A DNA stretch of 43,587 nt from a virus. The stretch spans positions 1 to 43,587 of IMG/VR virus record IMGVR_UViG_3300036768_001145. One strand, 5' to 3'. The position numbers were made by a program, and so were the translations under genes. Below the pieces are notes generated by a model. That model searched no databases, was not told the origin of the DNA, and saw only the letters and a program-made list of their open reading frames with translations. Below are positions 1-43,587 of this stretch, piece after piece; positions within the stretch are counted from its first letter, which is position 1; the number at the start of each line of letters is the position of its first letter.

Positions 1-1
1 G

Positions 2-217
2 TTATTTCAGGAGAATGAATGATTTGCCATTTTTATGAGTAATGGCAAATACTTGAGGCATGCCGAGTTTAGGTCCGGCATTTATGACGGAGATATCTTG
101 GATTTTGGTGTAGAAAACACCCCAGTCGTCCGGTTTTCCCGAAGTATCGACCTCAACCACGACTTCCATGTCTGGGTTGAGAGTTCTGAGGCGTTTAATT
201 AGTTCTTTAACCTTCAT
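2..217 (-). CDS. small conserved phage-type hypothetical protein, 71 aa
   Basis: A complete 71-residue reading frame with its stop at the window edge. It opens with a helix (MKVKELIKRLRTLNPDMEV) and then alternates short strands, ending in a hydrophobic strand. This 'lysine-rich helix then acidic strand' start is common in small phage proteins, but I do not recognise a function. No Cys motif, signal peptide or membrane segment is visible. Its ATG overlaps the stop of the adjoining endonuclease gene by 4 nt (ATGA), so the two are probably translated from one leftward message. Confidence 0.6.
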   Translation of the reverse strand: MKVKELIKRLRTLNPDMEVVVEVDTSGKPDDWGVFYTKIQDISVINAGPKLGMPQVFAITHKNGKSFILLK

Positions 218-957
218 GGTGAATCCATATAATACGCTTTAAATCCCTTATGATGCTGTCGGCTTTTTGTCAGAACGCTACTTAACTTAGCTGGAGCTAA
301 GTCGTTAACCAAACAGGCTTCTTTGATGGAGGCAAAATACTCTACTTTGCCATCCGGATGCACTAATTTTATTTTTTTGCATTTTGCGGCTGTTGCCGCC
401 TTTATGGTGGCAACATAATCGTGATCTTTAGCTATGTTTTCCCTCAGCTCTAGGATTTGGATATTATCTAGTTGATAGTGACCATCGTTATCAATACGGT
501 CAATTGATGGAGTCAGTCCAAGCTGGTATAACGCCTCTATCTGAGGCCAAACAAAATCTACCCATGCATAGAATTCTTGCTTAGACATTCGCAACTCTAT
601 GCCTTTGTTTTTGTACGTTTTAAATCTGTCAAAATTAATAAACTCTTTAGAGTTCACTGTGCGTCTTTTGATGTTACCCCATGTTTGACACTTAAAATAT
701 TCCAAGGTTCCTCGGACTTTAGCTAAATTGCCATTACGCTTGTCTAACTTAGGACCACTACTTTTCTCAATAGCCAAACACCCACAACTAAGGCTCTTTC
801 CTTGGATCAGACTTGTTCCTCTGACGCTGTTAGTTTTTCCGCAACAGCATACACATCTATAATATCTACACTTGGTGTTTTTATCCGTATCAAGTGATAG
901 AACAGTCCACCTGCCAAATTTAACACCAGTGTCGATTATTTTGGAATAATGTGTCAT
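214..957 (-). CDS. HNH-type homing endonuclease-like protein with zinc ribbon and NUMOD1-like tail
   Basis: This 247-residue protein has three recognisable parts. Residues 12-60 form a Cys-rich ribbon (C30, C35, C37, C38, C39, then the S-C-G-C at 57-60), a module often found at the start of phage HNH proteins. Residues 148-170 hold a divergent HNH-like core with DRIDND at 153-158 and YQLDNIQ at 161-167, where the Asn and Asp residues are conserved in these endonucleases. Residues 197-243 look like a NUMOD1-type DNA-binding tail (YFASIKEACLVNDL... GFKAYY). Such genes are mobile and cut DNA at the site they invade. It lies between two small genes and is probably free-standing. No intron was identified around it. 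Catalytic activity is inferred. Confidence 0.75.
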   Translation of the reverse strand: MTHYSKIIDTGVKFGRWTVLSLDTDKNTKCRYYRCVCCCGKTNSVRGTSLIQGKSLSCGCLAIEKSSGPKLDKRNGNLAKVRGTLEYFKCQTWGNIKRRTVNSKEFINFDRFKTYKNKGIELRMSKQEFYAWVDFVWPQIEALYQLGLTPSIDRIDNDGHYQLDNIQILELRENIAKDHDYVATIKAATAAKCKKIKLVHPDGKVEYFASIKEACLVNDLAPAKLSSVLTKSRQHHKGFKAYYMDSP

Positions 958-959
958 AA

Positions 960-1699
960 TTAATAGTGCTCATTTATTATATTACCGTTGCTATCTATAG
1001 TAAAATAACACTTTGAGCCATCAGTCACAACAAAATCTCCCGGACTCAACAACGAGAATCTAGTGTTCTTCCCATTAGCATCATCCGAGAAGCTCGCGAG
1101 GATTGACCCATCAGCAAGCTTAAGGAGGATCTCATCGTATATACCAGCTTTATCACCGCATGGATCGATGATTGTGACTGCGGAGAACGGTGTCACTGGA
1201 GCATCTTGACCATCAACCCCGTCCTTACCATCAGCGCCGGTATCACCTTTGTCGCCCTTATCGCCTTTTTCCCCTACAGCACCATTACAGATATCAGCCG
1301 ACTGGAGGTCAGTGTCTATGCCCAAATCAAGAACGCCGTTCCTATTTGTATCCTGAGCTAAGAGTACCATCTTACCACCTGTTGGGCAGGTTTGGCTGTC
1401 AGCGATCATAAACACAAGCGAGTATCCGTCAGATCCGGATGCCCAGTGTCACCTTTTTCACCTTTAGCGCCAGGTTTACCATCCTTTGGTTTATCAAATG
1501 TCGACTCGGTCCCATCTGTGCAACTGATCCGAACAAGCGAATCCGTTTCGGAGACTGAGCAGCTCGATCCGTCTTTCGCCACAGTATGAACTGCCTCATC
1601 TCTCCTACAGGCTTTTCCATTAATGGTACACCCGATTGACGGGCTTATATCACCACACGATACCAAAAACAATACAAACAACATAAACCACTTGAGCAT
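960..1699 (-). pseudogene. collagen-like surface lipoprotein, broken by one missing base
   Basis: Two overlapping frames encode one protein. The first starts at the ATG at 1699, six bases after the Shine-Dalgarno-like AAGAGG, and gives a lipoprotein signal (hydrophobic run, then LVSC as lipobox). Collagen-type Gly-X-Y repeats follow, and the frame then ends out of phase. The second frame resumes with Gly-X-Y repeats, continues into a segment with CPTGG and DTNRNGVLD resembling the DUF7151-type unit that accompanies bacterial collagen-like repeats, then a second Gly-X-Y run and a C-terminal domain. Adding one G to the GGG near 1442 gives an uninterrupted repeat GDT-GAS-GSD-GYS across the junction and a 246-residue protein. 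It is probably an outer-membrane-anchored surface protein, perhaps a lysogenic conversion factor. Sequencing error and true mutation cannot be separated here. Confidence 0.8.
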
Positions 1700-1701
1700 A
1701 A

Positions 1702-1968
1702 TCACCTCTTCACGGCAAAGCTAACTATTTGATTATTGGATTCAAGCTCTTCTAGCAAGAGTGTCATCCCTTTGAGTCTGCTTCTGTCGCTCTCATCAGA
1801 AACCGACTCCATTGTTATGGTAAGTCTTGGACAGTTATGGCCTATCGAACTGTGAATCCCATCTTTTACTATCTTCATTTTGCCATCACGACTGACAGCA
1901 GCCTTAAGAGCCATTGGGATATCCCTATAATAGACCACTATGAAAATCAAGCCTGAGTCGTTTTTCAT
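1702..1968 (-). CDS. hypothetical protein, 88 aa
   Basis: A compact alpha/beta-looking protein: a hydrophobic strand (GLIFIVVYY) at residues 6-14, a central RDGKMKIVKDG strand-turn-strand and an acidic C-terminal helix (KGMTLLLEELESNN). I do not recognise the family. It is placed directly before the collagen-like lipoprotein on the same strand, and the AAGAGG used by that gene lies at its 3' end. The hydrophobic stretch is short and lacks a signal-peptidase site, so it is probably cytoplasmic. Confidence 0.5.
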   Translation of the reverse strand: MKNDSGLIFIVVYYRDIPMALKAAVSRDGKMKIVKDGIHSSIGHNCPRLTITMESVSDESDRSRLKGMTLLLEELESNNQIVSFAVKR

Positions 1969-1975
1969 AAATGTC

Positions 1976-2380
1976 CTAGATTAGGTACTTGTCTGGGATC
2001 AAAACGCGATCCATGGCTAAGTCATTGTGCAACTTTTTTCTTAAGAAAGCAATGAAATCATCGTAAGTAGCCATAAACACAACAACTTCTGAAGCTACCG
2101 ATCCACGATCAAACTGAGCGTACTCATACCGATCACTGCAATACCTGACTATTTTACTAACAATCCATTCTTCGTTTTCTTTGCCGTATTTTTCAAGCTC
2201 TCCAAGTGTCGGATTTGACATCATAAATAGCGGATTTGATACATTTTTTGAGAACTTGACAGCAGCTCTTGCTAAATAGCCATGGAGACTACCCCACTTG
2301 GGTACATCTAACCCAACGTAATCCCAAGGGAATGTGTATTCGTTCTGAAAAAATGGTTTTATATCAATAAATTGCGTCAT
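1976..2380 (-). CDS. hypothetical protein, about 134 aa
   Basis: I place the start at the ATG at 2380 (MTQFIDIKPF), because AAGAGG lies nine bases before it. An upstream in-frame ATG at 2401 lies before that site and has no ribosome-binding site of its own. The protein is rich in aromatic residues (WDYVGLDVPKWGSLHGYL), with a helical second half (SEVVVFMATYDDFIAFLRKKL). No family is recognised. It is the first leftward gene after the divergent regulatory region, so its promoter should lie within 2402-2836. Confidence 0.55.
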   Translation of the reverse strand: MTQFIDIKPFFQNEYTFPWDYVGLDVPKWGSLHGYLARAAVKFSKNVSNPLFMMSNPTLGELEKYGKENEEWIVSKIVRYCSDRYEYAQFDRGSVASEVVVFMATYDDFIAFLRKKLHNDLAMDRVLIPDKYLI

Positions 2381-2536
2381 TGTTGGCAACCTCTTATCCA
2401 TATTTTACAGTAATGTTGGCTAAGCGTCCAATTTCTAAAAGAATAAAGACCGGTTTGTGAATACTGTATTTCTATATGTGGCAAGTGTTTGATTCTATAG
2501 GGGGGATCTACATCCTATATGAGGTCTAAGAATAAC

Positions 2537-2573
2537 GTGAATACTATATGTAATAGGGGGGATTTGTGTTCTA
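2537..2573 (+). repeat. 37-bp direct repeat, copy 1
   Basis: This is identical over 37 bp to 2633-2669. The unit begins GTGAATACTATATGTAATAG, continues with GGGGG and ends GATTTGTGTTCTA. A degenerate relative begins at 2457 (GTGAATACTGTAT), and the G-tract part recurs near 2498. The identical copies are 96 bp apart, start to start. Confidence 0.9.
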
Positions 2574-2632
2574 GATCTGTGCCTAAGTCTAATTGACTCT
2601 GTGTTCTATACTTTTGGCTATAAAAAGGGTTT

Positions 2633-2669
2633 GTGAATACTATATGTAATAGGGGGGATTTGTGTTCTA
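2633..2669 (+). repeat. 37-bp direct repeat, copy 2
   Basis: This is the second identical copy of the unit at 2537-2573, about 165 bp before the helicase start codon. Perfect identity within a diverged region suggests recent duplication or selection on the whole unit. Confidence 0.9.
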
Positions 2670-2836
2670 CAGGGAGTGGAATATACATCCTATATATATG
2701 TTGGATTTGACTCTATACTTGGATATTATTGGGATATTATATTCTGGTTGATATCTGCTTGGGTTTGATTTAACCTTTGACATGGCTTTGGTATGTTGCA
2801 TTCGCAGTTAGAATGCATTTTTGATGGTAGGTCATA

Positions 2837-4846
2837 ATGAAAAATCCTCTCAAAGGTTATGGCTTAAAGGGTAAGTGTGGTCCAAATCGACTTACCTTGT
2901 TTGTGGAAGGTACTGGTCCTGCTCTTCAAAAGCTGAGGGACTATCTAACTGTCAGAAATGAGTCTATTGGATGGAAGATTAAGAAAACGAAGGAGTCTAT
3001 AGGCTTTTGGGAGGCAAGGCTAACTCAGGAGCAGATACTTGGAATAAAAGGTGAGTATACAACTCTCAAGCTTGAGAGTCTTAGAAAAGAGATTGTGGAT
3101 CTATACGAAGATTATGAGCAAACCTTTTATGAAGACACCGAAGAGGGTTTGGTCATACCGGCAGGGTTTTGGTATTTGTGTGATTCTATAGAAGGTGATA
3201 TTCACCTAAATAAAGAAGTGAAACCGTGTCATGTTGACGGTACAAGAGATTACCAAATAGAGGCTGTGAATGAGGCACTGAAGTACAAAAGAGCAACCGT
3301 GGTTCTCCCGACAGGTGCAGGCAAGAGTCGTGTGATTTTAAATCTCAGCCTTTCCTTTGTGAGAGCAGGAAAAAGAGTCTTTATTGTGGTTCCAACTGAA
3401 TACTTGGTTGGGCAAATCTATGACACGATCAAGCCTCATTGGGAATCAATCACAGCGGTTGGTGGTAAGCGTAAGCACCCAAAACTCGGTACTGATGTGT
3501 TTGTGTGTACGGCCCAGTCTGCCATTAAGTATGCTGATGGGTATGATGTGTTGGTAATGGATGAGTGCTTGCCATACACTCAACGTGTGTGGACTAAAGA
3601 TGGCCCATTACAAATTGGTGATTTATATAATAAGTGGTCAAAAGGCGAACAATTACCGCTGGTTATGTCATTTAATGAAAAAAAACAAACCTTTGAGTAT
3701 AAAAAAATTACACATGCATGGAAAAGGTCATCTAACAAACCATTAGTGGAAATTAAGACATGCAGGCTAAAAACTACCACAACACTTAACCATCCTTTTT
3801 TAACCCGTAATAAGGGCTGGGTAAAGGCAGAAAATCTTGCTGTTGGTGATTTATTGATTGGCCCTTGCATTAAAGGTGGTGTTCAGGATTTGGACAATTC
3901 TTGTACAGAGTCTTGGAATTTCTCTTTCCTTGAGTATGCCACATACCCAATCACCGATATTCAAGTAATAGACAATCCAGTACGTAAGGAAGGAGATGGT
4001 TTTGGTCTTTTTGATTTAGAGGTTGAAGATAATCATAATTTTGTCGCTGCTAGTGAATCAAATCAATCCGTGAGTGCTTGGGGTGGTGTGGTTGTTCACA
4101 ATTGTCAGCATGTAGCTGCGGCAACTTGGCTTAATTTGATGACATCGACTCACTCAGCTGATCATTGCTACAACTTGACTGCTACGCCATTTAGAGCAGA
4201 TGGGTTGGACTTAGCTATTCATGCTTTTGGCGGCCCTATTGTTTATGAGAAGACAGTCAGGTGGGGTATCGAGAATGGATGGATATTGGAACCCACAGTA
4301 TGCTTAGTGACTATTAATGGTGATGATATTCCATCCAATAGCTTAGCAACCACTGCTTATAAAAAGATTTTTAAAAAGGATGTCCTTGACATTATTAAAC
4401 AATATATGCTTAAAGGTATTGAAAGCAAGAGAAAAATAATTGTTATTTTTAAAACACTCAAACCAGCTAATGATTTACGAAAGGTATGTAAGGATTGCAT
4501 ACCTTTCAATGTAGCCAGTGCTGATTTCAAAAATCCTATGATAGCTTTCAAAAATGGTGAAACTCCTGTGTTGGTCGGAACCATTGGTTTAATATCAGAA
4601 GGTGTTGACATTGTTGACGCATGCATGCTAATTGTTGTTACACAGCATGGCTCAGCTGTGTCAACTTTTCAATCAGTTGGTAGAATTTTAAGAAAAAGAG
4701 AAAACAAAAACAAGCCATTGGTTATAGATATTACAGTAACAGGGTACTCACAATTTGAAAAAGCGTTTCATAAAAGAGAGAGAGTTTATAAAAATATATC
4801 TAATGATATTAGATATATAATGGTGCAAAATGATAGGCAAGATTAG
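2837..4846 (+). CDS. UvsW-like superfamily 2 DNA helicase containing a mini-intein
   Basis: The extein is a DEAD/DEAH-type helicase. The Q-like RDYQIEAV is at 137-144, Walker A PTGAGKS at 158-164 and motif Ia VVPTEYL at 184-190. Motif II is split by the intein: DE at 242-243 is followed, after splicing, by C423-Q424-H425, giving DECQH. Motif III TATPFR lies shortly after, and motif VI QSVGRILRKR near residue 612. With the 179-residue intein removed the enzyme is about 490 residues, in the range of T4 UvsW, which remodels recombination and replication intermediates. Codon use becomes clearly more AT-rich over roughly the last 500 bp. A diverged second copy of the 3' end survives downstream (5034-6414), so the end of this gene was probably swapped in. 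Confidence 0.85.
   Translation: MKNPLKGYGLKGKCGPNRLTLFVEGTGPALQKLRDYLTVRNESIGWKIKKTKESIGFWEARLTQEQILGIKGEYTTLKLESLRKEIVDLYEDYEQTFYEDTEEGLVIPAGFWYLCDSIEGDIHLNKEVKPCHVDGTRDYQIEAVNEALKYKRATVVLPTGAGKSRVILNLSLSFVRAGKRVFIVVPTEYLVGQIYDTIKPHWESITAVGGKRKHPKLGTDVFVCTAQSAIKYADGYDVLVMDECLPYTQRVWTKDGPLQIGDLYNKWSKGEQLPLVMSFNEKKQTFEYKKITHAWKRSSNKPLVEIKTCRLKTTTTLNHPFLTRNKGWVKAENLAVGDLLIGPCIKGGVQDLDNSCTESWNFSFLEYATYPITDIQVIDNPVRKEGDGFGLFDLEVEDNHNFVAASESNQSVSAWGGVVVHNCQHVAAATWLNLMTSTHSADHCYNLTATPFRADGLDLAIHAFGGPIVYEKTVRWGIENGWILEPTVCLVTINGDDIPSNSLATTAYKKIFKKDVLDIIKQYMLKGIESKRKIIVIFKTLKPANDLRKVCKDCIPFNVASADFKNPMIAFKNGETPVLVGTIGLISEGVDIVDACMLIVVTQHGSAVSTFQSVGRILRKRENKNKPLVIDITVTGYSQFEKAFHKRERVYKNISNDIRYIMVQNDRQD
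3566..4102 (+). mobile_element. 179-aa mini-intein in helicase motif II
   Basis: The intein runs from C244 to N422 of the precursor. Block A is CLPYTQRVWTKDGPLQIGDL. Block B is TTLNHPFLT with the T-x-x-H pattern. Block F is FDLEVEDNHNFVA, and block G is VVVHN followed by extein Cys. The first Cys, penultimate His, final Asn and +1 Cys needed for standard class 1 splicing are all present. No LAGLIDADG or HNH motif is visible between blocks B and F, so this is a mini-intein without an endonuclease. It sits between DE and CQH of the ATPase motif, so the helicase cannot act before splicing. Confidence 0.92.
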
Positions 4847-4914
4847 GGCTGACTCTGATTGTGATACTGCAGTTAAGTACGCATGCAAGAGGATCATTAA
4901 GGGATACAGGTATA

Positions 4915-5037
4915 GTTGGCTATATCATAGGTAACATCTTGCCTTGTTGCAAGATTTGCAATATCTCCAAGAATGATATGGATTTTAATACCTTTGTTGA
5001 TTGGATAAAAAGACTTGCCGAGAAAAACAAATGGTGA
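4915..5037 (+). pseudogene. C-terminal remnant of an HNH homing endonuclease
   Basis: The frame reads GYIIGNILPCCKICNISKND, then MDFNTFVDWIKRL, ending at TGA 5035-5037. 'GY-x-x-GN-I-x-PCC-x-x-CN-x-x-K-x-D-M' followed by an F-x-x-W-I-K-R helix is the usual end of phage HNH endonucleases. Nothing upstream supplies the rest of the enzyme, because only about 70 bp separate it from the helicase stop. Its own stop abuts the point where homology to the helicase 3' end resumes (GTG at 5034). This is the position expected if the endonuclease arrived together with the new helicase 3' end. Confidence 0.7.
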
Positions 5038-5160
5038 CGCAGCATAGCAGTCAGGTTACCAAAAGGCGGCGTAAAGCCCCTGGTTTCAGCCGTGGGGATA
5101 TAAGCCGCCGTTGCCCTGCGGAGCTGGGCAAATTATCTGAAATATCACTGTGTGAGTGAA

Positions 5161-6207
5161 ATGGCAACGAAAACGATCAAAATTCGCATCAAAGATTCAA
5201 CGAGCGCCAGGCATCTTAGAAAGATGGCGAACGCGGTGAATTATGTGTGGAATTTTTGCAACCAAACGTCGCTCTATGCGATCCGCTATAACAGTGAATG
5301 GCTGTCCGGCTTCGATCTCCAAAAGCTCACAAAAGGAGCTGTGAAAGACCTTGGCATCAATTCGACCACGGTTCAGGAAATCTGTTCAGAATATGCCTTG
5401 CGCCGAAAGAAAGCCAAGAAGCGAAAACTTCGCTGGCGTGGCCGGAAGTCGTTGGGATGGATTCCCTTCAAGAGTACCGGCATATCATTCAAGGACGGCA
5501 TGGTCCACTATGCAGGGCATGAGCTAAAGTTGTTCCAGCCCGAGCGCCTGCCAGCCAAAGGCGAGTATGGCTCGGGCGAGTTCTGCGAGGACTCGCGTGG
5601 TCGCTGGTATCTTTGCATTTCGGTCGAATACGAAGTCAAAGCACCGGAAGTCTATGCCTCTGTTGGGATAGACCTTGGCCTCAAGTCAACAGCTACGCTG
5701 TCCAACGGCCAAAAAGTCTCCAATGGTCGCTACTATCGGATGATGGAGCGAAAGCTTGCCAAGGCCCAGCAGTGCAGGAAGAAACGGCAAGCCAAAGGCA
5801 TTCACGCCAAGATCAAAAACAAGCGAATGGATGATCTGCACAAGGCTTCAACCAGGATTGTGCAGGAAAACAAGATTATAGTTGTCGGCAACCTGTCTGC
5901 GAAAAAGCTGGCCAAGACCAAAATGGCCAAGTCCATACATGATGCCGCTACAACGATGTTCAGAACAATGCTGAAGTATAAAGCGAGTGCGCGTCAGCGT
6001 TGGTATGTGGAGGTCGATGAGGCCAACACAACGAGAACCTGTTCTGGCTGTCTAGCAATACCAGCCAGCGCTCCGAGAGGAGTGAAAGGTCTCTCGATAA
6101 GGGAATGGGTGTGCTGCGAATGTGGAAGGGTCCACGATCGAGATATCAACGCAGCACTGAACATTCTCCGTATCGGGTGCGATACGCTAGCGTCTGAAGT
6201 GCGCTAG
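5161..6207 (+). CDS. tnpB: TnpB-type RNA-guided nuclease
   Basis: I use the ATG at 5161, which gives 348 residues; a GTG nine bases upstream is possible. Numbering from that GTG, RuvC-I is GIDLG with D174 and RuvC-II is VVGN at 244-247. The usual glutamate is replaced there, as in a known TnpB lineage where E290 (in VEVDEANTT) may substitute. The zinc finger is C297, C300, C322 and C324, and RuvC-III is HDRDINAALNIL with D331. The N-terminal residues TKTIKIRIKDS are typical of OrfB/TnpB. These proteins bind an RNA from the element's right end and cut DNA next to the element's target motif, here predicted to be TTAC. The gene looks complete and intact. Confidence 0.9.
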   Translation: MATKTIKIRIKDSTSARHLRKMANAVNYVWNFCNQTSLYAIRYNSEWLSGFDLQKLTKGAVKDLGINSTTVQEICSEYALRRKKAKKRKLRWRGRKSLGWIPFKSTGISFKDGMVHYAGHELKLFQPERLPAKGEYGSGEFCEDSRGRWYLCISVEYEVKAPEVYASVGIDLGLKSTATLSNGQKVSNGRYYRMMERKLAKAQQCRKKRQAKGIHAKIKNKRMDDLHKASTRIVQENKIIVVGNLSAKKLAKTKMAKSIHDAATTMFRTMLKYKASARQRWYVEVDEANTTRTCSGCLAIPASAPRGVKGLSIREWVCCECGRVHDRDINAALNILRIGCDTLASEVR

Positions 6208-6242
6208 GAATCCCCCGGCTTTAGCCGTGGGGAGGGCATCAA
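6150..6242 (+). ncRNA. predicted omega RNA of the TnpB element
   Basis: The 3' end of tnpB and the right end contain two stems: CTAGCG with CGCTAG near 6187-6207, and CCCC...GGGG near 6211-6232. The same layout occurs in the element at 8838-9220 with different but still pairing bases (GCTAGC/GCTAGC and CCCTTGG/CCAAGGG) around a shared GGAATCCC. Paired substitutions favour a structured RNA. The guide would start just past 6242 with AACTTACCAGACGATTGG. The 5' limit is approximate. Confidence 0.45.
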
Positions 6243-6410
6243 AACTTACCAGACGATTGGTAGGGTTTTGAGGAAAAGTCCAGGCAAGGAGTATGCCATT
6301 ATTGTGGACATAATGACACCTGGATACAAGCAGTTTGAAAATGCTCGAGAGAAACGGTTAAAGGTTTTTCAAAAGATTACCGATGATGTGATTGTAATCG
6401 GGGGTAAGAA

Positions 6411-7028
6411 GTGAAGGCAGTTGCACTTTCTTTATTGATAACAGCGTGTGGTCCAGCGGCTAAAGAGCCTGATCTTCCTAATATGCAGGATGCAGAATAC
6501 GCCTTTAGTGCATGGGTCTCCGATCATAGGGCGTCAACTCCTGAATTTGGACTCTATGAGATAACCAAGCTTTTTGAAAGAGCTTCTGACAAAGATCCGA
6601 AAATTGCAACTAAAATAGTCAATAATCTTTATGAGTTAGAATACATCAAAGAATCTAGCAATTTAGATCTGATTGGTGATCGCAAAAGACTCGGAGTGTG
6701 CTTTTTCGGAGGCGATAGGTCATTTGGCGTCGATGTCCTAGATAAAGCTGGCTTCGAGGCATTCAATAGGGATTATTTTGGTGATGAGGCCACTGAGGAA
6801 ACCCTGAATGCCTCTTGAGAGCTTGTGTGGCTCCATGAGCTAGGACACTGTTTAGGCAATCTTGGTCATGCAACACCGGAAGGTGTTTTGATTATGCAGC
6901 CATATGTTGGCTACACTTTGGTTTCTAAATACATGACCGATCAATCACTTTATTTGGATGAGCTGATCGATGCTATAGGTAATGAATCCGCAGGTTTGTT
7001 GCAAGAAGAGGTTGACGAAGAGATTTAA
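6411..7028 (+). pseudogene. putative secreted zinc metalloprotease lipoprotein with in-frame TGA
   Basis: The gene starts at the GTG at 6411, overlapping the helicase-remnant stop. It encodes a short signal with a lipobox-like LITAC, then a helical region. After TGA at 6816-6818 the same frame continues as ELVW, then HELGHCLGNLGH, the HExxHxxGxxH zinc motif of metzincins. Typical metzincins have a short W-H-E-L-G-H context like this, so the TGA lies just before the catalytic helix inside one gene of 206 codons. TGA is used as a normal stop elsewhere in the window, so recoding of the whole genome is unlikely. A point mutation, a base-call error or leaky readthrough remain. The expected location is the periplasm or outer membrane. 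Confidence 0.75.
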
Positions 7029-7041
7029 TCAGGAGGTTTCA

Positions 7042-7218
7042 ATGTCTTATCTCGATCATGATATTCCTGAAGATTTTGTTTGTGATTTGGTAGGTAATCG
7101 ATTGGAAAAGATTCGCCGCGCCCGTGAGATTGTTTATGGCGACTCACCAGTCTATTTGGTCGATGATCCAGAGGTTCATGAGCTGGTTCAAAAGATTCGC
7201 CGAGGTGAGAAGGTGTGA
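7042..7218 (+). CDS. small hypothetical protein, 58 aa
   Basis: I take the ATG at 7042 because a perfect AGGAGG sits at 7031-7036. The frame remains open upstream but overlaps the protease gene. The 58 residues (MSYLDHDIPEDFVCDLVGNR...) end with a basic helix (HELVQKIRRGEKV). No family is recognised. Its TGA overlaps the next ATG (TGATG at 7216-7220), suggesting coupled translation. Confidence 0.6.
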   Translation: MSYLDHDIPEDFVCDLVGNRLEKIRRAREIVYGDSPVYLVDDPEVHELVQKIRRGEKV

Positions 7219-7310
7219 TGGATAGGTGTGACAGCCATAACCTGCCCCAGGTCAGTGAGGAGAAAGACAGTTTTGGCTGTAGATACAAGGACTTCAGCTA
7301 TCTCCCATAA
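7218..7310 (+). CDS. very small possible gene, 30 aa, perhaps truncated
   Basis: An ATG overlapping the previous stop (TGATG) opens a 30-codon frame, MDRCDSHNLPQVSEEKDSFG and ten further residues, ending TAA at 7308-7310. The coupling suggests a real start. The frame may be the 5' part of a gene cut by the transposon remnant that follows. No function is assigned. Confidence 0.35.
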   Translation: MDRCDSHNLPQVSEEKDSFGCRYKDFSYLP

Positions 7311-7426
7311 TCGGGGTTGACAGAGGCCTGGACGTCCGGTTATAAGTCTCAAAGAGTGTTCTGGATGCAGGCTGGCACCAGATATTCATATTCCTCCAAT
7401 ATAAGTCCCTAAGGCGTGGGGGAATC
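7311..7426. other. short non-coding stretch at the left side of a TnpB remnant
   Basis: I see no gene and no clear left end of the TTAC|CAAAAGG type. The segment GGCGTGGGGGAATC at about 7411 looks like eroded transposon sequence. The left boundary of the remnant cannot be placed. Confidence 0.4.
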
Positions 7427-7690
7427 GTGCTCAAAGTGAGCGAAAAATTCTCAACTGCCGCTTGCTCGGATTGTCTTCAAAAAACAGGGCCGAGTGGACT
7501 AAGTGGGTTGAGTATAAGAGAATGGGCTTGTAAGATGTGTGGAGCGGTCCATGACCGCGACCACAATGCTGCAAAGAACATTCTCCGTTCCGGGCGTGGA
7601 ACGCTGAGGGAGGGAAGAGACGGTCTCGTTTTCTCCCAAGGGAAGCGCCAATTATAACGCGACCAGCGTTTAGTTGGCGAGGACGTCATA
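7427..7690 (+). pseudogene. TnpB remnant: zinc-finger and RuvC-III end plus right end
   Basis: Only the last part of a tnpB gene survives (7427-7657). C-S-D-C aligns with C-S-G-C of the intact copy, GLSIREWACKMCGAVHDRD aligns with GLSIREWVCCECGRVHDRD, and NAAKNILRSGRGTL completes RuvC-III. The RuvC-I and -II regions are gone, so it cannot be an active nuclease. The right end follows: CGCCAA pairs with TTGGCG (7647-7679), then GAGGACGTCATAA, close to the family end GAGGACGTCAA. The sequence differs clearly from the copy at 5161-6207, so this is an older or separate insertion. Confidence 0.8.
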
Positions 7691-7795
7691 AAGGTTGGCG
7701 GACAAAGACCGATAAGGATTATGTACCGCAAGGCTTCAATACGTCACAAAGACAAGTCGAAGTACGACAGAAAACACGAAGGAGGGGATGAGTAA
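7691..7795 (+). pseudogene. 3' fragment of a small basic protein gene
   Basis: Directly after the transposon right end a frame reads KVGGQRPIRIMYRKASIRHK and then a lysine-rich acidic tail, ending TAA at 7793-7795, immediately before the next ATG. An internal ATG at 7721 would give 24 residues. It is probably the back half of the gene into which the TnpB element inserted. The front half cannot be identified with certainty. Confidence 0.35.
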
Positions 7796-8416
7796 ATGGG
7801 AACCGACATTCACACAGTTGTTCAGGTGCGTAAGGGTGATCAATGGGTGACTGTTAAAAAGTCTGTTGCTGATGACAGAAACTACCAAATATTTTCTATC
7901 TTAGCCGATATCCGTAATGGATATGGCTTTGCTGGGTGTCCGACTGGTGATGCGGTTACCCCGATATCCGAACCTCGCGGATTGCCGGATGACTTCGGTA
8001 GGGATAACGATGGCCGCCACGAAGACCACTACATGGGCGACCACTCTTTCTCATGGCTTCTTTTGTCAGAAATGAATGACTACGCCAATCACAACGCCTT
8101 ACTTAGTGTCGGCAAGACTGGCGTACTAACTCTTGAGCATTATTTAGCCATAAGAGAGCTTGGACCTAATGCCCAACCTTTGGAGTGGTGCGGTTCTGTT
8201 GTTGGTCGAGATATTGTCACTCTTTCGGTTGACGAGATTGAAAAGGGTTTTGCGAAGAACACGCCAATGTTACCCGGTAAAGTTTACGTCCAATACGACT
8301 GGACAGTCAATCTGATAAAGTCGTGCGGTTTTGATGAGGTGGTTAGGGAGATTTACGAAGCAGCAGGCAAAGAAGATCCAAGGAATGTTCGGTTTGTTTT
8401 TGGCTTCGATTCTTAA
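7796..8416 (+). CDS. conserved phage hypothetical protein, 206 aa
   Basis: The protein starts MGTDIHTVVQVRKGDQWVTV and contains NYQIFSILADIRNGYGFAG and ISEPRGLPDDF. I recognise this pattern as a widespread family of phage proteins of unknown function. The sequence is rich in aromatic, Asp and His residues (DNDGRHEDHYMGDHSFSW), which could bind metal; that is a guess. The start has a strong AAGGAGGGG eight bases upstream and touches the preceding stop (TAAATG). Confidence 0.7.
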   Translation: MGTDIHTVVQVRKGDQWVTVKKSVADDRNYQIFSILADIRNGYGFAGCPTGDAVTPISEPRGLPDDFGRDNDGRHEDHYMGDHSFSWLLLSEMNDYANHNALLSVGKTGVLTLEHYLAIRELGPNAQPLEWCGSVVGRDIVTLSVDEIEKGFAKNTPMLPGKVYVQYDWTVNLIKSCGFDEVVREIYEAAGKEDPRNVRFVFGFDS

Positions 8417-8436
8417 ACTTTAAAAAGAGGTGATGT

Positions 8437-8799
8437 ATGGGTGAGATTTCAAAAAACATATCAGAGAACACTCAAGAGATTACGCATGTTCATGATCCAG
8501 TTGTGAAGATTAAACTCTCTGAGTTAGCTCGGATACACGCTGACGCAAAATACTATGCCGATTTGGTAAGCCAATACGTTCGCATTCGAAACACCCTTGC
8601 TCGAGAAGTTAATAAACTTAATAAATTGATTGACCATAGGTCTGATGAGGCAGCAAAACTCAGAGAAGAGCTTTGTGATGCGAAAGAGACGGTAAGAGTG
8701 CTATCAGCTAAAAATGCTGACCTCCTTCTTATGAAGGATGTACTAAAAACATCAGTCGAAGAGCTGATTGAACAAAATGAAAAACCAAAGGGGGAATAA
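8437..8799 (+). CDS. coiled-coil hypothetical protein, 120 aa
   Basis: An almost wholly helical protein. Heptad-like spacing runs from about residue 25 to 115 (LVSQYVRIRNTLAREVNKLN, KLREELCDAKETVRVL, LLLMKDVLKTSVEELIEQ), so it should form a coiled coil. There is one Cys and no catalytic motif. AGAGGTG precedes the ATG. It sits just before the small gene interrupted by the 8838-9220 element. No function is inferred. Confidence 0.65.
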   Translation: MGEISKNISENTQEITHVHDPVVKIKLSELARIHADAKYYADLVSQYVRIRNTLAREVNKLNKLIDHRSDEAAKLREELCDAKETVRVLSAKNADLLLMKDVLKTSVEELIEQNEKPKGE

Positions 8800-8801
8800 G
8801 T

Positions 8802-9358
8802 GTGGAACCAGTAAGCGGCGTAATACCTAACGATTACCACGATTCCGCTGTAAAGCCGTTACTTTCAGGCATGGGATATAAGGCGGCAATGCCTTAAATT
8901 CTATAAGTACTTGTATCTTGACATATCTATTGGAACCATTTAATATTTCCTAAGCCCGAACGGTTTGCGAGTGCGCAGTCGGGTATTCTGGTGCTCTTTG
9001 AAAAGTCAGTATGAGGTTGCATGGATAATAATACCTTTCATGCGTAAAACTGTAAAGGTTAAGAACACCAAGCGCTATAGGACGAGGCTAAAACCAATGA
9101 CTCCTGTGGTATTTAAGGGATCAGGTGCCAAATTGGCTGAATGATCCCCGATTCGGACGTGAATCGCGCTAGCTGAAGTGCTAGCGGAATCCCTTGGTTT
9201 TAACCAAGGGAGGACGTCAAAAGAGTGAACTATCTGCTGAGGTAGCCTATCTGACTATGCTTGTTGGCGTACTCAAGGATATTGTCGGTGATCAGGATAC
9301 TAAGATAAGAGTCCTCGAAGAAAAAATTGACCGGTTATATTGGGACAACCGAGGGTAA
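8802..9358 (+). pseudogene. small gene (57 codons) interrupted by a transposon derivative
   Basis: The front part is 8802-8837: GTG, then EPVSGVIPNDY. The back part is 9221-9358: KSELSAEVAYLTMLVGVLKD, then a helix ending RLYWDNRG and TAA. Removing 8838-9220 joins them in frame without changing a base. The restored protein has a helical, coiled-coil-like second half, similar in style to the preceding gene. An AGGGGG lies just before the GTG. With the insertion the reading frame ends inside the element. Confidence 0.75.
8838..9220 (+). mobile_element. 383-bp tnpB-less derivative of the same IS200/IS605-like family
   Basis: It follows TTAC at 8834-8837 and ends GAGGACGTCAA at 9220. The left end (CACGATTCCGCTGTAAAGCC) is a diverged form of the family left end, and TATAAGGCGGC matches the internal arm. 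The right part has GCTAGC/GCTAGC and CCCTTGG/CCAAGGG stems around GGAATCCC, as in the intact element. I find no protein gene inside. It could express a guide-RNA-like transcript without encoding TnpB. Confidence 0.8.
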
Positions 9359-9391
9359 GCCTTATTGCAGTTGCAGACTCCTTATTTTCTT

Positions 9392-9440
9392 GATCTGAAT
9401 CTTTAAACCTGATAGGTTTGGATTCAGATCAATTTTTTTT
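9392..9440 (+). terminator. rho-independent terminator
   Basis: GATCTGAATC at 9392-9401 pairs with GATTCAGATC at 9421-9430, and the inner AAACCT pairs with AGGTTT. An eight-T run follows at 9433-9440. It ends the rightward transcript just after the interrupted small gene and lies immediately before the secreted-peptide gene at 9452. Confidence 0.88.
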
Positions 9441-9451
9441 GGGAGTTTTTC

Positions 9452-9628
9452 ATGCGTTATATTCTTTTGCTCACAGTTTTGTCTTCTCCAGCTATAGCCT
9501 CTGATTTGAATTCTGAGTACCAAAAAGCTGTTTTGGAGGCTATTGAAAACTTCAAGACTACTAAGCCCGCCCAAGCCGAAACAGATGTTCAGAAGGCGAT
9601 TTTGGAAGCTTGTGAGCTCTGGAAATGA
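9452..9628 (+). CDS. small secreted protein, 58 aa
   Basis: An ATG at 9452, after GGGAG, opens a 58-codon frame. It has an N-terminal signal peptide (MRYILLLTVLSSPAIA, cleavage after A-I-A) and a short mature part that is helical and rich in Ala and Glu, with one Cys near the end. The expected location is the periplasm. After its TGA the +1 frame continues with a plausible VSDSAWRQYDASKHGAFVE to a stop at 9689, so a frameshift near 9620 may have shortened the protein. No function is recognised. Confidence 0.6.
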   Translation: MRYILLLTVLSSPAIASDLNSEYQKAVLEAIENFKTTKPAQAETDVQKAILEACELWK

Positions 9629-9700
9629 AGTTTCAGACAGCGCTTGGCGTCAGTATGACGCATCTAAACATGGTGCGTTCGTTGAATAAGGAATAGGTAG

Positions 9701-9922
9701 ATGAGTCATTCTGAGTGGGAGTTATTAGCTAACAGCGAAGATATAGAGCCCGGAGATTGGGTTTCTGTTGAGAATGAGGATGGATCAACTCAAAAACTCC
9801 AGTACATTAAACAGAAGTCTGGGTATGTCATTTTGAGAGATCGAAAAGGCGAATTATTCAAGTTTTCAGCAGACTCTCTTGAGGAGTCTGGGGGTGAAAG
9901 AATAATCACAGGAAAGGCATGA
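9701..9922 (+). CDS. small acidic beta-rich hypothetical protein, 73 aa
   Basis: The sequence EPGDWVSVENEDGSTQKLQY followed by GYVILRDRKGELFKFSADSL reads like a five-stranded SH3-like or Tudor-like barrel. No enzymatic motif is visible and the family is not recognised. It is followed after 4 nt by the PD-(D/E)XK-like gene, so the two are probably co-expressed. Confidence 0.6.
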   Translation: MSHSEWELLANSEDIEPGDWVSVENEDGSTQKLQYIKQKSGYVILRDRKGELFKFSADSLEESGGERIITGKA

Positions 9923-9926
9923 GAGT

Positions 9927-10589
9927 ATGAATAAGATCACCCTCAAAACCGATCAAATCTTGCATGCCTTATCCCTGTCTCATGACCCAAAAGAATGGGC
10001 TTTTTTTGAAGAATTACGGATAGGTACGGGGTTTGGCAAAGACAAAGAACAACGCCTAGACGCCTGGGCTATCCACCTTTTCCCCTCCAAGCAAAACGTC
10101 ACGCGTTGCTATGAGCTTAAATCCTCAAGAACTGATTTCCTTAAAGAGCTTGCTACGCCAATTAAACGTAGAGCCGGGCTTCGTTTAGCTAATGAATTCT
10201 ACTTTGTCACACCAAAGGGACTGTGTAAGATCGAAGAGATTCCTGTTGAGTGCGGTCTTATTGAGGTAGATGAGAGCGATCGTATGACTGTTGTTATACC
10301 AGCTCCATTTCGCAATATCATGCCACCGACCATGAGCTTCATAGCCTCTATATGCAGAAGGTACGACAAAGAAAGAGCCCAACTAATCGGGCTTGAATTG
10401 GCTGATCGAAGAAAGAAGCTGAAAGAAGCAGAGTCCGCCATGAAAGTCATTGGCCGACATATCAAAAAATGGAAGGATTATAACCGTGGGAATAAGGAGA
10501 TTCCCGATAAGATCGCAGTTGCTATGGAAGACCTAAAAGAGGATTTGGCGGATTTCCTTAAAGGAATCCATGACTTAAATTTTGACTGA
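9927..10589 (+). CDS. MmcB-like PD-(D/E)XK nuclease-related protein, 220 aa
   Basis: The N-terminal half carries a candidate PD-(D/E)XK core. An early acidic helix (EWAFFEELR, 22-30) is followed by RLDAWAIH (43-50) and the E-x-K strand CYELKSSRTDF (61-71). The order is D, then E-x-K, as in MmcB-like and DUF-type phage nucleases. The C-terminal third is a long basic helical region ending in an acidic helix. It may process phage or host DNA. Catalysis is inferred from the pattern only. It lies between the small barrel protein and the frameshifted coiled-coil gene. Confidence 0.6.
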   Translation: MNKITLKTDQILHALSLSHDPKEWAFFEELRIGTGFGKDKEQRLDAWAIHLFPSKQNVTRCYELKSSRTDFLKELATPIKRRAGLRLANEFYFVTPKGLCKIEEIPVECGLIEVDESDRMTVVIPAPFRNIMPPTMSFIASICRRYDKERAQLIGLELADRRKKLKEAESAMKVIGRHIKKWKDYNRGNKEIPDKIAVAMEDLKEDLADFLKGIHDLNFD

Positions 10590-10596
10590 GGCTAAA

Positions 10597-10816
10597 ATGA
10601 CAGTGATAGAACTGAGACCTAAAAAAGAAGTTAGTACGGTCGAAGAACTTGAGATCGAGTTGGACGAGGCGGTTGTCGCTTTTGAGCTGGCTGTTAAAAA
10701 ATATGGAAGAGTTGATGGTCGCAGCCGAAGCGGCAACAATTGCTGCTGAGAAGGCCGAAGTACGATTGGTCAAAATACTTAACGAGCTTGATAGATTGGA
10801 TCGATCCTGTAAATGA
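10597..10816 (+). pseudogene. coiled-coil protein gene with +1 A in a homopolymer
   Basis: The ATG at 10597 begins MTVIELRPKKEVSTVEELEI and runs into a stop in the wrong frame. Removing one A from the A6 run at 10696-10701 joins it to NMEELMVAAEAATIAAEKAE and on to TGA at 10814-10816. The result is a uniform 72-residue helix whose stop overlaps the next ATG (ATGA). The helical pattern continues smoothly across the repair, which supports the corrected frame. Confidence 0.7.
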
Positions 10817-11115
10817 AGATTTATAAAAAGACTCAAATTGAGAAGATTGTAGTTGATTCAATTGTATGCAATATGTGTGCCAGAGTCATCAGTGACGACC
10901 TTTTGCACGGAACCACAGTCAAGGCTATTGGCGGCTTTGATAACAAGATCTTGGAAGACTGTACGATTTTATGGTTTGACCTCTGCGAAGAGTGTTTGGT
11001 TAATGAGGTTATATCTAAGCTGAAGATCAAACCTACCGAGGGTATGGACGTCAGCTGGTATCGGCCTGAGCAGGAAAAGACTGAAGTAGAGTGTTCAAAG
11101 ATTGAGGGTGATTAA
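10813..11115 (+). CDS. zinc-ribbon hypothetical protein, 100 aa
   Basis: Two CxxC pairs, CNMC at 19-22 and CEEC at about 58-61, fit a treble-clef or zinc-ribbon fold, with beta strands between them. Proteins that begin MKIYKK and carry this pair are common in phages, but their role is unknown. The start overlaps the previous gene by ATGA. The next gene (SET domain) begins at a GTG inside the 3' end. Confidence 0.65.
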   Translation: MKIYKKTQIEKIVVDSIVCNMCARVISDDLLHGTTVKAIGGFDNKILEDCTILWFDLCEECLVNEVISKLKIKPTEGMDVSWYRPEQEKTEVECSKIEGD

Positions 11116-11249
11116 AGATCCCAGGAGACCTCATTAAGACAATCCTAAAGGAAAGCCCTATTCATGGATTTGGAGTTTTTGCCGGTGAGTCTATCAAGAA
11201 AGGTGCTGTTGTGTGGCGGTTTATACCGCCTTTTGAGGTTGGCGAAGAG
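11108..11249 (+). pseudogene. truncated, frameshifted SET-domain gene
   Basis: GTG at 11108 begins MIKDP. Removing one C from the CCC near 11120 continues GDLIKTILKESPIHGFGVFA, GESIKKGAVVWRF. This is the hallmark start of a SET lysine-methyltransferase domain (S-x-I-H-G-x-GVFA... I-x-x-G). Only the first third exists, because homology stops near 11245, where the end of the opposite-strand head gene begins. The catalytic N-H-S and GxxxxxY regions are missing, so it cannot be active. The junction looks like a deletion or module boundary. Confidence 0.7.
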
Positions 11250-12335
11250 CTAATCTTGTGTGGAAGTGGGGAGCAGCGTCCCATCCTTATCAACCCTGAA
11301 CCCAGCCGGAACATATACCAAGTCACACCGACACCTTGGGTGACTTGGGGGTATCTGCAGCTCCCACTCACTCTTTTTCTTCCCGTAGTTCCAACCACTT
11401 GGCTTAAAATCAGAGATCTTGTAATATTTGTAGTTACCCGATTTATCTTTCGATACTTCTGCGCAGAAACTGCAAACCTTCTCGTCTTCCAGTGTCATCT
11501 GAACCACGCGAACCGAGTCGTCACGCCCACCATATATCTCCACCATGGCTTGATGTGTCCCAGTAGCAGAAGCGTTAGCAAGCTCAGTACAGGTAGCTAG
11601 ATCCCATTTGTTGACGAGCTTCTCCTCAATTCCATCAAGCTCTTGTTTGATGTCCTTCATTTTGACGTAGTCCCAAGACTGGTTCAGCGCCTCTTCCAGA
11701 GCTTCATCTTTACCCCTCGCCGGCATCAGATCGTGAGCCTCTTTATGGACTCTATTCAGGTTATCCTGGTTGGTCTTTTTGACTACTCGATCTACAGCTT
11801 CGATTATCTCAAGCTTCATATCGCCAGTGGTCTTATCCACAAATCGCTTACTCCGCTTGGCTATCTCGTCCAAGGACGCCTTTAAGAGTGATTTAGGTAG
11901 TTCAGGAGCCTCATCACCTGTCACAGCCATATGATGGTCTCTGTGAGCGTCTATGGACTGTAAGTAAGCCGACTGCATCATCCCTGGCACAACTTTCAAC
12001 CCAAGCTCTTTGGCGGCAGCCTTGGCTTCTTTGCCGGCATAGTCACCCATTATCATGTACTGAAGAGCTTTGAAATGTTTATCAATAGTCTTAGCGATTA
12101 CACCCTCAAGATCAACCTCGATCTTGGCAACTTCACCCGTCCAACCTTCATCGAGTTTGAATGGGTCTTCGTCAGATTTTGCTAAGCCATCTTTACGTAG
12201 TGACTTACCAATAGCAAAAAAGAGCTTTTTCAAAACAAGCCTAAACGTAGCCGCCGATTGCTTCTCCAAAAGCATCAAGAATTTGACGTGCTTGGTTTGG
12301 GCTAGGTCATTTATCGTTATTGTTTTTTTTGGCAT
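11250..12335 (-). CDS. phage head morphogenesis protein (Mu gpF / SPP1 gp7-like minor head protein)
   Basis: The protein is 361 residues. The first 250 are helical. The diagnostic part is at the C-terminus: VQMTLEDEKVCSFCAEVS (C-x-x-C), a variable loop, then PPSHPRCRCDLVYVP, the 'P-x-H-P-x-C-R-C' signature of the Mu F-like family. These minor head proteins sit near the portal and act in prohead assembly or DNA ejection. AAAAGGAT precedes the ATG. It follows the portal and a small gene cluster on the same strand, as usual for this family. Its 3' end abuts the truncated SET gene on the other strand. Confidence 0.82.
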   Translation of the reverse strand: MPKKTITINDLAQTKHVKFLMLLEKQSAATFRLVLKKLFFAIGKSLRKDGLAKSDEDPFKLDEGWTGEVAKIEVDLEGVIAKTIDKHFKALQYMIMGDYAGKEAKAAAKELGLKVVPGMMQSAYLQSIDAHRDHHMAVTGDEAPELPKSLLKASLDEIAKRSKRFVDKTTGDMKLEIIEAVDRVVKKTNQDNLNRVHKEAHDLMPARGKDEALEEALNQSWDYVKMKDIKQELDGIEEKLVNKWDLATCTELANASATGTHQAMVEIYGGRDDSVRVVQMTLEDEKVCSFCAEVSKDKSGNYKYYKISDFKPSGWNYGKKKSEWELQIPPSHPRCRCDLVYVPAGFRVDKDGTLLPTSTQD

Positions 12336-12425
12336 TTTTTATATCCTTTTCATTAAACCGCAAAGGCTGAAGATTTTTAAAACTGCAAGCAGTTTTTTAA
12401 TCTGATCCGGATCTGTCAGCCACTG
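12336..12425 (-). promoter_or_regulatory. short spacer between head genes
   Basis: No gene is visible. The segment holds the ribosome-binding site of the head morphogenesis gene. The inverted repeat AAACTGCAAGCAGTTT at about 12380-12395 could act as a terminator or a processing hairpin, followed on the minus strand by an A/T-rich tract. Confidence 0.45.
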
Positions 12426-13028
12426 TTATTTTTTCTTATAAGTATCTATTTTTTTTGGCTTTTTTGACAACCCGAATAAATCTGTTTTTTTCCCCGAGCG
12501 GTGGATTGGCATACCAGTTCCAATACCCGGTTTGCGACCACGTTTTTCAACCTTCTTGGATTCTCCGTCCGGACCAACCTCAGCTTTTTCGTTTTTCTTG
12601 GCAATATCTTCGATTTTCTCTCGGAAGGTATCTGGCAGGTAGATAGTATCATCATCTTGATTGGAGTGAGATAGACTCTCAACAGACTCAAGGAGATCTA
12701 AAATCTCATCAGAGTCCTTATCATCCTGAAGCTTTTGGATAGCCGAAGAAAACGCCTCATTGAGTTGCTCCTGAGTGATACCAAGGAGCTTGCAGATGTC
12801 TTTGTCAGAAACTGGATTGCCGTGAAGCTCTTTATTGTATTCCCAGAAACAAAAGTTATGTTCAGCCGAGTGAATTACCCATGGACATGGTAACATCTCT
12901 TCTGGAGCGCCTTTACCGTGCTCAGCCATGTAGGCTTGAGATATTTCAGCACTGGCAATAGCGTCACCACATGCCACACCTGATTTAACCCTGTTTGGGC
13001 AATTTTGACACTTAGGCTTTCGGTTCAT
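12426..13028 (-). CDS. Cys-rich hypothetical protein of the head gene cluster, about 200 aa
   Basis: I prefer the ATG at 13028 (MNRKPKCQNCPN), which overlaps the previous gene by 17 nt; a longer form from 13067 is possible. Residues 7-65 hold a Cys/His cluster (CQNC, ACGD, CPWVIHSAEHNFCFW) that probably binds zinc or an Fe-S cluster. A helix-turn-helix-like KDICKLLGITQEQLNEAF follows, then an acidic linker and a very basic tail (KRGRKPGIGTGMP, KKPKKIDTYKKK). It may bind DNA or regulate late genes. The family is not recognised with certainty. Confidence 0.6.
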   Translation of the reverse strand: MNRKPKCQNCPNRVKSGVACGDAIASAEISQAYMAEHGKGAPEEMLPCPWVIHSAEHNFCFWEYNKELHGNPVSDKDICKLLGITQEQLNEAFSSAIQKLQDDKDSDEILDLLESVESLSHSNQDDDTIYLPDTFREKIEDIAKKNEKAEVGPDGESKKVEKRGRKPGIGTGMPIHRSGKKTDLFGLSKKPKKIDTYKKK

Positions 13029-13287
13029 CACTCTCGGCCTTGGCGGTGTGCTCTTTAATTGCGGCACCCACCTTGGGGTCCTGTGTCAATAAATAAGCAA
13101 CGTGGCGCTCGAGCGTGCTCAGCCTTTCTGAGATCACTCTAATGCCGATGTGAAAACTTGCCATCGAATCGTTTATCTGCTCAATAAAATGAGACAACTT
13201 CTCAATCTCATCAACCTGGAGCTCGCCGTTTTCATTGGTTTGAGTTTCTTCCGTACCGATGTGTTGGCTGATATCAAATTTCATCAT
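13012..13287 (-). CDS. helical hypothetical protein, 91 aa
   Basis: A mostly helical acidic protein. IEKLSHFIEQINDSMASFHI and ISERLSTLERHVAYLL show coiled-coil spacing. There is no Cys and no catalytic motif. AAGGAAAAAG precedes a doubled ATG, so the start may be one codon shorter. It overlaps both neighbours (13274-13287 upstream, 13012-13028 downstream), indicating translational coupling within the head operon. Confidence 0.6.
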   Translation of the reverse strand: MMKFDISQHIGTEETQTNENGELQVDEIEKLSHFIEQINDSMASFHIGIRVISERLSTLERHVAYLLTQDPKVGAAIKEHTAKAESDEPKA

Positions 13288-13621
13288 CTTTTTCCTTACT
13301 TATGGATTCATATAGGCTGTCAAATAAAATCTTCAGCTCTTTTCTATCAGATTCAAGATTGCTTTCGCAGCAGATCATATTGTTGAGCAAAAAGGATACA
13401 GCGGTAATAAGACACACAATCTCTTCGCCTGGATGAATCGATTCGTATTCATCCATGAATTCATTTACTTTGTCTGTGAGGGAATTGCATAGATCCAATA
13501 GGCAAAGACTTTCATACATATCTTCGTCGCTGACAACACCTATACTCGGCTTTGCTAAGGCTAGATCATAGGCGTAAGCTTTTTTTAATCTAAGGAAGTG
13601 GGCCGCCTGCTTTAGATTCAT
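13274..13621 (-). CDS. helical hypothetical protein, 115 aa
   Basis: The sequence is predicted to be all-helical, with a hydrophobic stretch (IVCLITAVSFLLNNMICC) that is too broken by polar residues to be a confident membrane span. The family is not recognised. It lies directly after a perfect hairpin (13625-13654) and begins the small-gene block between portal and head morphogenesis genes. Confidence 0.55.
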   Translation of the reverse strand: MNLKQAAHFLRLKKAYAYDLALAKPSIGVVSDEDMYESLCLLDLCNSLTDKVNEFMDEYESIHPGEEIVCLITAVSFLLNNMICCESNLESDRKELKILFDSLYESISKEKDDEI

Positions 13622-13624
13622 AAA

Positions 13625-13654
13625 TCACCCTATACTCTGTGGCATAGGGTGATT
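13625..13654 (-). promoter_or_regulatory. perfect hairpin between portal and the next gene
   Basis: ATCACCCTAT pairs with ATAGGGTGAT around a 10-base loop, just before the ATG at 13621. No T-run follows on the minus strand, so it is not a classical terminator. It may limit readthrough from the portal gene, or be an RNA-processing or operator site. Confidence 0.5.
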
Positions 13655-13690
13655 ATATTATGTTGAAGAATCTAAGTCAATGATTTGATT

Positions 13691-15760
13691 TCAAACTTTG
13701 TTGTGAGCTTTGATCCACTCAGAGAAGTAGGAACTCATTGATTTTGCTAAGATATTTCGCTCTTTAAAAGCCTCGGCCAATGATTTTTCTTGAGGTTCTT
13801 CCTGTTGTGCGTTACCTGCGTCAGACTGCCATGGTTGAGCAGGCTGATCTTGATTAGTGTCTTGTTCAGGTCCAGTCTGCCAAGGTGTCATACCGGCTTG
13901 TGCCTGCTGCTCTTGCATTTGCATCTGCTGGTCCTGAGCCTGCATTTGCTGCTCTTGGGCTTTAAGCTGCAGCTCGGCACCTTCCTGCTGCATTTCGATT
14001 GGTTGAACCTTAAGCTGAGCGTAAGACTGCTGAAGTTGAGGATCTATAATAAAGTCGTATTCAGGTCTTTTTGACGCGCCTTTGTCGCCAAAGAAGTATT
14101 CGCGAAGTTCACCATACTTCATATAGCGAACAACATTTTGGTGGAAGGTCGGGGATAGAGGTACATTACCGCCAAATGGAACTGGTTCGTTTTTCTCAGA
14201 GTCGGCATACAGACTAGATAGGGTTGCAGTAGTCTGAAGCTCTTGCGCTTGACGTGCGATAACCGTGTCTCTGGTGTCTTCACCAACACCTACATAAGTG
14301 ACGCGGTAGAGTTTCTCAAAGTCAGGGAAGTTTTCGGATATGATTGAATTAAGGCCGTCATAGATAGTATCGAGAAGCATTCTAAGGCCGCGCTCTTCAC
14401 CCCTGACAATCTCTTCTTGTTTGTTGGACGAGGTGAGGCTGCCCTGGTTCTGCGACAGATGACCATAGCCCATCTCCTGCGGACTGATGAGCATAGCGGA
14501 ACAAAGAGCCCTAATTATATGCTCTTCAGTGCTAAGGAATTCCATATCTCTTGGCGTGGACTGAAGCGGTATCCACGACACTTCGACGGGGCCAGAGATG
14601 ACTGGCGTAGTTGCTGAGTTGTCATTTCTTGATGCAAAGTTATGGAATTCGCGACGAAGCTGATCCAGGTCTTCATCAGATAATTGACCAGCGGCGTCCA
14701 TGACTTTCAGGTTAAGAATACCCTTAGATGCCAAACCCTTCACAAACGAGTTTCTTAGATAGTTCAGGGTTTGCTGGTGGGTAAACACCATATAAATAGC
14801 CTGCTCTATAGGAGCTAGCATATAGCCGTCAAGATCGAACAAAGCTTGTTTTTGGAAGTGCCAAATTTGCATATCACGTTCTGTGAATGCATTAATATTT
14901 TGCCCATCTACGCGCTGAATAAAAGCGGCAGGCCTTTCTTCTTCCTGTAAGGCATTGTATTCGTTGACATCTTCTATGGATTGATCCATGGTGTCTTCAC
15001 GAACCGACAGATGTATCGCTTCGCCCTGTAAAAGATGATAGATGGTTTCTACCGGCGCAGGCCTGAACATGATAACAGCGCCTTCGGGGTTGCGGAATAT
15101 CTGGGTTGCGCATCGACCAAAGGTCAAAAGGTTTCTAACCTGAGCGCACAGAAATTCAGCAAAGCTACACTTTTTAAAGGTAGTGTCGGCACCAGTAAAT
15201 GCTGCGTTGATGAGCTCTTCATTATCTGTGCCGCAGTTCATTACCCAGCGCATAATAGCTTGCATCTGTTTTTTGCGTTTGTCTTTGGTTATTTCAAACA
15301 AAGCGGGATCGGGAAAATCATCTTCTGTTATTGGATCTAATTCATAGATCCTGGTTCCTTTATCGAATTTACTGTCCGATGGACGACCAATAACAGCTGC
15401 CTGGGATACCCGAGTAGAGATGATCGCTGATATATATGGGTCAACTTGACTTAGCTCTTTGAGCTCACTGTCAGACAACCGACGCCAATCTTTCGATTCT
15501 ACGCCGTCATAGCTGCCAGAGTACGCTCTTGAGCTGAATACAACCTTGCTCCGATCGTATCCTTTTTGGGGGGTAGATTTAACAGCTTCAACTGATTTCT
15601 CGAGTATGTCTTTTTGCTGATTCATGACGTTTCGCATATGCTTGGTCAGAGCTTCAGCGGTCGGAGCTATATCCTGAGACACCACGTGATTAGCGGAAAA
15701 TGAAATCTTAGGCTTCCTTGAAGCTCTTTTTTTCTTGGGTGATTTGCTTTCCTCAGTCAT
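13691..15760 (-). CDS. phage portal protein
   Basis: I use the ATG at 15760 (MTEESKSPKKKRAS), preceded by GAGGG, giving 689 residues. The central region has portal features: SELKELSQVDPYISAIISTR near residue 85, and the long-helix zone with QQTLNYLRNSFVKG, FHNFASRNDNSATTPVISGP and LCSAMLISPQEMGYG, which resemble SPP1/lambda-type portals of large phages. The C-terminus is rich in Gln and Met (repeated KAQEQQMQAQDQQMQ) and probably disordered. The portal forms the dodecameric DNA gate. Position between terminase and head morphogenesis genes agrees. The ATG overlaps the preceding gene's stop by 8 nt. Confidence 0.82.
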   Translation of the reverse strand: MTEESKSPKKKRASRKPKISFSANHVVSQDIAPTAEALTKHMRNVMNQQKDILEKSVEAVKSTPQKGYDRSKVVFSSRAYSGSYDGVESKDWRRLSDSELKELSQVDPYISAIISTRVSQAAVIGRPSDSKFDKGTRIYELDPITEDDFPDPALFEITKDKRKKQMQAIMRWVMNCGTDNEELINAAFTGADTTFKKCSFAEFLCAQVRNLLTFGRCATQIFRNPEGAVIMFRPAPVETIYHLLQGEAIHLSVREDTMDQSIEDVNEYNALQEEERPAAFIQRVDGQNINAFTERDMQIWHFQKQALFDLDGYMLAPIEQAIYMVFTHQQTLNYLRNSFVKGLASKGILNLKVMDAAGQLSDEDLDQLRREFHNFASRNDNSATTPVISGPVEVSWIPLQSTPRDMEFLSTEEHIIRALCSAMLISPQEMGYGHLSQNQGSLTSSNKQEEIVRGEERGLRMLLDTIYDGLNSIISENFPDFEKLYRVTYVGVGEDTRDTVIARQAQELQTTATLSSLYADSEKNEPVPFGGNVPLSPTFHQNVVRYMKYGELREYFFGDKGASKRPEYDFIIDPQLQQSYAQLKVQPIEMQQEGAELQLKAQEQQMQAQDQQMQMQEQQAQAGMTPWQTGPEQDTNQDQPAQPWQSDAGNAQQEEPQEKSLAEAFKERNILAKSMSSYFSEWIKAHNKV

Positions 15761-15983
15761 CGGAATCCCTCGAGGTATTTTTTGGCAGACCATCCAATAT
15801 CATTTTAGCGGTCATTTTGGTATACTCAGAAGTTTCATGGTGCCAATATTCACCCTTCAAAAGTTTACCGCCAGTTTTGATATTGAAGTATGCGTTCAGT
15901 TTTTTTGCAGTTGTAAGCTGTTTTTTGATAGCAAGGTTAACAAAGCACCGAAAAGCCGAAACCTTAATATCAAATCCGCTCAT
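15753..15983 (-). CDS. small basic hypothetical protein, 76 aa
   Basis: A 76-residue protein with a basic N-terminal half (VNLAIKKQLTTAKKLNAYFN) and a helical end. It looks like a small virion or assembly protein and the family is not recognised. Start and stop are fixed by tight coupling: TAATG with the structural gene before it, and an 8-nt overlap with the portal gene after it. Confidence 0.6.
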   Translation of the reverse strand: MSGFDIKVSAFRCFVNLAIKKQLTTAKKLNAYFNIKTGGKLLKGEYWHHETSEYTKMTAKMILDGLPKNTSRDSDD

Positions 15984-16957
15984 TATAGTACCCTTGCATA
16001 TTGAATAGATATGGTTACTGGATCAGGGCCATCATTGCTGGCTTGGATACTGTGTGCGCTCATGGAAGCCATAAATAGAGCCTCAGGGCCAACTCTATCA
16101 ATCTTTGCCCACTCAGACTGATTATCAAATTTGATTTTAAACGGCCCTGAGGCGCGAAGCAACACAAAACCAATGAGATATTCGTATATTGTTGGAATGT
16201 AAGCGCCAAGGACCTTGGTTTCAGTGACTGCAAGCGGGTTCACAACTTCGATATAGTCTGTAGAGATGTCTATGATTTCAAACTTGCCGTTATTGGATGG
16301 GTGAATCGCTGTGGAGCTGATGGTCATAATGTCACCCATTTTGACTGGCCCTGGCGACATGACTCTAAGAGCTAAATCAAAGTCGGCACCAAGTATCACC
16401 GACCCTTCGACAACGGCCTGACCATTGTCTATGAAATCGATATAGTTGGCACCCTTAGCCTGAACAAGCCAAGTTTGACCGACATTGCCAGAAATAAACG
16501 GACTCGTGAATGCATCGGTATTGCGCTCAAACCGAATTAAGTCATTCACCTGCACGGAAGCGGTGTTCCACGCGGTTCCGCCAATGTTCGTGATTCTTTT
16601 GACGTATGGGGTGAGTTCCGTAATTGACACGGTAGTTGTGGCGCTACCGCCGATTGCCCTTTTGGTGCGGAATATCGGGTTTGTACCAGTACCAGTCCAT
16701 TGGACCCGCATTTTGGATTCGGTCGAGATCGGAAGTGAAAATGCCAACTCTGTTGTGGAGTCCCACAAGAGTGAGCGAGAGGTGGTGGCTAAGTCTTTAA
16801 CATCATTAGCATACAGAGTAATGCGATCAGACCTGTCGTTATTGACCGGCACACCTTGAATGCTTTTAGTGATATCTGGCATTCTTATCAAGGGGTTACG
16901 GTTGTTATCCGTATCTTCGTACATTAAAACCTGTAGGCTGGCATTAAGAAACGGCAT
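15983..16957 (-). CDS. beta-rich putative virion structural protein, 324 aa
   Basis: The sequence alternates short strands and turns, with many Thr, Ser, Val and Ile, and no Cys. SISTESKMRVQWTGTGTNP and ISIQYARVL are typical of beta-sandwich head or neck proteins. No signal or catalytic site is visible. It sits between terminase and portal and may be a head decoration, neck or tail-attachment protein. That role is inferred from position only. Confidence 0.6.
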   Translation of the reverse strand: MPFLNASLQVLMYEDTDNNRNPLIRMPDITKSIQGVPVNNDRSDRITLYANDVKDLATTSRSLLWDSTTELAFSLPISTESKMRVQWTGTGTNPIFRTKRAIGGSATTTVSITELTPYVKRITNIGGTAWNTASVQVNDLIRFERNTDAFTSPFISGNVGQTWLVQAKGANYIDFIDNGQAVVEGSVILGADFDLALRVMSPGPVKMGDIMTISSTAIHPSNNGKFEIIDISTDYIEVVNPLAVTETKVLGAYIPTIYEYLIGFVLLRASGPFKIKFDNQSEWAKIDRVGPEALFMASMSAHSIQASNDGPDPVTISIQYARVL

Positions 16958-16966
16958 ATTTACCTT

Positions 16967-17146
16967 CTATTTTGGTATAGTTTTCATCATTTTATAACAA
17001 ATCACAGCGGCTTTACGCCACCTTTTGGTAAGCTTTGTTAGCTTCCGAACGACACGTTTATACCATGGTGATTGACCATCAAGCCACCTGCTAAATCTGC
17101 TTAGTGGCTTACTTTCTTTACATTTTGTACAAATTTTGTTTTTCAT
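16967..17146 (-). CDS. small basic zinc-finger-like protein, 59 aa
   Basis: ATG at 17146 opens MKNKICTKCKESKPLSRFSR, a CxxC knuckle of the kind seen at the start of phage HNH-like and late-regulator proteins, followed by a very basic region and a stop at 16967. The 3' half contains 26 of 28 bases of the IS-like left end (TTACCAAAAGG...GTAAAGCC), read as LTKRWRKAA. The C-terminus may therefore derive from a transposon end inserted in an older gene. No strong ribosome-binding site is seen. Confidence 0.5.
   Translation of the reverse strand: MKNKICTKCKESKPLSRFSRWLDGQSPWYKRVVRKLTKLTKRWRKAAVICYKMMKTIPK
17005..17027 (-). mobile_element. left-end remnant of the IS200/IS605-like family
   Basis: On the minus strand CTTAC is followed by CAAAAGGTGGCGTAAAGCC and GCTG, differing from the intact left end by two bases in 23. 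Similarity stops abruptly afterwards and no right end is found nearby, so only the first part of an element remains. Confidence 0.75.
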
Positions 17147-17168
17147 TATTATCTTTTAAATCAATAGG

Positions 17169-20100
17169 TTACATTCTAAATTTGATTGAGCCACTCTTCT
17201 TTGGTTTATCTTTGTCTTTCTCGTTGGTGATTTTTGTCCCGAATGGATCAGTTATGCCAAAATTGGATCTCATATGCTCAGCGAACTGAGCTTGAAGCTC
17301 TTGCTTGCGTTGATACTCAGCTATGGCTTCTTTGTCACCGATTAGAACGCCGGTTTTGAGATCCTGCTTTCTGTCTTGGTTAGCCAATATCGATATGTTG
17401 GACTCTTCAATAAAAGGAGCAAAGCAATACCGCGTCGGGTCACAATTATGGACCGCAACTCCGTTTGCTGTATAGGACTCATCCTCTTCCACGGCTATGT
17501 TATAGACAAGACCTGAGTATTTCATGGCACTGGTTTTGAGAACCAGATGGGCAGACTCTTTATCCCCGGATACGAACACCTTGCTGGAATCTTGAATATC
17601 ACGAGATACATCCAATACCGTCTTATTGACATACAGGTCTCTAAGCTCTTCTATCGCACTAATTTTGTTTTTGATCTTCTGTGACTCTGTTGCTGAAAAC
17701 TCGATTATATATTGTGGATGAGCCTTCTCTTGATTAGCCCTGGATGTGAACTTGATTCTTGGCGTTAGTCCCAGTTTGGTTGATAGGGTTAGCATACCAT
17801 AAGCAATACTAGGGCTTATCGAATTTACAGTTATTCTCTCACCAGTGAAGCAACCGTCACCAAAAAGATAACCCAAGAAAGCCCACCAAGTGTTTTCTTC
17901 GTTCATGATCATAAGCCATTCTGGCGGACTTTTTTCTGCTGATTTACCGAGTGGTTTGCATATTGACCACAATGATACTGAGTTTATTGTGATGACAGCA
18001 CTATTGCCACCACTATGAAAGACATTAGTAATATTTCCCTCGAAGAATGACGAGGCTTTGTCGAGTAGCCGCGCGACAGAAATTTCTTTGGCATGGCAGG
18101 CAAAACCCACCGCTCTCTTTTTTGATCCGTGATTGAGATTCTGAGAGCACGAACCTTCAGCTAAAAAATAACCAACCAAGAAGGATATGTATTTGTTATT
18201 TTTAACAAATCTGTTGATTTTTAGTTTTTTCCTTTGTGGCCTCATTATTTCTACCCAGTCGTCATTAAAGGCCGCTTCTTTGTGAAACTCAGATAAATCA
18301 AACACATGATCTTGCTCATCTATGGATGATGCATTAAAAATCAGAGCGTCTTTCGGTGCTAATGAGTTCTTGAGGGATTTCGTGATGCTGGACGCCTCCC
18401 TCCACTCTTGGCTACCTTCGATGATAACCAATTGACCAGTTTTTTGAACCCCGTCAATAATTCTATTGGATCTTTTTAGTGTTTTAGTGAGAAGTCGATG
18501 TTCGGGAGTCATCAATATCTCTTGTCGCCCAGCGGCCTTTAATGCCACCATCGAACCTTCGTATTGCCTGTTCATTGTGGCGTACACCCTACGGAATCGA
18601 CCTTTATGGGTCAAAACCATATCCCCTTCAATAATATCCTCAATCTTCTTGGTGCCTTGCGATGTTATAACCAGAGTGCCTGGAGCTAAGCAGAAGTCAC
18701 AATAATCATTGTCTTCAAACTTATCATAATCAAACCCAATCGGGGTCTTTTTGTATGTCCATTTCTCAAAAGCCTCAGCGAGCTTCCAGTTTTCTCCCTG
18801 ATCGCCATCATCAAGCAAAGAAAACATCTCTGTCTGCGCCCCTGGATTCCAGAGTAGCGATCTTATCTGAGATACACCGGTTTCAATCTTGGTTGGTTTA
18901 TAGTCAAGGCACGGCATCTTGTACTTGCCAAAATAGCTTGGCGATGCTGGATCTGCCATGTCTGGACACACCAAATCGCCCGGCCATTGAGACCATATAT
19001 TCTTTGCTATGTAGGCCGCCCAATCCGCATTGGCGTACTCATGGCTTGATGCTACATGAAACACAACACCTCTTTTCTGTCTTCTGTGATACGCGCCCAC
19101 AATACAGACAGCCGACGCTGGGTTGTAGCCCCAGTCAACTCCGTAGTTGATATCCCAGCCAAGATCAACCAGAGCTTTATAGATCGTGTGCTTATCTGGA
19201 GTTATCTTGATAAGAGTTAGCGGGTCATCCCTGTCGAGACCCTCTTCGATCTCCTCTTCGGTCATTCTCTCTGGGTTCCAATAGACACCAGTGATGAACT
19301 TATAGAACTCGTGAGGCTTAAGGAAGTGCCTGTGCCTTCTGAAGGTCTTGAATACAATCGATGAGCTTTCTGGTTTTAGGTTCAATGCTTGGGCGATGAT
19401 AGCCTCTGCCGAATTGACACTCCTAAGGATCAAACTAACGAAGTTTATGTCCCTGAGCATCTTACTCTTGGATTTTTGCTTGGGCGATCGAGCCTGACAC
19501 ACCACAAACGCTGGACAGGTCTTGCACCCCACATAGGCATCAATCTCTTGATTCAGAGTCTGCTCGGTTTTAGGAAGTCTTTTGAAGATCTCCTCATCCC
19601 AAGTCACCTTAAGGTTATCAGTATTGAGCCAAGCCTTGATTTTTGGCAATTCAGGCTTGTGAATCTCAGTAGGACACTTTCTCATCCAATCAACCGCAGA
19701 CCACTTGTGGAGCTTTAGGTCGGGTGGCGGATCCTTGCCCTCAGCCTCATCAATCTTTTGCTGCATAGGACCGTCATTGGTTTTACGAGATGACAGGTCG
19801 ATCTCAATAGGACCAAACCTGTGCTCGTCCTGAGTAGGGTCAGCGATGAAGACCGATTCTGAGATAATGGCAGGTGGCAATAGATCAGTCTCATCCCTCA
19901 TATTGAGGCTACCACGCTGGGAGTTAACACCCTTTTTGGTTGCAACAGATACCCTGAGCTTACATGAGTCGTTTTTGGTATGACTATTTGGCGGCAAGCC
20001 CTTAAGCTCTTTGGTTCTGGTGTTATCTATACTTATGTACTTATGTACCTCTGGGATAGCCAGGAACTTATCGAGGTAGCCAATGGCGGACTGAGATTGG

Positions 20101-20408
20101 TCCATGGTCGCAGCTAAGTGAGTTCCTGTTCTGCGAAAGTGAATCATGGAATAAAACCTGATAATACAGGCACTTAGCGTCTTTGAGCTGTTCCTCGACG
20201 CTGCAACAACATGTCTTTGTGGACCTTTTCCTGTTCGCATGAGATTATAGATTTCCCAGACAAAATCCATAGGAGTGCTAGTGGAGTTCTCATCGACAAT
20301 ACAATCCGGTAGATCAATTTTCAAAAAAGTCTTGATGTGTTGTTGAAGCTCTTCTTTAGATTCACAGATCTCAAATAAGAGCTCCTCTCTTGAAGAGGGA
20401 TTAGACAT
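17169..20408 (-). CDS. terminase large subunit with an intein
   Basis: The extein is about 663 residues. The ATPase domain has a Walker A-like ASRNSSKT at 70-77 and Walker B with RDE at 171-173. The RuvC-like nuclease shows GVDWGYNPAS (D425) and DMADPAS (D483, D486), and after splicing YCDF joins CDPTRYC, supplying the last acidic residue. An unusual small Cys cluster (C295, C298, C304) lies between the domains and could bind zinc. The protein pumps DNA into the prohead and cuts concatemers. The gene follows a probable small terminase and precedes the structural genes. The ATG overlaps the previous gene by 8 nt. Confidence 0.9.
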   Translation of the reverse strand: MSNPSSREELLFEICESKEELQQHIKTFLKIDLPDCIVDENSTSTPMDFVWEIYNLMRTGKGPQRHVVAASRNSSKTLSACIIRFYSMIHFRRTGTHLAATMDQSQSAIGYLDKFLAIPEVHKYISIDNTRTKELKGLPPNSHTKNDSCKLRVSVATKKGVNSQRGSLNMRDETDLLPPAIISESVFIADPTQDEHRFGPIEIDLSSRKTNDGPMQQKIDEAEGKDPPPDLKLHKWSAVDWMRKCPTEIHKPELPKIKAWLNTDNLKVTWDEEIFKRLPKTEQTLNQEIDAYVGCKTCPAFVVCQARSPKQKSKSKMLRDINFVSLILRSVNSAEAIIAQALNLKPESSSIVFKTFRRHRHFLKPHEFYKFITGVYWNPERMTEEEIEEGLDRDDPLTLIKITPDKHTIYKALVDLGWDINYGVDWGYNPASAVCIVGAYHRRQKRGVVFHVASSHEYANADWAAYIAKNIWSQWPGDLVCPDMADPASPSYFGKYKMPCLDYKPTKIETGVSQIRSLLWNPGAQTEMFSLLDDGDQGENWKLAEAFEKWTYKKTPIGFDYDKFEDNDYCDFCLAPGTLVITSQGTKKIEDIIEGDMVLTHKGRFRRVYATMNRQYEGSMVALKAAGRQEILMTPEHRLLTKTLKRSNRIIDGVQKTGQLVIIEGSQEWREASSITKSLKNSLAPKDALIFNASSIDEQDHVFDLSEFHKEAAFNDDWVEIMRPQRKKLKINRFVKNNKYISFLVGYFLAEGSCSQNLNHGSKKRAVGFACHAKEISVARLLDKASSFFEGNITNVFHSGGNSAVITINSVSLWSICKPLGKSAEKSPPEWLMIMNEENTWWAFLGYLFGDGCFTGERITVNSISPSIAYGMLTLSTKLGLTPRIKFTSRANQEKAHPQYIIEFSATESQKIKNKISAIEELRDLYVNKTVLDVSRDIQDSSKVFVSGDKESAHLVLKTSAMKYSGLVYNIAVEEDESYTANGVAVHNCDPTRYCFAPFIEESNISILANQDRKQDLKTGVLIGDKEAIAEYQRKQELQAQFAEHMRSNFGITDPFGTKITNEKDKDKPKKSGSIKFRM
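17445..18692 (-). mobile_element. 416-aa intein with LAGLIDADG endonuclease in the terminase
   Basis: It spans residues 573-988 of the precursor. Block A is CLAPGTLVITSQGTKKIEDI, block B MTPEHRLLT. The two LAGLIDADG helices are LVGYFLAEG (near 743-751) and FLGYLFGDG (near 843-852), block F is VYNIAVEEDESYTANG, and block G is VAVHN before the extein Cys. C1, the penultimate His, the terminal Asn and +1 Cys are all present. Both the splicing and the homing domains look intact. It lies immediately before the CDP motif of the nuclease active site, a highly conserved target. Confidence 0.93.
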
Positions 20409-20688
20409 AGTTCACCCTGAAGTATTGCTTGGCCATATCCAAAAAATGCTGAGGAAATTCATCAAGACCGAAGGTTCTGTCGTACATAAAAGGGCCACGA
20501 CGGGTTGGACTCATGGCGCAATGCACTTGGTTATTCTTAAGGAAGACATAGAATCTCCGCCCCCCTTCACCCCAGCTGACGTAATAGACGCCCCCTTCGA
20601 TATTAGATGCCCAAAATGGCGCAGGCAACTTAAAGCCGAGCCTACTCTCTAAACCCAAAAGGAAGTGATTGAAAGTCTCTTCACTCAC
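20401..20688 (-). CDS. small hypothetical protein next to terminase, 95 aa
   Basis: A compact beta-rich protein with GVYYVSWGEGGRRFYVFLKN and a helical end (DEFPQHFLDMAKQYFRV). No motif is recognised. It overlaps both the putative small terminase (8 nt) and the large terminase (8 nt), so it belongs to the packaging operon and may assist assembly. Confidence 0.6.
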   Translation of the reverse strand: MSEETFNHFLLGLESRLGFKLPAPFWASNIEGGVYYVSWGEGGRRFYVFLKNNQVHCAMSPTRRGPFMYDRTFGLDEFPQHFLDMAKQYFRVNYV

Positions 20689-21274
20689 TGCTCTCGAGCT
20701 CCTTTAGTCTGTCGAGTTTTGACTTCTTTGGCTGCTCAACTCCCTGGTTGATCTGCACGTTTGTCGCCTGAACTGTGATCGCTGCTTGGGGCTGCTGAGG
20801 GGGGTTGTTCAGGTCGTTTATCTTATCGGTAATCCCATTGACCATTGTCATGAGCTCATTGAGGCCCTTGATGGTCTTTGGGATAAGGGACGACTTATTC
20901 GGATCGAGCCTGCCAGCTATTACATCACCAAGCTCTTTTTGAATCGTGGTGTGAGTGGCTATCAGGAGCATTTTTGCCATGTCTTTTTGGATATCAAGAA
21001 GATTAGCGTCACTCAGTGTTTTTTGGAGAAGCGAAGCCTTAGTGTTCCATCGATACTGCATAGCAGTCAAGAGGATTACTTCGATCGGGTAGTTCGTCTT
21101 AAGGGCAACCTTCTCAAGGTCATCTCCGCAGCAATACAGTAGGAATGGACCACCTTCTTTTTCCGGGGAAAGGTATGATACCGAGCGTTGACGAAGCGAG
21201 TTAACAAGGCTGTTAACCCGTTCTTGGGGAAGATTCAGCTCGTTTTTTATAACTAACGCCTGAATATCATTCAT
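20681..21274 (-). CDS. putative terminase small subunit
   Basis: The 197-residue protein has a helix-turn-helix-like part (DDLEKVALKTNYPIEVILLT, residues 51-70), a central helical zone suited to oligomerisation (KDMAKMLLIATHTTIQKELG), and a basic C-terminal end after a Pro/Gln linker. DNA-binding domain, oligomerisation helix and tail in that order, placed before terL, is the normal arrangement of small terminases. Sequence similarity is too low to be certain. Confidence 0.55.
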   Translation of the reverse strand: MNDIQALVIKNELNLPQERVNSLVNSLRQRSVSYLSPEKEGGPFLLYCCGDDLEKVALKTNYPIEVILLTAMQYRWNTKASLLQKTLSDANLLDIQKDMAKMLLIATHTTIQKELGDVIAGRLDPNKSSLIPKTIKGLNELMTMVNGITDKINDLNNPPQQPQAAITVQATNVQINQGVEQPKKSKLDRLKELESSE

Positions 21275-21288
21275 GTTTCACCGACTTA

Positions 21289-21318
21289 TGAGTAATGCAA
21301 AAACAATTACATTACTCA
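21289..21318. promoter_or_regulatory. inverted repeat before the packaging operon
   Basis: TGAGTAATG pairs with CATTACTCA across 12 bases, in the 80-bp gap between the phosphatase stop and the small-terminase start. There is no T-run on either strand, so an operator, or a processing hairpin in the leader of the packaging genes, is more likely than a terminator. Confidence 0.45.
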
Positions 21319-21354
21319 ATTATACCACAAATACCAATGGTTACAAATAGATAT

Positions 21355-22116
21355 CTATTCACAAGTAGGGTCTTTTTCAGCCGGAGGCAAGATGTATTCC
21401 TGCTGAAAGATTTCCATTGATGGCCAGTGCATTCCTGTTAATACCCGAGGTTCACGAGCCCTGGATGTATCTAAATTGACACCCCACGGCTTTTCAGGTC
21501 CGCCATACCACTCTATAACTCTGCTTGAATTATGCCCATGGATTTGAAACACACCCTTTATTTCTCTTGGGGCACCCCTGTTCCAGATTAGTGTTGAGTC
21601 CATATTGAAGCCATCGAACTTACCTGATGGTCTCCAAAAGCCATCACCGAGCTCACAAACCAGACTCAATGCAACATCCGGCCTTCTTGGCGCATGAGAA
21701 AGGAAAGCCCCTCCAGGATAACGATCATTACCAGGAAGCTCCATATACATGGGCAGAGACTTTATGTAATCGAGGTAAGTCCGATCGATCTCAATATCCC
21801 TCCAGTCTATATCTTCCGCATCATCTGGACCAAAAGATTTTATGGTCGCCATGCCGCCGTTGTAATAAACCCAAAGTCCGGGTTCGTAATATCCGCCATT
21901 CGTGAAGTGATCTAGCATCATGTGCTCGTGATTTGCTAATAAAGCCTTGCCATTCTGAGCAAAGAACTCCAAAACCTGCCTTGATTTTGGACCGCGATCC
22001 ACCATATCACCAAGAGATACAGGCACAGCACCTTGTGGCATTTTAGCCAGCAAAGCTATTAGTGTGTCATATTGACCGGCAATATCACCGATGATGTTAT
22101 AACCGTTATTAGTCAT
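21355..22116 (-). CDS. calcineurin-like serine/threonine protein phosphatase (lambda-PP type)
   Basis: Metallophosphatase motifs appear in order: GDIAGQYD (9-18 region), GDMVDRGP (37-44), ANHEHM (about 61-66, a G-to-A change in the usual GNHE), HAP after the FLS strand, and IHGHNS near 193. Length (253) and order match PPP-family phage phosphatases. In motif 1 the usual His of GDxHG is replaced by Ala, which occurs in some phage members but would weaken one metal ligand. Substrate unknown; host signalling proteins or dinucleotides are possible. It is downstream of two small genes on the same strand. Confidence 0.8.
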   Translation of the reverse strand: MTNNGYNIIGDIAGQYDTLIALLAKMPQGAVPVSLGDMVDRGPKSRQVLEFFAQNGKALLANHEHMMLDHFTNGGYYEPGLWVYYNGGMATIKSFGPDDAEDIDWRDIEIDRTYLDYIKSLPMYMELPGNDRYPGGAFLSHAPRRPDVALSLVCELGDGFWRPSGKFDGFNMDSTLIWNRGAPREIKGVFQIHGHNSSRVIEWYGGPEKPWGVNLDTSRAREPRVLTGMHWPSMEIFQQEYILPPAEKDPTCE

Positions 22117-22369
22117 CTTTTGTCATAAAGCGAATTGTGTAGTCAAGTTCGAGAAACTTAGCCATTGCTGGGAATGGGTCTTTTTTTGGCTTCACAAAAT
22201 ACTCTGTGCCACCATGCTTATCAAAAGCCCTAACCAGTATTAGTTTTTTCTGATAGAAAATCTCGAACTTAACAACCGGGATTTTCCAGTCGGTCGTGAG
22301 TATATGAGCAATTGTTGCCAAATGCTCATTAGTTACGACACGACCAGCTACAATACTTAGGATACTCAT
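22109..22369 (-). CDS. small hypothetical protein, 86 aa
   Basis: A small alpha/beta protein (MSILSIVAGRVVTNEHLATI; WKIPVVKFEIFYQKKLILVR) with no recognised motif. It overlaps the phosphatase start by 8 nt and shares a base with the gene before it, so it is embedded in the operon. Confidence 0.55.
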   Translation of the reverse strand: MSILSIVAGRVVTNEHLATIAHILTTDWKIPVVKFEIFYQKKLILVRAFDKHGGTEYFVKPKKDPFPAMAKFLELDYTIRFMTKDD

Positions 22370-22896
22370 TAGCCATCCAATTCAGGATCGTAAACAAGAT
22401 CAGCGGCTGCCGACAGGATTTGGTTGTAATAGGATGCTCCAGTGGAAGATAGAGGAATGGGGTTTTTGGTTCCGTCACTTTTAACAACAAAACCGGTTAC
22501 AAGGATTTTTGCCCACAGGTTGTCGTTCGTGAGGGTGTTCCGTACAGCAACCGAAGCGTAGTCTGGCAGCTCGAACTCTTCTTTATCAAGGAGTTGAGCA
22601 AGCTCTTGACTTCTTTTGCTTGCAATGTGCTTACCCATAGGTGTGTTTGGTACAGTCACACCGGTCAAGTAGCAATCGAAAAGGAATGACCCAAGCGAGA
22701 CTTCGACACTAACCAAATCGGTAGGACTTTTAGAACCAAAACCCGACACGATTTCTGATAGCTCTGGTGTCATCAGTTCGGCGATAGCATCTTGGTTATT
22801 GGATTGAAAATGTTGGGTCATCTCTTTTGGAAAGACATCACCACACAGGGCAAAGGTTGGGAACCGAAATACCTGAGTTATGTTTTTTGTTGTCAT
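22369..22896 (-). CDS. hypothetical protein, 175 aa
   Basis: An acidic soluble protein with VEVSLGSFLFDCYLTGVTVP and a helical middle (SKRSQELAQLLDKEEFELP). No family is recognised. Before its ATG lies a hairpin at 22909-22944. It could be a virion or regulatory protein; nothing in the sequence decides. Confidence 0.55.
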   Translation of the reverse strand: MTTKNITQVFRFPTFALCGDVFPKEMTQHFQSNNQDAIAELMTPELSEIVSGFGSKSPTDLVSVEVSLGSFLFDCYLTGVTVPNTPMGKHIASKRSQELAQLLDKEEFELPDYASVAVRNTLTNDNLWAKILVTGFVVKSDGTKNPIPLSSTGASYYNQILSAAADLVYDPELDG

Positions 22897-22908
22897 AATA
22901 AATAGTTA

Positions 22909-22944
22909 TCCTTAAGAGAGTTTTTACTTACTCAATCTTAAGGA
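22909..22944. promoter_or_regulatory. hairpin between the membrane protein gene and the next operon gene
   Basis: TCCTTAAGA (22909-22917) pairs with TCTTAAGGA (22936-22944), and flanking GTT/AAC extends the stem with one mismatch. The loop is long and no T-run follows on the minus strand. It is probably a weak terminator or RNase site after the lysis genes. Confidence 0.4.
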
Positions 22945-22959
22945 CAACTGATGAATTTG

Positions 22960-23277
22960 TCAATCTTGGATTTTAGGGGGTTTGATGCCGTCGAGGTCTT
23001 GGATCACAGCTCTAGTATCAGCGGTTTCATCTTTGGATGCAGCGAAGTAAGCCATACCTTTTTGACCGGTACGACCAAGAACATAGATACCAAGAAGACT
23101 CGGCAAAAGCACCTCTAGACTTATACCCTTGAACCAAGCTAAGGCGAGTGAGCCCAAAATGCATATCAGAGTCAGAAAGAAGCTAAAGTAATTTTTCATT
23201 TTTTCCAATATGTCAAAAAAACCTATAGATGATTTTACCATTTGGGTACCGCCGGGCAAGTTATTGTTATCACTCAT
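22960..23277 (-). CDS. holin-like two-helix membrane protein
   Basis: The 105 residues include two adjacent hydrophobic helices (about 31-50, FFLTLICILGSLALAWF, and 54-69, LEVLLPSLLGIYVLGR) separated by a short turn, with a polar N-terminus and a charged C-terminal tail (SKDETADTRAVIQDLDG). Size, topology and the adjacent endolysin gene fit a class II-type holin. Holins vary too much for sequence proof. Confidence 0.6.
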   Translation of the reverse strand: MSDNNNLPGGTQMVKSSIGFFDILEKMKNYFSFFLTLICILGSLALAWFKGISLEVLLPSLLGIYVLGRTGQKGMAYFAASKDETADTRAVIQDLDGIKPPKIQD

Positions 23278-23383
23278 TTATCGCCTATCCCATCTAACGT
23301 CAAGCCTTTTCGACACGCCTCAATAGATACGAGTTTTTGCCTGCTTGGCACTTCTTACAATTGAGCAGTCTAACTCGTTAGAA
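23278..23383 (-). other. short spacer with a possible broken zinc-knuckle peptide
   Basis: The minus strand contains LLNCKKCQAGKNSY, then, in another frame, IEACRKGLTLDGIGDK ending at a TGA that overlaps the membrane-protein ATG. One inserted base near 23330 would fuse them into a small CxxC protein. No clear start codon or ribosome-binding site is visible, so I do not call a gene. Confidence 0.3.
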
Positions 23384-23914
23384 TTATTGGAAGACTCGTC
23401 TAAGCCAGCCACGTATAAATACCTCCTGTGAAGCATTTTTTCGACAGATATTGATATATTTTTCTGCCCTAAGTGCCTTTACTGCAAGGCAAATATCATC
23501 ACCGCGATTCTTGTCATCGAGAATCTTAATTGCGTTCAATGTATCACCACTGATTGCTCCGTTAACAGTCAGTTCAGTAAAGAGCTTACCGTTCTCGTTA
23601 AGTAGATTCAGGGCTTCCTGAAGAGCTTTGGCGGCTGTGACGGGGCCGGCATTGACACCGTAATCAAAAATCTCTGCAGCTAATCTGGCGTGCATTGCGT
23701 CAATCGCATCGAGCTTATTGATATCCCAGTATTTTGACTTATAGATCCGACCAGCGAAGGCGACCGTAAGATCTTTCATATCGCCTGTGTAACCGTTCGC
23801 TCGAGCCACTGCGACAGTGATACCGTAGTTAGTCTCACCGCCCGAATCCGCTGGATTATTGACATATCCACCTTCGTACTGAAGGGTCTTTGATAGAGCT
23901 TCATTGAATGACAT
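23384..23914 (-). CDS. GH108 family endolysin (N-acetylmuramidase)
   Basis: I choose the ATG at 23914 (MSFNEALSKTLQYEGGYVNN), because AGAAGGA precedes it; the frame stays open upstream. The N-terminal motif EGGYVNNPADSGGETNYGIT is the GH108 signature, with the Glu as catalytic acid, followed by the KSKYWDINKLDAI region and a C-terminal peptidoglycan-binding-like part (LNENGKLFTELTVNGAISGD). It cleaves peptidoglycan at host lysis. There is no signal peptide, so release needs the neighbouring holin-like protein. Confidence 0.88.
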   Translation of the reverse strand: MSFNEALSKTLQYEGGYVNNPADSGGETNYGITVAVARANGYTGDMKDLTVAFAGRIYKSKYWDINKLDAIDAMHARLAAEIFDYGVNAGPVTAAKALQEALNLLNENGKLFTELTVNGAISGDTLNAIKILDDKNRGDDICLAVKALRAEKYINICRKNASQEVFIRGWLRRVFQ

Positions 23915-23973
23915 AAGAATCCTTCTAGGTAATTGTGGCATACCTGAAAGGATACATCAATTCAAAAGCAAGG

Positions 23974-24099
23974 TCAAGAGGCATTCGTTGTATTGATGAC
24001 CATGACTGAGCCGCTCGATCTATTGCTGAAAAGCTTTGGCGACAGGTGCACCAAAAGACAGGAATAGATTCCTTGCGGTTGCGTTTTTTCTTTGATCAT
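23974..24099 (-). CDS. possible small gene, 41 aa
   Basis: ATG at 24099 starts MIKEKTQPQGIYSCLLVHLS, ending INTTNAS. As the sequence stands it is an in-frame extension of the metallopeptidase-like gene. If that gene's frame is corrected at the A7 run, it becomes separate. No function is recognised. Confidence 0.35.
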   Translation of the reverse strand: MIKEKTQPQGIYSCLLVHLSPKLFSNRSSGSVMVINTTNAS

Positions 24100-24103
24100 G
24101 GTC

Positions 24104-24624
24104 TTATACAGCCAAATAACGGTTAAACGCCTTGTACGCCATTTTTTTGGAGGATTCCTGAGAGTGACCTTCCAGCCTGGATATTTCCTGCCGCATAAAT
24201 AGCTATTAAGATTGTGCTTTTTGCAAAACTTAGCAGCAAAAACATCACAGTTTCTTTCAGCCCAAAGACCGATTTGCCAAGAGCCGTCTTGTTTTTTCCG
24301 GTAGTATTCGCTATAGAGTTTTTGCTCCACATGCTGACAGTGACGAATCTCATGGGCCATAATAAATACAATATCTTCAATATCAAAAGGTGTGCCAAAT
24401 GGATCACAAAGCTGCACGCCGATCTTGTTCTTTCTGATATCGTGAAGTCCAAGATACCAATCCCGTTTTTTCCCCCAAGTCACTTTGACGCCAAGTCTTT
24501 TAGCCTCAGCAAGCAGCTCCTTTATTGCGGGGTGCTTTCTGATCTCTTTCACGCTTAAGAGCTTGGTATCTGATCCAGGCTGCATACCCCATGACATTAC
24601 GTATTTTGTATTTTTCTGGTTCAT
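24104..24624 (-). CDS. HExxH metallopeptidase-like protein, copy 2 (probable frameshift near its end)
   Basis: IMAHEIRHCQHVEQ supplies an HExxH zinc site (HEIRH), followed by a likely third ligand in LWAERNCDVFAAKFC, as in its paralogue next door. As written the frame continues to 23974, giving 216 residues. Adding one base to the run of seven (24142-24148) gives SKK-like end MAYKAFNRYLAV and a stop at 24104, hence 173 residues, nearly the paralogue's 171. The start at 24624 has AGGGGG eight bases upstream and lies within the paralogue's 3' end. Role unknown; phage HExxH proteins of this type have no tested function that I can name. Confidence 0.6.
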
Positions 24625-25021
24625 AAGTAATCCCCCTGGATTTCATAAAGGCTTTTGCCCACTTGTTACAGTCCGCTTCAGCCCTTATTCCAACGCATGG
24701 ATTGGGTGGCACATAGCTTATCGGCAGCTTGTCGGTTTTATTGAACCAATCAATAGAATCTTCATGTTCATCGCGATAATAATCTCTATAGATGCCTTCT
24801 TGGTAATGCTGCATGTGGCGAACTTCGTGAGCTGTAATGAAAAGTATATCCTCGAGTCCTGCTTTAGGTCCTATATCAACAGTTATCCTCTTGTCTTTTT
24901 GATGGAAAAGCCCGACAACTGTGTTTTCTGGAATGTCTCGAAAATCCACATCAAAACCGGATTTCATGGCCATCACGACAAGATCTTCAAGAGCTTTTTG
25001 AAGTATGTCACGCTTATTCAT
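24506..25021 (-). CDS. HExxH metallopeptidase-like protein, copy 1
   Basis: This is a 171-residue protein with FITAHEVRHMQHYQEGIYRD, giving HEVRH zinc ligands and the same H-x-x-x-x-x-x-Y-R-x-Y-Y-R pattern as copy 2, then RAEADCNKWAKAFMKSRGI with a probable Glu ligand. The N-terminal half (FDVDFRDIPENTVVGLFHQK) matches copy 2 in layout. No signal peptide is seen, so it is cytoplasmic. It overlaps dCMP deaminase by ATGA and copy 2 by 119 nt. Tandem duplication followed by divergence is the simplest origin. Confidence 0.65.
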   Translation of the reverse strand: MNKRDILQKALEDLVVMAMKSGFDVDFRDIPENTVVGLFHQKDKRITVDIGPKAGLEDILFITAHEVRHMQHYQEGIYRDYYRDEHEDSIDWFNKTDKLPISYVPPNPCVGIRAEADCNKWAKAFMKSRGITYEPEKYKIRNVMGYAAWIRYQALKRERDQKAPRNKGAAC

Positions 25022-25461
25022 AACCCCCTCGGATAGTGCTGGTGAGGAATACCAACCTGATCAAAAAGTGATAGCGAGGTTGTATCACGATACAGGTTGG
25101 CGTAGTACACCTTTTTGACATTGCCGAGATTGATCAAGAACTTAGCACACATCTGGCACGGCAGATGTGTCACAAAAGCAATCTTATCGGTTGACCTTGG
25201 TGCGTCGCAATTGATCACACTGTTTTGCTCTGCATGTAGGCAGCCACAGTTGCCGGGTGTCTCCCTGTCGCAGCCGTTATGGAGGCCCGATGCGTTTCCA
25301 TTATAGCCAATTGCCAAAACCTTGCGGAAGTCGGATGAAGTGATCACGGAGCCAACCTGAAGCCTGTGACAAGTAGATCTTTTTGCCACAGACAGAGCCA
25401 GATCCATAAAGATATCTTCAAACGGAGGCCTTGGACTTGGATTGGAGAAAATAGTTGTCAC
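25018..25461 (-). CDS. deoxycytidylate (dCMP) deaminase
   Basis: The zinc-binding cytidine-deaminase motifs are clear: CLHAEQNSV (H-A-E) and LPCQMCAKFLIN (P-C-x-x-C). VGSVITSSDFRKVLAIGYNG is the usual substrate-site strand. Residue C64 with the GCDRETPGNCGCLHAE segment matches the extra zinc site of T4-type dCMP deaminases. The enzyme makes dUMP for dTMP synthesis. The GTG start overlaps the previous stop (GTGA). No thymidylate synthase is visible in this window. Confidence 0.9.
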   Translation of the reverse strand: MTTIFSNPSPRPPFEDIFMDLALSVAKRSTCHRLQVGSVITSSDFRKVLAIGYNGNASGLHNGCDRETPGNCGCLHAEQNSVINCDAPRSTDKIAFVTHLPCQMCAKFLINLGNVKKVYYANLYRDTTSLSLFDQVGIPHQHYPRGL

Positions 25462-25615
25462 GGCTTACACCCATACTCAATTTGAGCTTTTTTGAGTTCA
25501 AGTTCGCCTTCGTTTACCGAACACCTATAGATGGCGAAGAGGATTGACAAAAAACAATAACCCTTAGTGAGTTATCGAAAATATGAGCGATCAGATTTAT
25601 GGTGTTATCTTTCAT
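25458..25615 (-). pseudogene. small single-span membrane protein, broken by a missing base
   Basis: ATG at 25615, after GGAGAG, starts MKDNTINLIAHIFDNSLRVI. Adding one base to the six-base run at 25549-25554 continues as VFLSILFAIYRCSVNEGELE and ends KP at 25458. This gives a 52-residue protein with one membrane helix and a short acidic tail. The corrected stop overlaps the dCMP deaminase GTG exactly (GTGA), as expected in this tightly packed operon. Confidence 0.7.
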
Positions 25616-25841
25616 ATAATCTCTCCTGAAATTTCTCGATCTCCTCTGCTGCTGCGTCACCCATTCTTTTGCCCGAATCAAACACCTTAGTCAACCCGGC
25701 TTCAATGTATGGGTACGCCATTTTGACCAATACGGTGCTTTTGCGTACATGCCACTCAATGTTATCCTCTTTGCGATCCCAGCCATGTGGGAATGAAATT
25801 ACGCAGGTTATCAAAACCAAAAGAAAGATGAAGCCCTTCAT
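25605..25841 (-). CDS. small secreted hypothetical protein, 78 aa
   Basis: An N-terminal hydrophobic signal (MKGFIFLLVLITCVISFPHG) is followed by a helical, charged mature part (KSTVLVKMAYPYIEAGLTKV). The cleavage site is uncertain, and the Cys at residue 13 does not form a good lipobox. Start and stop are bounded by ATGA-type overlaps. A spanin or periplasmic role is possible but unproven. Confidence 0.6.
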   Translation of the reverse strand: MKGFIFLLVLITCVISFPHGWDRKEDNIEWHVRKSTVLVKMAYPYIEAGLTKVFDSGKRMGDAAAEEIEKFQERLYER

Positions 25842-26083
25842 TCTGGCACCCCCGCCACTTTCTCAAAGTTTTTGATTGCAAGCTTAGCCCAGTTAAAGGT
25901 ACTTCCGCAGCCTATATAACCAAGCTCTGCAGCATGATCCAGAACTAACTTGAGTTCCACCGATGCCTTGAGAATTTCATGCACGGATTCGATCTGATCG
26001 TCACTTAGCTCTGGAAAAAGCTTGTTCCCTTTTCTGTCGGAAACCGGTGTGGTATACGAAATCAGTTGTTCGATGGTATTCAT
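25838..26083 (-). CDS. helical hypothetical protein, 81 aa
   Basis: The ATG at 26083 (MNTIEQLISYTTPVSDRKGN) follows GGGAGG and overlaps the previous stop (ATGA); an upstream in-frame start is less likely. The rest is helical (DDQIESVHEILKASVELKLV). No family is recognised. Confidence 0.6.
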   Translation of the reverse strand: MNTIEQLISYTTPVSDRKGNKLFPELSDDQIESVHEILKASVELKLVLDHAAELGYIGCGSTFNWAKLAIKNFEKVAGVPE

Positions 26084-26298
26084 ATAACCTCCCATTCATC
26101 AAAGTCCGCCGCGCTATTTGACTCAAAGCCTGTCACACTCAGGGTGACCACCTGGAAGTAACGCTCATCCATTGACTTCTGAAGCCAAGGGAAGTGATCG
26201 GAGCATGAGAACCCTTCAGTGGCGTATTTATTGAAATCACTCTCCTCGGCTTGTATCCTGTAAATAGCCATGTGGCTACAAAATTGACACGTTTTCAT
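26080..26298 (-). CDS. zinc-knuckle hypothetical protein, 72 aa
   Basis: The ATG at 26298 (MKTCQFCSHMAIYRIQAEES) overlaps the previous stop and follows GGAGAAAGAG. CQFC-x-H near the start and FSCSDHFPW later (C, H) can complete a zinc site. It probably binds nucleic acid or protein. Unknown family. Confidence 0.6.
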   Translation of the reverse strand: MKTCQFCSHMAIYRIQAEESDFNKYATEGFSCSDHFPWLQKSMDERYFQVVTLSVTGFESNSAADFDEWEVI

Positions 26299-26480
26299 GA
26301 CTCTTTCTCCCATACCGTGTGTCCAAGGATCTCAACAGAGTAGAGTTTATAGCTATCATCATGAATGATATAGACTTTTTTAGACAAAACCATACCAAAG
26401 AGGAAAAACCCATAAGCCACCAACATCATATCTAAAAAATCTTCATTGAAAGGAATTTTGTGCCACCCAAAGAGCCGCAT
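26295..26480 (-). CDS. small membrane protein, 61 aa
   Basis: The first gene of the leftward operon, with AAGGAG before the ATG. Residues 17-34 (DMMLVAYGFFLFGMVLSK) form one membrane helix, followed by a short beta-rich tail. No family is recognised. Confidence 0.55.
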   Translation of the reverse strand: MRLFGWHKIPFNEDFLDMMLVAYGFFLFGMVLSKKVYIIHDDSYKLYSVEILGHTVWEKES

Positions 26481-26501
26481 AAGATCTCCTTTTGTGAATT
26501 A

Positions 26502-26525
26502 GGCCTCTGAAGAGGCCCTTTTAAT
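26502..26525. terminator. GC-rich hairpin in the divergent gap, possible terminator
   Basis: GGCCTC pairs with GAGGCC around TGAA, followed on the plus strand by CTTTTAATT. No plus-strand gene ends just before it, so it may stop stray rightward transcription or belong to the leader of the leftward operon. Confidence 0.35.
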
Positions 26526-26621
26526 TATGTACTAACCCACCACAACAAGCTTACAAATACCTTATCGGGACCCTATCCGAATAACTTTAGCCAAAAAAAG
26601 CAAAAGGGGTCGTTACTTCTT

Positions 26622-26646
26622 TTGACGCCCTCCCAGCGACTAAAGC
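26622..26646 (-). mobile_element. right-end remnant of the IS200/IS605-like family
   Basis: On the minus strand, TTTAGTCGCTGGGAGGGCGT then CAA matches the intact right end TTTAGCCGTGGGGAGGGCAT then CAA at most positions. No left end or tnpB is present within the 230-bp divergent gap, so this is a scar of an earlier insertion. Confidence 0.6.
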
Positions 26647-26710
26647 AAAAGAATTCTTCTAAGGTTTCTCAAGATTATAACCGATATGTGTTTCAAGGAG
26701 GTATCGAGAG

Positions 26711-27121
26711 ATGCTTAAGAATTTAGCTTGGTTTTTCATGGTGTTAAAGCAAGAAGTCAAAAAGCGCAAGTGGAGGGCGATCTTCAAATTCTTCACGAAC
26801 GATTGTTATCGGAATGATATCAAACGGCTGGCAGCAATGCTCCACGGACGAAAGTACGAGATAGTCTTACAGAAGGTAAAACTATCAAACATCGACTTCT
26901 CTCACGAAATCAATTACCCTTCTTGGGTGCTAACTCTGGCTATGGAACTGCGTACCGGGAGCCGCAGATTCACCAAACAACACAAACCAATCAAGGTCAT
27001 ACGTTCTCCAGGAACAAGCCAGTACACTGTGATCGACGGGAACCATCGTCTTATGGCTATGAAGCTGATTCTCGATCCAGAAGAATATGTTGAAGTTCGC
27101 TTCCTTAGACCAGTAGTCTAA
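26711..27121 (+). CDS. ParB/Srx-like domain protein, 136 aa
   Basis: After a basic N-terminal helical part, residues 55-127 show a ParB/sulfiredoxin-like fold: VKLSNIDFSHEINYPSW, then PIKVIRSPGTSQYTVIDGNH and RLMAMKLI. The segment 'IDGNHRLMAM' matches the ParB box II G-x-H-R-x-x-A pattern, which binds nucleotide. The usual C-terminal DNA-binding half is absent. An AAGGAGG precedes the ATG. It is the only plus-strand gene between 11.3 and 43.6 kb and converges on the DUF5664-like gene, overlapping it by 17 nt. Confidence 0.65.
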   Translation: MLKNLAWFFMVLKQEVKKRKWRAIFKFFTNDCYRNDIKRLAAMLHGRKYEIVLQKVKLSNIDFSHEINYPSWVLTLAMELRTGSRRFTKQHKPIKVIRSPGTSQYTVIDGNHRLMAMKLILDPEEYVEVRFLRPVV

Positions 27122-27401
27122 AGTTTTCCGCCGTACTGTTGAGACAAGACTTATCAACAGTACGGCGGAACCAACACGCAATATGCTCGCCTGATGGCAG
27201 ATTACCCTTCATCATGTGGCGCATGGCGGCACCAAACAGCTGGCTAAATGGGGCTCCTGCTGTATAATTCAGAGCCGCATACTTGACTGATCCAGCCCCG
27301 TAGACTCGACAGAGTTCGATATAAACCTCTGGAGGAATCTGTTCAAATGGCATTTTAAAAGAATTGAAACGCATGGCCTGTTTTGGTGTTTGCTCTGACA
27401 C
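27105..27401 (-). CDS. DUF5664-like (dNTP diphosphohydrolase N-terminal type) protein, 98 aa, altered end
   Basis: RFNSFKMPFEQIPPEVYIEL, GAGSVKYAALNYTAG and FGAAMRHMMKGNLPSGEHIA follow the pattern of phage DUF5664 proteins (R-F-N-x-x-K-x-x... PPE; G-x-x-KY; AA-x-RHM). The family normally ends with a His/Asp-rich helix (HHLAHA...). Here it is replaced by the coding of a 45-bp perfect inverted repeat (WFRRTVDKSCLNSTAENF). The C-terminus is therefore probably truncated. Confidence 0.6.
   Translation of the reverse strand: MSEQTPKQAMRFNSFKMPFEQIPPEVYIELCRVYGAGSVKYAALNYTAGAPFSQLFGAAMRHMMKGNLPSGEHIACWFRRTVDKSCLNSTAENFRLLV
27126..27170. repeat. 17-bp perfect inverted repeat, possible bidirectional terminator
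   Basis: TTCCGCCGTACTGTTGA (27126-27142) and its exact complement (27154-27170) flank an 11-base loop. A TTTT lies on one side. It sits between two convergent genes, as a bidirectional terminator would, but it also lies inside the end of the DUF5664-like frame. Confidence 0.75.
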
Positions 27402-27425
27402 TGGAATACCCTTAGTTATATAATA

Positions 27426-27577
27426 TTACTTGAGTCCGTGGCTTCTGACTATGCTTTTGTTGCATTTTTGCCGATCTTTCTTTTGCCGCTCCGCATTCTC
27501 TTTGTTTTTTCTCATGATCTCATCAAAATCAAACGAGTCTTTTTCTTTGGGGTGTCTTTTGGCTCTTGTTCTGACAT
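27426..27577 (-). pseudogene. small charged protein gene, broken by a missing base
   Basis: ATG at 27577, after AGGGGAT, starts MSEQEPKDTPKKK. Adding one base to the five-base run at 27540-27544 continues DSFDFDEIMRKNKENAERQK to a stop at 27426, giving 50 residues of very polar helix. Without the change the frame closes after 21 residues. No family is recognised. Confidence 0.65.
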
Positions 27578-27733
27578 AAGATCCCCTTAGCTCTTAAACC
27601 TAACATCTATCTTACCAGATTGTCATTTATTAGACAATACATACTACGGAGCGGGTCTCAAAAGAGGCCTCCGTCATTGATAAATTCAGTAAGAATTCGT
27701 AATTTTTAGCTAACGAAAAGAGTTATACACCGT
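27578..27733. promoter_or_regulatory. gene-free spacer with an operator-like palindrome
   Basis: ATTGTC-TAATAAAT-GACAAT in minus-strand reading (27619-27638) is an interrupted palindrome with 6-bp arms. A second weak stem, ACGGAG with CTCCGT, lies at about 27645-27675. I see no gene. It may hold a promoter for the leftward small genes. Confidence 0.4.
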
Positions 27734-27955
27734 TTAAAGCGTTTTTGAGTGGTGCCCTGGTATTTTTCTTATCTTATATTCACGGAATTTCGGACCCCAT
27801 GCTTCAGACTCAGCACAATTTTTTGAGCAAAAATCACCCGAGGCTTCCCCGCTTAGGTCATAGAGCCTGTACTTTTTTTGCATGTGCTCACCACACATTG
27901 GGCATTCATCATCATTGATGCCTGTTTCTTCTTTTCTCTTGACTTTAATATTCAT
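27734..27955 (-). CDS. zinc-ribbon hypothetical protein, 73 aa
   Basis: ECPMCGEHMQKKYRLYDLSG and FCSKNCAESEAWG place two Cys pairs (CxxC and CxxxC) about 25 residues apart, as in MYM/FCS-type or ribbon zinc fingers. The ends are basic. AGGAGCG precedes the ATG. Function unknown. Confidence 0.6.
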   Translation of the reverse strand: MNIKVKRKEETGINDDECPMCGEHMQKKYRLYDLSGEASGDFCSKNCAESEAWGPKFREYKIRKIPGHHSKTL

Positions 27956-27999
27956 TGAAACGCTCCTATTTCATTGAGTTAGCGACCTGCCTCGCTCCG

Positions 28000-28043
28000 C
28001 GTACTCGCAGGACTGAAGGCAGCGGATTTACAGCGGAATTTTG
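28000..28043 (-). mobile_element. probable left-end remnant of the IS200/IS605-like family
   Basis: On the minus strand TTTAC is followed by CAAAATTCCGCTGTAAATCC and GCTGCCTTCAG. This closely matches the left end of the 8838-9220 element (TTAC then CACGATTCCGCTGTAAAGCC). It lies just downstream of the nicotinamide phosphoribosyltransferase gene. The right end is not clear; CTAACTCAA near 27974 may be its eroded form. Confidence 0.6.
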
Positions 28044-28078
28044 GTAAAGCGCTTGGAAGACTGAGCCCCCGAATTATC

Positions 28079-29416
28079 TCAGTTTCGGATCTGTGTCAAG
28101 TCTTTTGCTCGCTCCCGAATTTGATCAAGAGTATATTCTTTGACAACCACACCATTCAAAAACACTGTCTGAAGTCTCAGATCATTCTCAAAGCGACCAG
28201 TCTTGGATTTCTTGAATGGTGCGTCTTTTGGACACTTGAAGACATCCCTGTACTGCCCATCAACGGCAATCGACGAGCATTTGTAGGCAAACTTCTGGGT
28301 ATCCCTGTTTACCTGTTGTAGCAAAGCTCCACCCATACCGAAGGCGACATTAGTAGCGGAGAACCCTGCCATGTGAGCCCAATCTAGGATTTCCTTGATG
28401 GAGTCCATATTGATTCCATCACCCTGTATCACTCTGACGTGGTTCAAAACCTTGTAACCTTTTTTGTTGACCACGGCTCCAAAACCGCGTTCAAGGTTTT
28501 GTAAAGTCTGAAGTACCATTGTGGCGGGGTGACCTGAATCAGGACGAATGATAACCGTAGCACCGGACTCAACAACTTTATCCCTCAGAGTTTTACCCCA
28601 GATCTCTTTGACTGCATACTCAAGATCATAGGAGTCAGATACGACAGCCACCAGAGATCCAGGTTTGGCAAATTTATTGAGCATGTTGTCGTAGGCAAGC
28701 GCCTCGCCATCAAGACCCCAAGATGTGATTGTGGAGTGCTCTGCAGCAGGAATGGAGAAGGCGGCCATTTCGTGCTTGTAATAGTAATTTGCAAATCTGA
28801 CACCTTCGATTGTATCTGAGCCCATAAAGTTTACCAAATGAGCTGCATTCCCGATACCAGCCGACTCCTCGGAAGACACACCACGATATCCAAAACAATG
28901 AAGCTTGAAATTTATTTCACCATCTGGATCATCAGAGCTTAATTGAAGGTTTTTATAGATTAAGTCACGACAATTCTTAGACAAAGTTGCAACTGTAGTT
29001 GGATACCAAATTTTTAAAAGTAAAGTTTCTACCCAGCCGGACAACCACGGGACTAATGGGTCGGTGTTCACCACCGTCATAAGTACGGTGCCGGTTGGTG
29101 TAACCATACCCTCAGGAATTGCGTTTATTCTAAGCGGCAAAAATCCGCCATGGTTATCCAGGATATGTTGCCATCCGGATTTTTCAAAAGGTAATCCGTG
29201 TGCCGCCAGAAAGGCGGCGGCTTCGTCTATATCTTCCTGAGTGATGGGTTTTGAAAGATATCTCTTGAGATAATACTGAAGCCCAAAGAACACGGTATGG
29301 TCGAAGTCTCCACCACGAGATTCCAAATAACAGTAATTCTCTTGAACTCCCGACGGCATTTGCCATGGATGCGAAAATTTGTACGAATCGGACTTAAGAA
29401 TTAGATTCTCTCTCAT
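28079..29416 (-). CDS. nadV: nicotinamide phosphoribosyltransferase (NAMPT)
   Basis: The start is the ATG at 29416, with AAGGAG eight bases upstream; the frame stays open for 37 further codons that do not belong to the family. The protein has NLILKSDSYKFSHPWQMPSG at the N-terminus, YLESRGGDFD, LPLRINAIPEGMV, TVLMTVVNTD, then the conserved HCFGYRGVSSEESAGIG, AAEHSTITSWG, VSDSYD, IIRPDSG and QGDGIN motifs of NAMPT. Length 445-446 is typical. It converts nicotinamide and PRPP to NMN for NAD salvage, as in other large phages. No NMN adenylyltransferase is seen here. A piece of a second copy lies just upstream. Confidence 0.92.
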   Translation of the reverse strand: MRENLILKSDSYKFSHPWQMPSGVQENYCYLESRGGDFDHTVFFGLQYYLKRYLSKPITQEDIDEAAAFLAAHGLPFEKSGWQHILDNHGGFLPLRINAIPEGMVTPTGTVLMTVVNTDPLVPWLSGWVETLLLKIWYPTTVATLSKNCRDLIYKNLQLSSDDPDGEINFKLHCFGYRGVSSEESAGIGNAAHLVNFMGSDTIEGVRFANYYYKHEMAAFSIPAAEHSTITSWGLDGEALAYDNMLNKFAKPGSLVAVVSDSYDLEYAVKEIWGKTLRDKVVESGATVIIRPDSGHPATMVLQTLQNLERGFGAVVNKKGYKVLNHVRVIQGDGINMDSIKEILDWAHMAGFSATNVAFGMGGALLQQVNRDTQKFAYKCSSIAVDGQYRDVFKCPKDAPFKKSKTGRFENDLRLQTVFLNGVVVKEYTLDQIRERAKDLTQIRN

Positions 29417-29565
29417 TTTTTGTAACTCCTTGTATTTATTATATAACTCAGGTAAAGATATGTCGCTTTTTCTATTTTTCTTAAGATTTTCTTTCGCTGA
29501 CATTTTTTGAATTCTGTATTTTATCAATAATATCAGATACTTTTGATATATTATCTAAATAGCTC
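29417..29565 (-). other. AT-rich junction between two NAMPT sequences
   Basis: This 150-bp AT-rich stretch separates the NAMPT fragment from the intact gene. It holds short frames such as SAKENLKKNRKSDISLPELY and YLDNISKVSDIIDKIQNSKN, which look like protein sequence but match nothing I recognise. They may be the end of a mobile-endonuclease gene that came with the intact copy. Confidence 0.4.
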
Positions 29566-29808
29566 TACTTGATCCGTGTTCACAACCGTCATAAGGACAG
29601 TGCCATTTTTGAGTACCGATCCTTCAGGAACAGCGTTGATTCTCAGTGGCAGCTTGCCCTTGAGTTCTCGAGCAATGTAAGCCCATCCATCGAGATTGAG
29701 CTCGAGACCGTGCTTTTTGAAAAACATAGCTGCTTCCAGCACGTTTTGTATTGTGATTGGGTTTTCTTCAAGATTCTTTAGTACAGCCTGTCCAATTATT
29801 CCGAAACC
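29566..29808 (-). pseudogene. internal fragment of a second NAMPT gene
   Basis: The frame reads QAVLKNLEENPIT, LEAAMFFKKHGLELNLDGW, KLPLRINAVPEGSV and GTVLMTVVNTD. It aligns to residues following FFGLQYYLKRYL of the intact protein: PIT, EAAAFLAAHG, LPLRINAIPEGMV, TVLMTVVNTD. It differs at many positions, so it is a diverged homologue and not a recent duplicate. Similarity ends sharply after VVNTD, then VELFR and a stop. The upstream side abuts the end of the second tnpB element. It lacks both ends and cannot function. Confidence 0.85.
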
Positions 29809-31353
29809 TTAAGCAACCGAAGTTGTTGAGGATTTCGAGATTTCTTGAACATTCCACGCTCTCGTGGTTTGGTCCGTGTCGTTACCCGTAATCGCCGCCT
29901 CGCGGCGTGAACTACGGAGCGTCACCGAGGAATCACTATCCTCGGGTAACACGATTCGGTCATCCATGACCGAGCGGAGCTGCTCCGCGCTACTTGCCAC
30001 TTGTTGATTCCGACGACAACTCAAAAATTTACCGCTCATACCTTTCATCGAAACCGGAGCAAGATACTTTTGGTTGCTTATCGCAACGAATTGACTATTG
30101 AAGACAGGTGCCTTCAAGCCGCATGTTTCCATGCTAAAAGACAATATATTCCAACAGCCTACCGAATCACGGTGGGCAATAAGACCACATTTTCTGCATT
30201 TATAAACCCGCCCCTTGATTTTATTGTGGTGTTTGCAAGTTGGGTCCGGACACTGTCTGGTGCTGTTTCTTTCAGGCATCCATTCCGCCTTGATTCCGTC
30301 CGTGACAGCTTTGTAGCTTATCATTGAAAAGAATTCACCTATTGGCCAACCGCTATTAGCTTGGTTTTGACGGCCACCGGAGTCTTTTTGGGTAAGCGAC
30401 CGACAATCCCCCACGAAGACCTTTGTTATGGCATGCAATTTCAGGAAGTTAACGACTTTTCGACTGTTCGTGTGAAGGAAATTATTCTTCTGATTATGAT
30501 ATTTGATCAATACCAAAGACTTCTTTTTCTGCTCTTTGTGGCGGTTTTTGGAACCTTTCTTCTTTCTATCAATCCGAGACTGGCGGAAAGCTAGCTTTTT
30601 ATTCACATCGCGGTGGATGGAACGAAAGCCTTTGCCCTTGAGGTTCAAGGTTTTGCCATCCTCAGTCATGACTGCTGCCCAACGTATTTGTCCCAAGTCA
30701 ATGGCCGCATATTTCGCTGTCTTGACCTTATCAGACAGTGTCCTTGCCTTCTTTTCTTTGAGTTTAAAAATCAAATAGAACCTTTTCTCAACCGCGTCAA
30801 AATGGATAGAGATCGCTGTCGTATTTTTGGGGATTCCCTGACGATAGGGAATAAATAGTGGTTCACGACGCTTCATTTTACCGTTCTTGGGATTTGGTTC
30901 CATTGCCATCCCAACGGTAAAGCCGCCTTTGACGTTATGGCATTCACGGCGGTCGAAGTGGGTGTCCCGACCACCTTTTCTTTGCCTGTATGGATATTTG
31001 TAGGTCTTCCATACATCCTTCTCTCCTGCCTCAATTGCCTTTTCACGGTTGGTCTTCGTTGTTTCGCAAATCCCAAGAAATTCTTGAAATATCAGATTTT
31101 GAGATTGGGTCGTAAGATTAAGGCCTAAAAGAGCAGTATTTTCGGTCATTTGCCTCGCTAAATCCATACTGGAAAAATATGGAAGCTCTTTATTCCGGGC
31201 CATCTTATGCATGTCGATGAGCGAGTTCCAGATCCAAGAGACATCAGCTCGCATAGCGATTAATTTCTGAAACTCGGAATCAGGCAATGGCGGCATAGGA
31301 GTTTTTAAAACCCTATACTCGAACTTTCCCCTTTTGCCTTTTCTCGATGTCAT
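29809..31353 (-). CDS. tnpB: second, distinct TnpB-type nuclease with long C-terminal extension
   Basis: This 514-residue protein has RuvC-I AAIDLGQIRW (D219), RuvC-II FVGDCRS (D316 in place of the usual Glu), candidate E361 in MPERNSTRQC, a zinc finger C368, C373, C386, C389, and RuvC-III HRDSVGCWNIL (D396). The WIWNSLIDMH start and KTYKYPYRQR part fit TnpB. It is only distantly related to the copy at 5161. The last 100 residues or so show no protein domain and overlap strong RNA hairpins, so they may be read from guide-RNA sequence. It lies against the NAMPT fragment. No tnpA is present. Confidence 0.85.
   Translation of the reverse strand: MTSRKGKRGKFEYRVLKTPMPPLPDSEFQKLIAMRADVSWIWNSLIDMHKMARNKELPYFSSMDLARQMTENTALLGLNLTTQSQNLIFQEFLGICETTKTNREKAIEAGEKDVWKTYKYPYRQRKGGRDTHFDRRECHNVKGGFTVGMAMEPNPKNGKMKRREPLFIPYRQGIPKNTTAISIHFDAVEKRFYLIFKLKEKKARTLSDKVKTAKYAAIDLGQIRWAAVMTEDGKTLNLKGKGFRSIHRDVNKKLAFRQSRIDRKKKGSKNRHKEQKKKSLVLIKYHNQKNNFLHTNSRKVVNFLKLHAITKVFVGDCRSLTQKDSGGRQNQANSGWPIGEFFSMISYKAVTDGIKAEWMPERNSTRQCPDPTCKHHNKIKGRVYKCRKCGLIAHRDSVGCWNILSFSMETCGLKAPVFNSQFVAISNQKYLAPVSMKGMSGKFLSCRRNQQVASSAEQLRSVMDDRIVLPEDSDSSVTLRSSRREAAITGNDTDQTTRAWNVQEISKSSTTSVA
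29850..29950 (-). ncRNA. predicted structured omega RNA at the 3' end of the second tnpB
   Basis: Three strong stems lie within 100 bases: CCACG-CTCT-CGTGG near 29864, CGCCGC-CTC-GCGGCG at 29893-29907 and CCGAGGA...TCCTCGG at 29925-29945. GTTACCC (29881) can pair with GGGTAAC (29944-29950) to enclose the last two. Such a multi-stem fold at the 3' end of tnpB is the usual place of the guide RNA. Exact limits are unknown. Confidence 0.45.
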
Positions 31354-31470
31354 CGAAATTCCGTTCTACCGAAATAATTATTTTTCAGAACTTTAATCCC
31401 GTCAATACCTTTACCGATTTGAGGGTTGTGCTGAGATTTTCTCTTAAAGTGTATCCAAATTTTGCCACGT
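31354..31470 (-). other. short stretch before the second tnpB, probable left end or broken gene
   Basis: An ATG overlapping the metallophosphoesterase stop (ATGA) opens 29 codons, MNVAKFGYTLRENLSTTLKS, ending early. Another frame reads RGKIWIHFKRKSQHNPQIGK, GIDGIKVLKNNYFGRTEF, which looks more like protein. A frameshifted small gene cut by the tnpB element is likely; the boundary is not visible. Confidence 0.35.
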
Positions 31471-32105
31471 TCATTGTCTATCTCCTATATTTCCATATTT
31501 CTTTCTTAGTGTGATCCAGCTCTCAATTTGACTCGAGGATACTGGGCGATAATTATTCGCTTTAATCCCAACATCCCACTGTCTGTCGAGGGTTCTTTCT
31601 TCTGGTCCTTTGTGGCAGTGTCCATGAAGATGGTACTGACCCCAATCAGGGATGCTGAAGTGTTTGTGTTTTGTCTCGCCGTGCCAGTTCTCACCAAGGT
31701 GAGAGTTCTTCATCTGTGATGTATCTTCGCGGAAAACACCTCTGAGTGGGCAATGAGTCATTGTGACGGTCTCACCTGCTATGACTATTGATGCCATATA
31801 AAGAACGACATCAAACCCAGCGCGCTTCATTGAGCTTGCGTTTTTATCGTGATTCCCAAGGATGAGTATCTTGGTGCCGTTTAGTTGCTCGACTATAGAC
31901 CGCGTCTCCTCGACATTCCCCATGGAGAAGTCGCCAAGAAAGTAGCAGGTATTATCATTGCTAACGCATGCGTTGTAGTTATTGATCAACACACGATGCA
32001 TATGATCCATATCAGTGAATGGTCTTTTGTCAAAATCAATCACGTTTTTATGAAAGCAATCTAATGCCAATCAGAGGTAAAGTATGTATTAAATACTTGT
32101 GCCAT
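31471..32105 (-). pseudogene. calcineurin-like metallophosphoesterase with one missing base near its start
   Basis: The body shows LGDFSMGN, ILGNHDKN, MTHCPL and HLHGHCHK, the GD, GNHD, H and GHxH metal motifs of small MPE-family enzymes. The present frame lacks the first motif. Starting at the ATG at 32105 (AGGAGG ten bases upstream) and adding one T at 32063-32064 gives MAQVFNTYFTSDWHLDCFHK, with the required D-x-H, and a 211-residue enzyme. The substrate is unknown (cyclic nucleotides or RNA ends are possible). Whether it is inactive or misread depends on that one base. Confidence 0.8.
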
Positions 32106-32217
32106 GATTGGATTTCCTCCTATTGTGTTTGATTATTGTTGAAGCAACGGTTCCGTACTTTAAACCCAAATGATTGGCTATTTCGGTACGCGAAAAACCA
32201 TCATTAAATAAATCCAT
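32089..32217 (-). CDS. 42-aa helix-turn-helix peptide, possibly a fragment
   Basis: MDLFNDGFSRTEIANHLGLK, YGTVASTIIKH is a clear helix-turn-helix. The ATG overlaps the stop of a 16-codon frame before it (TAATG), and its end overlaps the metallophosphoesterase start. This may be the DNA-binding part of a lost regulator or homing endonuclease. Confidence 0.4.
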   Translation of the reverse strand: MDLFNDGFSRTEIANHLGLKYGTVASTIIKHNRRKSNHGTSI

Positions 32218-32267
32218 TATCCCACCCTGTCCTCAACTGTTTCGGCCAGGATTGGCTTGGTGATCAT
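32217..32267 (-). pseudogene. possible DNA-ligase start peptide, 16 codons
   Basis: MITKPILAETVEDRVG and a stop. 'KPxLA-x-T-V-E-D' is how many phage ATP-dependent DNA ligases begin, and AGAGGG precedes the ATG. The rest of such a gene is absent. Too short for certainty. Confidence 0.3.
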
Positions 32268-32277
32268 AGCACCCTCT

Positions 32278-32450
32278 TCAGTTAAGTCTGAGGTTAATGT
32301 ATTCGGCATCCAGAAAGACAATCTTTCCTGAAGACTTTAAACTATCAAAATCAAACTTGACATGATCGCTTTTTCATGGCGGCGTCAATAGCGTTTGGGA
32401 TTTTTCTACCACCCATAAGAGGTCTTGCTCCGATACAAAAAGTATTTCAT
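32278..32450 (-). pseudogene. small conserved protein gene with two homopolymer errors
   Basis: ATG at 32450 after GGAG. Removing one base from the A5 run at 32437-32441 and one from the T5 run at 32370-32374 gives MKYFCIGARPLMGGRKIPNA, IDAAMKSDHVKFDFDSLKSS, GKIVFLDAEYINLRLN, 56 residues in a single frame. The pieces in three frames are otherwise too well ordered to be chance. No function is recognised. Confidence 0.6.
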
Positions 32451-32451
32451 C

Positions 32452-32868
32452 TCAATTTCTCCACCTTTTTTCGTCAACAAAATTAATCCTAAGCATTACA
32501 GCATCTTGCAAAGGATACCTCTCTATCTTATCGTAAACATTGAGTCTATCAAAGGTGTGCTGACTCTTATGCTCCCAATAGATATCGATATGCTCAGTCA
32601 CCATATAACCAAGTTTGTAAGCCCAGCTTGCTGTGCAAATCTTTTCATAGCAAGACTCATAAGAGATCCGGTTATCCCAAAAGACATAACTCCACTCAAG
32701 ACCGATCTCCCACCTTACAGCAGAACCCCACTTTCCCATAGGAACTTCAGGGAGTATCGGATCTCTATTGTGAATGAGTTCGCCACCAGACAAAGACAGG
32801 TGATAAACTCTTGGCTCCGCCAAAGAGACTGTGCTTAAAAGTAGCATAATTAAAACTAAAAACCTCAT
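32452..32868 (-). CDS. secreted hypothetical protein, about 138 aa
   Basis: The ATG at 32868 (MRFLVLIMLLLSTVSLAEPR) follows AAGGAG and encodes a clean signal peptide with cleavage after SLA. The mature part is rich in Trp and Tyr and in alternating strands (WGSAVRWEIGLEWSYVFWDN; GYMVTEHIDIYWEH), as in small outer-membrane or periplasmic beta-barrel proteins. Two Cys (SCYEKIC) may pair. A surface or superinfection-exclusion role is possible. Confidence 0.65.
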   Translation of the reverse strand: MRFLVLIMLLLSTVSLAEPRVYHLSLSGGELIHNRDPILPEVPMGKWGSAVRWEIGLEWSYVFWDNRISYESCYEKICTASWAYKLGYMVTEHIDIYWEHKSQHTFDRLNVYDKIERYPLQDAVMLRINFVDEKRWRN

Positions 32869-33875
32869 ATCATACTCCTTAGGATCATCATACAAAATAG
32901 AAAATCACCACCAGAATGTACAGTGATTTCTTCGTCTTCAGAAGGTGACCAACCGCTTGAATCATCACCCCTCTGCGTTATCCAACCCTCTTTTCGGAGT
33001 TTTGAGTCAGGAAGTTTAGTGTTAGGCCATAATTTTTGCAACAATGCGATAGCATTACTGTAATCACCATGCACCCACTTGGCTGCCAAAAGTTGCGCCA
33101 AAGCATTACGCTCCATTCTATTTGCTATGTCTTTTAGGCACTCTCTCATTGACGTGGTGATATATCCTTTGATTTGACCACGAAGCTCAATATGAAGCAT
33201 GGCCAGATGGGCTTCATAATCCTCGAGCCCTTTTGGCCACGAAAGGGGGAGGTGTCTATCCAAGTTGCTTGGGCCGTCATAGATCGCTGCTACAATCTCA
33301 TCTAAAGTGGATCTAAGACCAGGACCGAAATAGAGCCTTGAAATATCGCCTTCGCCCATAACCCAGTCGTTTTTCTCTCCGTAGTACTGAAGATTGAGGG
33401 CTAAGGCGACATCTTTTTTCATCCAAATATGCCAAAGTAACCCGGTCAGCATATCTCTCGATATGGTGGAGCCTTTGCACGGTGGATATTTGAGTGGTCT
33501 ACGAAACCACGCGCCATTATCGTTTTGTGCCGCACGTATGTCAATATTATTGGACTTAATAGATGCCGACAGGAGGGAAGTGAAAAGGAGCGAATCACAG
33601 TGCTTTGTTTCTATGAATCCGTACTCATCCATAACACTAAGAACAAGGGCCTTATAAAGCACATCTTTCCGGATCAAATCATTAAGATCTTTGAATTTCT
33701 GAAGATCGCGTACGTCGTATTTAATAGGTTTGTGATGTACGTCAAAAAGACGCTTAATAACAACAAAAGGTGTGATCAGGTAGAGGATGATGTTGGCGAT
33801 TTTGGCGATTTTGCGGAGAAGTGCAGTATTATACTTGTTTTTCTCGAACCACTTTAAAGCTAATTCTTTCAGCAT
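32865..33875 (-). CDS. membrane-anchored hypothetical protein, about 336 aa
   Basis: I place the start at the ATG at 33875 (MLKELALKWFEKNKY), because earlier in-frame ATGs lie inside the terminator hairpin and GAGG lies six bases upstream. Residues 22-40 (IANIILYLITPFVVIKRLF) form one membrane helix. The rest is soluble and helical with NGAWFRRPLKYPPC, ISRDMLTGLLWHIWMKKD and WVMGEGDISRLYFGPGLRST. The repeated aromatic helices recall an alpha/alpha-toroid enzyme fold, but I cannot assign a family. Confidence 0.55.
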   Translation of the reverse strand: MLKELALKWFEKNKYNTALLRKIAKIANIILYLITPFVVIKRLFDVHHKPIKYDVRDLQKFKDLNDLIRKDVLYKALVLSVMDEYGFIETKHCDSLLFTSLLSASIKSNNIDIRAAQNDNGAWFRRPLKYPPCKGSTISRDMLTGLLWHIWMKKDVALALNLQYYGEKNDWVMGEGDISRLYFGPGLRSTLDEIVAAIYDGPSNLDRHLPLSWPKGLEDYEAHLAMLHIELRGQIKGYITTSMRECLKDIANRMERNALAQLLAAKWVHGDYSNAIALLQKLWPNTKLPDSKLRKEGWITQRGDDSSGWSPSEDEEITVHSGGDFLFCMMILRSMI

Positions 33876-33884
33876 CTTACGCCT

Positions 33885-33925
33885 CATAATGAAAAGGGAT
33901 GCTAAGCGCATCCCTTTTCATTATG
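33885..33925. terminator. strong terminator after the tail-fibre operon
   Basis: An 18-bp perfect stem (CATAATGAAAAGGGATGC with its complement) and a 5-base loop. Read on the minus strand the stem contains an A-run before and a T-run after the GC core (AAAAGGGATGC...GCATCCCTTTT), so it can act in both directions. It lies 15 bases past the last tail gene. Confidence 0.85.
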
Positions 33926-33940
33926 GCATAATGTTAGAGA

Positions 33941-34294
33941 TTACGCAAGACCTAGCTCTTGGCGGGTGACGGGCAGGTTTGCAATCAGTTTTTTCTGAGT
34001 GGTAGAAAGCTGATTCCAATCCTTAGTAACTGCGTCAGCCTTGAGCTCTTGGATCTTTTCATCAATCATGAATTGCGGAACATAAGATTGAGCTTCCGGA
34101 GAAACAGAACCAAGCGCAGCCCAATAAGAGCGGAGGTTTTGCTCTTGGCCTGCGCTGAGCTTCTCGGTGAACCAAAAGGTCAAAGCCGTGTCAGCCGAAT
34201 TACCAACACAATGAGGGAAGTTCGCTTTTACGTAAGCTTCAACTGCTTGAAGGTCCACATTGTGAGCATGCCACTCTAACTTATATGCGTGCAT
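33941..34294 (-). CDS. hypothetical protein at the end of the tail operon, 117 aa
   Basis: An alpha/beta protein with an Ala-rich helical region (SAGQEQNLRSYWAALGSVSP) and a final helix-turn (LSTTQKKLIANLPVTRQELG). It follows the long fibre gene by one base and is the last gene before the terminator. This is where fibre chaperones or assembly proteins are usually found, so that role is possible; no sequence match is recognised. Confidence 0.55.
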   Translation of the reverse strand: MHAYKLEWHAHNVDLQAVEAYVKANFPHCVGNSADTALTFWFTEKLSAGQEQNLRSYWAALGSVSPEAQSYVPQFMIDEKIQELKADAVTKDWNQLSTTQKKLIANLPVTRQELGLA

Positions 34295-34295
34295 A

Positions 34296-36608
34296 TTAAA
34301 TCTCCACTACGATAAGGGATCTTTGGGTTGCCGGTGAAGCAGCTGTTCCGGCGTTAGTGTACCAATAAAGGTCCACTTTGTGGGTACCAGCAGCGACCGG
34401 AACTATAAAGCAATCCGAGATAGTTTCGCTGTAACCAGCAACTGGAGTATCCATGTACTTTTGCGTGCCGACAAACACACCATCAACATAGACGTTGATG
34501 GCTACGGTATTGCCGGCAGCTGTGTTGTTTCTGACAGTTACAGCATAGCTGATCTGAATCGGATTTCCGGCTGTCTTAAGGGTTACACTCATATCCGTCA
34601 TAGGTACAGCTGTAGTGCTTGTCGTTGTTGGCGTAGTAGTCACACCAATCGCCTGAGCCCAGTTTACCAAAGGCTTGACTGAAGTTGCGCTAAACTTGCG
34701 ATTGTCTGAGATTGCACACGAGCCAACACTTGAGGTGTTTTGGATGTCACCAGGGAGGTTGCCTTTGGGTGCATGGATAGGGGTGATGATGTCCAAAGCT
34801 TCCGAATAATGTTGGTTAGCGTTACCGGTCGTAAACTTGATTGTATGAAAGCCGAGCGTCAGCCCAGTAACACGCAACCTCAATCGCCCTGTTCCAGCGC
34901 TGGTTCCACTAAGAACACCGGTAGAGGCTGTGAACGACAGACCAGAGGATGTCTGAAGCAGCTGAGTTGTTAGGGCACCCGTCCAACCCGCTCCGCCAGT
35001 TGGGGACGAATTGGAAACTGTGAAGTTGGTTGCTCCATCTAATGTATATGTGGCACTCATCGCGTTTGTGAATACGAACTGACTCCACTCAAAACCTGTT
35101 CCAAAGAACGTGTACGACACAGAAGACGCACTTGCACCGGATTGTGTACCAAACCCGCTTTCATAGTTTGCCACATTAACAGAACCGGCGGACCATGTGC
35201 CTGCATAAACCGCTTCCCGAACCGCAAGGAACTTACGCAAAGTTCCGGTAGGCATAAACTCTCTGGTCGCAACAGTAGATGCGGCATAATCAGCCATCAC
35301 ATAGTAATCAGCCAATTCGACGCAGTCCGTAGGAAGAGTTGGTTTAGACGGGCCATAGACGATAAACTGACTAATACCGACAGCACTGTTAGCAAAAGCA
35401 TCCCTTGTCATTTTGAATGTGTGTGTTCCATACGGCAAGCCGGATGCAACTTTTTGAATCCTGTTTGTGGTATTGCCAGTACCGGTTATAGTCCCCTGAC
35501 TGGTACCATCGATGTACAATGTGTGCTGATCCAGTGTACCAGTCTGGTCGATTCTTAAAAAATCCAAACCAGTGCCAACAAAAGTCAAAGTTATAAACGC
35601 AGCATTCGCCTGAATGGTAAGATATTCCTGGGAACTACCAAGTACAGCTACCGTGGACCCAACCAGAGTTGTTGTGCCGTCATCAAGGGTGAAAGCTCTC
35701 GCTGAGCCGGATGCCCCTAACGTGCTAAAATCATCAGACCTTCCCGCGCCAAACTCGCGCCAAGAATAAGTCCGAATAACTTCCTCATTTGCGTGACTTG
35801 CTGATGACAAATACGCCGCGGTCGTTTCGGTATACCGAATATCCTTTGCCACAGTTCCATCAGCTTTTTGATAGACCAACACATGGCCGCCGCGTGTACC
35901 AGCGGTGCCATAAGTATTGGTGAAGCCCGAGGTAGGGTTAGAGGTCGTCAAACCTGGAGCATAAAGACGTTTGCCACCAAGATAAGATGTGCCGGCAGTT
36001 TGCTGTAAGGTGCTGTTAGTATTGAGGACTTCATAGCCGTAAACTAAAATATCAGCCCCGACATATGCCACTTTAACAGTATGAATACCGAGTGCTAAAC
36101 CAGAGGAAACATTAATAACACCGTTTTGGGCATAATTCCTTCCGTTTAACACGGTAGAACCTGAATTCGTAACAGTAGTGGCACTACCACCATCAACACT
36201 AACAGACATACTGCGAGTGCTGCCATCTGTATATAGCAGGAGATTCAATCCTGTTCCGTAAAATGTGTATTCCGCATAAGAGCCAGCTTGTATATTAACT
36301 CGAGAACCCTGTGAATCATTTCCGTCAGTAATCAAACCCACAAATCTGACAGCGTCATGTTGATCATTAACAGGCTTAAATACTCTTTCGCCGTTTGGTC
36401 CAGACTCACCCTGGACTTCTTGAATAGCCTGAGTCATAACTCGCTCAATACCAAATCTTGGCAAAAGGTCATTACTAAAATCTGTACACTGCGCCCTTTT
36501 GACTACGGTAGTATATGGCGCGGCAATTTTTGGCAGATAGACAACAGGTTTTAACTGGGTAGCTAAAGCCTGATCGGTGTCTTTCGTGAATACTGCTATC
36601 TTGGCCAT
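34296..36608 (-). CDS. long tail fibre / receptor-binding protein with repeated beta domains, 770 aa
   Basis: After an N-terminal MAKIAVFTKDTDQALATQLK module come at least three related beta-sandwich repeats. Each has a 'Y/F-T-F-x-G-T-G' strand and a closing 'G-x-H-T-x-K' strand: YTFYGTGLNLLL...GIHTVKV, LTFVGTGLDFLR...GTHTFKM and YTFFGTGFEWSQ...GFHTIKF. These resemble carbohydrate-binding jelly-roll modules and suggest binding to host surface glycans. The C-terminus carries VGSCAISDNRKFSATSVKPL and a final Val/Thr-rich domain. There is no signal peptide. It belongs to the co-directional fibre block. The start module recurs in the small broken gene at 37782-38005. Confidence 0.7.
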   Translation of the reverse strand: MAKIAVFTKDTDQALATQLKPVVYLPKIAAPYTTVVKRAQCTDFSNDLLPRFGIERVMTQAIQEVQGESGPNGERVFKPVNDQHDAVRFVGLITDGNDSQGSRVNIQAGSYAEYTFYGTGLNLLLYTDGSTRSMSVSVDGGSATTVTNSGSTVLNGRNYAQNGVINVSSGLALGIHTVKVAYVGADILVYGYEVLNTNSTLQQTAGTSYLGGKRLYAPGLTTSNPTSGFTNTYGTAGTRGGHVLVYQKADGTVAKDIRYTETTAAYLSSASHANEEVIRTYSWREFGAGRSDDFSTLGASGSARAFTLDDGTTTLVGSTVAVLGSSQEYLTIQANAAFITLTFVGTGLDFLRIDQTGTLDQHTLYIDGTSQGTITGTGNTTNRIQKVASGLPYGTHTFKMTRDAFANSAVGISQFIVYGPSKPTLPTDCVELADYYVMADYAASTVATREFMPTGTLRKFLAVREAVYAGTWSAGSVNVANYESGFGTQSGASASSVSYTFFGTGFEWSQFVFTNAMSATYTLDGATNFTVSNSSPTGGAGWTGALTTQLLQTSSGLSFTASTGVLSGTSAGTGRLRLRVTGLTLGFHTIKFTTGNANQHYSEALDIITPIHAPKGNLPGDIQNTSSVGSCAISDNRKFSATSVKPLVNWAQAIGVTTTPTTTSTTAVPMTDMSVTLKTAGNPIQISYAVTVRNNTAAGNTVAINVYVDGVFVGTQKYMDTPVAGYSETISDCFIVPVAAGTHKVDLYWYTNAGTAASPATQRSLIVVEI

Positions 36609-36638
36609 TTTAGAGGGTCTCCTTTGGAGAATTATAGA

Positions 36639-37778
36639 TTAAAGTTCGGATTCTGCGGTGTAATGAAAATCACACTCAACCACTGACCCAGCAGTAAGAC
36701 CGGAAGCGCCTGTAGTCGCAGGAATAAAGCTGCCTGTTGTATTACGTATGACCGTTAGAGTAAACGAGCCAGACACAGCGGGGTTTGTTTGCGTAAAATC
36801 TCCTAAATTTATTTGACCTGTAGCTCTATAAAAGGTAACTACTGCAGCTGACCTTTTATTAACTGCGTATATACGATCATTTAAACGAACCACCGTTGCG
36901 GACGCTGCTACTCCAAAAGACTTTACATTTCCGGAAGTTAGGTTTTGGCTAATTGTCGTATCTGTTCCTGGTATTACATCAGGAGCGTAACTCTTCTCAT
37001 AGTACCTTTGGCACACCCGAAGCTCTTCGCCGATCGTCTTCCCAGCACGCCTAAATGGCAGATCTACGTTAGCAGAGAAAGAGCCTTGAACAAGTTGAAC
37101 CCCGGTGATCTGAATTGTAGCACCAGTTGTGCCTGCCCAGTTTGTTTGGGTGTTAGATGAAGTAAAACTTCCAGATTGCCACTGATTTAATGCAGAAGTC
37201 TGAAGGTTTGTACCACCACCAGTAGTCCAAGTTACCCTAAGACCAATTCCATTATCAAACAACCAAGTCCCGGCTGTATCCATAGTTAGGTCGATAGACT
37301 TCTTTTCCCATGTGTTTGCTGATAATACGCTATAGGTTGTTACATAGGTTCGATCAAGGGCGGAGTTTCTAAAAGAAACCGAATAAGTACCAACAACACT
37401 AGACTTTACCCAAAATTGCAAACGACATGGCCGTCCATGTAACTGAGCGTAATCATTACCTTCAATATTATAGACATACGCCTGATAGAAATCACCTGCG
37501 GCTGGAGATCCGAGCCCCGTGCCATTTGTAACTAAAATACTATAAGGGAATACAAAACCAGCTTGGGCAAGTGTGGGTACATCCGTTGATCGCGCTGCAG
37601 TTGATGTACCTGCATACCCGGTAGATCTCACATGTGACCAACGATCCGCACTAAAAGATCTGGTGTTGGTGATTGTAAGACTATTTGCACCAAGCCTTTG
37701 GTGAAAATCCATAGCCCCGTTTATGATCAGGTTTTGGCCTGCGTCAATTTTATCTAGTCTTGGTGTTAAGCTAGTCAT
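36639..37778 (-). CDS. tail fibre protein with CBM4/9-like carbohydrate-binding domain, 379 aa
   Basis: NLIINGAMDFHQRLGANSLT, followed by SFSADRWSHVR and the strands QLHGRPCRLQFWVKSS and TWEKKSIDLTMDTAGTW, is the widely distributed phage module with a CBM4_9-type jelly roll ('NLIINGxM... ADRW'). The region FSANVDLPFRRAGKTIGEEL, RVCQRYYEKSY is the usual link to the C-terminal tip domain. It probably binds polysaccharide at the tail tip. Intact and co-directional with the other fibres. Confidence 0.75.
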   Translation of the reverse strand: MTSLTPRLDKIDAGQNLIINGAMDFHQRLGANSLTITNTRSFSADRWSHVRSTGYAGTSTAARSTDVPTLAQAGFVFPYSILVTNGTGLGSPAAGDFYQAYVYNIEGNDYAQLHGRPCRLQFWVKSSVVGTYSVSFRNSALDRTYVTTYSVLSANTWEKKSIDLTMDTAGTWLFDNGIGLRVTWTTGGGTNLQTSALNQWQSGSFTSSNTQTNWAGTTGATIQITGVQLVQGSFSANVDLPFRRAGKTIGEELRVCQRYYEKSYAPDVIPGTDTTISQNLTSGNVKSFGVAASATVVRLNDRIYAVNKRSAAVVTFYRATGQINLGDFTQTNPAVSGSFTLTVIRNTTGSFIPATTGASGLTAGSVVECDFHYTAESEL

Positions 37779-37781
37779 ATG

Positions 37782-38005
37782 TTAAATTCCTTTATTGAGA
37801 TAAGAGATTATACCGTTATTGGGTTTAAGCGCAAGATACGCAGCCTTGTTTGTCGTGTTAGTAGCTTTAACTACGCCAAAACCACCATAACAAGTGGTTA
37901 TCGCCCCAGAGAATGTCTTGTTGCCAACTATGTTTGCGTCCCTGCGGTGAGCTCCCGCCTTTGGTTGATCGGTGTCTTTCATGAATACCGATATCTTACA
38001 GTCAT
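37782..38005 (-). pseudogene. small fibre-related protein with one missing base
   Basis: ATG at 38005 after AAAGGAGG. Adding one A near 37996 gives MTVKISVFMKDTDQPKAGAH, RRDANIVGNKTFSGAITTC and a tail ending LNKGI, 74 residues. The start matches the first residues of the long fibre (AKIAVFTKDTDQ), so it is a paralogue of that N-terminal module, perhaps a minor fibre component or truncated gene. Without the change the strong ribosome-binding site leads to a ten-codon frame. Confidence 0.6.
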
Positions 38006-38053
38006 ATTTTGCCTCCTTTGAAGAGTTAAGCTCCTCCCGAGAGCCGATAGGGT

Positions 38054-39379
38054 TTAGGCGATGCGAATACCGCGAATGGTTCCAGCAAGCGTGGCTGTGC
38101 CTACTGAAGTATAGTCAATTCGAGTGTTCAAGTAGTACGTTGTGCTAGAAGAAATGTTTACATAGGTGCCCTGTCCAGCATTCAAAAAGCCGACGTTTGT
38201 AGTTGACCTGTCACCAACAACAAAGCTGTCGAGTACTGTTGAACTATTCGATGCTGGGCTGATTATAGAATAATACCAAGCGAAACCAGACATAGTTCCA
38301 AGCGTAAGGGTAGTAGACCCCTGTAGAAACCAGACGCCGGGAGTAAGTGTTACTTGGGCGATGGTCTTCATACTTGAAGCTGCACCTGGAGCTACACCGC
38401 TTACTATGCTCTCCAATTTTTCCCCAACATACCCAGCAGCAATAGCCACCCCATCAGTCTTACCCAAAAACTGCTGATTAGCCGTCCAAGTGTTGCTCTG
38501 ATCAATTCTAGCCCTATTATTCTCCAAATCCACAACTCTATCGCCATATTGCTTAAGCTGTGGCGTAGTGGGCGATGCATTGAAGCTTGTTGTTGCTACC
38601 CCTGCCAAATCAGCCACTGTCGAAATGACGGCATCAAGACTCCCTTGGATTTTCTCAATACTATCATTCAGTGAGCCATCAGGACGTACTACCGAAATAG
38701 CATTGCTCATGACCGTACAGACGCGGTCATTAAGGTTATCAGCGATGTTAAAGCGGATTAACGTAGATTCGCCAGATCCGTTATCGACTTCTTGGTAGTT
38801 ACCGTCAGCGGATGGGTTTGCCGTAGCATTGCCGCTGTTTCTGAGCTGAAGCACTCCGTCAAGATAGACAGATACCGCACCTATTTGTTGGTTAGGGTTG
38901 ATATTCGTCTTCCAGCTTCCACCCACATTGAAATCAACTTGTCCCGCAGACAGAGTACCGGTCTTTAGGATGAAGTTAGTATCGGCGATAAGAGAGCCCG
39001 TCTTTGCGACTGGATCGATCACGCCATAGAAGATTTCGTTAGCAAGAGCCGTGCCAAAGCTGGCAGTAAAGTTGATTTGCTGATTACCACCAATCGTATA
39101 ATCCCGGAAAGGAACAAGAAGGCCTCTTGCCGCAGAAGTCAGAGTAAGGTTTTTGGCATAAAACTGGAGCGACACCGAAGCCAAATCGGAGGTCGATGGC
39201 TGAGAGAAGCCGTTTGCGGTAAGCTCAGTTGGCACCGTCATTGTGGTAAGGTTGAAACCTGAGTCGCCGAGCGTTGCTTTGTGAGCAAAGGCTATCTTCT
39301 TAAAGCCAACTGCAGGAGACTTTTGGTTTATAAGATCCTGCTTCTTGAGTGATTTTACACTTTTTCCAGTAATTGCCAT
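38054..39379 (-). CDS. tail fibre protein, 441 aa
   Basis: The N-terminal half is beta-rich (FKKIAFAHKATLGDSGFNLT; PFRDYTIGGNQQINFTASFG), followed by an alpha-helical coiled-coil stem (SLNDSIEKIQGSLDAVISTV; KQYGDRVVDLENNRARIDQS) with the fibre-type link NTWTANQQFLG, and a beta C-terminal head domain (TPGVWFLQGSTTLTLG, YSIISPASNSS). Attachment domain, trimeric stem, receptor-binding head is the normal fibre plan. Confidence 0.7.
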   Translation of the reverse strand: MAITGKSVKSLKKQDLINQKSPAVGFKKIAFAHKATLGDSGFNLTTMTVPTELTANGFSQPSTSDLASVSLQFYAKNLTLTSAARGLLVPFRDYTIGGNQQINFTASFGTALANEIFYGVIDPVAKTGSLIADTNFILKTGTLSAGQVDFNVGGSWKTNINPNQQIGAVSVYLDGVLQLRNSGNATANPSADGNYQEVDNGSGESTLIRFNIADNLNDRVCTVMSNAISVVRPDGSLNDSIEKIQGSLDAVISTVADLAGVATTSFNASPTTPQLKQYGDRVVDLENNRARIDQSNTWTANQQFLGKTDGVAIAAGYVGEKLESIVSGVAPGAASSMKTIAQVTLTPGVWFLQGSTTLTLGTMSGFAWYYSIISPASNSSTVLDSFVVGDRSTTNVGFLNAGQGTYVNISSSTTYYLNTRIDYTSVGTATLAGTIRGIRIA

Positions 39380-39450
39380 ATGTTAAGTTTCCTATGATTT
39401 ACCGAACTGTTTTTTAAAAAACAACACAATCAAATTTACTCAAACCAAAA

Positions 39451-41118
39451 TCACTGCAGGTCATAAGTAATGGTATAAGTATCTGCAAAACCTATAGGTG
39501 TTTGACCGGCAGAAAAGTTAGATGCAGCTCCGCTTGAATTGAATGGATAAAAATCAATATATGAAGTAGGTCTTACCCAGGCCGCAAGTGGAGCCGCGGT
39601 TGTGTTAAGGCCATATATTACGTTTGCCTGTGTTCTGATCGGCGTAAATCGGGAGGCAATAGCTCCAAACCTTATAGGACCGTTTGATCCATCTTTTGTA
39701 CGCGAACCAACTCCATCGAAACTAACCGTTACTCGTTTGTTATGCCGAGTAAAGTTGAATGTAAGAGTCTGATTCGAAGTCAAACCTGTTGACGTGAATA
39801 TGTAAGATGCCTCCTCATAAACATCCAAAACTTTCCAGTGCGCTGCTGCTGTGGGAGCCGCTTGTAAAGCCTGAACGAGAATATAACCAGACCCAGCTAT
39901 AATATCGATGGTGTCTGCGTTACTCGATCTAAGCGTTACCGTGTTTGTGGACGTGGCTCCCGTCACTATCAGCCGGAAAAGTTGGCCTGCGGTTACGTTT
40001 GTTGTGGGCAAATCCTGATTGATTGCCGAAGTCGGTGAGGATATGTAAATATATTCCGGGCTAGTTGCTGAGAGCGAAAAAGCTGTGGCCTGAGCCGGGT
40101 TAAGTTCAGGTATAAATGTTCGTGCCGATACGGCACCATTCACAATTACGTTTTTAGCTGTGCTGCCTGAAGGACCTAATGTCCAAGCACCAGATTCTGT
40201 TATTTGTCCAACATTGCCATTTGAGGCGTGAGAGAAGACCAAACCATTAGCTGGAGCGTTAGTAGGATTAGAGAATATGTACCACTTCTCAACCCCTAAC
40301 GGAGCAATAATTACTCCTGTGTCAGAAGAAAACGACTCGACTTTTAAAAATGCCGAACCACCAGACGTGTTCGCAGAATCTCTGTTTTGGAATAAATGTT
40401 TTATCGTCCCACCACTTGAATAACCGCGTGCAGTTAACACCCCATTCAGTACATGAGTTTGGTTTGTGGCGTTCACACCAAACGTCCAAGCGCCTGCATT
40501 AGAAATTTGGCCAACTTCAGTATTACTAGTATTTTTAAAATAAAGTCCACCTGTACCAGCCCATTTAATATCGCTACCATCTGTACCAGTTGCAGGAGAG
40601 AGGACGAGCATTGCTCTAGCAGATGTTGCTTTGTTGTTTTCAATTGTAAAGGTAGCAGTGTCAGTTGAAGTACCAGCTTGTACTTTATGACCAGTTGTTA
40701 AGGTTCCGCCTAATGGACCCAACGTCCAAGCGCCTGCAGAGGCAATACCGCCCACATATGCAGCGGCGTTGTGGCTATACCACATCATTGATGGGTTTGT
40801 TTCTGTACCACTAAACTGAGACTCATGAATACCAAATGACCATTTTGGCGCATTCGCTCGATTGTAAAAATCAATAAACACTATATCCGTAGCAGGACTA
40901 CCGCCACCACCAATACTTGTTATTGGGTTGCGTAGGTTTAAAGTTCTGGTATAAACATTCTGGTTTGGCCGTGTTGTAACCAATGGCTGCGATGCAGTTA
41001 ATCCAAAGGCCCATCCACCGGTATCCGACACACTTCCGATAACAGAGGTGCCAGCGGCGTTGTTCCACGTCACCGCACCGTTCATTGCATTACCTATGGT
41101 TTTTATGAGGGTTGGCAT
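39451..41118 (-). CDS. tail fibre protein with repeated 'GAWT-LG' units, 555 aa
   Basis: The sequence contains at least five repeats built around a 'G-x-V/I ... G-A-W-T-x-G' core: VSDTGGWAFGL, IASAGAWTLGP, ISNAGAWTFGV, ITESGAWTLGP. Between them are Asn/Thr/Ser-rich strands of about 70-80 residues. Such repeats form the triple-stranded shaft of long fibres. The C-terminal part (TNTVTLRSSNADTIDIIAGS and the last 120 residues) is a separate beta head. The ATG at 41118 lies inside the end of the GIY-YIG gene and follows AAAGG. Confidence 0.72.
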   Translation of the reverse strand: MPTLIKTIGNAMNGAVTWNNAAGTSVIGSVSDTGGWAFGLTASQPLVTTRPNQNVYTRTLNLRNPITSIGGGGSPATDIVFIDFYNRANAPKWSFGIHESQFSGTETNPSMMWYSHNAAAYVGGIASAGAWTLGPLGGTLTTGHKVQAGTSTDTATFTIENNKATSARAMLVLSPATGTDGSDIKWAGTGGLYFKNTSNTEVGQISNAGAWTFGVNATNQTHVLNGVLTARGYSSGGTIKHLFQNRDSANTSGGSAFLKVESFSSDTGVIIAPLGVEKWYIFSNPTNAPANGLVFSHASNGNVGQITESGAWTLGPSGSTAKNVIVNGAVSARTFIPELNPAQATAFSLSATSPEYIYISSPTSAINQDLPTTNVTAGQLFRLIVTGATSTNTVTLRSSNADTIDIIAGSGYILVQALQAAPTAAAHWKVLDVYEEASYIFTSTGLTSNQTLTFNFTRHNKRVTVSFDGVGSRTKDGSNGPIRFGAIASRFTPIRTQANVIYGLNTTAAPLAAWVRPTSYIDFYPFNSSGAASNFSAGQTPIGFADTYTITYDLQ

Positions 41119-41510
41119 GTATCTACCTTTATGTGTTGAAATTTGTAACCACCACAGCTATAACCAACTTTGCAAGATTTGGTTATACTGGATTTATTTG
41201 ACGTCCTCCCCGCAGCTGAAACCAGGGGCTTTACGCCGCCTTTTGGTAAACCAAGAACCCTTGCAGCCTCAGCTATAGAATTAAAAAAGAACCCACATCC
41301 ACCCCCAATAGCCATCACAGATACGGACCTCTTCTTGTGGACCTCGCCGGCTTTATTAGCAGCAGCTATTTTAGCTCGGGACTCGTCAGAAAAAACTCTA
41401 CCTTTGTTTGAGGCGGATATCTCTCTCCATCTTTTAGCAACAGACCCGCAAGTCTGTCCTATGTAGGCCTTGCCGTTGATTTTATTAGTTATTTTATAAA
41501 TAAAGATCAC
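41103..41510 (-). CDS. shortened GIY-YIG homing endonuclease with a transposon-derived insert
   Basis: MIFIYKITNKINGKAYIGQT carries the GIY-YIG signature (YKI...AYIG), followed by VAKRWRE with the catalytic Arg. The rest of the catalytic domain, normally another 50-60 residues including the metal-binding Glu, is missing. NUMOD3-like GRVFSDESRAKIAAANKAG and NUMOD1-like FNSIAEAARVLGL...SSITKSC follow. Residues PKGGVKPLVSAAGRTS are encoded by a 48-bp mini-element (41198-41245); without it the NUMOD1 helix reads VLGLHKSSITKSC. DNA binding may persist but cleavage is unlikely. It sits between two fibre genes. Confidence 0.75.
   Translation of the reverse strand: MIFIYKITNKINGKAYIGQTCGSVAKRWREISASNKGRVFSDESRAKIAAANKAGEVHKKRSVSVMAIGGGCGFFFNSIAEAARVLGLPKGGVKPLVSAAGRTSNKSSITKSCKVGYSCGGYKFQHIKVDTCQPS
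41198..41245 (-). mobile_element. 48-bp mini-element made of fused left and right IS ends, in frame
   Basis: On the minus strand TTAC is followed by CAAAAGGCGGCGTAAAG, a CCCC...GGGG hairpin and GAGGACGTCAA. The left half equals the left end of the intact tnpB element and the right half equals the right end of the 8838-9220 element. Left and right ends share a similar hairpin, so recombination at that hairpin would give this structure. It adds exactly 16 codons and leaves the host frame open. Confidence 0.85.
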
Positions 41511-41518
41511 AACGAACC

Positions 41519-43587
41519 TTATGGTAATGTTGAAAGTGTGAAGTTGTTGTTCGCGTCGAGACCGATTTCGACTAGCACACCCGCAGCATTCCTTAAAATA
41601 ATACCTCGACCACTTTGACTTCTGTCGATCGAAGCATCCGTACTTCCAAGCTTGTTTGCAGCCAAAAGATTGGCATTTTTCTCTGCATTGTCAAAGGCAT
41701 AGCCTTCTGTCTGCTCAAACCTTAAAGTAACAGTAGTTTCGACACCACCGTTGTAGAAAGTATTGGCAGGGAATACGATCGAATAACCTTGTATGTTGAA
41801 TGCTGGATAGGTATATACCTTACCTGTTTCAGCGTGATAGCACTTCAGCAAATCTGGATCAGGCAAAAACGCTGTGATAGCGAAAGTATTCAAGTTATCA
41901 GCAACAGCAAAGAACCTGAAAGACTGCACTTTCTTGGTGCCGCCAGAAACACCTACGATTTCTTTATCATAGAATATCGCCGCGCCTTCAAGCAAAGTTG
42001 ACGCAGTACCCGCAATCACCCTGAAGCGAAGATCCATTGGGCGACCATCGAGTCGGTATGTGAAGTTCGATGGTGTAGACAAGGCAGACCATGAAGTCCC
42101 ATCGAATCTCTTTCCAGCAACTGGAGGCGCAGTGTCATCAGTTTGCCACCTAATGGCGTTTGAGCCAAAGGTGTTGGTTTGATATGTCGAATCAGGCACA
42201 AGAACCAAATGATAGGTGCCTGCAGGCAAAACCGTAGTAGGTAAAGATGCGGTAAAGGTAAATGTACCCGTTCCACCGTTTTGGTTTGCCGCATAACTAC
42301 TCGACATCGCATAGATATCTGAGTAAGAGGTAGATGGACTACCAGAACTGTCTTTGATAATTTGAACCGTGAAGTTACCGACAGGTGTGCCAAGCTGGTT
42401 CAAATAGAGCTTAACTCTCTTGAAGACCTGCTGAGAAGAGATCGTGAATGCCTGACTGAGTCTTTGCTCGGTTGTAGCATTCAAAGAGACTTGGTTGGTT
42501 GCGTTAGCAACATCATATTCATTAATGAGAGCAAACGACTCTTGACCGCCAGTTTCGGAGCTGACAAATGTCGATGTCGAAATGGCCGACCAACTTGTTC
42601 CATCATAGGAGTATGCCAAGTTGGTACCGGTTGTGTTATCACGCACCCAGTAAATCTCGGTCACACCTGAAGAGAAGCCAGCCTGATAAGTCGAGTCAGT
42701 TTCAATAACAAGGTGGTATGCTGTGTTGGCGGTCAATGATGCTACGATACCCTGACCAGCAACATCCCAGGTTACGTTTGCCGCAGACGTGGAAAGCGTA
42801 GAGGTCAAAGCATAGTTGGAAGAGTAAAGACGAACAGCTGGAGCTCCGGCATTATCTGAATAGATGGCAAAGCGGTAGTTGCCCGAGACAGATCCAAGTT
42901 TTTTGAGCTTGGCTGTTACAGCGGTCAACCGAGTGTTCGCTGTAAAAGTGAACTTCGCAGACAAAAATCTTTGATTCGTGGCATTAAATACTGTATCAGT
43001 CGATCCTGTTGCATTCGACAAGGTAACCATGTCTTCGTCTTCGCGCGCCCACTTATAATCAGCATAGTAAACTTCGGTGTTGTCACCAACTCTAGTTAGA
43101 GTCGGGGTGTAATAGTGAGCCCCACCGTCACGAGAGATTTGCACGGTAGCTGCCGTGTCAACACTTCCGGCTTTCCAGAAGAGGCTGACTCTTGCATCCC
43201 ACAGATCTTTAAAATCATCAACAAACTCAAGACTATCGAGCATATTGACGGATGTTATCGAATCAGAGACGGCTGCGAACTTATAAGCCTTATCGACTAT
43301 ACTATATGACGCAGTTCCACCAAGTGTGACCAAGGTGAGCTGGTCGTCTTTGGCGATAATCGGAGTTACAAGATTGAATGGACTATCAACAAAGTCGTTT
43401 TTGATGGTCTCGAGAACAGCGTTAGCTGTGCCTGAGCCGGATGATCCACCTCCACCAGCGCCAACATACTGAACTATAGCTGAGTTGGTGATATTTTGAA
43501 TAACACCGGCTATATTCTGGACTACGACATAACCTATGCCATAAAGACCATCTGGAATAGCAGGAGCAGTAGCTGCCGATACGGAAG
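41519..43587 (-). CDS. large tail fibre / structural protein, partial (5' end beyond the window)
   Basis: The frame is open to the window's right edge: upstream of 43333 it continues through GAGGGGSSGSG, a flexible linker, and NAVLETIKNDFVDSPFNL. The visible 690 codons contain two long repeats with ATNQRFLSAKFTFTANTRLT / TTEQRLSQAFTISSQQVFKR and NTAYHLVIETDSTYQAGF / AGTYHLVLVPDSTYQTNTFG, each a beta-sandwich of about 130 residues ending in YDGTSWSA / FDGTSWSA. The C-terminus has NANLLAANKLGSTDASIDRS and a short beta end. It is probably a baseplate or fibre hub component. The stop lies 8 nt before the GIY-YIG start. Confidence 0.72.
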   Translation of the reverse strand, partial: SVSAATAPAIPDGLYGIGYVVVQNIAGVIQNITNSAIVQYVGAGGGGSSGSGTANAVLETIKNDFVDSPFNLVTPIIAKDDQLTLVTLGGTASYSIVDKAYKFAAVSDSITSVNMLDSLEFVDDFKDLWDARVSLFWKAGSVDTAATVQISRDGGAHYYTPTLTRVGDNTEVYYADYKWAREDEDMVTLSNATGSTDTVFNATNQRFLSAKFTFTANTRLTAVTAKLKKLGSVSGNYRFAIYSDNAGAPAVRLYSSNYALTSTLSTSAANVTWDVAGQGIVASLTANTAYHLVIETDSTYQAGFSSGVTEIYWVRDNTTGTNLAYSYDGTSWSAISTSTFVSSETGGQESFALINEYDVANATNQVSLNATTEQRLSQAFTISSQQVFKRVKLYLNQLGTPVGNFTVQIIKDSSGSPSTSYSDIYAMSSSYAANQNGGTGTFTFTASLPTTVLPAGTYHLVLVPDSTYQTNTFGSNAIRWQTDDTAPPVAGKRFDGTSWSALSTPSNFTYRLDGRPMDLRFRVIAGTASTLLEGAAIFYDKEIVGVSGGTKKVQSFRFFAVADNLNTFAITAFLPDPDLLKCYHAETGKVYTYPAFNIQGYSIVFPANTFYNGGVETTVTLRFEQTEGYAFDNAEKNANLLAANKLGSTDASIDRSQSGRGIILRNAAGVLVEIGLDANNNFTLSTLP

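Follow-up and report, generated by a model that had tools for sequence, protein, structure and literature searches.

The window analysed here is the whole of IMG/VR record IMGVR_UViG_3300036768_001145 (43,587 bp); among its genes are those of a phage terminase, a portal protein and a helicase. Searched at the protein level, the record gave exactly two matches to NAMPT (nicotinamide phosphoribosyltransferase, an enzyme of NAD synthesis), namely an intact gene and a fragment of a second gene. Read along the minus strand, the locus consists of a phosphoesterase gene, a TnpB gene, the NAMPT fragment, an AT-rich spacer and the intact NAMPT gene (Table 1). A short frame (MNVAKFGYTL.., nt 31446–31475, minus strand), the ATG of which overlaps the phosphoesterase stop, reaches the left flank of TnpB and may represent what is left of the beginning of another gene.

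Table 1. Features of the NAMPT locus, of the helicase locus of the same record, and of two comparable loci in other phages (L080, L085).
Feature	Position (nt)	Strand	Basis or remark
Intact NAMPT gene	28079–29416	-	Open frame; Pfam and PHROG matches
Intact NAMPT, 5' segment (aa 1–126)	29039–29416	-	Site-likelihood attachment scan and dynamic-programming segmentation
Intact NAMPT, middle segment (aa ~127–190)	28847–29038	-	Limits aa 125–127 (sharp) and 177–192 (soft)
Intact NAMPT, 3' segment (aa ~191–445)	28079–28846	-	L066/L057/L064-like or L070/L072-like
AT-rich spacer/leader, including the RBS of the intact gene	29417–29571	none	No endonuclease or intron remnant recognised
Displaced NAMPT 5' fragment (aa 47–119)	29572–29808	-	Ends at VVNTD; domain and PHROG matches
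TnpB gene abutting the fragment	29809–31353	-	OrfB_IS605 and Cas12f1-like_TNB matches
Phosphoesterase gene upstream of TnpB	31471–32070	-	Stop overlaps ATG of short frame
Helicase gene with mini-intein and AT-rich 3' part	2837–4846	+	
Endo VII/HNH-type endonuclease, C-terminal remnant	4847–5037	+	phrog_1035, E = 1e-7; second search, E = 5.6e-10
First TnpB gene	5152–6207	+	
Displaced helicase 3' tail	6235–6414	+	Behind TnpB
Nuclease-like ORF	L080: 4357–5391; L085: 4354–5385	-	DUF7487 match only

At the DNA level, nt 26000–36000 had no match among 50,697 phage records. Relatives of the portal protein are 50–60% identical to that of the window; NAMPT is absent from those of their contigs that were fetched, and a search around the neighbouring phosphoesterase found no synteny with NAMPT. 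The nearest relatives found are about 62% identical to the intact gene and about 57% to the fragment, with nothing closer. A first-pass annotation of this DNA had proposed to look for relatives carrying the fragment-type gene uninterrupted; a further scan for genes of the fragment type gave nothing nearer than the set already known.

The intact gene has its own ribosome-binding site, as already annotated: AAGGAG stands in front of an ATG at nt 29416. Its product matches Pfam NAMPT_N and NAPRTase over the whole length as well as PHROG 448 (E = 3e-143), is alignable with solved NAMPTs over aa 3–410, and keeps the active-site motifs DSYK, EHST, SDSYD, RPDSG, QGDG, GMGG and RDTxKFA. The HDFG motif reads HCFG (aa 173–175, nt 28892–28900, minus strand); the aspartate is found in nearly all of 81 homologues, L075 having serine (HSF). 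About 20 aa near the C-terminus are also absent and, given this loss and the HCF sequence, the enzyme may be altered.

The fragment (about nt 29566–29808, minus strand) matches NAMPT_N (E = 3.5e-6) and PHROG 448 (E = 8.5e-10) and is 52% identical to the intact gene over aa 47–121 in the protein search of the record. It had been described as the N-terminal third of the enzyme with a sharp stop after VVNTD. The stop is indeed sharp: homology ends at VVNTD (nt 29572), after which the frame continues through QVELFR, six codons, to a stop codon at nt 29551. The description is incomplete at the other end, where the first ~46 codons are also missing, and these were found nowhere else in the record by protein search. 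The fragment is thus cut at both ends, with TnpB at one cut and the spacer at the other. Internal stops are absent, and at 13 of the 13 fragment columns in which eight full-length homologues show no variation the fragment has the conserved residue. Across 63 ungapped codons, fragment and gene share 57% of their amino acids, and their nucleotides agree at 71% of second but 32% of third codon positions. Saturation at third positions, with second positions so much better conserved, indicates that the two diverged long ago under selection, as working genes in different lineages. The earlier view of the fragment as diverged is therefore upheld, and a recent duplication of the intact gene is excluded by this codon comparison. 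On the tree, the fragment falls either with L075/L131/L146 or with L066, two placements that tie (lnL 0 for the L075 group and -0.7 for L066), while a position as sister of the intact gene is 8.5 lnL units worse and is retained by the AU test (p = 0.25, with 74 residues only). The phylogeny called for in the first-pass annotation thus separates the best reference-tree places of gene and fragment and leaves that of the fragment tied.

The intervening spacer measures about 149–155 bp. Its description as some 150 bp of AT-rich sequence is accurate: nt 29417–29565 (149 bp, 23.5% GC) tops the window in AT content for its length, only 0.02% of all 149-bp stretches being equally AT-rich, and the next ones lie in the 3' part of the helicase gene (nt 4311–4830). 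Endonuclease remains, which it had been suggested to seek here, were not recognisable by Pfam, PHROGs or a home-made endonuclease HMM, the best score of the spacer being matched by 12% of shuffles. A search of nt 27000–32500 against Rfam gave no match at E ≤ 0.5, and hence none to group I introns (RF00028) at this locus.

A first hint that the intact gene is not uniform was that its best relative shifts along its length. The branches of a 34-taxon tree (65 attachment points) were each tried as a position for the gene, with site likelihoods summed. Residues 1–62 favour the L122/L075/L131/L146 group (the placement of this stretch alone is weak), 63–118 the L040/L048/L055 group, 119–185 the L075 group (L066 group 23 lnL units worse), and 186–445 the L066/L057/L064 or L070/L072 groups. 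For the last of these the L075 group is strongly rejected (-54 lnL, AU p = 3e-14). Taken together, aa 1–118 fit a superclade, L112–L097, which contains L040, L048 and L055, so the 5' part may have a single source. The middle segment is L075/L131-like, and third-position GC drops to 0.15–0.3 at codons 141–180. Segmentation by dynamic programming gave lnL gains of 28.0, 41.5 and 55.5 for two, three and four segments; the maxima over 29 recombination-free simulations were 7.2, 11.3 and 15.3, and 25 real phage NAMPTs gave means of 9.5, 18.0 and 24.4 and maxima of 19.3, 32.9 and 38.2. The first switch is sharp, confined to aa 125–127, and lies 6–8 codons from the point where the fragment ends (aa 119), so that two independent signals agree on a break to within 6–8 codons. 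The second is softer (aa 177–192) and may be an older exchange. Judged by these affinities the intact NAMPT gene is a mosaic: its 5' part differs in origin from its 3' part, with which it is fused in frame. The claim that it is a complete foreign gene is not supported, as its segments have no single affinity and its 3' part rejects the L075 group.

Other lines of analysis were set aside. A pairing of L035-like and L075-like genes as the two parents proved too simple, as the scan of 65 attachment points favoured other groups. The correlation of similarity profiles was only suggestive, and base composition gave a mixed picture as a marker of foreign origin, only codons ~141–180 being AT-rich within the gene.

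At the helicase locus, the helicase gene, the product of which has an intein of about 179 aa without an endonuclease domain in the DECQH motif (PF14890), is followed by an endonuclease remnant, a TnpB gene and a displaced helicase tail. This tail resembles L014/L015, which falls short of proof that it is the native end. An apparently complete HNH homing-type endonuclease gene (nt 214–957, minus strand; PHROG 374, E = 4e-23) with an I-HmuI-like NUMOD domain lies near this locus. The NAMPT locus had been said to mirror the helicase locus, and TnpB and a displaced gene end are found at both; an endonuclease remnant is recognisable only at the helicase locus, and the NAMPT gene is not a complete foreign gene.

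TnpB adjoins the fossil at two of the two loci in the window, in agreement with the first-pass annotation: the second TnpB gene, of IS200/IS605 type by its OrfB_IS605 and TNB domains, ends at the base next to the NAMPT fragment, and the helicase tail lies behind the first. The further proposal, that settling of TnpB elements in dead remainders is a general step, is not borne out by the parallels described below (L080, L085), where no TnpB was found beside the displaced ends. A neutral landing place is enough to explain the position of TnpB. Relatives of the second TnpB protein were not found in the viral or genome contigs searched. The last ~150 nt of its gene may form a guide RNA of the omega type, their predicted fold being equalled by 2 of 200 shuffles (z = -3.0).

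Endonuclease genes are found next to NAMPT in related phages. In L075 such a gene (nt 2426–2998) directly precedes NAMPT (nt 3001); an Endo VII/HNH-type gene also lies directly upstream in L066 and, with a short gap, in L120, and just downstream of NAMPT in L129 and L040. Only a C-terminal or N-terminal piece of the endonuclease is present upstream of NAMPT in L052 and L062. These genes match the HNH (374, 3118) and Endo VII-like (1035) PHROG families, their Pfam matches being weak, and the remnant at the helicase locus belongs to the same family. Across 149 NAMPT loci, the distance to NAMPT is 350 bp or less for seven of 12 Endo VII/HNH genes, versus 1.5 expected (p = 2e-4), the 350-bp limit having been picked after the data were seen and covering 12% of the flanking DNA. 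An endonuclease gene beside its putative target gene in relatives, as in intronless homing, is thus present.

Mirror-image products, with a 3' rather than a 5' piece displaced, occur in L080 (with near-identical contigs) and L085. Each has a full NAMPT gene, an opposite-strand ORF of about 344 aa and a displaced NAMPT 3' piece (aa ~374–462). The two ORFs are 49% identical and share Cys-rich N-termini, repeated GLNxHxR modules and a D...E-V-K pattern, which in our reading of the motif resembles that of PD-(D/E)XK nucleases; it is possible that they represent an uncharacterised homing endonuclease family. For the L085 protein, AlphaFold gave a model too poor to use (pLDDT 45). The L080 NAMPT is 91% identical to L055 in its N-part and 47% in its C-part, and the best relatives of the displaced tail (L104, L047, L055) are relatives of the N-part as well, while the C-part has different ones. 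Third-position GC falls from 0.53–0.78 to 0.38–0.47 at about codon 360, and segmentation of this mirror case places a switch at ~388 (gain 27.8); the method thus recovers a case in which the nuclease-like gene is still in place.

On balance, we favour the interpretation that one end of the gene was swapped in a one-sided endonuclease event and that the NAMPT locus is the resulting scar. In our reading, a leader and a foreign 5' end would have been inserted into the native gene and the native 5' piece stranded, and which of the pieces are native is ambiguous. A free-standing Endo VII/HNH homing endonuclease, encoded just upstream of NAMPT in another phage, would have cut the resident NAMPT near codons 119–127. 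The donor NAMPT would then have served as homologous template for repair of the 3' end of the break, its first ~126 codons being copied together with the leader, while the other end, having no homology beyond the leader, would have been joined illegitimately, leaving the resident 5' piece outside as the fragment. What is seen today is a second 5' end, diverged and truncated, beside a mosaic NAMPT gene that is open and has its own RBS, and a TnpB gene abutting the dead fragment, which has lost its first ~46 codons. Against a single swap, one event leaves over the further switch near aa 177–192. A homing endonuclease is credibly involved, and as the cause is supported indirectly; the earlier suggestion that homing replaces genes is backed by the endonuclease genes that flank NAMPT in relatives and by the mirror products in L080 and L085, and weakened by the mosaic nature of the gene and by a spacer in which no endonuclease is recognisable.

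Comparable gene hybrids are known from fungal mtDNA (Allomyces atp6; Glomus atp6, atp9, cox2 and nad3), where a selfish, mobile endonuclease ORF arrives together with the terminus of a foreign gene and the native terminus is pushed aside (PMC3630166). As in those cases, a foreign terminus appears fused in frame to a resident gene with the native terminus left beside it, and the helicase locus, L080 and L085 match the layout with an endonuclease, nuclease-like gene or remnant in between. The NAMPT locus shares a displaced second terminus beside a full gene and a chimera whose switch lies at the displaced terminus, but nt 29417–29571, between the two, gave no match to an endonuclease ORF. It differs further in that the host is a phage and that the 5' rather than the 3' end is replaced. 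The NAMPT scar is, on these features, a phage, 5'-end counterpart of the mitochondrial hybrids.

Individual steps of this kind are known from phage T4, where the free-standing endonucleases SegF and SegG carry out intronless homing and one-sided illegitimate repair after homing cleavage is documented (PMC2988022). As there, an endonuclease gene lies beside a conserved gene, the neighbouring gene would be cut in relatives, and flanking sequence would be copied. Standard homing is two-sided and leaves no fossil, whereas here one side was apparently joined without homology. A 1999 study, as cited in PMC2988022, had homology on one side and illegitimate joining on the other, in an experiment with introns. 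The NAMPT-adjacent endonucleases and the helicase remnant match Endo VII-like PHROG 1035, in line with F-CphI and other homing endonucleases with an Endo VII motif (PMC6083498), but the putative enzymes here also match the HNH PHROGs (374, 3118). The phage literature consulted, mostly without subscription papers, covers homing, marker exclusion and spliced gene fragments and gave no account of such a product, which is weak evidence of novelty.

The strongest competitor, which we consider a real though distinctly less probable explanation, is ordinary recombination, without an endonuclease, between two phages with different NAMPTs, at the conserved GTVLMTVVNTD and elsewhere, that left a duplicated 5' end; the nearby endonucleases would then be coincidental. 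It accords with the bare spacer, with the mild mosaicism common in phage NAMPTs (gains up to 38 with four segments in the controls) and with the position of the 177–192 switch, which falls in a highly conserved motif that readily permits homologous exchange. It does not account for the concentration of endonuclease genes at the ends of NAMPT, for the nuclease-like genes that in L080 and L085 lie precisely where the chimera gives way to the displaced piece, or for the same-family remnant at the helicase locus. The version of the first-pass annotation, that a complete foreign NAMPT was inserted beside a resident gene which then decayed to the fragment, is improbable: one open gene with its own RBS, behind an AT-rich leader unlike the rest of the window, would fit it, but the affinities of that gene are not uniform, the group resembled by its middle part is rejected for its 3' part, and the switch coincides with the end of the fragment. 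There is very little to recommend a tandem partial duplication of one gene with decay of the extra 5' copy, which as a recent event is effectively refuted by the saturated third positions (32% against 71% at second positions) and the full set of conserved residues, even though the likeness of gene and fragment is highest at the boundary (LPLRINA.PEG, GTVLMTVVNTD) and the AU test keeps them as sisters. Least credible of all is that the locus preserves part of a NAMPT once split by a group I intron or an intein, with the fragment as exon 1 and a later overwriting by an intron-less copy. Group I introns do interrupt NAMPT of other phages at KLHDFGA|RGVSS, the site of the second switch, but the fetched homologues have no intron at the VVNTD position and Rfam found none in nt 27000–32500 at E ≤ 0.5.

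Descriptions of phage mosaicism usually take the gene as their unit. If homing breaks do swap parts of genes, chimeric enzymes and stray gene ends would be explained, and whole-gene trees of such genes should be read with caution. Several stages can be read from the loci compared: an endonuclease next to a gene still uncut (L075), a nuclease-like gene in between (L080, L085), a remnant (helicase locus, L052) and a bare scar (the NAMPT locus of the window). More tentatively, and with somewhat less confidence than in the single case, we suggest that homing endonucleases routinely swap 5' or 3' ends of phage genes one-sidedly, producing in-frame chimeric metabolic and replication genes together with displaced native ends, that NAMPT is a hotspot, and that the dead ends collect mobile genes such as TnpB.

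Other intervening elements were seen during these comparisons. Group I introns with an endonuclease-like ORF interrupt phage NAMPT at KLHDFGA|RGVSS in L199 (~2838–3122) and L202 (~2811–3109), both of which match Rfam RF00028, and also in L240 and L241; the site coincides with the second switch (aa 177–192). In L235–L237 (~3076–4187), NAMPT is broken near aa 238 by ~1.1 kb that carries, by eye, a GIY-YIG-like ORF. Within the window, the terminase large subunit (nt 17169–20408, minus strand) contains an intein with a LAGLIDADG-like domain, the flanking parts of which are nearly contiguous in L009.
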